Origin: Lucinisca nassula
Taxonomy: Eukaryota > Mollusca > Bivalvia > Lucinida > Lucinidae
Length of the DNA stretch: 64,000 bases
Direction of reading: 5' to 3'
NCBI GenBank assembly: GCA_963580285.1
Contig: OY757016.1
Span: forward strand, 45,461,124 to 45,525,123
The notes beneath the pieces were generated by a model, which was not told where the DNA came from, did no database searches, and worked only from the letters and a program-made list of their open reading frames with translations. Position numbers and translations under genes: made by a program. Shown here one piece after another: positions 1-64,000 of this stretch; position 1 is the stretch's first letter, and every line of letters starts with the position of its first letter.

Positions 1-870
1 CATCACGGTTGGCAACTTTGCTTCCCTCCTTAATTGCACGCCTTTGGGTCAGGCCTCGGATTCTATGACGGTTCCAACGTAAAGGCTTATTGAGAATTAG
101 AGAGATCTAATGAAAGGTAATGTTGGTTGGTGCCTGATGCTCTGTCTCTGGTCGGGCCTATCGGAGGCTAACTGTTGGTTTTCTTTTGCTCCAGCATTTC
201 AGTGGTTTCTTGCTGTCGAGTCCTCACCGTGGTCTCACCTCTGTGGTTCTTTGATTATTTGTGTTCACGGAGATGTTGCACTGATAAGTTAGGAGGCCTT
301 CATGCGGACTGAGCAAATTGTAAACGTCTCCCCGTACATCAACCATAGTGCAGTTTATATTTTACTTTTGGTCCTTTGAGATCAGCGTGAATATTCTGAG
401 GAATCAGAAATAAATTATTGGTTTAGACTCATATTCTAGACAAGTTTTTAATTATTTGGCCCCATTTTGATTTATATCAGTCTCTGAATCGACTGCCTAT
501 TCGAAATTCACAAAATTGCAGTATGCTTCGTCTGGCTTTCTTTGCCGGATCATTATAGGGTCACTGATGAGGCTTTATTAGCCGAAACTACGTAGTAAAA
601 CCCATCTTCTGTCTTATGAATGTTTTCATTGCTCTTAAAGGAACTCGTTTTTTTATTTTTATTTGTCTAAATCGCGACGGTAGTAAGGGCGAGGATTGTG
701 CCCACGTAAAATCGATTTAAGCCCCCCAGTGGAAATCTTTCCACTGACGAAATCTTTCCACTGACCGTTCCAAGGCGGTTCTTCTGTGACGGTTTATTTA
801 TGTTGTTGTTTGTTACTTACTGTGTGTACCACGTGTGTCTTTTTATTTTGGATGGCCATATGGCCATTTG
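1..870 (+). mobile_element. Penelope-like element, 3' terminal region
   Basis: Begins in the last codons of the PLE protein (compare the more complete copy ending at 17126) and runs through its 3' non-coding region. The same sequence follows the most complete PLE at 17045-17915 and recurs, decayed, at 14097-14760, 25520-25880 and 33235-33690. It marks the edge of each duplication unit. Confidence 0.8.
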
Positions 871-1059
871 TTGAAAAGTAACTGTCCTTATGGCCTTCCT
901 TTGTTTAGGTTTCCATTATGGTCTGGTCGCTTCATGTGTGTGTTTCTTTCCCTTTGGTGTCTTTGTTGGGCGGAGTAAGTTAATTGTATCGATTCCTGAT
1001 CTTTGTTTTACTTCTACATTTTTAATGATTTCTCTTTCTAAAGAAGAGCAATCTGAATT

Positions 1060-1540
1060 ATCGATGTCTTAATATGAGAAGGAATAACTGAATATTGGTT
1101 ATACCTACTGCAAGTTTTTTTTCAGTCAATCTTAGCTTTCAGAGCTCTTATTCTGATACCATAACCTTGATGTTTTATTTATTATTGCCTATTTTAGAAG
1201 GAAAAATTGATGTAAAATTTAAAGAAAACGCGATGATTCTGATTTTGCGATTGTAAATATTCCATACTTGGATGGGGATGCTCCACCTGGGGCGGCCTAA
1301 GGTTTTTATAACCATTTAGGTTTGCTAGAGTGTCTAGTCATGTTATTCACTTCAATACTCGAAATAAATAATGAATTACCTAAAATTGGAGATCAGGGTT
1401 ATTGAACTTATCGATATCATAGACTCCAAAAAGTGTTTCATAAAATTATAGACGCCAATTCGATTAAGTTTCAAAATTCAATAAATTCAGTAAGACTTTT
1501 ATGTAAGTCGCTTGCTGACTGATGCTTCGTCTTTGATCGG
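1060..1540 (+). pseudogene. Degenerate PLE carboxy-terminal fragment
   Basis: Broken frames match the region of the fuller PLE at 16600-16930: a lysine-rich stretch, the tract aligning with HVTDFNTHNK, then QGYQYHKLRKAF-like residues, with stops and frameshifts between. It lies directly downstream of a PLE 3' end in the same orientation, so two PLE pieces are arranged head to tail. Counterparts are at 18105-18570 and 34300-34760. Confidence 0.7.
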
Positions 1541-1690
1541 TCCCACCCAAGCAAACACTTGTTTTTCTTTTGCGTAAATGTTTAAGATATTTCATGTTCT
1601 CGAGACATCGTTGTTTTATCCCTGAATTTGTTTGAGGCGGGTTTGAAATCCTCTAAAAAACGTGTTCACCAGAGAAGAACTAAGGCATTA

Positions 1691-1940
1691 GAAAAACACA
1701 CCTATACAAATACATAGTAATTTTTCCGCTGAAAAACAAACATTTTAAGATTAAACATTCTGATAGTTTCTTATTTGTGCTCAAAATATAGATTGTGGGT
1801 ACACGTTAGAACCGCCTCATCGAGGCGGTTCTAACGAGTACCTACATTCTATATTTTGAGAAGAAATAATAAAAATAAGGTTTACGCCTGTTAATATTAA
1901 AGTTGTGTTCAAGGGGGTTATAATTATATAGGCGTGATTT
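1691..1940. mobile_element. Palindromic MITE (AGAACCGCCTC family)
   Basis: Ends in inverted repeats related to CACGCCTATAT and ATATAGGCGTG. At its centre is a strong hairpin at about 1807-1840, made of a TTAGAACCGCCTC arm and its complement. No coding capacity. Matching copies are at 18735-18985 and 34920-35165. Confidence 0.75.
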
Positions 1941-2570
1941 GTCTACTAACAACTGACCGACAAACTTTGATTTATTGCTCAATAAATCACAGACTAGAGC
2001 TGATCTATTTCGATTATAACACGCTGAAAATCGACAATAATGTTTCCTCCGAATTCTCACAACTTTTCGCCAATGTTAGAAAGAAATCCCGCATAAATTA
2101 TTGACTGCAACACATGCATTTGTGTCCTTTTGTAACGTTTGGGTGCGATAAGGAATCTACATGTGGCGTCATAAATTGACAGCCGCAAGCTTTTAACGAC
2201 GTCACTCGGCACGCTCTTCCGCACCGTGATTTGTTGCATAATAAAACACGGTCCCTTCCCATTTTTTTTTACAGATTTAACAGATAACCAACAATTTTAT
2301 ACAGATCTTTGGCGTCGATGCTATAAATAACCTAACTTGGATTTTGTGTCTGGTCAGCCATAGTCACGTGGGCAAAAGCAAGCTGGGGAGCCTCTGTAGT
2401 AAGTAACTTTAAGTCGATCGATAAACAGTCGAACATTGTAAATTGAAGTCAGTTGAACTTAATAATTCCAACCTTTCAGGAGCCATGACAATTGTTCGAG
2501 CTTGGGGTAGTTCTAATTACTGAGATTTTTTTGCATAGTGCCAGGTCATGAGGTATACTTAGTAATCACT
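1941..2570. other. Intergenic or intronic stretch, nothing recognised
   Basis: Also present at 18986-19615 in unit 2. A 60-codon minus-strand frame here is open in both copies, but the five or so codon differences are all replacements and no family is recognisable. I see no gene. Confidence 0.5.
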
Positions 2571-2574
2571 TCTG

Positions 2575-3013
2575 GGTGATCGTCTCCAAAATGACCTTTA
2601 CAGTGTTGACGGGGACGTTAAACCTCAAATCAACCAACCAACCAACGACTGAGGGATCTCTTCAGGATATCTTTACGATCTTCAATAAAATAAAAAAAAT
2701 GTTGTGTGTGCTCATTAGAATCGCCTCACTCAGACTATTCTAATGAGTATGTACAACATACCTTTTCAATATAAACTCAGAGAAATTATCTGAACAGATG
2801 GATATCTTGGCTCCCGCCCATCGGGAATTGAAGAAATAGATGGGCTGCATGAAATGACATCTCAAGCCCTGTCGCCCAATGAAACCATTAGAGTTTATAA
2901 GCATGGACGGTCCGACTCGCACCACTTTGCCTGGGCAGGCTTAGATCCTCTAAGCGGATTACCAGTACTCGTGTGCGGTCGGTTTCAGCTCTGCGTGGAA
3001 GCATCATAGCCCG
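2575..3013. mobile_element. SINE fragments and MITE hairpin, composite
   Basis: 2590-2645 is a plus-strand SINE tail (GTTGACGGGGACGTTAAACC followed by a CCAA-rich run). 2706-2757 is a decayed MITE hairpin. From 2815 the sequence matches the 5' and middle parts of the same SINE family in the other orientation, including the ATGGGCTGCATGA segment. Counterpart at 19630-20065. Confidence 0.6.
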
Positions 3014-3342
3014 ATGGGCGGTGGCCATTTTGTCTCCCATGTCAATAGGGGTCAAAGGAGCAAATTCTTTCCTTTAAGAGTAGACCCCTTTTTCAGTAAG
3101 ACAGGTCTTAAAGAAAAGCGAACAGGAAGTCCCGAAAGTTGTCTCCCTTTGAAAAATGGCAATCCCCTTAAATTACATAACCAACAAGTTCCACATCTTC
3201 CTTCTACTCATTCGAATCACTTCCTTACAAACAAACTAAAGACCAGTTTTGAACAGTCCCAAAGGTGGTCTTAATATAGGAATTTTACTGTATAACTTGT
3301 AGTTTAGCTCTTTGCACTGGTTTCGTACTATGTTAAAACTTA

Positions 3343-3668
3343 AATATGTTCTAGAAAGGGTTATCCTTTGGAAGCAAGGAATACACAACAGAACTGGAAA
3401 ATGTGGAGTGTGCATGTTTTCTGGACCAGACTAGCTAGTTTCGGCCAATTAGGCCTCGTCAGTGACCCTCAAATATTTTCAAAATTCCACAATGGAATCA
3501 ATGATCCCAAAGGACAAGAAAATATAAACTACACTATGATGTAGGGCAGGGAGACATTTTACGACTGCCACACATTCCCCGACAACAGCTGTAGTGACGT
3601 TAATTATGTTCTAGAAAGGGTTATCCTTTGGAAGCAAGGAATACACCACAGAACTGGAAAATTAAACT
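3343..3668. repeat. Repeat with about 60-bp direct terminal copies
   Basis: TATGTTCTAGAAAGGGTTAT and the following 40 bases occur at about 3345 and again at about 3606. Between them are GCCAGACTAGCTAG and a GGCCAATTAGGCC-like motif. The same arrangement is found at 20390-20708 and, with more of a second unit, at 42817-43180. No coding capacity and no family recognised. Confidence 0.6.
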
Positions 3669-3945
3669 AAAACTTAAAAGCCTTAGGTCTTAAAAGGGAC
3701 ACTGACAAACCATATTGAACGAGATCTGACGGCACTCGATGCGACGACTGTTTAGGATGCCTCCTATTTGCTCAAGAATAGCAATGTTTGTAAAACTTGC
3801 AACAACTAAAAGAAACTAGAAAACCTCTGTTTTGCAAATTAACCTTCAAAAAGCTACTATTTGAAAGTTACCATACGTCACCATGCATGTGTTTGACTGA
3901 TTGCGCATGCGTACAATTTTAATCACAAATGCAGCTTTCACTTAC

Positions 3946-4131
3946 TTGTACATAGCATTTTAGCCTGACTCTGTGCCCAGACCCAACGGCCAGACGAATC
4001 ACATCGCACGACTCGTACTGCAGGAGATTTTTGGAAGCCCTTAGCGCACCGGTAAGAACAGTAGGCATTTTTCTTCCGGCTACATGAATATGAAATGTAC
4101 CCGTTGAGTATGTACCTCGGACAAAGATTCA
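3946..4131 (-). CDS. Sushi/CCP module exon (copy in unit 1)
   Basis: One internal coding exon of 186 nt on the minus strand. It has acceptor TTTTGCAG just above 4131 and donor GTAAGTG just below 3946, with phase 1 at both ends, typical for exons encoding complement control protein modules. The translation runs from NLCPRYILNGYISYSC through AYCSYRC.KGF to GRWVWAQ and ends in MLCT. It has six cysteines: the four canonical CCP cysteines plus an extra pair, the arrangement known from selectin-type sushi modules. CCP modules are beta-rich protein or ligand-binding domains of secreted or cell-surface proteins. It fits in frame after the exon at 20993-21175. Compared with that copy it has about 15 replacement codons, one synonymous codon and one extra codon, while the introns are nearly identical. 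It could be a dead duplicate, but its frame and both splice sites are intact. Confidence 0.8.
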
Positions 4132-4171
4132 CTGCAAAACATGATTTTTATATTAGGACAGCTTTGTTTGT

Positions 4172-4492
4172 TTGAGTTGAGGTTTTACGTCTCCCGCCAA
4201 CACTGCATAGGTCATTTTGGAGACGTTGCTTCCAATTTTGTGGGACTTTTACCCGACACTGAGATGAAATGACATCTCAAGTCCTGTCGCCCAATGAAAC
4301 CATTAGGGTTTATAAGCATGGACGGTCCGACTTGCACCGCTTTGCCTGGGCAGGCTAAGATCCTCTAAGCAGTTTACCAGTACTCGTGTGTGCGGTCGGT
4401 TTCAGCTCTGCGTGGAAGCGTCATGCAGCCCATCTATTTCTTCAAGCCCCGATGGGCGGGGGCCTTTTTGTCTCCCATGTCAAAAGGGGGCC
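4172..4492 (-). mobile_element. SINE (GACGTTAAACC-tail family), minus strand
   Basis: Starts with TTTGTTTGTTTGA (complement of the CAAA tail) and passes through the complement of GTTTCATTGGGCGACAGG and of the ATGGGCTGCATGA segment. The same family is at 9000-9300, 21212-21520, 39675-39985, 44375-44690, 44695-44955 and 53385-53640. The tRNA-like head is missing or unrecognisable here. Confidence 0.65.
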
Positions 4493-4618
4493 AACTCTTA
4501 AAGAAAAGAATTTGCTCCTTTGGAGCAAATTCTTTCCTTTAAGAGTAGACCCCTTTTTCAGTAAGACAGGTCTTAAAGAAAAGCTAACAGGAAGTCCCGA
4601 AAGTTGTCTCCCTTTGAA

Positions 4619-6641
4619 CAAGAGGGCCCAGAGGGCCCTGATTCGCTCACCAGAATGTCACTGTCTCTAGTACATTCTTTTTTTTGCTCTGGTGGCCATC
4701 TTGTTGATCAGAGTGGAACGATCTTAGCTATTTTGGTAGGATGTCACATAGGCAACATTCCTTTGAAGATTGAATCAAATTGACCCAAGGGTTTAGGAAG
4801 AGTTCGCATTTGAAGCAAATTTACAAAGTTTTTCTACTTTTAGCACTCGCGGCCATATTGTTCATCGGAGCGAGACCATTTTAGCTACATTTGTTGAGAG
4901 TCGTCTAAGCAACATTCCAATGAAGTTTAAATGTATTTGGCCCAAGGGTACAGGAGGGGTTGTCGTTTGATGATTTATTCTATTTTAGCCCTGGTGGCCA
5001 TCTTGTTTATCAGAGTTGAATGAATTTTACTTTTTTGGTAGGGAGTCACCTGGGCAACATTCCTGTGAAGTTTGAAGCAAATTTACAATGTTTTTCTATT
5101 TTAAGCTCTGGTGGCCATTTTGTTCATCGGAGCGGGATCATTTTAGCTAATATGGTAGAGGGTCAACGACATAATATTCCTGTGAAGTTTGAATCAAATT
5201 GGCCCAAGGTGTAAGGAGGAATTATCATTTGAAGAATTTTTCTATTTTTAGCTCTGGCGACCATCTTGTTAGTCAGAGCGGAACAATTTTAGCTATTTTG
5301 GTATGGAGTCAACGACACAATATTCCTGTGAAGTTTGAATCAAATTGGCCCAATGGGGTAAGAGGGAGTTGTTGCCGCGTTGAACGATTTTAGCTATTTT
5401 GGCAGGTAGTCACCTAACTAACATTCCTGTGAAGTTTGAATCAAATTGGCCCAAGGGCTGAGGTGGAGTTTGCGTTTTGACGTAAATTTACAAAGGTTTT
5501 TGCTGTTTTTAGCTTTGGCGGCCATTTTGCTCATGAGAGCGAAAACGTTTTAGCAATTTTGGTAGTGGATATTCTTAGCAACATTCCTTCGAAGTTTGAA
5601 TGAAATTGGCCCAAGGGTAAAGGAGGAGTAGTCGTTTGAAGAATTTTTCTTTATTTTTTTTTGGCGGCCATCTTGTTAGTCAGAGCGGAATGATTTTAGC
5701 TATTTCGTCAGGGAATCACCTACATAACATTCCTGTGACGTTCGACTCAAATTGGCCCAAGGGTTAAGGAGGAGTTCGTGTTTGAAGCAAATTTACGATG
5801 TTTTTCTATTTTTAGCTATGGCGGCCATTTTGCTCATCAGAGCAGAACCTTTTCAGCTATTTTGGTAGATGGTCACCTAAGCAACATTCCTAAGAAGTTT
5901 GAATGAAATTGGCCCAAGGGTACAGGAGTATTTGTCGTTTAAAGTTTTTTTTCTCCATTTTTAGCTCTGGCGGCCATCTTGTTTGTTAGAGCACAACGAT
6001 TTTAGCTATTTTGGTAGGGAGTCATTTGGGCAACATTCTTGTGAAGATTGAATCAAATTGGTCCTAGGGTTGAGGAAGAGTTTGTGTTTGAAGTAAAATT
6101 TACGATGTTTTTCTATTTTTAGCTATGGCGACCATTTTGCTCATCAGAGCAATACCGTTTTAGCTATTTTAGTAGAAGGTCACCTAAGCAGCATTCCTAT
6201 GAAGTTTGAATTAATTAGACTCTAGAGTACAGGAGGAGTTGTCGTTTAAAGAATTTTCTATTTTTAGCTCTGGCGGCCATTTTGTTCACCGGAGCGGAAA
6301 CGTTTTAGCTATTTTGGTAGAAGGCCACCTAAGCAACATTCCTATAAAGTTTGAATGAAATTGGCCTTAAGGTACAGGAGGAGTTGTCGTTTAAAGATTT
6401 GTCTATTTTTAGCTCTGGCGGCCATCTTGTTTAGTGGAGCGGAACAATTTCAGCTATTTTTGTAGAGAGTCACCTCAGCAATATTCCTATGAAGTTTTAT
6501 TGAAATTGGCTCAAGGGTTAAGGAGGAGTTAGCATTTAAAGCAAATTGTTGACGCCGCACGACACACGACGCACGACACACGACGCACGACGGACATTGA
6601 CCGATCACAATAGCTCACCATGAGCACTTCGTGCTAAAAAT
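4619..6641 (+). mobile_element. Pearl-like tandem-core element, unit 1 copy
   Basis: The left end has a perfect hairpin (AGGGCCC, loop AGA, GGGCCCT at 4623-4639) followed by TCGCTCACC. About a dozen imperfect core repeats of roughly 150 bp follow, each with GGCGGCCAT(C/T)TTGTT, TTTTAGCTATTTTGGTAG, GTCACCTAAGCAACATTCC and GAAGTTTGAAT. Then comes an ACG-rich microsatellite (6552-6595). The right end has AGCAC-TTC-GTGCT (6623-6635) and an A-rich terminus. This plan matches pearl elements described in bivalves and the tandem-core non-autonomous Helitron-like elements of insects. It is non-coding; the short frames across it are repeat artefacts. Confidence 0.75.
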
Positions 6642-6947
6642 GGCATTCCCCTTAAATTGCATGTTTTGCGAAGCATTCTTGCACAAGGATGGCAGCTTTT
6701 CGGACTTCCTTTTCGCTTTCCAATACAGTCAGCCCCTCAGGGTAACCGATATACAATCAATTATGTTGTTATGTGGTCGAGCACGTTTCCACTGGACCAC
6801 TTCTGTTATCTTCTTATTGTGTAAATTTTAGCGTATATGTTGTATTATATACACCGAAAATATAGGTCAACTACGCTGCATCGTTCCTTACCGTATATCA
6901 AATGCAATTGTTATGTTAAGGGCACCAAATAATTCGTTTTACATGAA

Positions 6948-7320
6948 CAAAGTACATGGAAAGCGAACCTCTGGTGCCAGAACATGACTAGCTGTAATTT
7001 CAGCCATGAAGTACCTCCAAACGAAGTACATGGAAAGCGAACCTCTGGTGCCAGAACATGACTAGCTGTAATTTCAGCCATGAAGTACCTCCAAACGAAG
7101 TACATGGAAAGCGAACCTCTGGTGCCAGAACATGACTAGCTGTAACTTCAGCCATGAAGTACCTCCAAACGAAGTACATGGAAAGCGAACCTCTGGTGCC
7201 AGAACATGACTAGCTGTAATTTCAGCCATGAAGTACCTCCAAACGAAGTACATGGAAAGCGAACCTCTGGTGCCAGAACATGACTAGCTGTAACTTCAGC
7301 CATGAAGTACCTCCAAACGA
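6948..7320. repeat. 74-bp minisatellite, about 5 copies
   Basis: AGTACATGGAAAGCGAACC recurs at about 6951, 7025, 7099, 7173 and 7247, a strict 74-bp period. Units vary mainly at TGTAATTTC/TGTAACTTC. The copy in unit 2 (23944-24168) has only three units, so repeat number changed after the duplication. Confidence 0.9.
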
Positions 7321-7322
7321 GC

Positions 7323-7600
7323 CATCACGTGATCAAGTCCGTGAAATGAAGACCCCCCTATACCCCACTTTATATAGAGAAAACTGGGGTTTAAGGGGGT
7401 ATACATTATTTTTCTTATTTTTGCTCCAATACATAGGTTGTGGGTACTCGTTAGAACCGCCTCACTGAGGCGGTTCTAACGAGCACCCACAATCTATGTT
7501 TACTGTATTTATAAGAAAAATATCACAGATTTTCATCAGAAAAATGGCCATTTTGGAGATGAGTAAAAATGCACAAATTTGCACGGGTGTGTTATCGTAA
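7323..7600. mobile_element. Palindromic MITE (AGAACCGCCTC family, subtype 2)
   Basis: Central hairpin at 7448-7483 with arms of about 16 bp, preceded by the CCCCACTTTATATAGAG tract and ending near GTGTGTTATCGTAATG. This subtype differs from the 1.7-kb copy in its outer parts. Counterpart at 24172-24450. Non-coding. Confidence 0.7.
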
Positions 7601-8224
7601 TGCCTTTACCGGATAAGCGCCTGATCGTCATTTTTTTACATAAGCTATACAGACATAAGCAATATTTCTGAAGGGGTATTAGGTTTACTTAAACTCTAGT
7701 AATCACTATACTTATCACCATTTTACGACATTATTTTAAACACACTTCTTTTATGAACAGTAATGCATTGAAATGACCAAAATCTCCTTTAATAAATATG
7801 TCATTTACAGCTATCTTCTATGAATATGGAATCCTGTCAAACACCCTAGCGGAAGAGTCCAATATGATAGTGATTTTAATTGTAGGACTTTTAAAGACTA
7901 TTCTATTAATTAACTAATTGAATAAGTATATATAGAATAACTAACGCCTAGTCTGATAGAGTCTTCGCTGTTCGTAATATGGATTCTCTTGACGTTTTTC
8001 AAACGGTCAGGAAAGGCTGATTCTAATGCACTTGCGTATGTAACGCAACGCCTGATTGAATAACGTCAAAAATTTGCGACAGTATATTCTGTGATATACT
8101 GTTGGAAACCCGACGTCATCACGTAACGTCGCTTTTCATTGGTTGGCATTTGACTTTACGCGACTCACAGCGGTTGCCGTTTTGTGTAAAACAATAGTTT
8201 TTAACAAATTAACCGAATTAGTGC
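7601..8224. other. AT-rich stretch, no gene seen
   Basis: Present in both units (unit 2 at about 24450-25075) with little divergence. No coding frame, RNA gene or clear repeat structure was recognised. Confidence 0.5.
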
Positions 8225-8227
8225 ATT

Positions 8228-8378
8228 AGAATGGGGGATAACTGCACTACAAAATTGTCATTTTTGGAGATAAATCGTCCGTTTACGGTCGCAAATTCCG
8301 TTTAACGGCGCGTTTCCGACCGTAAAACCGCCGATTTACCGCCACAAATTACAATTTTGAATACAGTTATCCCTTAAT
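8228..8378. mobile_element. Palindromic MITE with GGGATAACTG ends
   Basis: Inverted repeat of about 70-bp arms: GGGGGATAACTG at the left and CAGTTATCCC at the right, with internal TTTACGGTCG and its complement. Related copies are at 25080-25236 and 26195-26375. Non-coding. Confidence 0.7.
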
Positions 8379-8493
8379 TACATCTGCTTCATAGGCTGAT
8401 TTGTGTCTTCGCTGACGGCACATTCTCGAAAATCCCTTTTCGATTGACGTTGCTCATATTATCTCATTACCTCAAATCAAACAAACAAACGAA

Positions 8494-8764
8494 AACACGC
8501 CTATATAAATACATTGTATTTTTTACCTCCGAAAAATTGAAATTTTTAGATGAAAAATTGTGATGTTTTTTTTTTTATTTCTACTCAAAATATAGATTGT
8601 GGGTACTCGTTAGAACCGCCTCATCGAGGCGATTCTAACGAGTACCCACAATCTATATTTTAGAGCAGAAATAAGAAAAATAAGGTTTACCCCTGCAAGC
8701 CCCAGTTTTACTATATAAAAGTGGGTTTGAGGGGGTCAAAATTATATAGGCATGTTTTCGTGAT
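8494..8764. mobile_element. Palindromic MITE (AGAACCGCCTC family), full length
   Basis: Left end CGAAAACACGCCTATAT, right end ATATAGGCATGTTTTCG, central hairpin at about 8602-8650. Unit 2 has no such element: there the sequence reads straight through at about 25325-25345, so this copy was inserted in unit 1 or lost from unit 2. ATTACCTC occurs on both sides. Confidence 0.8.
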
Positions 8765-8924
8765 GTATATTACCTCGCACAAGAATGTTTTGCGTTCACC
8801 CCTTCGTACTTTACAATTACTGAACTTCGGAATAAAAGCCCTTACTCCCTTTCACAATTTAAACTGGCGCGTCACCGTAAAACGAAATTTCCGACCTGAT
8901 GCCCTACTGACCCTCACGTCAACA

Positions 8925-9480
8925 AGTCCGTAAAATGAAGACCCCTCCAAACCCCACTTTATATAGAGAAAACTGGGGTTTGCGGGACTATTTGTTTGTT
9001 TGTTTGAGTTGAGGTTTAACGTCCCCGTCAACAATATTTAGGCCATTTTGGAGACGTTGCTTCCAATTTTGTGGGACTTTTACCCGACATTGAGATGAAA
9101 TGACTTCTCAAGCCCTGCCACCCAATAAGGCCTAAATGCTTATATGCACTGGACAGTCTGACTCACATCACTTTACCTGGACATGCTTAGTCCTTCCAAG
9201 CGCTTTACCAGGAATCATGAGTGGTCAGTTTCAGCTCTGCGTGGTAGCAACATGCAGCTCAATCTATTTCTAAAAGCCCCAATTCGCGGAGACGCCTTTG
9301 CGTTGGTATACATTATTTTTCTTTTTTCCGCTCTAAGACATGGGTTGTGGGTACTCATTGAGGCGGTTCTAACAAGCACACTCAACCCATGTTTGGAGTA
9401 TAAATAAGTAAAATATCACAAATTTTCATCAGGAAAGTAGCCTTTTTCCGAATATGTAAGAAGACACTATGTCGCACGGT
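8925..9480. mobile_element. Subtype-2 MITE split by a SINE
   Basis: 8930-8990 carries the left part of the subtype-2 MITE (ACCCCACTTTATATAGAG). At about 8990-9300 a minus-strand SINE interrupts it (TTTGTTTGTTTGAG start, CACTTTACCTGGAC middle). The MITE resumes at 9300 with the TATACATTATTTTTC tract and ends near GTGTGTTATCGTGATG. The SINE insertion is therefore younger. Confidence 0.65.
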
Positions 9481-9487
9481 GTGTTAT

Positions 9488-9637
9488 CGTGATGCCTCCC
9501 AGCAGGCACATGACGTAATTGTGACGTCACATCGACGTCGGTTAAACGTGATAACGTTTATGTAACGTCACATCAACGTCGGTGCAACGTCATGACGTTG
9601 CACCGACGTTGATTTGACGTTACCCTAGCGACGTGTG
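9488..9637. mobile_element. Short palindromic MITE with 62-bp near-perfect palindrome
   Basis: Ends are GCAGGCACA and TGTGCCTGC. The core at 9562-9623 is an inverted repeat with 31-bp arms and one mismatch, built from repeated ACGT-containing words such as CAACGTCGGTGCAACG. Unit 2 (about 26770) reads from GTGATGC directly to TTCGGTCTTTGG, so the element is an insertion specific to unit 1. Confidence 0.8.
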
Positions 9638-9774
9638 CCTGCAGGGCTCGGTCTTTGGACTTGGAAAATAGTGCATCACGTCGTCAAAAACACCGAGGGA
9701 CGATAAAAAGAACCTTCCAATAATTGTTTATTGTTTTCTGTAAGGAGGATCTTACGCAAGAGGACAATTCAATA

Positions 9775-9975
9775 TATTTATAGATATCCATAATTATTTA
9801 TGGATATTAATAATTCGACTTATGGATATCCATAATTCAGATCGATTTATGGATATCCATAATTCAGATCGATTTATGGATATCCATAATTCGAATTATG
9901 GATATCATTAATTCGAAATATGGATATCCATCATTCGGTCCATTTATGGATATCCATAATTCGATTTATGACTAT
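9775..9975. repeat. ATGGATATCCAT palindromic satellite, block 1
   Basis: Repeated ATGGATATCCATAATTCG words, with the self-complementary core ATGGATATCCAT, at variable 18-27 bp spacing. Related blocks are at 11023-11215, 26895-27065 and 27120-27440. Confidence 0.85.
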
Positions 9976-9991
9976 CGTCTTGGCAAAGAAA

Positions 9992-10658
9992 TGTTATAGG
10001 GTATAGAAATAAAGCATACTTGTACTGCCTTGCGGTACAAGGCGACTTTTATAGCGACGTGGTAGAGTGTTTGCTCACCAATCCGGCGGCCCGGGTTCGA
10101 TCCCCGGCCGGGTAACGGTGATTAGCATTTTTTACCCCACTTGTGCATTACAACTCCTTCATAATCATAATCTCCCAGAAATTCGAGGACGGATTTCAAT
10201 GTGGAGGGGAGAATGTAATAGGGTATAGTTATATAGCATACTTGTACTGCCTTGCGGTACAAGCCGGCTTTTATAGCGACGTGGTAGAGTGTTTTCTTAT
10301 CAATCCGCCGCCACGGGTTCGATCCCCCACCGCGCTAAAGGCATGTAGCTTTTCTTCATCTGTTACATTTGGCGACCACCGTTAATTACCCACGCGTGCA
10401 TAAGAACTCCTTAAGTATCATTTCACGTGATTCTCGGACTCCCAGAAATTCGAGGATGAATTTTAATGTGTCGGGGTCGGGGTCGGGGGGGGGGGTTGAG
10501 AATGCCATAGGGTATAGGTGTATAGCACACCTGTACTGCCTTGCGGTACAAGCCGGCTTTTATAGCGACGGGATAGAGTATTTGCTTAACAATCCGACGG
10601 CCCGGGTTCAATCCCCGGCCGAGTTAAGGTGATTAGCATTTTTTTTTCACCTGTTACA
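9992..10658 (+). mobile_element. TRIM-like array of three short LTRs with tRNA-like Pol III boxes
   Basis: Three direct copies of a roughly 155-bp unit lie at about 9992-10150, 10214-10367 and 10503-10658. Each starts TGT(A/T)ATAGGG or a variant, and the last two end CTGTTACA, so they look like LTRs with TG..CA ends. Copy 2 is followed at once by a possible primer-binding site (TTTGGCGACCACCG, 10368-10381). Copies 2 and 3 are preceded by G-rich polypurine runs (10201-10213 and 10467-10502). Internal regions are only about 65-135 bp, as in terminal-repeat retrotransposons in miniature. Inside each LTR is a GTAC hairpin, then a tRNA-like segment with an A box near TAGCGACGTGG (10052-10062) and B box GGTTCGATCCC (10094-10104). 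The anticodon arm does not pair well, so this is not a functional tRNA gene. Confidence 0.65.
10052..10116 (+). other. tRNA-like segment with A and B boxes (first of three)
   Basis: The D-loop-like A box and T-arm are recognisable: CCGGG, loop TTCGATC, CCCGG form a perfect 5-bp T stem. A and B boxes start about 42 bp apart, as in tRNA genes. The acceptor 5' strand does not match the CCGGGTA 3' strand and the anticodon stem is not formed. Repeated at about 10275-10338 (B box intact) and 10565-10628 (B box with one change). Confidence 0.65.
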
Positions 10659-10739
10659 TTTCACTCAATAACAAATAAAATGAATAGCTTACAAATAGAA
10701 GACTGCATTCACCATTGGAAATCTAGGCTTCTTCGAATG

Positions 10740-10953
10740 CAGTCGCATGACATTTGGAGAAACAAAATGCCCCAGCCACATTCAAAAGGTTAATGGGGCG
10801 TTGTATGGGTGAAATGAATCTCAAGGAATGTCTTGATGATATCTTAATCTTTTGGGAAACTTTCGAAGAACACATTTCTAGGCTTGAAGCTGTTTTTAGC
10901 CTTTTAAATAATCGTGGTTTAAAACCAAAAGCATCTAAATGTGAGTTTTTTTA
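10740..10953 (+). pseudogene. Ty3/gypsy reverse transcriptase fragment
   Basis: The frame carries NAPATFKRLMGRCMG, then CLDDILIF, then TFEEHISRLEAVF and KASKCEFF, which is the palm region of Ty3/gypsy reverse transcriptase. About three residues before the catalytic DD pair are missing compared with the usual CL-hydrophobic-Y-hydrophobic-DD arrangement, and the frame ends soon after, so it is dead. It lies 80 bp past the LTR array and may be left from the parent element of that array, or be unrelated. Absent from unit 2. Confidence 0.8.
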
Positions 10954-11022
10954 AGTGTTCTGTTAGTTGCCTTGGTCATACCAATACAATAAATAATGAC
11001 TGAAGCCAAAGGCTTTTGCGGT

Positions 11023-11215
11023 GAATTATGCATATCCATAATTCGAAATATGGACATCCATAATCCAGCCCGATTTATATATATCCATATTTCGATTTAT
11101 GGATACCTATAAGTCGAATTATGCATATCCATTATTCGGCTGATTTATGGATATCCATAATTCGAATCCAGAATATCCATAAATCGAATTATGTATAACT
11201 ATAAATATGGTTTAA
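11023..11215. repeat. ATGGATATCCAT palindromic satellite, block 2
   Basis: Same words as at 9775-9975. In unit 2 the two blocks are only about 55 bp apart, whereas here they are separated by the LTR array and gypsy fragment. Confidence 0.8.
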
Positions 11216-11249
11216 ATAGTAAAACGGCAACCAAAACATTTCATTATGA

Positions 11250-11520
11250 ACACACGCCAATTAAAAATATTGAACATTTAACCACTATGAATATTTTTTT
11301 TTTTTCAGATAAAAAATCCTGATTTTTTTGTATTTCTGCTTGAAACATAGATTGTGGGTACTTGTAACGACCGCCTATGTGAGGCGGTTCTAAAGATTAC
11401 ACACAACCAATGTTTTTGAGCAGAAATGAGAAAGATAATATATACCCCTTTAAACCTAGGTTTTACTATTTAAAAGTAGGGTTTAAGGGCTCAAAATTAT
11501 ATAGGCCTGTTTGCGTGGTG
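11250..11520. mobile_element. Palindromic MITE (AGAACCGCCTC family), diverged
   Basis: Central hairpin near 11355-11395 with mismatches, flanked by the TTTCTGCTTGAAACA and TTTTTGAGCAGAAAT arms, ending near TATAGGCCTGTTTGCGTG. Counterpart at 27465-27725. Confidence 0.65.
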
Positions 11521-11732
11521 TAATACGAAATTTATGAAACCTGACATGGCTGGTTTGGTTTATTTTTAATGAGTGAGTGAGTGTGTTTAAGCTTTACGTC
11601 CCACCAACAGCTAAGGTCATACGGAGACGGGGCCTCGGTTTAAAGACTCATCCGAAAGTCTGTTTATTTTTAAGGAAACAGCCACGAATGAGCGCCCAAC
11701 GAATATCTTCTACTGTCATAAGCTATTAATTA

Positions 11733-11876
11733 ATAGAGGATCTTACATGAGTGCTCATGCATTATTGAATTCATTAAATGAGTTGAGGAAAAGGGATATA
11801 ATGCGAGGCTTAGCCGAGCGTTTTATCCCCTTTCCTCAACGAATTAAATAAATTCAATAATAGATGAGCACGAAAG
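11733..11876. repeat. Fold-back inverted repeat of about 145 bp
   Basis: Left arm words GAGTGCTCATG, ATTATTGAATTCATT and GAGGAAAAGGGAT are mirrored as ATCCCCTTTCCTC, AATTCAATAAT and ATGAGCAC. The turn lies near GGCTTAGCC. Unit 2 has the same fold-back at 27950-28075 with better pairing. Confidence 0.75.
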
Positions 11877-12152
11877 CAAGATTCTATTTATCATATGACA
11901 TTTAAAACGCATTTTATTCACGATTGTTTTACAAAAAGTATCAATATTCCGCCATCAATAAACGCGACGTCGTTAAGGACGTCGTACATATAACGTTACG
12001 TGGCGTATCTGACTAATTTGCATGTATAATCCACTAGTTGATTATCAAATTCATTACACGGCGTTATTACACACTCAGACGCGACGTCATATGATAAATA
12101 GAGTTTATATGGTTTTTTGATCGATTTCGGTGAAAGCATTCACAAGTTTTCT

Positions 12153-12222
12153 AAGGCTTCCGAGTAAAAAAACGAGTGAGCGATAGCGAACGAGTTTTTT
12201 TACACGAAAGCCTTAATACACG
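12153..12222. repeat. Fold-back inverted repeat of about 70 bp
   Basis: AAGGCTT..GAGTAAAAAAACGAGT is mirrored by CGAGTTTTTTTAC..AAGCCTT around GAGCGATAGCG. Private to unit 1. Confidence 0.6.
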
Positions 12223-12775
12223 AAAGAATTATTTCTCCGTAATCAATCAAAACAACAAAATAAACTGTTTATTACATTTACATTCATGTTTTGACTTTGA
12301 ATTTTCAAATTCAACCATTCTGGTTTTCATCTAAAATAGTTTCCGTCAGGGTATGGATTTCAGGAGGCGTGGTTTAGTTTCAAAATCAGTCGGCATCTTG
12401 TTTTCTTTTCAATGCAAAAATCACCCTTTCCTTGAAATACAGATGTGCAAATGTCATGAAATTAGAACTGTACTTTCAAGAAAATAATACTTTATCTTCG
12501 TGTTGCAGGTCTCTCCTCAAAAACGTCAAATGGAAGCAAAATTTGAAGTCTGATTTCTATGATTTTGTCAGATTTTCCGTCAAAGGTCAACTATTGTTAT
12601 TGTTGTTACCAACGACGTCAGCAACGTCGCTTAGCAATTATGACGTCAAAACGTTCGAAACGAAGAAATGAAATAAATCACAGTTGAATGATTATCAGGA
12701 TCTCTGTCACCGAGAAAAATAGTTAATTCATTGTTAGAAATGTAATAAAACATTTTAATGACGTTTGTATTTGAT
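12223..12775. other. AT-rich stretch, no gene seen
   Basis: A plus-strand frame of 79 codons (12432-12671) has no recognisable domain and no support. The stretch is unit-1 specific. Nothing else was seen. Confidence 0.45.
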
Positions 12776-12779
12776 ATGT

Positions 12780-13170
12780 TTTGAAATTACACATTATGGT
12801 CATTAAGAAAGTATATGAATCGCTCACCTTTCTACTTCACAATATTTACATGTATATTGGATTTGGCACAAAATTAAACGGACAAATTTTGAGAATTCAA
12901 ATCGGTACGAATTGCGCACGACTAATGGCTGATTTGTTCTCGCACTGATTTGAAAGAGACTTCATGATTTATCTTTCAAAGAAGAGGCGAATGACTAAAT
13001 ATTGGTTATACCTACTGCAAGTGTTTTTTTTTCAGTCAATCTTAGCTTTCAGAGCTCTTGTTCTGATACCAAAGCCTTGATGTTTAATTTATTATTGCAT
13101 ATTTTAGAAGGATTAATTGATGTAAAATTTAAAGTAAACGCGATGATTCTGATTTTGAGATCATCGGCTC
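12780..13170 (+). pseudogene. Degenerate PLE reverse transcriptase fragment
   Basis: Broken frames include IQIGTNCARLMADLF, which aligns with IPMGTNCAPLVADLF of the fuller PLE (16315-16360), followed by FERDFM and later the FDFEI-like tract. Catalytic YLDD is lost in an internal deletion. A LINE 5' fragment abuts at about 13171. Confidence 0.75.
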
Positions 13171-13655
13171 ACGCTCTCGCCCCCTGCACAGTGATTTTCT
13201 ACGTTTGTGAGACGGTTCTGAATAGACTGAACAGATATCAGTACCTCATCGATTCGCGCACATTCTTAGGCTATGTCAAGTGAAAGTTCGTGTTTCAACG
13301 ACTTCATTTTACTCTCAATACTTTGCATCAACACAGTTTATAGTCTGTCCATCTTACTCTCAAGAGTCTTTTTCATACAAACTTGGTTCTTTTTAATGTC
13401 AGTTTTGTCGCCATCTTGTTTTGTTTAGGACCTGGCTTAGGTGTTTCCCTCCGACGATCTATCTCTCTTTTTTTGTTCCTTACAGGAGAATCTGGCATAA
13501 CTTACATACAACATGAAATCCAAGGAACAACTAACACGTTCATATAAAATTCCATTTATACCCATGCCAAAAATGAAATTTAAACCCATATTTTGATCAC
13601 ACTGAAAAATTTCATTGTCCATCGAAAGTAGTCCGCGTATGAATGTGAGGGGTAA
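13171..13655 (-). mobile_element. LINE 5' fragment (ORF1 start region)
   Basis: Nearly identical to 32308-32790, the 5' end of the LINE in unit 2, but with no LINE body. The minus strand carries the basic SCKEQKKRDRSSEG tract. Directly beyond it, ACGCGACGTCGTTAAGGAC recurs; the same word follows the empty LINE site at 11962. Confidence 0.75.
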
Positions 13656-13789
13656 AAACGCGACGTCGTTAAGGACATCGAACATGTTACGTTACGACGC
13701 GTATCTTACTAATTTGCATGTTTAATTCACCAGTTGGTTATCGAATTTATTACATAGCGTTAATAACGCTTACACACTCAGACGCGACG

Positions 13790-14760
13790 TCATATGAAAA
13801 AACATTTTAATGACGTTTGTATTTTATATGTTTTGAAATTACACATTATGGTTATTAACAAAGTGTGTGAATCTCTCAAATTTCTATTTCGCAATACTTA
13901 CATGTATGTTGGATTTGGTACAGAATTAAACGGACAAATCGTGAGAATTCAAATCGGTACGAATTGCGCACGACTAATGGCTGATTTGTTCTTGTACTGA
14001 TTTGAAAGAGACTTTTCGTAAAATCGTTCTTCGATATAAAAAGATTGGGTACAATATGGATATTATACGACAGACTGCATGCATGGTAGTTAACCCAATC
14101 ACGGTTGGCAACTTTGATTCCCTCTTTAATTGCACGCTGGTGGGTCAGGCCTAAGATTCTATGACGGTACCAACGTAAAAGCTTATTGAGAATTAGAGAG
14201 ATCTAATTCAAGGTAATGTTGGTTGGTGCCTGATGCTCTGTCTCTGGTTGGGCCCATCGGAGTCTAACTGTTGGTTTTCTTTTGCTCCAGCATTTCAGTG
14301 GTTTTTTTGCTGTCGAGTCCCCACCGTTGTCTCACCTCTGTGGTTCTTTGATTATTTGTGTTCACGGAGATGTTGCACTGATGAGTTAGGAGGCCTTCAT
14401 GCGGACTGAACAAATTATTTGTCTAAATCGCGGCAGAAGTAAGGGCGAGGATTCTGGCCACGTAAAATCGGTTTCAGCCCCCTAGTGGAAATCTTTCCAC
14501 TGACCGTTCCAAGGCAGTTCTTCTGTGGCGATTTATTTATGTTGCTGTTTGTTACTTACTGTGTGTATCACTTGTGTCTTTTAATTTTGGATGGCCATAT
14601 GGCCATTTTGTGGGAAAGTAACTGTCCCTATGGCCTTCCTTTGTTTAGGTGTCCATTATGGTCTGGTCGCTTAATGTTTGTATTTCTTTCCCTTTGGTGT
14701 CTTTGATGGGTGGAGTAAGTTAATTGTATCGATTCCTGATCTTTGTTTTACTTCTACTTT
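13790..14760 (+). mobile_element. Degenerate, internally deleted PLE
   Basis: Starts with PLE palm residues (IQIGTNCARLMADLF), jumps to the carboxy-terminal tract RYKKIGYNMDIIRQTAC and continues into the PLE 3' region. Nearly the same deletion derivative is at 32930-33690, so it predates the duplication of this segment. Confidence 0.75.
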
Positions 14761-14829
14761 AAACGTAAATTACATGCTTTTAAACGAAACAATACTAGAC
14801 TGAAGTGACTGTCAATTATATTATATTAT

Positions 14830-17126
14830 TAAATCATGGACGCCACTCTATGCTTTCGTTTCTAAGTTCATTCGGTTTTACGTCTTCTGGACACCGAGGC
14901 GAATAAATTCTACGATAGTTCTTATCAGTTATATGATGCGGCTTTCTTAACTAGAGGCTATACTCAGCATACTCTCCGTCCTTACATTGATTCTGAAATT
15001 AATCATAAACGCCATTTCTTCAAAATATCCTTCATTAATAAGGGTATGGATTTTATAGATTTGCCCAGTATTTTCCGTGAGAGCTCGGTGCTTTCTTCCA
15101 TTCCTGCTTATTTTCAAAATACTGAAACACCTATAATTTGCTATAAATATAACAAACCTATTAGATCTATCATTTTTAATTTCAATAAACTTGTTTCAGA
15201 TCTTGATATTGATACTAATACTCCTGATTCATGTGATTGTAAAAACTCAGTGTATTGCTATCCTGCTGCTGGTCATGTAATTACTGGCAATTTGAAAATT
15301 ATTCCTGATTCTAGGATAAGGAATATAATTTCTAAGGACCGAAATATCGGTTTCCTTCTAAAATTGAATTCAGTTAATGTAGAGATGAAATCGCTGCTGC
15401 CTTGAATGAATTCGGTAATAGATGGTGTAAGCGAGAGTATGTTGAGCATAAAGCCCTTAAGGACTGGAAACTTAGCATTTTAAAACTAGTGAATGAGCGC
15501 ATTTCTTTCTATTCTCAAAATACTAACTTATTACCCCCTAAGCCTAAAGACGTCTTTACGTCATCTTAAACTAGGTATTCAAGAATTTCAGAAGTTTGTT
15601 TTGGCCTCTGCAGACAAGGCCGCTAACAACGTCGTCGTTGTGTGACGGCTCCACTATGTTAACACGCTTAAACAGGAGCTTGGTGGTACTAAGGCCTATG
15701 AACTTCAGCCTTTAGCTGAAGAGAGAGCTATAGTATTTAAACATATTTGTCATTCAGCCACCAAGTTTGCTGTGTGTGTTACTGAAGGTCAAGACAAGCT
15801 TTCTACGCTTTATTGGTTACCAAAAGTTCATAAAAGACCTTACAAAGCACGGTTTATTGCAAATTCTAGCTCTTGCACTACCACTGAACTTTCTAAATTG
15901 TTAACTTCCTGCCTTACTGCTATTAAAACGCACGTGATTAAATATTGTGATAAAGTCTTTGAAAGATCAGGAAGAAATCTGTTTTGGTCTATAAAATATT
16001 CGAATGAGGTTTTAAATAAATTGAAATCCAGACGTTTTCGTGCTTTAAGTCTGTCTACTTATGATTTTTCCACTCTTTACACAACACTTCCTCATAATCT
16101 TATAAAAGAAAAGCTTAATGATTTAATTGAACGGGCTTTTCACAGAGAAGATTCTCTCTATCTTGCATGTGATGTCAGAAATGCATTTTTCACTTCTAAA
16201 GAGCATAAGAATTATACACTTTGGTCATGTCAGAAAGTGTGTGATGCCCTCACCTTTCTACTTGACAATATTTATATTAGATTCGGTACTAAGTTATTTA
16301 GACAAATTGTGGTTATTCCGATGGGTACGAATTGCGCACCTCTTGTGGCTGATCTGTTCTTGTATTGTTATGAAAGAGACTTCATGTTGTCGCTTTCCAA
16401 TGATAACCAATCTGAAATTATTGAAGCTTTTAGCTCCACTTCTAGATATTTAGATGATTTATTAAATATTGATAATACCTATTTCGATGGTTTGATCAGT
16501 CAGATTAACCCCCAGAACTTCAGTTAAATAAAGCAAATTCTTCTGAAACCGAGGCCCCGTTTTTTGATTTACATCTATCTATTGTAGATGGGCTTGTTTC
16601 GTGCAAAATTTATGATAAACGCGATGCATTTGATTTTGAGATTGTAAATTTTCCTTTTTTGGATGGTGATGTTCCTCGTGCACCATCCTATGGCGTTTAT
16701 ATTTCGCAATTAATTCGATTTGCTAGAGTGTGTAGTCATGTAACTGACTTCAACACTCATAATAAATTATTAACGGCTAAACTTCTTAATCAGGGTTATC
16801 AGTACCATAAACTACGCAAAGCCTTTTCAAAATTTTATAGACGTCATTCTGATTTAATTTCAAAATTCAATATTGGACTTAAATCTCTTCTGCAACAAGG
16901 TCTATCGGAACCCGAATTTTATGGTGACTTAGTTTATAAATTCAGAAAAATATATAGCCGCAATGACTTCAGAACCCAATTTCGTAAAACCATTCTTCGA
17001 TATAAAAAGATTGGGTACAACATGGATGTTATACGACAGACTGCATGCACGGTTGGCAACTTTGCTTCCCTCTTTAACTGCACGCCTTTGGGTCAGGCCT
17101 CGGATTCTATGACGGTTCCAACGTAA
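14830..17126 (+). pseudogene. Penelope-like reverse transcriptase, most complete copy
   Basis: A retroelement polymerase read in pieces: 15046-15405, then a shifted frame to about 15640, then 15660-16527 and 16540-17126. The N-terminal part has SCDCKNSVYCYP and GHVITGNL. The palm has LYWLPKVHK, ARFIANSS, YDFSTLYTTLPH, IPMGTNCAPLVADLF and catalytic SRYLDDLL (about 16440-16465), diagnostic of Penelope-like elements. The end is HVTDFNTHNKLL, QGYQYHKLRKAF, RYKKIGYNMDVIRQTAC and a final MTVPT. Breaks are a frameshift near 15345, another near 15560, an in-frame TGA near 15642 and a frameshift near 16515. No GIY-YIG endonuclease motif was seen at either end, though the 5' end may be incomplete. It is flanked on both sides by decayed PLE pieces in the same orientation. 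Confidence 0.85.
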
Positions 17127-17915
17127 AGGCTTATTGAGAATTAGAGAGATCTAATTCAAGGTAATGTTGGTTGGTGCCTGATGCTCTGTCTCTGGTCGGG
17201 CCTATCGGAGTCTAACTGTTGGTTTTCTTTTACTCCAGCATTTCAGTGGTTTCTTGCTGTCGAGTCCTCACCGTTGTCTCACCTCTGTGTGGTTCTTTGA
17301 TTATTTGTGTTCACGGAGATGTTGCACTGATGAGTTAGGAGGCCTTCATGCGGACAGCAAATTGTAAAACGTCTCCCCGTACATCAACCATAGTGCAGTT
17401 TATATTTTACTTTTGGTCCTTTGAGATCAGCGTGAATATTCTGAGGAATCAGAAATAAATTATTGGTTTAGACTCGTATTCTAGACAAGTTTTTAATTAT
17501 TTGGCCCCATTTTGATTTATATCAGTCTTTGAATCGACTGCCTATTCGAAATTCACAAAATTGCAGTATGCTTCCTCTGGCTTTCTTTGCCGGATCATTA
17601 CAGGGTCACTGATGAGGCTTTATTAGCCGAAACTACGTAGTATGACCCATCTTCTGTCTTATGAATGTTTTCATTGCTCTTAAAGGAACTCATTTTTGAT
17701 TTTTATTTGTCTAAATCGCGACGGTAGTAAGGGCGAGGATTGTGGCCACGTAAAATTGATGTAAGCCCCCCAGTGGAAATCTTTCCACTGACGAAATCTT
17801 TGCACTGACCGTTCCAAGGCGGTTCTTCTGTGGCGGTTTATTTATGTTGTTGTTTGTTACTTACTGTGTCTACCACTTGTGTCTTTTTATTTTGGATGGC
17901 CATATGGCCATTTGT
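17127..17915 (+). mobile_element. PLE 3' non-coding region, unit 2
   Basis: Continuous with the PLE ending at 17126, and corresponds to 83-870 in unit 1. It contains a short fold-back at AGTGGAAATCTTTCCACT (about 17770). Confidence 0.75.
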
Positions 17916-18104
17916 TGAAAAGTAACTGTCCTTATGGCCTTCCTTTGTTTAGGTTTCCATTATGGTCTGGTCGCTTCATGTGTGTGTTTCTTTCCCTTTG
18001 GTGTCTTTGTTGGGTGGAGTAAGTTAATTGTATCGATTCCTGATCTTTGTTTTACTTCTACATTTTTAATGATTTCTCTTTCTAAAGAAGAGCAATCTGA
18101 ATTA

Positions 18105-18570
18105 TCGATGTCTTAATATGAGAAGGAATAACTGAATATTGGTTATACCTACTGCAAGTTTTTTTTTCAGTCAATCTTAGCTTTCAGAGCTCTTATTCTG
18201 ATACCATAACCTTGATGTTTTATTTATTATTGCCTATTTTAGAAGGATTAATTGATGTAAAATTTAAAGAAAACGCGATGATTCTGATTTTGCGATTGTA
18301 AATAGTCCATACTTGGATGGGGATGCTCCACCTGGGGCGGCCTAAGGTTTTTATAACCATTTAGGTTTGCTAAAGTGTCTAGTCATGTTATTCACTTCAA
18401 TACTCGAAATAAATAATGAATTACCTAAAATTGGAGATCAGGGTTATTGAACTTATCGATATCATAGACTCCAAAAAGTGTTTCATAAAATTATAGACGC
18501 CAATTCGATTAAGTTTCAAAATCAATAAATTCAGTAAGACTTTTATGTAAGTCGCTTGCTGACTAATGTT
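18105..18570 (+). pseudogene. Degenerate PLE carboxy-terminal fragment, unit 2
   Basis: Counterpart of 1060-1540 with the same stops and frameshifts plus a further 1-bp loss near 18520, so decay preceded duplication. Confidence 0.7.
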
Positions 18571-18734
18571 TCGTCTTTGATCGGTCCCACCCAAGCAAAC
18601 ACTTGTTTTTCTTTTGCGTAAATGTTTCAGATATTTCATGTTCTCGAGACATCGTTGTTTTATCCCTGAATTTGTTTGAGGCCGTTTAGAAATCCTCTAA
18701 AAACGTGTTCACCAGAGAAGAACTAAGGCATTAG

Positions 18735-18985
18735 AAAAACACACCTATACAAATACATAGTAATTTTTCCGCTGAAAAACAAACATTTTAAGATGAAACA
18801 TTCTGCTAGTTTCTTATTTGTGCTCAAAATATAGATTGTTGGTACACGTTAGAACCGCCTCATCGAGGCGGGTCTAACGAGTACCTACATTCTATATTTT
18901 GAGAAGAAATAATAAAAATAAGGTTTACGCCTGTTAATATTAAAGTTGTGTTCAAGGGGCTTATAATTATATAGGCGTGATTTGT
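18735..18985. mobile_element. Palindromic MITE, unit 2 counterpart of 1691-1940
   Basis: Same ends and central hairpin; one arm has GGGTCTAACG instead of GGTTCTAACG, which breaks one pair. Confidence 0.75.
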
Positions 18986-20389
18986 CTACTTACAACTGAC
19001 CGACAAACTTTGATTTATTGCTCAATAAATCACAGACTAGAGCTCATCTATTTCGATTATAACACGCTGAAAATCGGCAAAAATGTTGTTGTTTCCTCCG
19101 AATTCTCACAACTTTTCGCCAATGTAAGAAAGAAATCCCGCATAAATTAATGACTGCAACACATGCATTTGGGTCCTTTTGTAACGTTTGGGTGCGATAA
19201 AGAATCTACATGTGGCGTCATAAATTGACAGCCGCAAGTTTTTAACGACGTCACTCGGCACGCTCTTCCGCACCATGATTTGTTGCATAATAAAACACGG
19301 TTCCTTCCCATTTTTTTTACAGATTTAACAGATAACAAACAATTTTACACAGATCTTTGGCGTCGATGCTATAAATAACCGTAACTTGGATTTTGTGCCT
19401 GGTCAGCCATAGTCACGTGGGCAAAAGCAAGCTGGGGAGCCTCTGTGGTAAGTAACTTTAAGTCGATCGATAAACAGTCGAACATTGTAAATTGAAGTCA
19501 GTTGAACTTAATAATTCCAACCTTTCAGGAGCCATGACAATTGTTCGAGCTTGGGGTAGTTCTAATTACTGAGATTTTTTTGTATAGTGCCAGGTCATGA
19601 CGTATGCTTAGTAATCACTTCTGGGTGATCGTCTCCAGAATGACCTTTACAGTGTTGACGGGGACGTTAAACCTCAAATCAACCAACCAACCAACGGCTG
19701 AGGGATCTCTTCAGGATATCTTTACGATCTTCAATAAAATAAAAAAATGTTGTGTGTGCTCATTAGAATCGCCTCACTCAGACTATTCTAATGAGTATGT
19801 ACAACATACCTTTTCAATATAAACTCAGAGAAATTATCTGAACAGATGGATATCTTGGCTCCCGCCCATCGGGAATTGAAGAAATAGATGGGCTGCATGA
19901 AATGACATCTCAAGCCCTGTCGCCAAATGAAACCATTAGAGTTTATAAGCATGGACGGTCCGACTCGCACAACTTTGCCTGGGCAGGCTTAGATCCTCTA
20001 AGCGGATTACCAGTACTCGTGTGCGGTCGGTTTCAGCTCTGCATGGAAGCATCATAGCCCGATGGGCGGGGGCCATTTTGTCTCCCATGTCAATAGGGGT
20101 CAAATGAGCAAATTCTTTTTAAGAGTAGACCCCTTTTTCAGTAAGACAGGTCTTAAAGAAAAGCGAACAGGAAGTCCCGAAAGTTGTCTCCCTTTGAAAA
20201 ATGGCACTCCCCTTAAATTACATAACCAACAAGTTCCACATCTTCCTTCTACTCATTCTATTTACTTCTTTACAAACAAACTAAAGACCACTTTTGAACA
20301 GTCCCAAAGGTGGTCGTAATATAGGAATTTTACTGTATAACTTGTAGTTTAGCTCTTTGAACTGGTTTCGTACTATGTTAAAACTTAAA

Positions 20390-20708
20390 TATGTTCTAGA
20401 AAGGGTTATCCTTTGGAAGCAAGGAATACACCACAGAACTGGAAAATGTGGAGTGTGCATGTTTTCTGGGCCAGACTAGCTAGTTTTGGCCAATTAGACC
20501 TCATCAGTGACCCTCAAATATTTTCAAAATTCCACAATGGAATCAATGATCCCAAAGGACAAGAAAATATAAACTACACTATGATGTAGGGCAGGGAGAC
20601 ATTTTACGACTGCCACACATTCCCCGACAACAGCTGTAGTGACGTTAATTATGTTCTAGAAAGGGTTATCCTTTGGAAGCAAGGAATACACCACAGAACT
20701 GGAAAATT
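20390..20708. repeat. Repeat with about 60-bp direct terminal copies, unit 2
   Basis: Counterpart of 3343-3668, with both direct copies of ATGTTCTAGAAAGGGTTATC present. Confidence 0.6.
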
Positions 20709-20992
20709 AAACTAAAACTTAAAAAGCCTTAGGTCTTAAAAGGGACACTGACAAACCATATTGAACCAGATCTGACGGCACTCGATGCGACGACTGTTTA
20801 GGATGCCTCCTATTTGCTCAAGAATAGCAATGTTTGTAAAACTTGCAACAACTAAAAGAAACTAGAAAACCTCTGTTTCGCAAATTGACCTTCAAAAAGC
20901 TATTATTTGAAAGTTACCAAACGTCACGCATGCATATGTTTGACTGATTGCGCATGCGTACAATTTTAATCACAAATGCAGCTTTCACTTAC

Positions 20993-21175
20993 TTGTACAT
21001 AGCATTTTAGCCTCACTCTGTGCCCAGTCCCAACGGCCAAAATTACATGTCACGCCTTGTACTGCAGGAGATTTTTGGAAGCCCTGGGCGCACGTGTAAT
21101 AACAGTAGGCATTATTCTTCCGGCTACATGAATATGAAATGTACCCGTTGGGTATAGTCCTCGGACAACCATTCC
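20993..21175 (-). CDS. Sushi/CCP module exon (copy in unit 2)
   Basis: Internal exon of 183 nt, minus strand: acceptor TTTTGCAG above 21175, donor GTAAGTG below 20993, phase 1 at both ends. Read from the second complete codon, the translation has GCPRTIPNGYISYSC, AYCYYTCAQGF, a GVTC, GRWDWAQ and ends MLCT: six cysteines, the canonical NG, GF and W positions, closer to a textbook CCP than its sister at 3946-4131. Role by family: a ligand- or protein-binding module of an extracellular protein. It fits in frame between the exons at 35939-36118 and 3946-4131, and lacks its own start codon. Surrounding intron sequence is almost the same as in unit 1, whereas the exon differs at about 12 percent of positions, almost always changing the residue. 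All cysteines and tryptophans are kept. Confidence 0.82.
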
Positions 21176-21211
21176 CTGCAAAACATGACTTTTATATTAG
21201 GACAGCTTTGT

Positions 21212-21522
21212 TTGTTTGATTTGAGGTTTTACGTCTCCCGCCAACACTGCATAGGTCATTTTGGAGACGTTGCTTCCAATTTTGTGGTACTTTTACCCGA
21301 CACTGAGATGAAATGACATCTCAAGTCCTGTCGCCCAATGAAACCATTAGGGTTTATAAGCATGGACGGTCCGACTCGCACCGCTTTGCCTGGGCAGGCT
21401 AAGATCCTCTAAGCAGTTTACCAGTACTCGTGTGTGCGGTCGGTTTCAGCTCTGCGTGGAAGCGTCATGCAGCCCATCTATTTCTTCAAGCCCCGATGGG
21501 CGGGGGCCTTTTTGTCTCCCAT
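21212..21522 (-). mobile_element. SINE, unit 2 counterpart of 4172-4492
   Basis: Same orientation and end points; lies about 35 bp from the CCP exon acceptor in both units. The downstream TCTTAAAGAAAAGAATTTGC tract of unit 1 is shortened here. Confidence 0.65.
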
Positions 21523-21618
21523 GTCAAAAGGGGGCCAACTCTCAAGAGTAGACCCCTTTTTCAGTAAGACAGGTCTTAAAGAAAAGCTAACAGGAAGTCC
21601 CGAAAGTTGTCTCCTTTT

Positions 21619-23634
21619 GAACAAGATGATTTGCTCACCAGAATGTCACTGTCTCTAGTACATTCTTTTTTTTTGCTCTGGTGGCCATCTTGTTGATCAG
21701 AGTGGAACGATCTTAGCTATTTTGGTAGGATGTCACATAGGCAACATTCCTTTGAAGATTGAATCAAATTGACCCAAGGGTTTAGGAAGAGTTCGCATTT
21801 GAAGCAAATTTACAAAGTTTTTCTACTTTTAGCACTCGCGGCCATATTGTTCATCGGAGCGAGACCATTTTAGCTACATTTGTTGAGAGTCGTCTAAGCA
21901 ACATTCCAATGAAGTTTAAATGTATTTGGCCCAAGGGTACAGGAGGGGTTGTCGTTTGATGATTTATTCTATTTTAGCCCTGGTGGCCATCTTGTTTATC
22001 AGAGTTGAATGATTTTTACTTTTTTGGTAGGGAGTCACCTGGGCAACATTCCTGTGAAGTTTGAAGCAAATTTACAATGTTTTTCTATTTTAAGCTCTGG
22101 TGGCCATTTTGTTCATCGGAGCGGGATCATTTTAGCTAATATGGTAGAGGGTCAACGACATAATATTCCTGTGAAGTTTGAATCAAATTGGCCCAAGGGG
22201 TAAGGAGGAATTATCATTTGAAGAATTTTTCTATTTTTAGCTCTGGCGACCATCTTGTTAGTCAGAGCGGAACAATTTTAGCTATTTTGGTATGGAGTCA
22301 ACGACACAATATTCCTGTGAAGTTTGAATCAAATTGGCCCAAGGGGTAAGAGGGAGTTGTTGCCGCGTTGAACGATTTTAGCTATTTTGGCAGGTAGTCA
22401 CCTAACTAACATTCCTGTGAAGTTTGAATCAAATTGGCCCAAGGGCTGAGGTGGAGTTTGCGTTTTGACGTAAATTTACAAAGTTTTTTGCTGTTTTTAG
22501 CTATGGCGGCCATTTTGCTCATGAGAGCGAAAACGTTTTAGCAATTTTGGTAGTGGATATTCTTAGCAACATTCCTTCGAAGTTTGAATGAAATTGGCCC
22601 AAGGGTAAAGGAGGAGTAGTCGTTTGAAGAATTTTTCTTTATTTTTTTTTGGCGGCCATCTTGTTAGTCAGAGCGGAATGATTTTAGCTATTTCGTCAGG
22701 GAATCACCTACATAACATTCCTGTGACGTTCGAATCAAATTGGCCCAAGGGTTAAGGAGGAGTTCGTGTTTGAAGCAAATTTACGATTTTTTTTTCAATT
22801 TTTAGCTATGGCGGCCATTTTGCTCATCAGAGCAGAACCTTTTCAGCTATTTTGGTAGATGGTCACCTAAGCAACATTCCAAAGAAGTTTGAATGAAATT
22901 GGCCCAAGGGTACAGGAGTAGTTGTCGTTTAAAGTTTTTTTCTCCATTTTTAGCTCTGGCGGCCATCTTGTTTGTTAGAGCACAACGATTTTAGCTATTT
23001 TGGTAGGGAGTCATTTGGGCAACATTCTTTTGAAGATTGAATCAAATTGGTCCAAGGGTTGAGGAAGAGTTTGTGTTTGAAGCAAAATTTACGATGTTTT
23101 TCTATTTTTAGCTATGGCGACCATTTTGCTCATCAGAGAAATACCGTTTTAGCTATTTTAGTAGAGGGTCACCTAAGCAACATTCCTATGAAGTTTGAAT
23201 TAATTAGACCCTAGAGTACAGGAGGAGTTGTCGTTTAAAGAATTTTCTATTTTTAGCTCTGGCGGCCATTTTGTTCACCGGAGCGGAAACGTTTTAGCTA
23301 TTTTGGTAGAAGGCCACCTAAGCAACATTCCTATAAAGTTTGAATGAAATTGGCCTTAGGGTACAGGAGGAGTTGTCGTTTAAAGATTTGTCTATTTTTA
23401 GCTCTGGCGGCCATCTTGTTTAGTGGAGCGGAACAATTTCAGCTATTTTTGTAGAGAGTCACCTCAGCAATATTCCTATGAAGTTTTATTGAAATTGGCT
23501 CAAAGGTTAAGGAGGAGTTAGCATTTAAAGCAAATTGTTGACGCCGCACGACACACGACGCACGACACACGACGCACGACGCACGACGGACATTGACCGA
23601 TCACAATAGCTCACCATGAGCACTTCGTGCTAAA
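21619..23634 (+). mobile_element. Pearl-like tandem-core element, unit 2 copy
   Basis: Same core repeats and right-end hairpin (23619-23631) as 4619-6641. The left hairpin is lost: the sequence reads ACAAGATGATTTGCTCACC where unit 1 has the GGGCCC hairpin. The microsatellite has one more CGACG-type unit. Confidence 0.75.
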
Positions 23635-23943
23635 AATCGCATTCCCCTTAAATTGCATGTTTTGCGAAGCATTCTTGCACAAGGATGGCAGCTTTTCGGA
23701 CTTCCTTTTCGCTTTCCAATACAGTCAGCCCCTCAGGGTAACCGATATACAATCAATTATGTTGTTATGTGGTCGAGCACGTTTCCACTGGACCACTTCT
23801 GTTATCTTCTTATTGTGTAAATTTTAGCGTATATGTTGTATTATATACACCGAAAATATAGGTCAACTACGCTGCATCGTTCCTTACCGTATATCAAATG
23901 CAATTGTTATGTTAAGGGCACCAAATAATTCGTTTTACATGAA

Positions 23944-24168
23944 CAAAGTACATGGAAAGCGAACTTCTGGTGCCAGAACATGACTAGCTGTAATTTCAGC
24001 CATGAAGTACCTCCAAACGAAGTACATGGAAAGCGAACCTCTGGTGCCAGAACATGACTAGCTGTAACTTCAGCCATGAAGTACCTCCAAACGAAGTACA
24101 TGGAAAGCGAACCTCTGGTGCCAGAACATGACTAGCTGTAACTTCAGCCATGAAGTACCTCCAAACGA
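23944..24168. repeat. 74-bp minisatellite, 3 copies
   Basis: AGTACATGGAAAGCGAAC recurs at about 23947, 24021 and 24095. Unit 1 has five copies. Confidence 0.9.
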
Positions 24169-24171
24169 GCC

Positions 24172-24450
24172 ATCACGTGATCAAGTCCGTGAAATGAAGA
24201 CCCCCCTATACCCCACTTTATATAGAGAAAACTGGGGTTTAAGGGGGTATACATTATTTTTCTTATTTTTGCTCCAATACATAGGTTGTGGGTACTCGTT
24301 AGAACCGCCTCACTGAGGCGGTTCTAACGAGCACCCACAATCTATGTTTACTGTATTTATAAGAAAAATATCACAGATTTTCATCAGAAAAATGGCCATT
24401 TTGGAGATGAGTAAAAATGCACAAATTTGCACGGGTGTGTTATCGTAATG
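24172..24450. mobile_element. Subtype-2 palindromic MITE, unit 2
   Basis: Counterpart of 7323-7600, with an intact central hairpin at about 24299-24334. Confidence 0.7.
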
Positions 24451-25079
24451 CCTTTACCGGATAAGCGCCTGATCGTCATTTTTTTTACATAAGCTATACA
24501 GACATAAGCAATATTTCTGAAGGGGTATTAGGTTTACTTAAACTCAAGTAATCACTATACTTATCACCATTTTACGACATTATTTTAAACACACTTCTTT
24601 TATGAACAGTAATGCATTGAAATGACCAAAATCTCCTTTAATAAATATGTCATTTACAGCTATCTTCTATGAATATGGAATCCTGTCAAACACCCTAGCG
24701 GAAGAGTCCAATATGATAGTGATTTTAATTGTAGGACTTTTAAAGACTATTCTATTAATTAACTAATTGAATAAGTATATATAGAATAACTAACGCCTAG
24801 TCTGATAGAGTCTTCGCTGTTCGTAATATGGATTCTCTTGACGTTTTTCAAACGGTCAGGAAAGGCTGATTCTAATGCACTTGCGTATGTAACGCAACGC
24901 CTGATTGAATAACGTCAAAAATTTGCAACAATATATTCTGTGATATACTGTCGTAAACCCGACGTCATCACGTAACGTCTCTTTTCATTGGCTGGCATTT
25001 GACTTTACGCGACTCACAGCGCTTGCCGTTTTGTGCAAAACATTAGTTTTTAACAAATTAACCGAATTAGTGCATTAGA

Positions 25080-25236
25080 ATTGGGGATAACTGTATTACA
25101 AAATTGTCATTTTTAGAGGTAAATTGTCCGTTTACAGTCGCAAATTCCGTTTTAACGCGTCGCCTAAAAACGAAATTTCCGACCGTAAACTGCCGATTAA
25201 CCTCCACAAATTACACTTTTGAATACAGTTATCCCT
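25080..25236. mobile_element. GGGATAACTG palindromic MITE
   Basis: Counterpart of 8228-8378. GGGGATAACTGTATT at the left and AATACAGTTATCCC at the right. Confidence 0.7.
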
Positions 25237-25519
25237 TATTTACATCTGCTTCTTAGGCTGATATGTGTCTACGCTGACGGCACATTCTCGAAAATCCCTT
25301 TTCGATTGACGTTGCTTATATTATCTCTATTACCTCGCAAAAGAATGTTTTGCGTTCGCCCCTTCGTACTTTACAATTACTGAACTTCGGAATAACATCC
25401 CGCACTGCCTTTCACAATTTAAGGCCTTGTTACCGTTTACAATTACAGACCTCACTTATTGGAAATACACAGCACAGGCTTAATCTTTTGCGATTACCTT
25501 TTTTAAACTTTTGCCAAAT

Positions 25520-25885
25520 CAGGCCTTCATGCGGACTGAACAAATTATTTGTCTAAATCGCGACAGAAGTAAGGGCGAGGATTGTGGCCACGTAAAATCG
25601 ATTTAAGCCCCTCAGTGGAAATCTTTCCACTGACCGTTCCAAGGCGGTTCTTCTGTGGCGGTTTATTTATGTTGTTGTTTGTTACTTATTGTGTGTATCA
25701 CTTGTGTCTTTTTATTTTGGATGGCCATTTTGTGGGAAAGTGACTGTTCTTATGGCCTTCCTTTGTTTAGGTTTCCATTATGGTCTGGTCGCTTAATGTT
25801 TGTATTTCTTTCCCTTTGGTGTCTTTGATGGGTGGAGTAAGTTAATTGTATCGATTCCTGATCTTTGTTATACTTCTACTTTACA
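25520..25885 (+). mobile_element. PLE 3' region fragment
   Basis: Matches 14395-14760 and 33510-33690 (GGCCTTCATGCGGACTGAAC start). Not present at the equivalent place in unit 1 (about 8880), so it was inserted or rearranged after the duplication. Confidence 0.7.
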
Positions 25886-26194
25886 GATTTAACCTTGTTT
25901 CAGTTACCTTCAAAAGATTTTTCTGTCGTTGTAGTCTGGTCCACAGTTACACCTTCGAAAAGAAATTAAAATAACAAGTACTTTTACCAATCTCTTATAT
26001 ATGAATTTTAACCAGTTCTATATCATCGTCCATTCAAATGCACTTGCGTATTTAAGGCGACGTCTGATTGGAAAACGTCAAAAATCGTGTAACGTCGCTT
26101 TTCATTGGTTGGTATTTCGTTTTACACAGCTCACTGTGCTTGTCGTTTTGGACAAAAAGAACATTTTTAAACAAAACAAATGAATAAGTGCATT

Positions 26195-26375
26195 ATTGAG
26201 GGGATAACTGTATTGAAAATTGTTATTTGGGGAAGTAAATCGTCGGTTTTACGGTCGCAAATTCCGTTTTACGGCTCTGCTGGCGCGTCGCTGTAAAACC
26301 AAATTTCCGACCGAGAAACCACCGATTTACCTCCCCAAATGACAATTTTCAATACAGTTATCCCATAAATATATT
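26195..26375. mobile_element. GGGATAACTG palindromic MITE, second copy
   Basis: Arms of about 80 bp, with GGGGATAACTGTATTGAAAA mirrored by TTTTCAATACAGTTATCCC. This is the best-paired of the three copies. Confidence 0.75.
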
Positions 26376-26589
26376 TTACTTTTTGACGTTTTTTTTTTCG
26401 GTTATCATCTTTGTGACGCCCAACGCAGTAGGAGCCGGGAACAATATATTGTGTAAACAAAGTCGACTGAATGATTCCAATCACACAGGAAAGCGCCTGC
26501 ATGTTGGAATGTGTAATAAAGCAGTTATTTGATGACTGTTTGGACAATTGTCAAAACTGTTACCCTCGGTATCGTGGACGACCTGATAC

Positions 26590-26790
26590 ACTACTGACCT
26601 TCACGTTATCATGTCCGGGAAATGAACAACCCTCTAAGCCCCCCTTTATACTGGGAAACCTGGGGTTTGCAGGGGTATACATTATTTTTCTTTTTGATGC
26701 TCTAAAGAAAAGGAGCCTTTTTCGGGATATGAAAGGTCACTATGTCACACGGGTGTGTTATCGTGATGCTTCGGTCTTTGGCCTTGGGAA
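26590..26790. mobile_element. Subtype-2 MITE remnant
   Basis: Keeps the left tract (CCCTTTATACTGGGAAACCTGG) and the right end (GGTGTGTTATCGTGATGC) but has lost the central hairpin. Corresponds to 8925-9480 without the SINE. Confidence 0.6.
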
Positions 26791-26894
26791 ATAGTCCAAA
26801 ACACCGAGGGAAAATAGTAAGGACCTTCAAATAATTGTTTACTGTTGATCTCACGCAAAGAGGACTTTTCTATGGGGCGCCCTTTTACTATTTA

Positions 26895-27440
26895 TTCCCT
26901 ATTTATAGATATCCATAATTCGAAGTATGGATGTCATTAATTCGATTTATGGATATCTATAATTGAGATCGATTTATGGATATCAATGATTCGAATTATG
27001 GATATCAATCATTCGGTCCATGTATGGATATCTATAATTCAATTTATGGATATACTTAATTCGTCTTGGCAAATAAATACAAAAAAATGACTGAAGCCAA
27101 AAGCTTTTGCGGTGGAGTATGGATAACCAAAATTCAAAATATGGATATCCATAGTTCAGCCCGATTTATAGATATCCATAATTCGATTTAAGGATATCCA
27201 TAATTCGAATTATTGATATCCATAAATAAGCGGAATAATGGATATCCATATTTTATTTATTGATATACATAATTGGAATTAGTGATATCCATAATTCGAA
27301 TTATTGATATCCATAAATCGCTCTGAATTAATTATAACCATAAATCTAATTATGGATATCCATTATTCGGCTCATTTATGGATACACATAATTCGAGTTA
27401 TGTATATTCATAAATCGAATTATGGATATCCATAAATATG
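26895..27440. repeat. ATGGATATCCAT palindromic satellite, unit 2
   Basis: Two blocks (26895-27065 and 27120-27440) separated by about 55 bp of ordinary sequence. That spacer is the empty site for the LTR array found in unit 1. Confidence 0.85.
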
Positions 27441-27464
27441 GATTAAATAGTAAAACGGCAACCC

Positions 27465-27730
27465 ATACATCTCATTATAAAAAATATTGAACGTTGAACC
27501 ACCATGAATGATTTTTTTTTTCAGATAAAAAATCCTGAGTTTTTTTTTATTTCTGCTTGAAACGCAGATTGTGGGTACTCGTAAGAACCGCCTTTGTGAG
27601 GCTGTTCTTAAGAAAACACACAACCGATGTTTTTGAGATAATATATAACCATGTTAACCTAGGTTTTTACTATTTAAAAGTAGGGTTTAAGGGCTCAAAA
27701 TTATATAGGCATGTTTGCGTGGTGTAATAC
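27465..27730. mobile_element. Palindromic MITE, unit 2 counterpart of 11250-11520
   Basis: Diverged hairpin near 27578-27615 and the CATGTTTGCGTGG right end. Confidence 0.6.
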
Positions 27731-27949
27731 GAAATTTATGAAACCTGACATGGCTGGTTTCATTTATTTTAATGAGTGAGTGAGTGTGTTTCAGTTTTAC
27801 ATCCCACCAACAACTAAGGTCATACGGGGCGAGACCTCGGTTTAAAGATTCATCCGAAAGTCTGTTTATTTTTAATGAAACAGCCACGAATGAGAGCGCA
27901 ACGAATACCTTCAAATGTCATATGCTATTAATTAATAGAGGATCTTACA

Positions 27950-28075
27950 TGAGTGCTCATGTATTATTGAATTTATTAAATGAGTTGAGGAAAAGGGATA
28001 AAATGCGAGACTTAGCCGAGCGTTTTATCCCTTTTCCTCAAGGAGTTTAATAAATTCAATAATACATGAGCACGA
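27950..28075. repeat. Fold-back inverted repeat, unit 2
   Basis: ATGAGTGCTCATGTATTATT pairs with AATAATACATGAGCAC, and GAGGAAAAGGGATAAAA with TTTTATCCCTTTTCCTC. Pairing is better than in unit 1 (11733-11876). Confidence 0.78.
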
Positions 28076-28289
28076 ATGCAAGATCCTATTTATCATGTGA
28101 CATTTAAAACGCATTTTATTCACGATTGTTTTACAAAAATATCAATATTCCGCCATTAGTAAGTAAGTAAGTGAGTAAATTTTTATTAGAGTGACATACG
28201 CTATCAGAACAAACAAGTATAAATAATGAATATAAAGCGCCCGACCCATTGGGTCTACAAGTCACTATTAAAGAAGCATGTAACGGCGA

Positions 28290-31200
28290 ACTACAAATGA
28301 ACATCTATAATAACATATACACTCCTAATATGCGTTTCGTTAAATATTGTCATAATTTAACCATAGAGAATTCCACGTCTGTGTAGAAATGCTTTTAGTA
28401 AGAATTTAACAGTTCTTCTTGTATGCTTGTTCAACACGTCACTTAGTTTTTCCACGTCGCTAGAGTTTGTATGATCGTCATTACGCAAAATAGGACCAAG
28501 TTCAAGATCACGTAAATTTGCATAACATGGACAGTACAAAAGGAAATGAATCTCATCGTCTACGGTTGATAAATTGCACAGTTTACAAAGTCTGTCACTG
28601 ACTTGTTCACCAGCAAATCTCCCGGTCTCTACCCGTAGTGGTAGAACACCACATCGAAACTGAGCCGTTATAGAGCGTTCATTTCGGTTAAGGTTTAATG
28701 TTAGCTAGTTTTCAGTTTTGAAGACAGTCTTGAATTTAACGTACGTTCTGAGTTTTGGAACGTTTTCACCCTTTTCGGGCCACGTGTTCGCGTACAAATT
28801 ATATAGGTTTCCATGTACAATAGATATATCAACAGGCAGTTTGTTATCATAATATTCTGGAATATCGAGTTTTTGAAAAATGTCTCTTACGTCGCTACAC
28901 CAGTTGTTATTGGCAGACTCATAATCATAATTAAACACTCGTTTCGTCAGCCGAGAGCTGTCCATTAGTACAAGCCTGTTCCAGAACCTTAACATAGAAC
29001 TCCAGCGTCTGTACTGACTGGGTAGCCAACCTGTGTCACCTATTTTTGCAAGAATTGGTGTGAACCTATATACACCAAGGAAGCAAAGAATTGCCCTATT
29101 TTGTATTAGTCTAGCTGTGCAAAACATTTATATCCCCAAACTGACGCTCCGTAGTCTGTTACGGGAACTTCACATGAAGAATACAGCTTTTCAAAAGTTT
29201 TACACCCAAACTCCTTCAACCCATGCAACTTTGATATAAGTCCACCGAGTGCTCGACCGCCACCAGTTGCCAGTGCTTCCGCTGTATGACCAAAGTCCGA
29301 CTTTTCGTGGAATGTGACACCGAGATATTTGTATTTTTCCGCAGTTTCTATAACGTTTTCACCGATTTTGAAAGTTACGTCACTTCTTTTTCGTCTACCT
29401 TTTCGAAAGTGAACTGTTTTAGACTTGTCGGAATTAATGAGGACTCGCCATTTCTTGCACCAAGCGTTAAAGTATCAAGCATTTTCTGCATATCTGCCTA
29501 ATTTTTTTTGCAAGCAAGCAAATATCGTCCGCGTAAAGCAATAGGGAAAGATTAACACCATTTAAGTCTTCTATGCCCAGATTAAGTTCACTGATCTCTG
29601 AAACAAGGTCATTCACGAATATAGAAAATATGGTTGGGGACATACAATCAACCTGCCGTACTCCTGACCTGCAATCGATCCATCCAGTTAGTTTATCGTT
29701 TATACGTATTGAAGACGTCGTATGAAGATAAATGTTTTGATAGAATTATACATTTTCCCGTTAATGTTTGCTTTTAGCAATACGTATGAAAGCATATCTC
29801 TATCTTCGAAGTCAAAGGCCTTTTGTTAGGTCTTTAAAGGTAGTAAATACGTTTGTGTTATTACAAATGACACTGTTTAGAGTAAAAATATGGTCCTCAC
29901 ATGATCTATTGGTCCGGAGTCCATTTTGCTCCTCGGCGAAAATGTTGTTCTCCTCCAAATACAGCGTTAATCGTTTATTTAGTAGCGAACTGTACAGCTT
30001 ACTGATACACGACAAAAGACTGATCCCCCTGTAGTTCATTGGAACACTTCTATCTGACGAGGCATCCTTCAGGATTGGACATATTACAGACTGTCTCCAT
30101 ATCGACGGGATGATGCTGGTATCAAATATTAACTGAAACAGTTTATGGATGACCGCTATAATGGGCGGGAATTTTAACACATCATAGGGGACTTTGTCTA
30201 TTCCGCTTGCCGATAACCGTTTTGCCTTCATTATGACCGCAGATACCTCTCCGAGAGTTATAGTACCGTTTATGTGTGGGTTTGAGTTGTATAATGGATC
30301 AAGCATATCGTTTTCTAATAATCGTTTATGAGTTTTGTCTAATAATAGTTTATGAGTTTTGACATGTTTGTAAAATTCATCATCGAAACCATTATTTGAA
30401 TTGGAGCTATACAAGTTCTCGAAGTCAGTTTTCCACTTATCCAGTACGGTTTGCTCATCCCTGATGATACGTCCGTTTTCGTCACTGATTTACACCGGAA
30501 TAGAACGGTCTCGACGGGGACCCAATGCTTTCACTTTATTCCAAAAGTCATTTGAATTTGTGGTTGACATTGTTTCAATGTCATTGGCAATAGTTTGTCT
30601 GTGTTTGCGTTCCGCCTGCCTAAATGAGCGATCAAATTTGTGTTGCGCACTTTTAAATTCTTGTCTTGAAAATTTACGTCTCGCAACAAGTTTTGAGTCA
30701 CATTTTAAAAATGCGCGCTCTTTCGATCTCAAGTCACTCCGAAAGGGCATTATTCCAGTATGGTTTATATGTCCTATGTCGCTTACGCGTACCCTTGGAT
30801 ATGTCATATTTCGGGATATTGTCGTTCATTTCTCGCAATATCGAGCTGCACAGATTTTCGTATATATAATCCACGTTTAACTGTGTTTCCCGCGTAGATT
30901 CGATTTGCTGAATTTTTTGTGTAATTGCTTGGCGGCTTAAATCGCTCTGCATGAAATCGATCGGAATTCGAGTCAATTTATATTTGGGTCCATTATTCAC
31001 ACACTGGCTGGTATCATTACCAGAGTTTCGATGTGGTGACGACGTAGAAGTAACTGTGTCAAACTCCGTAACGATAAATGCATGGTCAGGTGCCTTACTT
31101 CGTGGGCTCAGTAGATTCTGCAGTTTATTACCCTCTATTACCGAGTTTGCAGAAATAACACATCGTGGGGAACACATATATAGTCCACTACTGCCCTACC

Positions 31201-31790
31201 CCGTCCTGATACCGACGTATTGTAGTCAAACAAACTGTAAAATCTTCCATTAAGTACACAAATTTTCGATTCAACAAGAAATTCGCAGAAATCGTGACAT
31301 GCTGATTTACAGATTTATCTAAAGGCGTACTTTTCGGGGTGCCATTGAAGTCAGAAGAAGCGTCCGGTATATTTCCAATGCGCGAATTGACGTCGCCTGC
31401 TACAAATAAAGCGTCACTTTCGTAATTAAAATATATTTGAGACAGAACATGTGAAAAGAAACCCTGTGCATCTCTTTCCCGCGTTGATCTCTCTGGAGGC
31501 AAGCATGTAACATAAACGATAAAGTTACAGTCTGTTAATTTGTGACAAAACTTAACACCATGTATTCCACCGTGCGACTTATCAATAATATCAAAATTGT
31601 AAAGTTGGGCAAGACTTTCTTTTATAAAAATTCCAACGCCACCGGAGGCTTTTGGGGCGTTTTTGTGAATATTTTGGTCAGGGAGATGTGTCTCTAATAT
31701 GCATGTAATGCCAGTATTTATCGACTTTATCAACGCGAAGCGCAAACCTTCATTAGCATCATCCCAGCCACAAACGTTAATATGAGCTAA
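28290..31790 (-). pseudogene. LINE ORF2: endonuclease and reverse transcriptase, broken
   Basis: APE-type endonuclease at about 31790-31070: AHINVCGWDD, ILETHLP, GGVGIFIKESL, FVAGDVNSRIG and, after a frameshift near 31190, APDHAFI. Reverse transcriptase at about 30480-29200: WRQSVICPILKD, MNYRGISLLSC, EQNGLRTNRSCEDH and the catalytic LLYADDICLL (plus-strand positions 29518-29547). Distal part: MLRFWNRLVLMD, then CKLCN and EIHFLLYCPCY (about 28590-28510), a C-x2-C..H-x4-C arrangement seen at the end of many LINE ORF2 proteins. Several frameshifts and stops (for example near 30490 and 29680) make it inactive, though YADD is intact. Confidence 0.85.
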
Positions 31791-31820
31791 TGTGATAGAC
31801 TCAGTGAGTCGGGACGCGTC

Positions 31821-32762
31821 CTAAGCAGATGTGTCGTCCCTAGCTGCTTCCTCAGTTTGGTTTTCTGATCGTGTTTTGATCCGCTCATTCGCATCGACGC
31901 GGTAGGATTTTCCTGTCGGTAAAGCCTGCAAAAGCGTTCTCGCATTCAATTCTATGAGCCGTTCAGCGTGCGTTTTGCAGCTTTTTAAAACCACATTTTT
32001 GAACTCTTGAGAATCCTTAAGCTTTATCTTACCACGGAGGACCATTATCTTTTCATCAAGGCACCAAAAGCTTATTTTCACTAAACCCGGCTTGTTCACA
32101 CATTTCTTAGGCAGACGGAGCGCCTCGGTAATTGTGACTCGATCCAATATACCTTCGCCCATGGCACTATTAACTCAGTCGCCTTTCTCATACGATCCTC
32201 CCCAAGCGAAAACGGTATGTTGGTAGCTATAAGTGTCAAATCTGGATCATCTAGTGGTTCCCTGTAGCGACCGTTAAACGACTGGTACCCGGCATGATCC
32301 ATCGGCTAACGCTCTCGCCCCCGGCACAGTGATTTTCTACGTTTGTGAGACGGTTCTGAATAGACTGAACAGATATCAGTACCTCATCGATTCGCGCACT
32401 CTCTTAGGCTATGTCAAGTGAAAGTTCGTCTTTCAACGACTTCATTTTACTCTCCATACTTTGCATCAACTCAGTTTATAGTCTGTCCATCTTACTCTCA
32501 AGAGTCTTTTTCATACAAACTTGGCTCTTTTTACTGTCAGTTTTGTCTCCATCTTGTTTTGTTTAGGACCTGGCTTAGGTGTTTCACCCTCCGACGATCT
32601 ATCTCTCTTTTTTTGTTCCTTACAGGAGAATCTGGCATAACTTACATACAACATGAAGTCCAAGGAACAACTAACACGTTCATATAAAATTCCATTTATA
32701 CCCATGCCAAAAATGAAATTTAAACCCATATTTTGATCACACTGAAAATTGTCATTGTCCAT
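31821..32762 (-). pseudogene. LINE ORF1-like protein, broken
   Basis: In reading order: a basic tract (SCKEQKKRDRSS), a heptad-like region around LESKMDRL and ESKMKSLKDELSL (about 32500-32410) with two stops, then LTLIATNIPFSLGED, resembling the start of an RRM-like fold, and KPGLVKISFWCLDEKIMVL to KSYRVDANERIKTRS. This coiled-coil, RRM, C-terminal order is that of nucleic-acid chaperone ORF1 proteins. Frameshifts lie near 32300 and 32150. Confidence 0.65.
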
Positions 32763-32929
32763 CGAAAGTAGTCCGCGTATGAATGTGAAGGGAAAAAGGC
32801 GACGTCGTTAAGGACATCGAACATGTTACGTTACGACGCGTATCTTACTAATTTGCATGTTTAATCCACCAGTTGGTTATCGAATTTATTACATAGCGTT
32901 ATTACACACTCAGACGCGACGTCATATGA

Positions 32930-33690
32930 AAAAACATTTTAATGACGTTTGTATTTTATATGTTTTGAAATTACACATTATGGTTATTAACAAAGTGTGT
33001 GAATCTCTCAAATTTCTATTTCGCAATACTTACATGTATATTGGATTTGGTACAGAATTAAACGGACAAATCGTGAGAATTCAAATCGGTACGAATTGCG
33101 CACGACTAATGGCTGATTTGTTCTTGTACTGATTTGAAAGAGACTTTTCGTAAAATCGTTCTTCGATATAAAAAGATTGGGTACAATATGGATATTATAC
33201 GACAGACAGCATGCATGGTAGTTAACCCAATCACGGTTGGCAACTTTGATTCCCCCCTGGTGGGTCAGGCCTAAGATTCTATGACGGCACCAACGTAAAG
33301 GCTTATTGAGAATTAGAGAGATCTAATTCAAGGTAATGTTGGTTGGTGCCTGATGCTCTGTCTCTGGTTGGGCCCATCGGAGTCTAACTGTTGGTTTTCT
33401 TTTGCTCCAGCATTTCAGTGGTTTTTTGCTGTCGAGTCCTCACCGTTGTCTCACCTCTGTGGTTCTTTGATTATTTGTGTTCACGGAGATGTTGCACTGA
33501 TGAGTTAGGAGGCCTTCATGCGGACTGAACAAATTATTTGTCTAAATCGCGGCAGAAGTAAGGGCGAGGATTGTGGCCACGTAAAATCGATTTAAGCCCC
33601 CCAGTGGAAATCTTTCCACTGACCGTTCCAAGGCAGTTCTTCTGTGGCGATTTATTTATGTTGCTGTTTGTTACTTACTGTGTGTATCAC
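32930..33690 (+). mobile_element. Degenerate, internally deleted PLE, second copy
   Basis: Matches 13790-14560 closely, including the jump from GTNCARLMADLF to the RYKKIGYNMDIIRQT tract. A short deletion near 33255 removes part of the TTTAATTGCACG segment. Confidence 0.72.
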
Positions 33691-33696
33691 TTGTGT

Positions 33697-33975
33697 CTCT
33701 GACTGGTGATCAGGAGGACGCGGGTTCGACTCCCGCCGGGGTCGGCAACATTCTTTCGTGGAGATTGATCATGAAATCTTTTCTACGGTCATTCTCTCCC
33801 TTCCGCTGATTCAAGAAGGGCAGTTGTCAGTTTCTGGCGGAAGAATGTGCACTGTACTGGTTATCCGCTTACGTATAAGCCTGCCCAGGAAAGTGTTGAT
33901 AGGTAAACTGACCGGCTCAAAAATGACCTAAATAGTGTTGACTGGGCCGTAAAACTCCAAAACAAACAAACAAAC
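33697..33975 (+). mobile_element. tRNA-derived SINE with target duplication
   Basis: Truncated tRNA-like head with a B box in GGGTTCGACTCCCGCC (about 33722-33737), a middle with CTGATTCAAGAAGGGCAGTTG, and a 3' end GTTGACTGGGCCGTAAAAC with a CAAA-type tail. ATCACTTGTGTCT occurs on both sides (about 33687 and 33977), a 13-bp target duplication in the PLE 3' region. The reverse-oriented relative at 55308-55613 keeps the full head. Confidence 0.88.
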
Positions 33976-34299
33976 ATCACTTGTGTCTTTTAATTTTGGA
34001 TGGCCATATGGCCATTTTGTGGGAAAGTAACTGTCCCTATGGCCTTCCTTTGTTTAGGTGTCTTTTTATTCTGGATGGCCATATGGCCGTTTGTTGAAAA
34101 GTAACTGTCCTTATGGCCCTCCTTTGTTTAGGTTTCCATTATGGTCTGGTCGCTTCATGTGTGTGTTTCTTTCCCTTTGGTGGCTTTGTTGGGTGGAGTA
34201 AATTAATTGTATCGATTCCTGATCTTTGTTTTACTTCTACATTTTTAATGATTTCTCTTTCTAAAGAAGAGCAATCTGAATTATCGATGTCTTAATATG

Positions 34300-34760
34300 A
34301 GAAGGAATAACTGAATATTGGTTATACCTACTGCAAGTTTTTTTTTCAGTCAATCTTAGCTTTCAGAGCTCTTATTCTGATACCATAACCTTGATGTTTT
34401 ATTTATTATTGCCTATTTTAGAAGGATTAATTGATGTAAAATTTAAAGAAAACGCGATGATTCTGATTTTGCGATTGTAAATATTCCATACTTGGATGGG
34501 GATGCTCCACCTGGGGCGGCCTAAGGTTTTTATAACCATTTAGGTCTGCTTAGAGTGTCTAGTCATGTTATTCACTTCAATACTCGAAATAAATAATGAA
34601 TTACCTAAAATTGGAGATCAGGGTTATCGAACTGATCGATATCATAGACTCCAAAAAGTGTTTCATAAAATTATAGACGCCAATTCGATTAAGTTTCAAA
34701 ATTCAATAAATTCAGTAAGACTTTTATGTAAGTCGCTTGCTGACTGATGCTTCGTCTTTG
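34300..34760 (+). pseudogene. Degenerate PLE carboxy-terminal fragment, unit 3
   Basis: Third copy of the 1060-1540 segment. One stop present in the other copies is absent here, giving a 60-codon frame, but it is still broken overall. Confidence 0.68.
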
Positions 34761-34919
34761 ATCGGTCCCACCCAAGCAAACACTTGTTTTTCTTTTGCGT
34801 AAATGTTTCAGATATTTCATGTTCTCGAGACATCGTTGTTTTATCCCTGAATTTGTTTGAGGCGGGTTAGAAATCCTCTAAAAACGTGTTCACCAGAGAA
34901 GAACTAAGGCATTAGAAAA

Positions 34920-35165
34920 ACACACCTATACAAATACATAGTAATTTTTCCGCTGAAAAACAAACATTTTAAGATGAAACATTCTGATAGGTTCTTATTT
35001 GTGCTCAAAATATAGATTGTGGGTACACGTTAGAACCGCCTTATCGAGGCGGTTCTAACGAATACCTACATTCTATATTTTGAGAAGAAATAATAAAAAT
35101 AAGGTTTACGCCTGTTAATATTAAAGTTTTGTTCAAGGGGGTTATAATTATATAGGCGTGATTTG
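34920..35165. mobile_element. Palindromic MITE, unit 3
   Basis: Counterpart of 1691-1940, with TTATCGAGG in the loop and an intact stem. Confidence 0.75.
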
Positions 35166-35229
35166 TCTACTTACAACTGACCGACAAACTTTGATTTATT
35201 GCTCAATAAATCACAGACTAGAGCTGATA

Positions 35230-35510
35230 TGCTTTTTACAAGGTGAAAGAATCCAGTTGACGCCAAATGGCAAAATAAAGTGCAGATCCAGTTCAGACCT
35301 AGCAGAAGTAGGCGTCTGATCAGTACCTACTCGGTTTGCAATAATAAACAAAGAAAACAAAACTTCATATCCTTTAATTTTGAAATGGACTTGCTCTATT
35401 AACAAGGTGGGAGATTCCATTTGTTGCCAAATGGCAAAAAAACATGCAGACCCAGATCAGACGCAGCAGACGTAGGTCTCTGATCAGGGCCTACATTTTA
35501 TGCAAAGGAT
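35230..35510. repeat. Two tandem GATCAG hairpin modules
   Basis: Two units of about 170 bp each contain CCAAATGGCAAAA followed by a hairpin built on CAGACCCAGATCAGACG and its complement (TCTGATCAGGGCC). They are related to the hairpins at 49540, 49735, 54495, 56625, 58420 and 62440. Confidence 0.6.
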
Positions 35511-35930
35511 TCAGGCTTTTCCAAATAAATATATAAGAAATCGCAACTTGATTCTCCGAGTTCATTAAACAATATAAATGAAAATAACAAAAAATAATTA
35601 ATTGAGAAAAAATAAAGTTCAAATGTTCCAAAAAATAAATATGGAGTAGACATTTTGGGGGTAACTTGAAACAAATTTAAAGATACAAGTCCTCATAAGA
35701 ATGTTGGCATTTTAAAATTTATGAACAGCATAAATGACATTCTGTGCTGGTCTGAGCAGTAAAATTGCCTGATTTGTTTGTATTTTAGTAGTTATGAGCA
35801 AAACAAATTTCATGCTCAGCTGAGTTGAGCATGAAAAAAGTTTTATAACTTCGGGACCTGAACAGCATTCTCCTATATATTTAATACAGGGTAATGTACT
35901 TCATGTATATGTAGACGTGCATAGACATTG
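35511..35930. other. AT-rich intronic stretch, nothing recognised
   Basis: AAATAA-rich sequence with one short inverted word (ATGCTCAGCTGAGTTGAGCAT at about 35812-35832). No gene or known repeat. Confidence 0.45.
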
Positions 35931-35938
35931 CTACTCAC

Positions 35939-36118
35939 GTGTGCACAACGATTGTGGGTCTACGCTCCAAGTAGCTGTTGTCTGACAGGTGATGGTGGAA
36001 ACCCCATGTCTCTCCTGGTAATTATAATAACAGCTGTATCTACACGTGGTTCCAGTCTCTGCATTGCAGGAAAGCAAGTAGCCGTGTGGTATGTTTCTAC
36101 TGCATTTTTTGTTTTTGG
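35939..36118 (-). CDS. Sushi/CCP module exon
   Basis: Internal exon of 180 nt, minus strand: acceptor TGTTTCCAG above 36118, donor GTGAGTAG below 35939, phase 1 at both ends. It encodes KKCSRNIPHGYLLSC, TTCRYSCYYNY, STITC, a W and finally SLCT, again six cysteines in the same spacing pattern as the other three modules. It has the conserved IPHGY motif but lacks the usual glycine after the YSC pair. It splices in frame to the exon at 20993-21175 (downstream on the minus strand) and to 42055-42264 (upstream). A longer open frame upstream of the acceptor is intron read-through. Confidence 0.8.
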
Positions 36119-36182
36119 CTGGAAACATGGAGAAAACGTGATTTATGACAAAAGTAGTCAAGAATGGTATCCGTGCAGGCTT

Positions 36183-36600
36183 GTCATCACGAAAACACGC
36201 CTATATAATTCTGACGCCCTTGAACCCCACTTTAATTCTTATTGGCGGTTTACATTTACAATGTACTCGTATTTTTTTTCGTGATGATAAAATCTTTTGA
36301 AGTCGGCATGAAACTTAAAAGTATCCAAATGTACACGTGCATCAAGGGCAAACAGCACTCAATGTTTGTATCTAGTCCATCACGAAAACACGCCTATATA
36401 ATTTTGACCCCCTTGAAGCCCACTTTTATATAGAAAAACTGGGGTTTACAAGAGTAAACCTTATTTTTCTTATTTCTGCTCCAAAATATAGATTGTGGGT
36501 ACTCGTTAGAACCGCTTCATTGAGGCGATTCTAACGAGTACCCACAATCTATATTTTGAGCAGAAATAAGAACAATATCATATTTTCCCGAAGGTGCCCT
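36183..36600. mobile_element. Palindromic MITE and an adjacent fragment
   Basis: 36185-36240 is a left-end fragment. 36378-36575 is a nearly full copy starting CACGAAAACACGCCTATAT with the central hairpin at about 36500-36540; its right outer part is missing. Confidence 0.65.
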
Positions 36601-36818
36601 TGTCTATATTATTATAGGATAGTATATCTTTCCCCTCAAAAAGCTTGAAACTGGCCCCTGTGGTGAAAATATAAATGATAGTTTTCACAGTACGAAAAAT
36701 AACATGACCATATTATTATCACAGTAGCAGCCCGGACTACTTTGCCCGCCAAATTTCATATGTTATCTGTAAAATAATTCTGTAAAATACCTTGAAAAAT
36801 CATTCTTTGAACTGTAAC

Positions 36819-39219
36819 AAGAGGACCAAGCTTCAAAGTTTAAGGAAGTGCCAACCTTTACTGAAGGCTTTATAGGAGGACATGGTGATGACAGGGTAAG
36901 CATTTTCTGAAAATCAAGTAGAATGTAACTCTATGATAAACAGGCTGACCTCACCGGTTTTCAAACTCATTCAAGCTTTTATTCCTGACTTGCTAAGAAG
37001 ATCCGATCTAAACTCAAGTGACTATGGTGATGACAAGTTCAAAAACAAGTTTTCAAACTCCTCCAAGCTTCCTGCCTGACTTCCTTGTTTGTAAGTTTCA
37101 TCAAGATCCGTTCAAAACTAAAGGGGCAGCAGTGATGACAATGTCGAAAATAGGCATTTTCAGCAATCAAAGGCACGTCACTCTATGATAAATGTGCCGA
37201 CTTGGCCGGTATTCGAACTCACCTGAGGTTTTATACCCAGCCACCTTACATGTAAGTTTCAGAAAGATCCGATCAGACTTGGCCAGTATTCAAACTCATC
37301 CAAGATTTTATTCCCAGCCACCTCACATATAAGTTTCAGAAAAATCCGATCAAAACTGAAGGGGCTACGGTGATGACACGGTCAAAATTTGGCATTTTTA
37401 GCAATCAAAGGGATGTTACTCTAAAATAAATGAGCCGACCTGGCCAGTTTTCGAACTCATCCGAGGTTTCATCCCCAGCCACCTTACATATAAGTTTCAG
37501 AAAAATCTGATCAAAACTGAAGGGGCTACGGTAATGACAAGGTCAAAAATCAACATTTTCAGCCATCTAAGGGACATAACTCTACGATAAATGGGCTGAC
37601 TTGGCCTGTTTTCGAACTCATCCAAGATTTTATCACTAGCCACCTTACATATAAGGTTCAGAAAGATCCGATCAAAACTAAATGCGCTACCGTGATGAAA
37701 AGGTCAAAAATCGGCATTTTCAGCAATCAAAGGGACGTAACTCTATGATAAATGGGCCAACTTGGCCGGTATTCCAACTCATCCTAGGTTTTATCTCCAT
37801 TCACCTTACATATAGGTTTCAGAAAGATTAGATCCAAACTGCAGGGGCTATGGTGATGACAAGGTAAAAATCGACATTTTCAGCCATCAAAGGGACATAA
37901 CTATATAGTAAATGGGGCAGCTTGGCCGGTTTTCGAACTCATCCGAGGTTTTATCATCAGCAACCTTGCATATAAGTTTCAGAAAAATCCGATCAAAACT
38001 GAAAGGGCTACGGTGATGACAAGGTCAAAAATCGGCATTTTCAGCAATCAAAGGGACGTAACTCTATGATAAATGGGCCAACTTGGCGGGTATTCCAACT
38101 CATCCTAGGTTTTATCTCCATTCACCTTACATATAAGTTTCAGAAAGATCCGATCAAAACTGAAGGGGCTACATTGATGACAAGGTCAAAAATCAACATT
38201 TTCAGCAATCAAAGGGACCTTACTCTATGATAAATAGGCCACCTTTGCTGGTATGCGAACTCATCCGAGGTTTTATCCCCAGCCACCTTGCATATAAGTT
38301 TCAGAAAGATCCGATCAAAACTGAAAGGGCTACGGTGATGACAAGGTCAATAATCGGCATTTTCAGCAATCAAAGGGACGTTACTCTGTGATAAATGGAC
38401 CAACTTTGCTGGTTTTCGAACTCATCCGAGATTTTATCCTCAGCCACTTTACATATAAGTTTCAGAAAGATTCGATCAAAACTGAAAGGGCTACAGTGAT
38501 GACAAGGTCAAAAATCAGCATTTTCAGCAATCGAAGGGACGTGACTCTACTATAAATGGGCCGACTTGGTCAGTTTTCGAACTCATCCGAGATTTTATCC
38601 CCAGCCACCTTACATATAAGTTTCAGAAAGATCCGATCAAAACTGAAGGGGCTACGGTGATGACAAGGTCGAAAATCGGCATTTTCAGCAATCAAAGGGA
38701 CGTAACTCTATGATAAATCGGCGGACTTGGCCGGTTTTCGAACTCATCCGAGGTTTTATCCCCAGCCACATTACATATAAGTTTCAAAAAGATCCGATCA
38801 AAACTGAAGGGGCTACGGTGATGACAAGGTCGAAAATTGGTATTTTCAGCAATCAAAGGGACGTAACTCTATGATAATTGGGCCGACTTGGCCGGTTTTC
38901 GAACTCATCTGAGTTTTTATCCCCAGTCACCTTACATATAAGTTTCAGAAAGATCCGATCAAAACTGAAGGCGCTACGGTGATGACAAGCATTTTCCCAT
39001 AGTAAGTCTATGGGACCTTGTGGTTACCATAGGAACCAAAGTTTTAGAGCGATTTCGAAAAAAAGCCCCACCAGAGGCATGCTACAGATGAGAAATGATT
39101 GAGATCAGCCTGCAGGATACAGAGATATAGCTGCTCAAAAGTGTGGACGGACGACGGACGACGGACGACCCACTATACTATATGCTCCCCTGGAGCCTTC
39201 GGCCCAGGTGAGCTAAAAA
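36819..39219 (+). mobile_element. Tandem-core element, about 161-bp repeats (pearl-like, second type)
   Basis: About 12 core repeats with a period near 161 bp, each with ATCAAAGGGACGTAACTC, GACTTGGCCGGTTTTCGAA, TATAAGTTTCAGAAAGATCC and GGTGATGACAAGGTC. The left end begins CAAGAGGACCAAG, like the other pearl-like left ends. An ACG-type microsatellite (39143-39170) is followed by a right-end hairpin with a TTC loop at 39189-39208 and a GAGCTAAAAA terminus, the same architecture as at 6623-6640 with a different stem. Non-coding. Confidence 0.75.
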
Positions 39220-39342
39220 TGCTGATCTGTTTATGATATGCAACTGACAGTTGTGACGTCATAGCCAAGTTAAACATTGTGACGTAAGATCCGATTGATC
39301 AATTACAGTAACAGTCCTAAAATATTATCAGATAAAAAGAAA

Positions 39343-39491
39343 ATTTACTTTTATTCGATAAATATCAAAAATATTTCAGCTCGTGTGTTGGAAACATCAG
39401 AATTTTCACTCGTGCTTTGCACTCGTGAAAATTCTGATATTTTCAACTCACTCGATGCAATATTTTTGATATCCATCTCAAAAAAGTAAAT
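39343..39491. repeat. Fold-back inverted repeat of about 149 bp
   Basis: ATTTACTTTT and CAGAATTTTCACTCGTGC at the left are mirrored by GCACGAG..GAAAATTCTGAT and AAAAAGTAAAT at the right. The loop near GCTTTGC is very short. No coding sense. Confidence 0.72.
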
Positions 39492-39674
39492 ATCCTGTAT
39501 TAAGTGTCTCTGCTGGGAGGTGTGAGTAATTCTATCGATTCCTGATCATTGTCTTGGCTTTTATTTTTGTTTCGGTCGGCGTGAGTTTTCTTCATGTGAG
39601 AAACGCTTAAATCGAATATATAGTCATGAATGATTTTTGTTATCTAATACTCCAAAAAAAAGAAATGTTATAAA

Positions 39675-39985
39675 CATTTGTTTGTTTGATTGATTTGAGG
39701 TTTAACATCCCCGTGAACACTATATAGGTCATTTGGAGACGTTGCTTCCAATTTAGTGGGACTTTTACCCGATATTGCGATGAAATGATATCTCAAGCCC
39801 TGTCGCCCAATGAAACCAATAGGGTTTTATAAGCATAGACGGTCCGACCCGCACCGCTTTGCCTGGGCAGGCTTAGATACTCTTAGCGGTTTACCAGTAC
39901 TCGTGTGCGATCGGTTTCAGCTCTGCATGAAATCATCATGCAGCCCATTTATTTATTTAAGCCCCGATGGGCGGGAGCCGTATAA
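39675..39985 (-). mobile_element. SINE (GACGTTAAACC-tail family), minus strand
   Basis: Same family as 4172-4492: GTTTGTTTGATTGATTTGAGG start, CACCGCTTTGCCTGGGCAGG middle and GCCCCGATGGGCGGGAGCC end. Confidence 0.65.
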
Positions 39986-40242
39986 ACATGACAGAGGCGA
40001 TTCTAACAACTGTTTTTAAGAATTGTTTTGGATAAATAAAGATGAGAAGGCCCTTCGTTACCTTTCATATTCCTAACTAAGGTTCTTCAAGTTATGTCGG
40101 TAAATTCTTTATATCGGCAACATTTTAGGAAACGCAGACATAGGGTTTCAAAATTGCTAGAGTGACAACCAATTTGCCAACTTGAAATCCTTCAAACGAC
40201 ATCTCAGCCCCATCTCACCAACAAAGCCATGACACGATGTTC

Positions 40243-41866
40243 GAAACAAACAGCTATTTTGGTAGATGATCACTTAAGCATCTTATGAAGTTTGATAGAA
40301 ATTGAGCCGAGAGTACAGGAGGATTTTTGTTTCAAGATTTTTTCTATTTTTAGCTCTGGTGACCATCTTGTTCGTCAGAGCGGAACGATTTTAGCTTTGT
40401 TAGATTGGGTGTCACCTGGGCAACATTCTTGTGAACTTTGAATTAAATTGGCCCAATAGTTTAGGAGGAGTTCGTGTTTGAAGCCAATTTACGATGTTTT
40501 TCTATTTTTAGCTCTGGTAGCCATTTTGTTTATCGGAGCAGAACCGTTTGATCCATTTTGGTTGAGGGGCATCTAAGCAACAATCCTATGAAGTTTGAAT
40601 GAAACTGGTCATAGGGTACAGGAGGAGCTGTTGTTTGAAGATTTTTTCTATATTTAGCTCTAGCGGCCATGTTGTTCGACAGAGCGGAACAAATTTAGCT
40701 ACTTTGGTAGGAAGTCACCTAGGTAAAATTGATGTGAAGACCAAATCCAATTGGCCCACTGGTTATGGAGGAGTTCACGTTTGAAGCAAATTTACGATGT
40801 TTCTTTTTCATTTTTAGCTCTGGCGGCCATTTTTTCATCGTTTCATCGGCAACATTCTAGTGAAGTTTGAATTCAATTGGCCAAAGGGTTTAGGAGGATT
40901 TCGCGTTTGGAGCTATTTTAAGCTCTGGCGGCTATTTTGCTCATCGGATTAGAACCGGTTAAGCTATTTTGGAAGCGAGTCACCTAAACAACATCCCTAT
41001 GAAGTTTGAATGAAAGGGTACTTGAGGAGTTGTCGTTTGATTTTTTTCTTTTGTTTAGATCTGACGGCCATCTTGTTCGTCAGAGCGGAACGATTTTAGC
41101 TATTTTGGTAGGGAGTTACCTAGGCAACATTCCTGTGAAGTTTGAAGACAATTGACATAAGGGTTTAAGAGGAGTTCGCGTTTGAAGCAAATTTACGATG
41201 TTTTTCTACTTTAGATCTTGCGGCTTTTTTGCTCATCGGAGCGGAACCGTTTAAGCTATTTTGGAAGAGAGTCACCAAAGCAACATTCCTATGAAGTTTG
41301 AATAAATTGGCCCTTAGGGTACAGGAGGAGTTGTCGTTTGAAGATTTTTTCTACTTTAGCTCTGGCAGCCATCTTGTTCGTCAGAGCGGAACGATTTTAG
41401 CTATTTTGGGAGGGAGTCACCTAGGCAACATTCCTGTGAAGTTTGAATCAAATTGACCCAAGGGTTTAGGCGGAGTTTGCGTTTGAAGCAAATTTACGAT
41501 GTTTTATTTTTACTTTAGCTCTTGCAGTCATTTTGTTCATCGGAGCGGGATCGTTTTAGTTATTTTGGTACCAAGGCAACATTCTTGTGAAGGTTGAATG
41601 AAACTGGCCCAAGGGTACAGGAGGAGTTGGTATTTAAATATTTTTCTATTTTTAGCTCTGGTGGCCAACTAGTTCATCGTAGCGGAACGATTTTAGCTAT
41701 TTTGGTAGGGAGCCACCCAGGCAACATTCTGGTGAAGTTTGAATCAAATTGGCCTTAGGGTTTAGGAGGAGTTCGCATTTAAATCAAATTGTTGACGACG
41801 GACGACGGACGACGCACGACGGACGAAGGACATTCACTGATCACAATACATCACCATGAGCACTTC
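40243..41866 (+). mobile_element. Pearl-like tandem-core element, 5'-truncated
   Basis: About ten core repeats of roughly 150 bp, like 4619-6641, then a GGACGACGGACGACG microsatellite (41794-41830). The right end is cut within the hairpin (GAGCACTTC) where a MITE end (TATGTATTTGTATAGGCGTG) joins. The left terminal hairpin is missing. Confidence 0.72.
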
Positions 41867-42054
41867 TATGTATTTGTATAGGCGTGTGCTCAATGGTCAG
41901 GCATAGAGCACACAATGCAGACTCAATAAAACCGAGTCTGCTATTTGCATTCTTTGCTTCGAAAGGATCTAATCGTTCAGAACTTATTTGTAGTCCGATG
42001 TGGGCACATGTCCGAACACAAATTTTCCCATGCCGCGAATAAATTCATACTTAC

Positions 42055-42264
42055 GTGTACAAAGCTCATTTCCAACCACATTCCGCGCTGAATAAGTTGG
42101 CCTCCACAGCCCAGCTAGACAGGATACCAAGGAAACATCTTTAGCAGCTACATAGCCTTCGTCACACGAATACGGGCAACCTCTAGTAGTATCGTTAACG
42201 TCACACCACCAAGCGATAGCCCCATGAGAAATATTATGGCTGCAACCGAATGCTGCTCCTTTAT
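42055..42264 (-). CDS. Sushi/CCP-like module exon
   Basis: Internal exon of 210 nt, minus strand: acceptor TTTTTTTAACAG above 42264, donor GTAAGTATG below 42055, phase 1 at both ends. It encodes FGCSHNISHGAIAWWC, GCPYSCDEGY, SLVSC, GLWRPTY and, after a longer loop, ELCT. The six cysteines, HG, EGY and W positions match the other CCP exons; the segment between the last two cysteines is about 10 residues longer. It has no start codon of its own and splices in frame to 35939-36118. This is the most 5' exon of the set that I can see. Confidence 0.72.
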
Positions 42265-42365
42265 CTGTTAAAAAAAGGAATATTTGATATCGGTAACAAC
42301 ACCTTTTTGATAAATATTATAATAAAGCACAGGAGACTTCGACATTCTCCTTTTTGTCTGAAAAA

Positions 42366-42420
42366 GAAGAAGAAGAAGAAGAAGAAGAAGAAGAAGAAGA
42401 AGAAGAAGAAGAAGAAGAAA
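42366..42420. repeat. GAA microsatellite
   Basis: Uninterrupted AGA/GAA triplets. A second GAA run is at 48058-48097. Confidence 0.95.
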
Positions 42421-42439
42421 AAATGAAATTATTTCCCGA

Positions 42440-42760
42440 ACTGACTCAAAACGATAACACACCCATGCGACATAGTGCATTTTTCACACCTCTGAAATGG
42501 CTACTTTTCTAATGAAAATCCGTAATACTTTTCTTATTTATACCGCAAACATAGTTTGTGGTTGCTCGTAAGAACCGCCTCGGTTGTGGTTGCCCGTTAG
42601 AACCGCCTAATTGAGGCGGTTCTAACGAGTACCCACAACCTATGTCTTGGAGTAGAAATAAGATAACTAATGTATACCCCCGTAAACCCCCGTTTTCTCT
42701 ATATAAAGTGGGATTTACATGGGTCTTCATTTCATGGCCTTATTAACATGATGCCCTCAT
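42440..42760. mobile_element. Subtype-2 palindromic MITE, reverse orientation, rearranged centre
   Basis: Starts with the complement of the GTGTGTTATCGT end. Its central hairpin is partly duplicated (two GTTAGAACCGCCT-like arms at about 42569 and 42597). Ends with the CTCTATATAAAGTGGG tract. Confidence 0.65.
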
Positions 42761-42804
42761 GTAAAGGTCTACTATAAAGAAAACCATTTGCAAATTCGTT
42801 TCTT

Positions 42805-43185
42805 CCAGAGTAGAATATGTTCTCCTTTGGAAGCAAGGAATACACCACAGAACTAACAAATATGGAGTGTGCATGTTTTTTGGGCCAGACTAGCTAGTTT
42901 CGGCCAATTAGGCCTCATCAGTGACCCTCAATTATTTTCAGAATTCCACAATGGAATCAATGATCCCAAAAGACAATAAAATATAAACTACACTATGGTG
43001 TAGGGCAGGGAGACTTTTTACGGCCGCCACACATTCCCAGACACCAGCTGTAGTGTCGTTAAATATGTTCTAGAAAAGGGTTATCCTTTGGAAGCAAGGA
43101 ATACACCACAGAACTAAAGATATGGAGTGTGCATAATTTCTGGGCCAGACTAGCTAGTTTCGGCCAATTAGGCCAATAGAAATCT
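42805..43185. repeat. Tandem repeat of about 250 bp, two partial units
   Basis: Same repeat as 3343-3668. CTTTGGAAGCAAGGAATACA and GGCCAGACTAGCTAGTTTCG both occur twice, about 250 bp apart. Confidence 0.65.
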
Positions 43186-43767
43186 ATTTAAAAGACCTCA
43201 AAATATCGCAAAATGCCTCTTATGGTTTACTCTACTTTTCTGACTTCGCCCGAAGTCAGACACGTCTCACCGGGCAGTCCTGCAGGCGGAGTCTATGCAA
43301 AACATTTAGGACAACACTTCCGTTTCACAGTTGTCACCAAAAGTAGCAATTGCCGTGTCGCACACGATGTTAAACATCGCGGTCATCCATCTAGGTACAA
43401 ACCGCGTTGTGCGTTACTTAAAGTGAATGACCACCTTTATAACATAATTACTTCATTTGCAAGAAAAAGTTACTGTAATGATTAATCTCTGACTTTTATT
43501 ACCAATTGAAATCTGCTAAGGTAATTAAATCAACATTTAATGGTTTCAGTGAAGTCTTCTGGCAGTGGCCATATTTTCCCCAAGGTAATCCAAATCATTC
43601 CCAGGGTTCAACATGTTTGCTAAAATCCTGATCTCATGGAGACTGTAGAAGCTCTATGTCTCTCTATGCAGCTACTAAAGGAGAAGTGATTAGGCTCTCT
43701 AATCGGGTTGAATTCTCAAAATCCTTTGAATAGGCTGTCAGTTCAGCATCTTACATAAGGCTTCATT
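43186..43767. other. Stretch with an unsupported 90-codon frame
   Basis: A plus-strand frame at 43213-43485 is open but has no domain I recognise. A short palindrome (GACTTCGCCCGAAGTC, 43242-43257) lies inside it. Otherwise featureless. Confidence 0.35.
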
Positions 43768-43869
43768 ATGTCTTTGGACAAAAATAAAGACTTTGAAGAC
43801 AGTTTTCCTGAGTTTGGTACTCAGGGCTATCAGTATGAGCCCGAGTTCACAGAAGAGGAGTTTTTGTAG
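43768..43869 (+). CDS. Short ORF or exon with a YQYEPEFTEEE motif
   Basis: 34 codons from MSLDKNKDFED to GTQGYQYEPEFTEEEFL, then TAG. The acidic YxFEPE-like motif resembles the stretch preceding the C-terminal zinc-binding domain of P2X7-type and related invertebrate proteins, which often occurs as stand-alone short genes. No zinc-binding part follows within reach; GTAAAA directly after the TAG could be a donor if the stop is avoided in another splice form. Gene fragment or chance cannot be separated by eye. Confidence 0.3.
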   Translation: MSLDKNKDFEDSFPEFGTQGYQYEPEFTEEEFL

Positions 43870-43914
43870 GTAAAATGGGGATTTAAAAGGACATTTGTAT
43901 ATATTCTGATAATT

Positions 43915-43992
43915 TCTCCAAAACGTAAATTATGGGTGCTCAAAGGAATCGCCTCATTGAGACATTTCTAACGAGTACCCACAATCTATTGC
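43915..43992. mobile_element. MITE hairpin fragment (AGAACCGCCTC family)
   Basis: GAATCGCCTCATTGAG and its imperfect complement, then CGAGTACCCACAATCTAT; outer parts missing. Confidence 0.55.
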
Positions 43993-44008
43993 TTTAAAAA
44001 TACGGAGT

Positions 44009-44238
44009 GGCTATTTGCAGTCAACTGCAAATAGCCAAAAAACGTTGAAATGGCTATTTGCAGTCAACTGCAAATAGCCAAAAAACGTTAAAATGGCTAT
44101 ATGCAGTCAACTGCAAATAGCCAGAAAACGTTAAAATGGCTATTTGCAGTCAACTGCAGATAGCAAAGAGACGTTAAAATGGCTATTTGCAGTCAACTGC
44201 AAATGGCCAGAAAACGTAAAAACGGCTATTTGCAGTCA
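44009..44238. repeat. Tandem array of 28-bp palindromes
   Basis: Five and a half units of about 43 bp. Each is a hairpin with 13-bp arms (GGCTATTTGCAGT and ACTGCAAATAGCC, loop CA) plus a spacer like AAAAAACGTTAAAAT. An inverted array of the same unit lies at 57901-58180. Confidence 0.92.
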
Positions 44239-44289
44239 TTCTATTAACGTTAGAAAGGCCATCTGGAGATGTTGAAAATATTTTAAAAT

Positions 44290-44690
44290 GGAACGGGCCT
44301 CTGCGGCTTAATAGTTAATTAGAGCTCTGACTCTTAATCATTAAGACTCTCGCCGACATGGCTATGTTTGTTTGATTCGGCCTCCGCCCATAGGGGCTTG
44401 AAGAAATATATGGGCTGCATGATGCTTCCACGCAGAGCTGAATCCGGCCCCCACACTAGTACTGGTTAACCGCTTAGGGATCTAAGCCTCTCCAAGAACT
44501 GCGGTGCGAGGCGGAACGTCCATGCTAATAAACCCTATTGGTTTCATTGGGCGACAGGGCTTGAGATGTCATTTCATCTCAATGTCGGGTAAAAGTCCCA
44601 CAAAATTGGAAGCAACGTCTCCAAAATGACCTTTACAGTGTTGACGGGGACGTTAGACCTCAAACAAACAAACAAACAAACAAACAAACA
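44290..44690 (+). mobile_element. SINE, plus strand
   Basis: A decayed tRNA-like head with GAGCTCTGACTCTTAATCATTA is followed by the CGCCCATAGGGGCTTGAAGA body, ATGGGCTGCATGATGC, the GTTGACGGGGACGTTAGACC 3' end and a (CAAA)n tail. Confidence 0.68.
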
Positions 44691-44691
44691 T

Positions 44692-44955
44692 GTTTGTTTG
44701 ATTTGATGTTTTACGTGCTCTGCAACACTATTTAGGACATTTTAGAGACGTTACTTCCATTTTTGTGCTACTTTTTCCTCAGATTGAGACGCCTATGACA
44801 CCTATAGGGCCTAGGACGCACCGACTCGCACCACTTGGACTTAGCAGGCTTAGTTCTTCTAAACGGTTTACCAGTACTCATGTGAAGGCAGTTTCTGCTC
44901 TGGCTGGAAGCATCATGCAGCCAATCTATTTCTCCAAGCCGCGATGGCGGGGGAC
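44692..44955 (-). mobile_element. SINE, minus strand, tail to tail with its neighbour
   Basis: Begins TGTTTGTTTGATTTG right after the CAAA tail of the previous SINE and runs to CCAAGCCGCGATGGCGGGG. Diverged member of the same family. Confidence 0.62.
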
Positions 44956-45120
44956 TATAAAATGGCTATATAGAGTCTATATTTTGTGTGAACATATGAC
45001 ACATATAGTTTTAAATCACATATTGTTTCCATTTTTGTTTCACTGCTTAGCAATGTTCTCTGCTTATTTAAAATATCTAATTTGTAAAGACCATGAGAGG
45101 TTGGTGGGGAGTGGGGGCGG

Positions 45121-45141
45121 GCGGTGGGGGGGGGGGGGGGG
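45121..45141. repeat. Poly-G run
   Basis: GGTGGGGGGGGGGGG-type run within a G-rich stretch; it also gives spurious frames nearby. Confidence 0.9.
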
Positions 45142-45391
45142 CAAAGGTGACGTATGCTTGCGTCACTCAGCTGGTCGTCCATCTGATATTGGCTGGTTAA
45201 GATAATGGTAGAGAGGGGATGATGTTATTTCGAATGATGATGTTATTTCTTCTGTTTCTACACTTCCATTCGTGTTCCTCTTACTCCTCCGTCTCCCATT
45301 TTCATCTCTGCTATCTCTTCTTTCTCTTTCCTCCCTTTCTTAAAATTAAATCGCATTGTACCGTAAAACACACCCCGTACGAGAATACATA

Positions 45392-46743
45392 CACTCAGTG
45401 GACATAAATGAGTTCCCAAAATGGCTGACAAGAAATTGGGGAAAAATATGATCTGAAACAATTGCAATTTTCTGCCTAATTACAAATCATACTCAAATGC
45501 TAATTGGTCCAGCTAATTATTTAGGGTATATGTTTACGTCAGCATCTAGTACAATGATGATGTCATCAGTTGCCATGGCAACATCAGACAGCATACAGAT
45601 TAGCACCTTTTCTTTGAAAAATCAGGGTAGGTGTACTAAAAGATTTATAAAATTATCAATTTCTTATCTTTTAAAATATAAATTGGTCGCAATGTTGGCA
45701 AAGTACTGGAAAACAATCTGATTGTGTATAATATTACTTAGAGACAACACTTTATGTGAAAATCTAACCTGCTTTCGGATGGAACATAAATACGTCAAAA
45801 TCACTGAAAAGCAAATATTTTTGGTGATAGACACCAAGGTATCAGACAAAAAACGGACTTTGTTTTATATCCGGTTTGAGAGATATTGAATCATACTTTC
45901 TAGCAAAAACTGTTTGTTTGATTGTATCTTAGGGGACTGAACTGCAAGGAGATCCAGGAAACAATGGGCTTATTTCAACAGCCGTGCACTCTTTGCGCGC
46001 CATAAAACAAGATAAAAATATGTTGTAAAATATTAGAAAAATATTGTTGATTAAAAGCACAATTTTAGACTAAATTTTTTCAAAAGACTTTATTTTTTGT
46101 ATAACAGTGTCCAATAAATTTGTCAATCTCTATGGGTACCCCCATAAAGACTAACATCCATCTAGACGTTTATCCACCGTTGGTAGCTACATTTCCTATA
46201 TGAAAGACAGATACTTCCTTTCGATGATTGTTACTAAAATATTAGAGAGTGCGCCACTAATTTAGATAGAAACTATGCAGCCCATTTACTTCATGTTTCC
46301 ACAGCAACTATTTTTCTGGCAGGGGTAGAATTACCCCACCCACTTCTAATAATGTATAAATTCAATTGGGAAAATGTAAACATATTTGGCTTCTCAGCTG
46401 TCCATCATACTAAAAAGACATCAGAGTAACCAAAATTATTTAGAGTATAGGAGAAAATCTTAATCATTCAGAATAAGAAGAAATCTGTGAGCCAGCACAG
46501 AATTTTGAAGCCATTTTTTAACCACGGTACTCTAAATGAAGAATATACCAGAGCTATGCATGGCAAGATATCTAAGGCAAATTGCTATATTTGTTATTGG
46601 TAATGAATTAACAATACCATCTAGTAAACATAACATGCATTGAATCTTTTATTTTTTAGAAATTTGATCTGGAAATGTAGTTACAGATTTACAGTCAACA
46701 CGACGTCAAACAGTTTTGGGAACTCATTTATGGCCACTGAGTG
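45392..46743. mobile_element. Mariner-like non-autonomous DNA transposon, 1352 bp
   Basis: Terminal inverted repeats CACTCAGTGG(A/C)CATAAATGAG at both ends (about 30 bp, one mismatch), each bordered by TA (45390-45391 and 46744-46745). The length and TA target are typical of the Tc1/mariner superfamily. No transposase frame or DDE motif was found inside; the largest frames (about 75 codons) match nothing I recognise. Confidence 0.85.
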
Positions 46744-46789
46744 TACTTTAAACCAAAATCTCTAGAGACCCGAGTTCAGAACAGTAAAA

Positions 46790-47345
46790 TTTAATATTCT
46801 AACCGCACCTTAGACGCTACCAACCAAAAAGGGCCATGGTGATCAAAGGGCGGCCGTCTCACAGCGAAAAGGGGAACAAAATCAACGACAGGCGCTGTGG
46901 TTGCGGCTTCTGCTTTGCACTTAGGAGTGCCTATCGGTGACAGCGATCCCTGGATCACTGTGAGAAGACCATAGCAGAACGGGGCATGGACCCACCACAA
47001 GGAAAATCCATAGCCCCGACCCACTCTCCAGAGGGGGTGTGGCAAGCGAGAAGTTAAGACAAGGTGTAGCGTTGTGGTTGCGGCCCACTGGCTTTGCACT
47101 TATGAACGCTGCACCAAAGCCCTAGCTGATCAGGAGCCACTTAGCCCGAAAGAGGACCACACGAAAGCACGCCGGGACTGGGCATGGACCCACCACAAGG
47201 AAAATCCATCGCCCAGCCCCTCCTGAGGGGGTGAGGCAAACGGGAAGTCAGAACGAGACGTAGCGCTGTGGTTGCGGTCCTTGGACTTTGCACTTAGGAG
47301 CGTTGCGTCAAAATCCTGGCTGATCGAGAGCCACACAACCCAAAG
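46790..47345. repeat. GC-rich tandem repeat, period about 190 bp
   Basis: GTGGTTGCGG..CTTTGCACTTA recurs at about 46900, 47078 and 47271, and GGACCCACCACAAGGAAAAT at about 46988 and 47188. Base composition is clearly higher in GC than the surroundings. No protein family recognised. Confidence 0.7.
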
Positions 47346-48057
47346 GAGAACGGCACAACAGCACACTACCAAACAAAGCCTCTCCTTCAGGAACGCATAT
47401 AGAAAAGTGGGACAGAAATAAGAAACAAGACGCCTTATCACATCTTTTTCTTTCTTTTTTCGCAACTTTCGCTTTCGAATAAAGGATGTACATTATAAGG
47501 TTACCCAAACGGAATGCCCTTGGGGCCCTCAAAAGGGCCTTTTGCATACTACCACGACTGAAAAACCGCATCTCGCCTGGTATATCATACAACCCTCCGT
47601 ACTGCCCTTGTCGCATAACATAAAAATCACCAAAAACAGCAAATTGCGCCATGAACGTAATAAAGACAGACGGTCAAGATGGCCACATATCAATTCACCT
47701 TATTTGCATTGTCTGCTGGTTCTTGGTCTGAGGGTTATCAGAGTTGGAAAAACGGGTAACCAGACCCCCCTGACCTTGAAAGGTCAGGGGTTCTGGTTAT
47801 CTGTTTTTCCAATATTTACGATGTGCAGGCTGGGAGTCGGCCAATAGTGCAAAAATGGTGAATACAGACAAGGGCAATTAACTAACTAACTAGGGCATGA
47901 CTTAGCGCGACCTGAAGGAAGGCTTTTAACACACACAACCACCCACGCAAAACTAAAACAACATACAACCACACTAGGTAGGTAGATATAGCGATAGTTG
48001 TAGGATAGGAATACAGTAGAGAGTACTTATAGAAAAGAGAGATCAAAAACCTGGAGT
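47346..48057. other. Stretch with a strong hairpin, no gene seen
   Basis: CCCCTGACCTT and AAGGTCAGGGG form an 11-bp stem with a GA loop at about 47767-47790, within an inverted context (AACCAGAC / TTCTGGTT). The longer open frames here overlap on both strands and have no recognisable domain. Confidence 0.45.
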
Positions 48058-48209
48058 TAGAAGAAGAAGAAGAAGAAGAAGAAGAAGAAGAAGAAGAGTT
48101 TTCTCAAAAAAGAGATTTCAAACAATTTTATTTGTGTAAATATGAAACATTAAAAACAAGATCGCATAGGAGCGCTCGACTGCGCACGTGCGCAGGCGGA
48201 CGCTTGTAT

Positions 48210-49060
48210 GCGACCTACATGATTACATAACAATTTGCACTAACCACTTTGACTAAAGAGATTGGCAAACGTTGTCTCGGGTCCCCAAACGGCTAGGCAA
48301 GAATACATTTTTTCTGCTATGGCGCCTTCCTACACGTAGGATGCGATAATGATATGCAAACATGGCGACACAAAATGACCCTCCTACGGTCCCACAGAAT
48401 ACGACATCCTGCTTCGAGGAGGGCATCACTTTTTCTTAACTTCAAACGAAAAAGCATCAAAGGGGATTTACCTACTTTCCACAGCCTCCGCGATAGAGGT
48501 CACCCACTAACTAAAATAAATACGAATCTGGGCCCGAGACGGCGGAAGCCAACACATCATGTTACTATGTTATATGTTGTATGTACAAAATAAACAAAAA
48601 TTAAGCACAAATATAATCTTCAAGCACAACCTTGCAGGTACAAAAATTGTCCTTCCCAGCAACTGTGGGCGGATGGGCCTGTCCCAAAAAGGACAACACC
48701 ACAAACGAGATCGGCAAACGTTGTCTAGGCAATTGGCTAGGCAGGAATAAACTTTCCTCCTATGGTGCCTTCCTTCACGTAGGATGCGTTAATGATATGC
48801 AAACATGGCGACAGACCCACTTATGGTCCCGCGATAGAAGTCACTCACTAACAAAATAAATACGAATTCAAGCCCGAGACGGCGTAGGCCGGCACTTCAT
48901 GTTATTATGTTACATATTGTATGTACAGATAAACAAAAAAAAACCCACACAAAAAATATAAACCACTAGCTTAATCTTGCAGGTACAAAAACTGTCCTCC
49001 ACAGCAACTGTGAGCGGGTGGGCTTGCCCTAAAACGGACAACGCCACCTTTAAGGCACAA
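48210..49060. repeat. Tandem repeat, period about 350-430 bp
   Basis: GGCAAACGTTGTCT, ACGTAGGATGCG and AATGATATGCAAACATGGCG occur at about 48261-48368 and again at about 48712-48813. CTTGCAGGTACAAAAA(T/C)TGTCC occurs at about 48630 and 48977. Together with 46790-47345 this may be one larger unknown element. No coding family recognised. Confidence 0.6.
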
Positions 49061-49240
49061 GAAAAACAAACCAAACAGGTCCGTGGCGGGGTAAGCACAT
49101 CCGCCCGCATATATACTTAAAAAATAGACCACTCAACAAGCTGGGGAAACAGACCAAACAATGTAAAAATGTACATACGTTACAAAAATTTACAAAAATC
49201 GAATAAAAAAAAATAAAATACAAAAATACCAATATCAAAA

Positions 49241-49585
49241 TTGACCCTTTCCTGCTCTGACACGGTTCGGCATATTGACAAGCAAAAAATTATAACGTCG
49301 AGTAGAAGACAAATGGACCGACTGCAGCAGACTTACGATAGACACGGACGGACGGGGCTGGAGCCGAGCGATGGTCTCCCCATTCACCGGCAACGTGGAA
49401 TGGGGATAGCGCCGAACGGCTACAGTGTAGTGCCAGAATGGATTCGTTCCCTGGGACCCCACCAGCTGACGACCCGCGACACGGGGAAACTGGAAACAAC
49501 AACAAACAAGTCAACCCTACCTTTGCAAACAATATATATTCAGATCAGGAAGCCATCTGATCAGGATCTACAGTGTTTGTCATGA
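49241..49585 (+). other. Unassigned 114-codon open frame
   Basis: Higher GC than the surroundings, with a run like RRQMDRLQQTYDRHG. I recognise no domain. The complement is also open over much of it, so coding is doubtful. It could be the edge of the element suggested for 46.8-49.1 kb. Confidence 0.2.
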
Positions 49586-49780
49586 AGAAGTGAACTGAAT
49601 AAATACAGTAAATGGAGTAATGTCATTCTTTGATATTCTGCAATGGGCGTGGCTAAAATAATTGTAATTGTTGTGGTATTTAACACTTATAATGCTTTTT
49701 AAGACAAACGATTCCTTTGCAAACAATGTCGATTCAGATCAGGAAGTCATCTGATCAGGATCTGCAGTGTTTGTTATGAA
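49530..49780. repeat. Two GATCAG hairpin modules
   Basis: CAGATCAGGAAGCCATCTGATCAGG (in parts: CAGATCAGGA and TCTGATCAGG arms) followed by ATCTACAGTGTTTG at about 49538-49578, and again at about 49734-49772. Related modules are scattered over the right third of the window. Confidence 0.6.
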
Positions 49781-50761
49781 TTTTTGAATAGAATGCAGAA
49801 AACCATTTTTTAAAAAATAATGTATCACGGGGGTAATACCATTTTCTATACCTGTGTTGTCGACCGAGCTGGTACTGTGTAAAGCTGCTGTCGACCGAGA
49901 AATACGGTTTTCGACCGAGCAGTACGGATGTCGACAGAAGAGGGTCTTCGATTTTGATGCACTTGGAGAGGCGAAAACGTTATTTAAACATTTACAAACG
50001 ATGTCGGTGTTTTAAAGAGACAAGCTGTTAATTGTCTGTTCACTTATAGAGAGTCGTGAGTCTGAAAAACACTATAAAATACCGTTTTTTTTCGAAAAAT
50101 AATCAGTTTTCACAGAATATCATTAATCTAATGCTTTATGAAAAGTAGGACAGCAATAAAACACTATATATATTTTATCTACCATTTACGCTTCAACAAC
50201 AACGTGGGTTTGACATAATTCATGCACTCTGGGAGTTTTTATAGACCTTTGAAAAATGTCGGGATACGGATGTCGATTATTAGAAATACGACCGTCGATG
50301 GTATCCTAGTGTAATTGATACGGCCGTCGACGAAATATTAAAACTACATTTCATGTACTGCTGTTAAAATACATGATTTATTCTATGACTATTACTGAAA
50401 TCTGCACCATTAGGCAGATTTCATAGGGAGCCATGAAGAAAAATGTATGTTTTGTGCGAACTGGTGTCTTAAAATCGCAACAATCACCAAGAATAACTCC
50501 ATCCTTAACTCTTCCATATTTAGTTTACACAACAGGCTACATGGCTGGTCACTGATGTAAACACTTGAACATGTAAATGCCAAATCAGATTGAAATTAAA
50601 CTGTAAAAAAAAAAAAAATGTTGTAAACCTGTGCAAATGCTCTTGAAGAGTGACGTCGGAAAGATCACAGGCGCTTGAAGTTTAAATGCTTAAACATTTC
50701 AAATTTGTTTGAAAGGGCCAAAACGAAATTGAATATTCGTCAATATTAACATTCATGTTTA

Positions 50762-51000
50762 GTTTTTTTTTTTTTTTTTTGGTTTTACGGCCCTTTCAAG
50801 ATTATTTCACTCATATCGAGCCGATCGTTAATCAGAGGTGGGCGAAAACCGGAGTACCCGGAGAAAAACCACCCGACCTTCCGTTGCAGACCTTGCCGTC
50901 TCACATGTGACCCGAGCGAGGCTCGAACCATAGCGGTGAGAGACCTAATGATCAAGAGTCAGCGCTCTTAACCACTAGGCCACGGAGGCCCGTTGTTTAG
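50762..51000 (-). mobile_element. tRNA-derived SINE, minus strand
   Basis: Complement of the poly-A tail at the left and the tRNA-like head at the right (GGCCTCCGTGGCCTAGTGG as A-box region, GGTTCGAGCC as B box on the minus strand). Its 3' part ends in GGGCCGTAAAACC. TGTTTAG occurs on both sides as a possible target duplication. Confidence 0.85.
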
Positions 51001-51062
51001 GTTTTGAGCTCCGAACTTCAAGCGCATGTGCAGAGACGAATATTTCTCAACAAATGCCATGA

Positions 51063-51300
51063 CAACGGGCCTCCGTGGCCTGGTGGTTAAGAGCGCTGAC
51101 TCTTGATCATTAGGTCTCTCACCGCTGTGGTTCGAGCCTCGCTCGGGTCACATGTGAGATGCCAAGTTCTGCAACGGAAGGTCAGGTGGTTTTTCTCCGG
51201 GTACTCAGGTTTTCGCCCACAAAATTGTGAGGTATCATCTCCAAAATGACCTTTACTGTGTTGACGGGGACGTTAAACCTCAAATCAAACAAACAAAACA
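51063..51300 (+). mobile_element. tRNA-derived SINE with exchanged tail, plus strand
   Basis: Same tRNA-like head (A-box region GTGGCCTGGTGG, B box GGTTCGAGCC) and the same middle as its neighbour, but the 3' end is GTTGACGGGGACGTTAAACC plus a CAAA tail, that of the other SINE family. Possible 5-bp target duplication CAACG. Confidence 0.85.
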
Positions 51301-51941
51301 AAGCAACGATAGTTTACTATCAATCAGCCATTTCAAACAAACAAACAAAGCCTGACGAAGAATGCAACAGTTATTTTATTGTTTAACTGGGGTTAATTTC
51401 CAGTAAATCTGTCCCTTATACCCCCATTCCACTAGGCGGCGATTCCGCTACGCTTCAAATTTTTGGTCAAATCGCCATGGATCGTGGCAGAATCGCCAAC
51501 AGCGCAACAGAAGCGTGATGAGCGTAGTAGAAGCGCATCGGAAGCTTCATGATCGCCACCTCACGGCGCTTGTTTTGACCCTGCTCAAAATTTACGTAGC
51601 GGAAGCGCCGAGCAGACGAAGCGCAACAGAAGCGTAGTAAAAGCGTAGCGAGAAATTCATGAGCGCAGCCGTATCGTAGAGGAATCGCCAGGATCGTAGC
51701 AAGCGCGTAGTCACATCGTATCGACAGCGCGAAGAAATTTGTCTACGATCTACCTACGCTTCTGCTACGTTCACTGCGATCACGCTACGCTATATGCACC
51801 CAGGCTACGATCCTGGCGATTCCGCGGCGACTAAACAATATGCGAAAACCTAACTACGGTCTTGGCGACATGGTTGTGTTCCCTCCACGTTCATGCATCG
51901 TTCTTGGCGACTGAACTGCGCTCATGACGTTTGGCGATCAG

Positions 51942-51949
51942 TATAAAAG
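51942..51949 (+). promoter_or_regulatory. TATA box of the Harbinger-like element
   Basis: TATAAAAG, 73 bp upstream of the ATG at 52015. The initiation site would fall near TTTCATTC at about 51970. Confidence 0.6.
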
Positions 51950-52014
51950 TAGCACACTTTCATTGCAAATTTCATTCTTTGCTGACGTTCCGAACTGTTC
52001 ACAGGTAATGCAAG

Positions 52015-52275
52015 ATGACAAATCCCCGTAAACGGAAGGCCAAATCGGTCAAAGCGAAGCCTACAAAACAAACTCAGCCTGAACCTCAGCCGAGGCCATC
52101 CCAAACTGATGGTTCTGTTTGTCAAGCTGAGTCTGACCCTCCCCCTCCAGAACTCCAGGCAGAAGGCGAAGTTCAGCCCAATGAAGAAGAGGACAGCTTG
52201 GAGGTGGACGAAGGGAGTGGGCTGGCGACAGAAATCGTCTCAAAGCGCAACAGCAGCGCAGCTACCGCGCCTTGA
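52015..52275 (+). CDS. Short ORF in the Harbinger-like element (86 codons)
   Basis: Starts MTNPRKRKAKSVKAKP, continues proline- and glutamine-rich, then acidic (NEEEDSLEVDEGSG) and ends as the frame runs into the repeated right arm. The basic start followed by an acidic tract could be the N-terminus of an element-encoded DNA-binding or accessory protein, cut off when the internal part was deleted. No Myb-like or DDE domain is visible. A position just downstream of a TATA box makes a transcribed remnant plausible. Confidence 0.4.
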   Translation: MTNPRKRKAKSVKAKPTKQTQPEPQPRPSQTDGSVCQAESDPPPPELQAEGEVQPNEEEDSLEVDEGSGLATEIVSKRNSSAATAP

Positions 52276-53384
52276 TCGTAGTAACATCGCAACTACATCG
52301 CCGATAGCGTAGACTAAGCGTAGCCTGATCTCCTTCGTCGTAGCGAAAGCGTAGTAGAAACGCCATGAAGAGACCAAAAGCGCCACGGAAGCGCAACAGT
52401 ATCGCAGCATGAGCGTGACCATCGCAGTGACATCGCTGTAGAAGCGTACTGGAATCGTAGTAGAAACGCAGAAGTTCCAAAAAGTGTCATATGTCGGCGC
52501 TTCTACGGCGATTTGAAGAAGCGCCATGATCGCCATGAGCGCAGCGGCATCGCCGTCTAGTGGAATGGGGGTATTACACTCTCGTTGAATCATCGACATC
52601 CGTACCCAGTAACGTCGACAACTGTACCCCGCAAACTTTCACTTCATCGCCAGCCGTATCGATGAAACTATAAACAGTTCCACAGATGCATATAAATACA
52701 TGTTGACACACAAATAAAAGGTTATCGCGTATGTTAATGCTGTATCTGCATCATTTCGTCCTCGATATTCTATGACTCTGAATAAGAGCCACGCATTTCC
52801 CCGGAAGTACTTATTTTATGTATTTTCCCGTTTAATTCCGCTCAGCGTCAAAACAGGCTATTAGTCAGACTTCCAAAACACTTGAAACAACAGCAGACTA
52901 TTTCACAAACGATTTGACACCACAACAATGGACAGACATACACAAAAATGACACATTTACAGCGAATTTATCGACTAACCTCCTCTGTCGACATCCGTAC
53001 TGCTCGGTCGAAAACCGTATTTCTCGGTCGACAGCAGCTTTACACAGTACCGGCTCGGTCGACAACACGGTATAGAAAATGGTATTACCCCCGTGTATGG
53101 GCTGCATATACTGAGTGATATCAATTTTCACTGAAAATTTAAAGCCTTTGTTTTAATTTGTAGGGGTAATATTCGATTTCCAGACACTTCGGCCCCACTA
53201 CCACCTCGGCCCCTAGACAAGTCGGCCTAAACCAAGTCGGCCCTAGACACCTCGGCCCTAGTCACCTCGGCCCTAGACACCACGGCCCCACTGTCACCTC
53301 GGCCCCTAGACATCTCGGCCCCAAAGACACCTCGGCCCCACTTTTGAAATCTGTTAGGGAAAGGGCATTTATATCATGCTGAAA

Positions 53385-53640
53385 TCGACCCCGCCCATCG
53401 GGACTTCAAGAAACCGACAGTCTGTGGCATGAGTACTGGTAAATCGCTTAGAGGTTCTTAAGTGGTGGGAGTCGGACCTTTCATACCTATAAACATTATT
53501 GGTTTCATTGGGCTGCAAGGCTTGAGATGTCATTTCATCTCAATGTCGGGGTAAAATTCCCACAAAATTGGAAGCAACGCATCCAAAATGACCGAGACAG
53601 TGTTGATAGGGGCGTTAAACGTCAAAACTAACAAACAAAA
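53385..53640 (+). mobile_element. SINE (GACGTTAAACC-tail family), plus strand
   Basis: CCGCCCATCGGGACTTCAAGA start, GGTTTCATTGGGCTGCAAGG middle, GTTGATAGGGGCGTTAAACG end and a CAAA-type tail. Nested in the minisatellite-ended transposon. Confidence 0.68.
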
Positions 53641-53644
53641 CATC

Positions 53645-53950
53645 ATGTTAATAAGCCCGTGTAATGAACGCCCCTCTAAACTCCAGTTTATATGGGGAAA
53701 ACTGGGGCTCATAGGGGCATACATTATTTACATCACGAAGACACGCCTTTATAATTTTGACCCCCTTGAACCCCACCTTTATATACAAAAACTGGGGTTT
53801 ACAGGGGTAAACCTTATTTTTCTTATTTATGCTCTAAAATATGAATTATGGGTACTCGTTAGAAACGCCTCGTTTTTTTTCTCTTATAATGTTCGTTGTT
53901 TTCTGCGGTAAAGTTTACAATGCATTTATATAGGCGTGTTTTCGTAATTC
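53645..53950. mobile_element. MITE fragments (AGAACCGCCTC family)
   Basis: A subtype-2 left part (53650-53725), then a subtype-1 left part starting ATCACGAAGACACGCC (53735-53870) whose central hairpin is cut after one arm, then a right end TATATAGGCGTGTTTTCG at 53926. Confidence 0.55.
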
Positions 53951-55307
53951 TTATTTCTGTTCCAAGATACAGGTTATGTGTACTTGTTAGAACCGTCTCA
54001 ATGTGCAGGACTGATCAGAGTGCGTATGTGACAACCTTAATCACGATTAGTTTAATATTAATCTATGTTTATGCAAACTAGTCAGTTCTTAGATCCCTTT
54101 CATATAAGTTAACAGGTCTATGCGATAAACCATCTGCTTTCGAGCAGAAGTAAGAAATATAATATTTATCAACTTTTCATTACATAATCTTCTATTAAGT
54201 TGTTAGGAAATAAGATCAAATTATTTTATTGCTATTTTATTTCATATACAAAAAAATAACCAATCGGACGTTTATAATAAATATAACAACGCACACACGA
54301 CAGTTTTAGGTTAACTAAGACTATTACAACAAGAAGACACTCTGAAGGACAGCTAATCCCCATTCAACCGTGAGGTTGAGCTTGAGTCAGCATCATTAAA
54401 AGTGGGGTTTGGCGGGTTGTTCTAATTGTGAATATTTGATTCTGATAGTCAATGAGCCTTTTCGGGCCATGAAGACTTTGCACTCAGTGTACATCCAGAT
54501 CGATTTGATCAGGATCTACACTGTATTTCAGTTTGCGAATTTTAAATGAATACTATATACATGTATCAAGTAATTTGAGGGGCTGATAGTCAGAAATGTG
54601 ACTAATAAATAAATAAATAAAGTATACAGTATACTTGTTACTGTCCGTCTTTAAATATGAACTGAAATGGCAATCAAATAGGAATTTCTAAATGTGTGAA
54701 AATTGATGACAATGGAAACATACTGAGCAAGTCTTACAAAAATACGAGCAGTGAAGACTTTGTACACAGTGCACATCCAGATCTACACTGTTTGCCACTA
54801 ATATAAACATATAGTATACATGTATCAAGTAATTTGAGTGGCAGAAATGTGACTAATAAATAAATAGATAAATAAAAAAATAAAGTATACAATAAACTCG
54901 TTAATGTCCGTCTTTAAATATGAGCTGAAATGACTATCAAATGTGTGAAAATTGATAACAATGATCTGTTTATTGGGGAAGAGGGATTAGTAACGTCTGG
55001 TTATTTATTGAGCTTCACACTTTAATAATTTAAGTCAATAATTGTTCTTGTAAAACTTTTTGTTTCTTCATGGCAGCTATAAAGTGTACTTACCTGAAAT
55101 TCATTAACCCTTATCGCGCTGAACACGATAATCCTTATCTTTGTAAACAGTGTAGGTCCTGATCAGATTGCTTCTGCCCTATGAACCGGATCCTTACCGT
55201 TTTTCATGCAGTTTTTGAATTGCATGCATATTAATTGGTTTAGTTACGAGGATAGTTCTAGTTCAGTGACCCTGAACACTGATAATTACCTAATAAATAA
55301 ATAAATT
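53951..55307. other. AT-rich interior with hairpin modules
   Basis: GATCAG-type hairpin modules at about 54480-54535 and 54765-54800, an incomplete one at 55137-55165, and ATAAATAA runs at about 54602 and 54853. A segment of about 250 bp around 54580 is repeated near 54835. No gene seen. Confidence 0.5.
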
Positions 55308-55613
55308 GTTCGTTTGTATTGGAGTTTAACGGCCCAGTCAACACTATTTTAGGTCATTTTTGAGACGGTCAGTTTACCTATCCACACTTTTCCTGGACAG
55401 ACTTATACGTAAGCGGTTAACCAGTACAGTGTACATATTTTAGCCAGAAAGTGACAACTGCCCTTCTTGAATCAGCGGAAGGGAGAGAATGACCGTAGAA
55501 AATGTTTCATAATCAATCTCCACTAAAGAATGTTGTCGACCCCGGTAGGTATCGAACCCGCGTCCTCCGGATCATCAGTCAGGCGCGCATCCGACTTAGC
55601 TACCGAGGCCGGA
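55308..55613 (-). mobile_element. tRNA-derived SINE, full length, minus strand
   Basis: On the minus strand: head GGCCTCGGTAGCTAAG with B box GGTTCGATACC, middle CTGATTCAAGAAGGGCAGTTG, end GTTGACTGGGCCGTTAAACTC. Same family as 33697-33975. An (ATAA)n run follows at 55613-55660. Confidence 0.85.
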
Positions 55614-55656
<43 letters not shown>

Positions 55657-55715
55657 ATATGTGAACACAAATAAGATTATCCGCCATCATCACAATGATT
55701 GACGAAACCGAGGAA

Positions 55716-55864
55716 TGATTTTTTTACGACCCTATCAAAATTATTTCACTCATATCGAGCCGATCGTTAATCAGAGGCAGAGGTGGGCGAAAACCGGAAT
55801 ACCCGGAGAAAAACCACCTGACCTACCGTTGAAGAACTTGGCGTCTCACATGTGACCCGAGCCA
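55716..55864 (-). mobile_element. tRNA-derived SINE, 5'-truncated
   Basis: Complement of GGGTCACATGTGAGACGCC and of the CTCGATATGAGTGAAATAAT tail; the head is missing. Confidence 0.75.
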
Positions 55865-56621
55865 TGTCCGAAAATACGTCCGCACGTCTATCCGTCAATC
55901 CATCCATCCACCGATCCATCCAGATTTCCATACAATTAATAAGGATAATTGGGTTTCATATTCTTATTGTCATTTAATTAAAAAGTATTTTAGAGGTATG
56001 AAATATGATCAAAAGAGCAGAAAAATAAAAGAAAAAAGAGCCTGTCATTATATTAATCTTTAAAGAATGCCGCAATGCAATTAGAATTATATATTGAAAT
56101 AAAAGACAGGAATTTTCAAATGTATCTTCCATTCTTCTTAAATGGGCATACAGATTTTCTATTTAGTAACGTTATAATATATAATAAATCTATATAATAT
56201 AGCTTCAAATATTCGTGGCTCCCTATCAAAATAATCAAATCAGCAATAAAATAAAACAAAAACCTCATCGGGCATCCAACCCGATCTCCTATTTAAGTGG
56301 AAGCTCCGTGAGAAGCAAACTGGGGCCGAAGTGAAGTGTCTAGGTATATGGGGCCGACGTGTCTAGGGGCCGAGGTGTCTAGGGGCCGACCCGTCTAGGG
56401 TTTCAATTTTATGTGGGGCCGAGGTGGTTTTGGGGCCGAGGTGTCTAGGGGCCGAAGTGTCTAGGGGCCGAGGTGGTTTTGGGGCCGAAGTGTCCTGTTA
56501 CCTAATATTCACTCGTCGTGTCATTATATTTTTCTCGACTATTTTAACCCCTTAAGATGCCAATCACAACAATTGTCATCTGAGTTGTTGTGTGCTGATT
56601 ACATTAAAAAGTCATTGTTGT

Positions 56622-56692
56622 AAACAGTGTGGATCCAGATCAAACTGCTGGGAACATTCTGATCGGGGTCCACACTGTTTGCTTGTATGCCT
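56622..56692. repeat. GATCAG hairpin module, well paired
   Basis: GTAAACAGTGTGGATCC is mirrored by GGTCCACACTGTTTGC around a loop of about 15 bases, roughly 25 pairs with a few bulges. Confidence 0.7.
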
Positions 56693-56699
56693 AAATATT

Positions 56700-57700
56700 C
56701 TTTTAGACTGCAAAAATGTGAAATAGATGAGATACGCAGACGATATTTTCAGATGCAGTTTTTCTTAGCACCTCAAGGGTTGAATTAATAAATGTCATCA
56801 ACAGGATTATAATATCTTTCAATAGGATTACAATAGACATGCTGTCAACATTACAGCCCCCGGGGGTCTCCACACGCTTTTATACAAACACAATTGTATA
56901 ATGAACCACACCATGAGAAAAACTGTCTTTGCGAAGATCTGCTCAAATACCAGTTACTGATTATGCATAAAACGTTTCCTATTTTCCTGTGTGACCCATA
57001 TTAAAGAAACCACCGAAAGAAAAGATTTATTTTAAAATACTGGCTCATATTTACAGAATTGGAATTTTGACATGCACACATCACACATATAGTAAAACTT
57101 TTACCACCAAGAAGTGGAAGTTTTCATATACTAAATTTTGATATCTTTCATACTCCTGCTCAAAACATAAAATTCTAGGAACTCGTTAGAACCGCCTCGG
57201 CGAGGCGGCTCTAATAAGGACCCACAATATATGTTTTGACTAGAAGTAAGATAAATATTGTTTCAATACAAACTGGAAGAAAAAGAAACAAATTACACTG
57301 AAAGAAATAAGTTCTGCTACTGTATTCTGTAGGGGCTTTTACGATAGCGAAATGATACAGTGTTGCCAGTGCCCCTTGGGTCAAAATTGGCTACACCCAT
57401 GGGCCTAGTAGCTACCATAAACTTAAAATGAAAAAACAAACAAACAAAAAAAAAACAAACAAACTTAAAATTGAAAAAAAAAAATCAAAAATCTTCTTCC
57501 CTGAAACCATAAGGCCCAGAGTTTAGGTATTAAGTATGTAGCAATGTCGAGTAGTCGCCTACGTGAATCCTGCCAATCATGCCCCTGGGATCCAAATTGG
57601 CCAAATCCTGTGGCCCCTTAACTCCAATAAACTTATAATGGTAAAAAAGCTGCTTCAAAATCCTGCCAAACATGCCCTTTGGGACCCACAGTCTATGTGT
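56700..57700. other. AT-rich stretch with one MITE hairpin
   Basis: 57180-57225 carries the GAACCGCCTCGGCGAGGCGGC hairpin core of the MITE family in short form. The rest shows only AAC/AAA runs (57430-57485) and no gene. Confidence 0.45.
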
Positions 57701-57900
57701 TTGCACCAAAATAAGGAATGGTAATAATTACCCCTCAAACCCCGCTTTTCTCTATATAAAGTGGGGTTTAGAGGAGCCATAATTTCATGGACTTGTTAAC
57801 CTGATGCGAAGAGCACACAACGAAGACTATGAATAGACAGCGCGGATGCGCAGACTGATCTGAATTTCGATGGGCGCACGTGTAAATAGCAGGAATATAA

Positions 57901-58180
57901 AATGACTGCAAATAGCCGTTTTTACGTTTTCTGGCTATTTGCAGTTGACTGCAAATAGCCATTTTAACTTTTTTTGGCTATCTGCAGTTGACTGCAAATA
58001 GCCATTTTAACGTTTTCTGGCTATTTGCAGTTCACTGCAAATGGCTATTTGCAGTTGATTGCAAATAGCCATTTTAACGTTTTTTTGCTATCTGCAGTTG
58101 ACTGACTTGACTTGATAGATTTTGTAAGGTATCCGGGCGCTAAAGGCACATAGGGGCTACCCCTGCAGTTGACTGCAAAT
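57901..58180. repeat. Tandem array of 28-bp palindromes, inverted relative to 44 kb
   Basis: Same unit as 44009-44238 (GGCTATTTGCAGTTGACTGC read here) with GTTTTCT/GTTAAAA spacers. Interrupted at about 58105-58163 by about 60 bp containing ACTTGACTTGATAG. Confidence 0.9.
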
Positions 58181-58298
58181 AGACTCTTCCTTAAAAACAT
58201 CATAAAATACCATGTGAAATGCAATAAAATATTACCTAAACTTGTCAAGGCGTGTTAATGTAATGATTGGTTAAATGATAATAATATGCATTAATTAA

Positions 58299-58519
58299 CC
58301 CTTTTTGTACCAAATGGAATCTTCCTCTTTATATATAGCAGGAGTTCATTTCAAAATTTAGGGGTGTCAGGTTGTGTTTTCATCAAAATTTATTTGGAAA
58401 ATGACTGGACTTTTAGCAAACAGTGGATGCCCTGATTAGACACCGCATTCTGCGGCTTCTGATCTGGGCATGCAATGTTTGCCAGGGTACCCGTTTTGGG
58501 GTTTCTGGTACTAAATGGG
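58299..58519. mobile_element. piggyBac-like MITE, 221 bp
   Basis: TTAA then CCCTTTTTGTACCAAATGG at the left; TACTAAATGGG at the right with a decayed TTAT. The centre is a GATCAG-type hairpin. Close relative of 62319-62538. Confidence 0.75.
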
Positions 58520-58559
58520 TTATTGAAGAAAAGAAAAGAAATAAGTAATCAAGAAACCT

Positions 58560-58772
58560 TCAAGTCCACTTGAAACAGCTATCTTCAAAATGTTTAGCAC
58601 AACCAATGTTATGCTTTGCATAAACAAATGTCTTGATGTTGAGATTCTCTGTTCCAAGATTATGAATCCATTTTTCACATAATTCTCTATGTTTCTTAGG
58701 GTCAGGGATAGCAAAAAAGCTAATTCCTTGTCCTCTTTTCACTGTGCAGTATTTGGCCTTACAAGAAGGCAT
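58560..58772 (-). CDS. THAP-type zinc-finger domain fragment
   Basis: From ATG at 58772: MPSCKAKYCTV, ISFFAIPDPKKHRELCEKWI, then IGCAKHFEDSCF and a stop. This is the C2CH pattern of THAP DNA-binding domains (C-x4-C near the start, a later tryptophan, then C-x2-H followed by F), about 70 residues. It would bind DNA in a host protein or in a P-element-like transposase. It stops right after the domain without a good donor before the TGA, so it is a truncated or captured exon rather than a whole gene. A piggyBac-like MITE lies 40 bp away. Confidence 0.72.
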   Translation of the reverse strand: MPSCKAKYCTVKRGQGISFFAIPDPKKHRELCEKWIHNLGTENLNIKTFVYAKHNIGCAKHFEDSCFKWT

Positions 58773-58799
58773 TTTTATTTTAATGTTCACTTTCTTCTC

Positions 58800-59250
58800 T
58801 AAAATCCTCAGCTGCTAAAATACCAAGATTTGTTAGCTGCATTTGCCGTGATGTCACCCAAGGAGATATAATCTGTAAACATGTCTGACACCCTATCAGC
58901 AACTTTAATGAGCCATTACAGTTAATTAGAGAAACAGTTTAGATGAAGAATGCGATTTTATCATTCCTCAATGGTGTTTCTGAGAAGAAAAATGGTGGTC
59001 ATTCACTTTAACTTAGTGAAAACAGAAGCGAAGGCAATACTTAGGAAACGATACATATTACCCACAAAGGGAAAGAAACACAAACAGTAAATAACTTTAC
59101 CCGAATGGAAACATCAATAGTGGAAAACCAAAAGGACAGTTACTTTCCCCAAAAATGGCCAACTCGCTATCCCCCCCACCCCACCCCCCCCCAAAAAAAA
59201 AATATAAGCGAGACTAACACTCAAAGGCAAACCATTACCTCCACAATCTT
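58800..59250. other. Stretch with a C-run, no gene seen
   Basis: A C-rich then A-rich run (59167-59203). Otherwise nothing recognisable. Confidence 0.4.
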
Positions 59251-59253
59251 TAT

Positions 59254-61080
59254 TGCACGACCCGCAGAAAAAGCGACCGACTGAAGTCGGTTGATTTTCT
59301 AAGAGTGCCCTAAAATCACCGTGTCATTCTGTCATTCGGTCAATCGGTCATTCTGTCAGTCTGTCAGTCTGTCTGTCCGTCCGTAACCCGTTTGTGAAAA
59401 TTGGTGATAGTGACTTAACCGCTTGGAATATCTAAACAATTTTTGGCATACTGATAGATATCAATGAGATCTAACCAATGAACTTGCGAAATATTACATT
59501 CCATTAAGTATAGCCTCCCCGAAGCGAAAAATGTGAAAATTTTCGAACTGCTTCTCCTCGGAAACCGTTGGGCCGATTGAAGTCAAATTTCATATGGAGC
59601 CTCTATGGGATGGGGGAAACCAAAATTTGCTCATGGGGTCCAGGTCACATGACCAAAATGGCCGCCAAGCCATATATGGTCTGTCTGTCTGTCCGTCCGT
59701 AACCCGTTTGTGAAAATTGGTGATAGTGACTAAACCGCTTGGAATATTTAAACAATTTTTGGCATACTGACAGATATCAATGAGATCTAACCAATGAACT
59801 TGCGAAATATTACATTCCATTTAGTATAGCTTCGCCGAGGCGAAAAATCCGTAACCCGTTTGTGAAAATTGGTGATAGTGACTTAACCGCTTGGAATATT
59901 TAAAACATTTTTGGCATACTGATAGATATCAATGAGATCTAACCAATGAACTTGCGAAATATTACATTCCATTTAGTATAGCCTCGCCGAGGCGAAAAAT
60001 GTGAATATTTAAACAATTTTTGGCATACTGATAGATATCAATGAGATCTAACCAATGAACTTGCGAAATATTACATTCCATTTAGTATAGCCTCACCGAG
60101 GCGAAAAATCCGTAACCCGTTTGTGAAAATTGGTGATAGTGACTTAACCGCTTGGAATATTTAAACAATTTTTTGGCATACTGATAGATATCAATGAGAT
60201 CTAACCAATGAACTTGCGAAATATTACATTCCATTTAGTATAGCCTCGCCGAGGCGAAAAATGTTAAAATTTTCGAACTGCTTCTCCTCGAAAACCGTTG
60301 GGCCGATTGAAGTCAAATTTCATATGGAGCCTCTATGGGATGGGGGAAACCAAAATTTGCTCATTGGGTCCAGGTCACAAGACCAAAATGGCCGCCAAGC
60401 CATATATGGTCTGTCTGTCTGTCCGTCCGTAACCCGTTTATGAAAATTGGTGATAGTGACTTAACCGCTTGGAATATTTAAACAATTTTTGGCATACTGA
60501 TAGATATCAATGAGATCTAACCAATTAACTTGCGAAATATTACATTCCATTTAGTCGCCGAGGCGAAAAATGTAAAAAATTTTCGAACTGCTTCTCCTCG
60601 GAAACCGTTGGGCCGATTGAAGTCAAATTCCATATGGAGCCTCTATGGGATGGGGGAAACAAAAATTTGCTTATGGGGTCCAGGTCACATGACCAAAATG
60701 GCCGCCAAGCCATATATGGTAAAAACCCTCCAAAATAGTCTTCTTCAGAACCACTGGGCAGATTTCCACGAAACTTGATAAATGGCATCTGGGACGTAGG
60801 CCCATCATAAATTGCTAAAATGGTGACCCTAGGTTGACCTTGACCTTTGTGCCTAGGTCAAACTTTGACACATATGCTTTTGTATTGGAAAATATGAGAA
60901 TGCATTTTATCCTGCAAACGATTCAGAATACAGTACTTAAGTATAAGATATATTTTTGCTCCTTACGATAAGGCGCATTTATTGGGGAACCGTTTTAGGT
61001 CCAGGTCACATGACCAAAATGGCCGCCATACCCATATATGGTAACACTCATAAAGCTAAAAGCATCCGGCGGGTCGTGCA
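59254..61080. mobile_element. Repeat-filled element with perfect 12-bp TIRs, 1.8 kb
   Basis: TGCACGACCCGC at 59254-59265 is mirrored as GCGGGTCGTGCA at 61069-61080. Just inside the left end is a hairpin, ACCGACT and AGTCGGT. The interior is repeats of two kinds: CCGTTTGTGAAAATTGGTGA with CTCGCCGAGGCGAAAAAT (about 59390, 59705, 59860, 60115, 60430) and CCGTTGGGCCGATTGAAG with GACCAAAATGGCCGCCA (about 59565, 60295, 60605, 61010). Open frames across it are repeat artefacts. Confidence 0.65.
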
Positions 61081-61089
61081 CTTCAGCTG

Positions 61090-61518
61090 AAGCACTGGTT
61101 TTAGAGCAGTAATAAGAAAAATAAGGTTTACCCCTGCACACCCCAGTTTTACTATATAAAAGTGGGGTTCGAGGGGGTCAAAATTATACAGGCGTGTTTT
61201 TGGGATGCGATTATCGTAGAATTTTGTGCAGGATATGTAATTACGAAAACACGCTTATACAAAAACATTGGAAACTTTACCGCCAAAAAAAGAACATTTT
61301 AAGATAAAAAATTGTCATATTTTTCCTATTTCTGCTCCAAATATAGATTGTGGGTACTCGTTAGAACTGACTCGTCGAGGCGGTTCTTACGAGCACCCAC
61401 GTTCTATACTTTAGAGCATAAACAAGAAAAATAAGGTTTACCCCTGTAAAACCCAGTTTTACTATATAAAAGTGGGGTTCAAGGGGGTCAAAATTATATA
61501 GAGATGTTTTCGTAATGA
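61090..61518. mobile_element. Palindromic MITE, half copy plus full copy
   Basis: 61095-61205 is a right half (TAGAGCAGTAATAAG to TACAGGCGTGTTTTTG). 61243-61518 is a full copy from ACGAAAACACGCTTATAC to GATGTTTTCGTA with the hairpin at about 61355-61395. Confidence 0.75.
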
Positions 61519-61825
61519 GGATAGCAACGCAATATGCACCCAATCTGATCAGTTTTCGTAACCAAGCTAGGGTGTTATTTATTCATGTGTGAGGTCTGTG
61601 TGTTCATTTGTATTGCGGCTTTGCGTCTCTTGGACCGTGCCATTCCGGCTTAATTAAGCTTTAGAGTGAAAAAGAAGGGACTGTATGCGATGTACCTGCA
61701 AATGGATTCGAAATTTGAGCACAGGTTTGCCGTTTAGAGGGTCTTAAGAGGTATTGATCGGAACGTCTCTGAAACTAGTAACACTTGTTTACGGGGACAG
61801 AAAATGGTACGATTTATTTCAGGAC

Positions 61826-62043
61826 TAGTGGCCTAGTGGTTAAGAGCGCTGACTCTTGATCATTAGGTCTCTCACCGCTGTGGTTCGAGCCTCGCTCGGG
61901 TCACCTGTGAGACGCCAAGTTCTGCAACGGAAGGTCAGGTGGTTTTTCTCCGGGTACTCCGGTTTTCGCTCACCTCTGATTAACGATCGGCTCGATATGA
62001 GTGAAATAATCTTGAAAGGGCCGTAAAACCAAAACAAAAAAAA
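61826..62043 (+). mobile_element. tRNA-derived SINE with 12-bp target duplication
   Basis: Head AGTGGCCTAGTGGTTAAGAG, B box GGTTCGAGCC (about 61881), tail GGGCCGTAAAACC and poly-A. TATTTCAGGACT is present directly before the head (61814-61825) and directly after the A run (about 62046-62057). Confidence 0.92.
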
Positions 62044-62318
62044 AAATATTTCAGGACTTCGGTGTCATTCATTTCAAATAGGGTGCAAATGAAAAATAGC
62101 TAAATATTGTTTGACGGGACGTAAAACCTAAATACAAACCGTTCATTTATTTTTGTCAACCTGAGCATATTGTGTACCCTGGCCAAAAAGACATGCGACG
62201 GCTGTTCCAAAAATAACGTCACTTTCATTGTTTCTCCTTTACTGCACATGTTAAAATATTTTTGACTTGCTCTGCCCTTCGAAATACTCTCCGCTATCTA
62301 CCTGAATACACCTTTTAA

Positions 62319-62538
62319 CCCTTTCTGCACCAAATGGAATCTTCCTCCTTATATATAGTAGGGGTCCGTTTCAAAATTTAGGGGTGTCAGGTTGTGTTTT
62401 CTTTAAAATTTATTTGGAAAATGGCTGAGCTTTTTGCAAACAGTGTAGGCCCTGATCAGACGCCGCGTTCTGCGGCGTCTGATCTGGGCCTGAACTGTTT
62501 GCCATTTGCCCCTTTTAGGGTTTCAGGTACCAAATGGG
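62319..62538. mobile_element. piggyBac-like MITE, 220 bp, intact ends
   Basis: TTAA at 62315-62318 and 62539-62542. CCCTTTCTGCACCAAATGG at the left is mirrored by TACCAAATGGG at the right. Internal long hairpin of about 28 pairs (GCAAACAGTGTAGGCCC arm, centre GCCGCGTTCTGCGGC). Non-coding; the 105-codon frame through it is fortuitous. Confidence 0.85.
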
Positions 62539-62745
62539 TTAATTTAATCCGCCTTGGAAGCAAGACTAACGTGCTCAGGTCCTGTTTTGGGGCGGAGCAT
62601 TTCTTAGTTTTTTCTTCAAATTTGTTAGAGGACCCTCGATATAACGACAGCATTTGGTCTCTACTATTGTGCCATTATAAAGAATTTGCCGTTATCCAGT
62701 TAGGAGTATGATAGGTAATACAAGGCCATTTCCCCATCATCACTC

Positions 62746-62826
62746 CAAGAAACAAATGTTATAAACATTTGATAGAATCGCCTCGGTGAGGCGATTCTAA
62801 CAAATATCAATAACGTTTGTTTCTTG
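62746..62826. repeat. Long hairpin with AGAATCGCCTC core
   Basis: AAGAAACAAATGTTAT is mirrored by AATAACGTTTGTTTCTT, and TAGAATCGCCTC by GAGGCGATTCTA, loop GGT. The core belongs to the MITE hairpin family but the outer arms are different. Confidence 0.75.
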
Positions 62827-63097
62827 GTGTATCATGTTACAAGAATATTCCATTATTACGAACTCGATTTGTGCATTTCCCACCCGAGGGAAGCCAACCC
62901 CGCTTGGAACCGAAGCTAAGCCTTTACCATTGAAATTTCCCTTATAACGAGTTTTGCCGTTATAACGAATGTCGATTTAAAGAGGGTTGACTACAACATT
63001 TTTTATAGAACTTTGCTGTGACTGTTCTGCATTTTTATACCGGCATATGCAAAACTGGACCCCTTATTATGAAAGAAGTTTACATACAAATATGTTC

Positions 63098-63900
63098 TTC
63101 AAGAGGGCCAAGATGGTCCTGAATCGCTCACCTGATTTCAAAGATGAATAATATCTTCTGAAAGTTCTGGCGACCATCTTGTTCATCAGAGCAGAACATG
63201 TTTAGCTAATTGGGCAGAGGGTGACCAAAGTAACATTCATCGTAGTTTAAATCAAATTGGCAGAAGGGTTAAGAGGGAGTTGGCATTAAATTAAATTTTG
63301 ACCTTTTCCTATTTTTGGCTCAGGCGGCCTTTTTGTTCATCCGAGCAAATTCTGGTAGAGGGTCACCTAAGCAACATTCCTATGAATCTGATTGAAATTG
63401 GCGAAATGGTTTAGGAGGTGTTGGCATCAAAAGCAAACTGTTGATGATTTTCTATTTTTAGTGCTGGTGGCCATTTTATTCATCCAAGCCAAACGCTTTT
63501 AGCTAATTTGATAGAGAGTCACCTAAGCAACATTCATATGAAGTTTGAATGAAATTGGTCTAAGGGTATAGGAGGAGTTGCTTTTTTCTAATTTTAGCTC
63601 TAGTGGTAATCTTGTTCATCATTGCTAAATAATTTTAGCCATTTTGGTTGTGGGTCACCTGAGCAATATTTCTATGAAGAGTGATTGAAATTAAAGGGTT
63701 GAGAAGGAGTTGTCATACGTATAAAGTAAATTGTTGGCATTTTCCATCTTTAGCTCTGGCAGCCATTTTAGTCATCAGAGTTGAACTGTTTCAGCTGTTT
63801 TGGTAAAGGGATGTCTGAGCAACATCCCTATGACGTTTGAATGAAAATGACCCAGTGGTTTAGGAGATGTTGTAATTCTTTACTCTTTAGTGTTCACTTC
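63098..63900 (+). mobile_element. Pearl-like tandem-core element, 3'-truncated
   Basis: Left end CAAGAGGGCCAAGATGGTCC followed by TCGCTCACC, then four to five diverged core repeats (GGCGACCATCTTG, GTCACCTAAGCAACATTC). No microsatellite or right hairpin before the window's last 100 bases. Confidence 0.7.
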
Positions 63901-64000
63901 CACACATTGCACGACTCATTGTGTGAACTATAACTACATTGGCTTTAATTTTCGACAGCCCTTGTATGTACCTAATAGGCAAGCAATTTCCTCAAATATG

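Follow-up and report, generated by a model that had tools for sequence, protein, structure and literature searches.

Two copies of a single sushi (CCP) exon have diverged far more than the noncoding DNA around them in a 64,000-nucleotide stretch of the genome of the bivalve Lucinisca nassula (hereafter the window, whose positions are used throughout). Exon divergence is about five times the noncoding value when set against a 2.1% background and about eight times when set against 1.47%. The pattern is of a known kind, accelerated exon evolution. Its best reading, which we hold to be probable at modest confidence, is a recent segmental duplication (about 2%) followed by positively selected, repeated replacement in one CCP module.

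The duplicated exon

Four CCP or CCP-like exons lie on the minus strand of the window.

3946..4131, minus strand: CCP/sushi exon A; six cysteines, phase 1-1, 61 whole codons plus a split codon; Pfam Sushi PF00084 E=2.1e-05
20993..21175, minus strand: CCP/sushi exon B, the duplicate of A and one codon shorter; Pfam Sushi E=0.00016; 77% protein identity to A
35939..36118, minus strand: CCP/sushi exon C, an older paralogue; phase 1-1; 34% identity to B; Pfam Sushi E=7e-06
42055..42264, minus strand: CCP-like exon D, an older paralogue; phase 1-1; 32% identity to B; six cysteines aligned with the others

Exons A and B, whose boundaries an earlier note on this DNA had placed exactly, are 186 and 183 bp long, intact and open without a stop. 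Both have the same canonical splice context, ttgcag before the exon and gtaagt after it, in phase 1-1. Because of this phase, each copy could be added to a transcript or skipped without a frame shift.

The exons share a sushi framework. All four align at six cysteines and one invariant tryptophan, and codon and protein alignment bore out that A and B keep the six cysteines and the W.W pair. Bit scores against PF00084 were 25.2 for A, 22.4 for B and 26.8 for C (curated cut-off 20.7). Exon D alone had no match in Pfam, and its score on a profile built from A–D is not independent of D itself. A structure model of the CCP module (pLDDT 79.9, pTM 0.56) found CCP modules as its top Foldseek matches, at E 0.11 or worse and query TM 0.41–0.59 among the 50 matches listed. 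C4BP, factor H, CR1 and E-selectin match modules here weakly in sequence and fold (best profile E 2.6e-06 and up), which implies no orthology. Standard complement CCPs have four cysteines; selectin repeats, too, have six.

Wider searches named no relative. Exon B alone drew no candidate homologue from a protein collection, and A–D joined drew 167 candidates, none at E<=1; the collection holds some bivalve proteins, but the search retrieves only proteins of similar length that have exact 5-residue words in common with the query, so the absence is weakly informative. In viral contigs, where animal genes are not expected, the profile hit 5 pattern stretches, none confirmed, and a 24-base DNA pattern hit 0.

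Duplicated blocks

Exons A and B sit in two copies of one block, part of which occurs a third time.

1..8473: duplicated block, copy U1, holding exon A and cut by the window start (self-BLAST and alignment to 17044–25336)
17044..25336: duplicated block, copy U2, holding exon B (self-BLAST and alignment)
34058..35228: U3, a third copy of part of the block, matching 835–2004 and 17879–19047 at about 98% identity and lacking a copy of exon A/B
13162..14579: further collinear duplicated block with its partner at 32300–33698; 26 mismatches over 1420 columns, giving a further estimate of duplication age

The three-copy stretch has 30 variable sites private to one copy, 12 to U3, 11 to U2 and 7 to U1. 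Their order is mixed, as judged without a run test, and five of the first six belong to U3. Mobile-element content differs between U1 and U2, and older repeats are nested within the one sequence. Weak profile matches near 820, 17873 and 34040 (E 0.4–0.7), considered as signs of a third A/B-like exon in U3, proved to be fragments lacking the cysteine frame.

Exon and noncoding divergence

Within block 1–8000, divergence is concentrated in the exon. Of 183 aligned bases, 21 (11.5%) differ between A and B with the split first codon counted, or 20 of 180 in whole codons; one 3-base, single-codon indel also separates them. The remainder of block 1–8000 differs at 112 of 7598 positions (1.47%; Fisher p=3e-12), and the flanks 50–450 bp away at 9 of 759 (p=1.2e-09). 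When the differences in block 1–8000 were shuffled 5000 times, the fullest 183-column window held 14, against 21 in the exon; the shuffle omitted 8001–8473, whose noncoding window 8233–8416 has 20. The excess is limited to about 165 bp (3967–4131).

The noncoding background is patchy. Outside the exon, 1–4244 differs at 86 of 4048 positions (2.1%), including a cluster of 5 differences at 3833–3889, and two further segments depart from that rate.

4245..8070: low-divergence segment of the A/B block; 26/3620, 0.7%; mostly tandem repeats
8101..8473: patch of raised noncoding divergence; 28/372, 7.5%; overlaps a dispersed repeat

The change point at 4245 falls 113 bp upstream of the exon A acceptor (p<1/2000, tested on 1–8000). 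The 7.5% patch is statistically indistinguishable from the exon in divergence (p=0.15), its fullest 183-column window holding 20 differences; the repeat within it, 8123–8383, matches 26089–26374 at 74%. We also considered this patch as a further exon, and six-frame translations of 8000–8560 and 24850–25420, read by eye, held no exon-like frame. Among five collinear noncoding blocks, a background of about 2% appears in two, 1–4244 and 13162–14579, as it does in comparison with U3, and the other three lie off it: 4245–8070, 8101–8473 and 11026–11961 (93 mismatches in 943 columns). The earlier note had described introns that barely differ; its figure of about 2% for the 120 bp upstream of the acceptor is correct (3/120), and the exon excess stands, but the background is not uniform. 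The mixture of 2.1%, 0.7% and 7.5%, with its sharp change point, indicates that recombination or conversion acted locally.

Replacements within a conserved framework

Nearly every changed codon in the exon alters a residue. Residues are replaced at 14 of the 60 whole codons that align and at the split codon, and a single codon, GCT/GCC, is synonymous. The first estimates, about 22 of 183 bases and about 15 whole codons besides the split one, were thus right in substance, and the synonymous codon was named correctly. Of 15 substitution events, not one is wholly synonymous (p=0.026), and 1 of 19 four-fold sites differs. Counted per path by NG86, there are 17.0 replacement and 3.0 synonymous changes, the latter figure exceeding one since multi-hit codons add synonymous steps.

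The framework survived these changes. Every cysteine and tryptophan was kept without a stop in just 2.9–3.2% of random-substitution trials. The scarcity of synonymous codons is less telling, since 8–10% of trials had at most one. Module charge is +10 in one copy versus +4 in the other, a difference of 6 with p 0.02–0.03 under random replacements for a measure picked post hoc. Replaced sites (x) alternate with kept ones in C24-x25-Y26-x27-C28, V41-x42-C43-x44 and W48-x49-W50, and predicted strands hold only four (27, 42, 44 and 49 in B) of the 14 replaced whole codons. This partial alternation with conserved core positions suggests that the changed residues may face outward on the module surface.

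Substitutions in the exon also cluster base by base. Runs of adjacent substitutions make up 5 of 15 events in the exon and 3 of 109 outside (p=0.0006). Multinucleotide mutation may therefore have raised the number of changed codons.

Codon-model tests

The exon's rates depart from the intron rate, while dN/dS is not significantly above 1. The ratio is 1.6 by NG86 (Fisher p=0.57) and 2.1–2.75 by maximum likelihood (about 2.8 at most; LRT p 0.14–0.29), from an underpowered test with about 39 synonymous sites and 60 codon pairs, the split and gapped codons being omitted. The data reject a codon model in which both rates are set to that of the introns (p 3.2e-12 to 3.3e-09). The comparison of dN/dS with intron divergence proposed earlier places the exon far above its introns, and dN/dS >1 is not upheld as a stand-alone claim. 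Estimated dS is 0.06–0.08, with an upper limit of 0.16–0.20. It is compatible with intron rates of 2.1% (p 0.15–0.23) and 1.5% (p 0.08–0.12), and lies above the intron if the low right-hand rate of 0.79% is the baseline (p 0.02–0.03). Synonymous change exceeds the introns in an NG86-like count (3/39, p=0.02) and does not do so significantly by codon (1/39, p=0.44).

Origin of the divergence

Positive selection after duplication is the explanation we favour. A segment of about 17 kb carrying one symmetrical (phase 1-1) sushi exon would have been duplicated in tandem, recently by its noncoding divergence of about 2%. One or both exon copies would then have gained replacements by positive selection, several times faster than their noncoding surroundings; the comparison is of two sequences and unpolarised. 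Cysteines, tryptophans, frame and splice sites would have been retained as residues partly alternating with the conserved core were exchanged, giving a differently charged module. Diversifying selection, as the earlier note proposed, is the best-supported cause, from the exon-versus-intron excess, the coding constraint and the lack of purely synonymous events, not from dN/dS above 1. If both exons are used, they would probably contribute to a repertoire of CCP modules that differ in binding surface and serve recognition, either immune or between gametes. Fast residue change is common in recognition proteins; the putative identity as a recognition receptor is read from sequence.

The exon difference could instead be older than the intron difference, which we consider possible but rather unlikely. 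Conversion or recombination would have homogenised the introns of earlier-diverged copies, or captured allelic lineages, with selection maintaining distinct exon variants, as is described for MHC binding exons. The estimated dS of 0.06–0.08 exceeds the intron rate and comes near the 7.5% of 8101–8473, and the NG86-like synonymous count is above that of the introns; intron divergence shifts abruptly 113 bp from the exon, and two further blocks have diverged beyond 2%. However, dS also fits 2.1%, the by-codon count does not stand significantly above the introns, and four-fold sites differ at just 1 of 19. Two distant blocks lie near 2%, the private sites of the three-copy stretch are in mixed order and not in long conversion runs, and a dispersed repeat occupies part of the 7.5% patch.

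Overwriting of one copy by gene conversion, in a short tract whose donor would be a paralogous CCP exon not sampled here, is improbable. The restriction of the excess to about 165 bp, the enriched adjacent-base runs and the related CCP exons nearby would suit such a tract. An old donor, homologous in the exon alone, should nevertheless give a high dS (we estimate >0.3), and the upper limits of 0.16–0.20 disfavour it; a young donor would probably have brought intron with it. A search of the window turned up no donor: exon A shares no 12-mer with any other place in it, exon B has just one 15-base match elsewhere (57871), and identity to B is as low as 34% for C and 32% for D. Of the alternatives raised in the earlier note, local conversion or recombination gains from the change point and the 7.5% patch, and import of an old paralogous exon is disfavoured.

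An assembly artefact, in which one contig would combine U1 and U2 as alleles and the exon would show allelic diversity, is very unlikely: a heterozygosity of about 2% is ordinary in marine bivalves and would fit, but the partial third unit, the differing mobile elements and the older nested repeats fit true tandem duplication, and the exon excess persists even if U1 and U2 are allelic. We give least credence of all to exon-confined, partly multinucleotide mutation acting on an array of interchangeable CCP cassettes set within very long introns, a reading drawn from the adjacent-base runs, by which a germline repertoire of recognition modules would be renewed with introns unchanged. Transitions and transversion-type changes split 6:15 in the exon and 52:60 outside (p=0.16), a difference in transition share that is not significant and speaks against such a mutational process.

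Relation to known systems

Excess exon divergence after duplication has close parallels. Sections of a study of primate segmental duplications report exon divergence significantly above flanking intron, enriched in duplicated exons, with one example at 0.20 in the exon and 0.04 in the intron and an excess of replacements (PMC3906575). A and B share the significant exon-over-intron divergence (21/183 vs 9/759). As the same text describes, the primate work compared a human assembly with human and macaque reads and discarded exons with introns differing by <0.01 (PMC3906575), unlike the two copies of a sushi module in one bivalve sequence considered here. Similar introns beside differing mature-peptide exons are described for conotoxin genes, where intron identity exceeds 84% among four toxins of C. 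striatus whose cysteine frames differ (PMC3862624), and are reported for snake venom genes under the name ASSET (PMC2711939). Those are secreted venom peptides without a CCP fold, and the A/B locus bears no sign of venom.

Sushi proteins offer likenesses by domain. Parts of one account describe Ciona vCRL1 as a highly polymorphic sushi-domain protein, originally proposed for fertilization and allorecognition and later linked to the blood system, not to self/nonself recognition (PMC8849226); its polymorphism is among tunicate individuals, and the likeness to A/B drawn here is one of domain. In Mercenaria mercenaria, likewise a bivalve, a species-specific Sushi/SCR/CCP orthogroup is reported, in the relevant section, to have expanded to 14 genes (PMC8905726), an expansion in gene number likened to this locus by domain.

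Comparing exon with intron can expose an excess where a 60-codon dN/dS test is too weak. The A/B duplicate also points to testable sites, among them B residues 25, 27, 30, 39, 40, 42, 44 and 49. To our knowledge, bivalves have no antibodies, yet face dense microbial exposure.

Other features of the window

Rfam returned 0 matches. Neither Pfam on 20 ORFs nor a reading by eye of minus-strand frames of at least 50 aa from 41 kb on revealed a signal peptide or a membrane exon. The window holds 316 ORFs of at least 55 aa; the 20 scanned against Pfam comprise the four CCP exons and 16 others. Most of these others have weak sub-cut-off matches or none. Reverse transcriptase is matched below the cut-off at 15646–16524, 29815–30489 and 29109–29474, and a THAP domain at 58563–58814 is the sole one of the 16 to pass its curated cut-off.

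Divergence of the duplicated exons

The two copies of the duplicated CCP exon, A and B, have diverged far more than the noncoding DNA around them. With gapped columns excluded, they differ at 21 of 183 bases (11.5%), against 112 of 7598 (1.47%) in the remainder of block 1-8000 (Fisher p=3e-12), and 9 of 759 in flanks 50-450 bp from the exon (p=1.2e-09). This upholds the exon-over-intron excess reported in the earlier note. The top 183-column window of the 8473-base alignment falls on the exon plus its edge (3967-4152, 22 differences); the second is noncoding (8233-8416, 20 differences) and the third has 9. The exons compared here all have canonical AG/GT borders and phase 1-1:

3946-4131, minus strand, exon A (CCP)
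20993-21175, minus strand, exon B (CCP)
35939-36118, minus strand, exon C (CCP), older paralogue
42055-42264, minus strand, exon D (CCP-like), older paralogue

Exons A, B and C exceed the Pfam Sushi cut-off; exon D shares their six-cysteine frame and, taken alone, has no Pfam Sushi match. No fifth CCP exon passed the inclusion threshold when a profile of exons A-D was run against 1670 stop-to-stop frames of at least 25 codons. The nearest solved sequences are CR1, C4b-binding protein and factor H, and a fold model of exon B (pLDDT 79.9) ranks CCP modules first among structure matches, at weak E-values (0.11 and worse).

Replacements dominate the exon differences. Residues are exchanged in 14 whole codons and in the split codon; the remaining differences are one codon indel and one synonymous codon, the latter adjoining K30Q in a two-base run. 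Merging adjacent differences leaves 15 events, of which none is purely synonymous (p=0.026 at a neutral share of 0.22). NG86 by pathway counts 3.0 synonymous and 17.0 replacement changes (dS 0.082, dN 0.131, ratio 1.6, Fisher p=0.57), while under a codon likelihood model dS is 0.058-0.071 (interval about 0.01-0.20), dN 0.147-0.159 and the ratio 2.1-2.75 (p 0.14-0.29 against 1). By itself, dN/dS is therefore not significant. The diversifying selection suggested in the earlier note thus stands in part: the ratio exceeds 1 but not significantly, whereas setting both rates to the intron value is rejected (p 3.2e-12 to 3.3e-09). The model accepts a dS of 2.1% (p 0.15-0.23) or 1.5% (p 0.08-0.12) but not 0.79% (p 0.02-0.03). 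Runs of adjacent differences are enriched in the exon (5/15, against 3/109 outside; p=0.0006), an outcome that either multinucleotide mutation or successive hits under selection would yield; published work deals with multinucleotide mutations and false inference of selection.

The module framework is conserved. Just 2.9-3.2% of trials with 20 random substitutions acquired no stop and kept every Cys and Trp, and 8-10% had at most one synonymous codon. Part of the replaced sites alternates with conserved ones (C-x-Y-x-C, V-x-C-x, W-x-W); four of these fall in predicted strands, and the alternating sites may point outwards. Net charge is +10 in module A and +4 in B (random replacement p 0.02-0.03, for a measure picked post hoc). 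Exons C and D agree at 3 of 13 A/B-variable versus 18 of 43 A/B-constant ungapped columns, so the variable sites are not clearly hypervariable in the older exons.

The exon/intron contrast is in itself already known: accelerated exons have been described in segmental duplications of primates (PMC3906575), and the same pattern in conotoxin genes (PMC3862624). Literature on sushi/CCP selection, exon/intron contrast and molluscs, covering few subscription journals, showed no bivalve sushi case in titles or abstract starts among the matches listed; the pattern may be new for such a gene.

Origin of the contrast

The locus contains duplicated blocks. U1 (1-8473, with exon A) aligns with U2 (17044-25336, with exon B), a second collinear pair joins 13162-14579 to 32300-33698 (26 mismatches in 1420 columns), and a partial third copy, U3 (34058-35228), shares about 98% identity with U1 and U2 alike. 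Across the three copies 30 ungapped sites vary: U3 alone differs at 12 of them, U2 alone at 11 and U1 alone at 7. These private sites are interspersed, U3 accounting for five of the first six. We lean towards a recent duplication, at about 2% noncoding divergence, after which replacement would have accelerated within the exon, because that 2% recurs in two blocks far apart and in the third copy.

The main rival, homogenised introns around older exon lineages, appears less likely to us. Some observations do complicate a simple history. Noncoding divergence is patchy: it drops from 2.1% to 0.7% at position 4245 (permutation p<1/2000) and climbs to 28/372 at 8101-8473, a stretch overlapping a dispersed repeat. 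Block 11026-11961, containing satellite and dispersed repeats between unalignable neighbours, shares 85% identity with 27257-28162. Of the five collinear noncoding blocks, two lie near 2% and three away from it. The locus has probably undergone conversion or recombination, with one border 113 bp from the exon. Import of the exon from an old paralogue is disfavoured, since synonymous divergence is too low.

Other elements

Mobile elements are unlike between U1 and U2 and lack counterparts in the self-comparison:

15646-16524, reverse-transcriptase frame, in U1
about 28300-32200, LINE-like frames, in U2
29815-30489 and 28357-32174, minus strand, LINE-like element within this U2 stretch, whose matches to reverse transcriptase and, weakly, to an endonuclease stay under the Pfam cut-off

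The element at 28357-32174 belongs to U2, with no U1 counterpart seen, and its nearest named relatives are bivalve. Its reverse-transcriptase frame (29815-30489) has 115 matches at E<=0.001, mostly without species name; the animals named are all bivalves (Mytilus galloprovincialis, Mytilus coruscus, Ruditapes philippinarum, Ostrea edulis). One more match carries the label of a metagenome bin assigned to Candidatus Thiodiazotropha taylori, which lives as a symbiont in lucinid clams, and perhaps represents host contamination. Taken together, these matches point to a bivalve as the likely source of the DNA.

Older direct repeats of about 85-94% identity lie at the unit edges (2-319 and 659-1020; 14098-14416 and 14415-14760; 16980-18064; 33146-33698), possible substrates for the unequal crossing-over that produced the tandem units. 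A 161-bp unit occurs in about 10.7 tandem copies at 37276-38989, and arrays of a 43-bp near-palindromic unit lie in opposite orientations at 44008-44238 and 57903-58104. An open frame at 58563-58814 (minus strand) encodes a THAP zinc-finger domain (E=4e-08), possibly from a transposase or a host gene.
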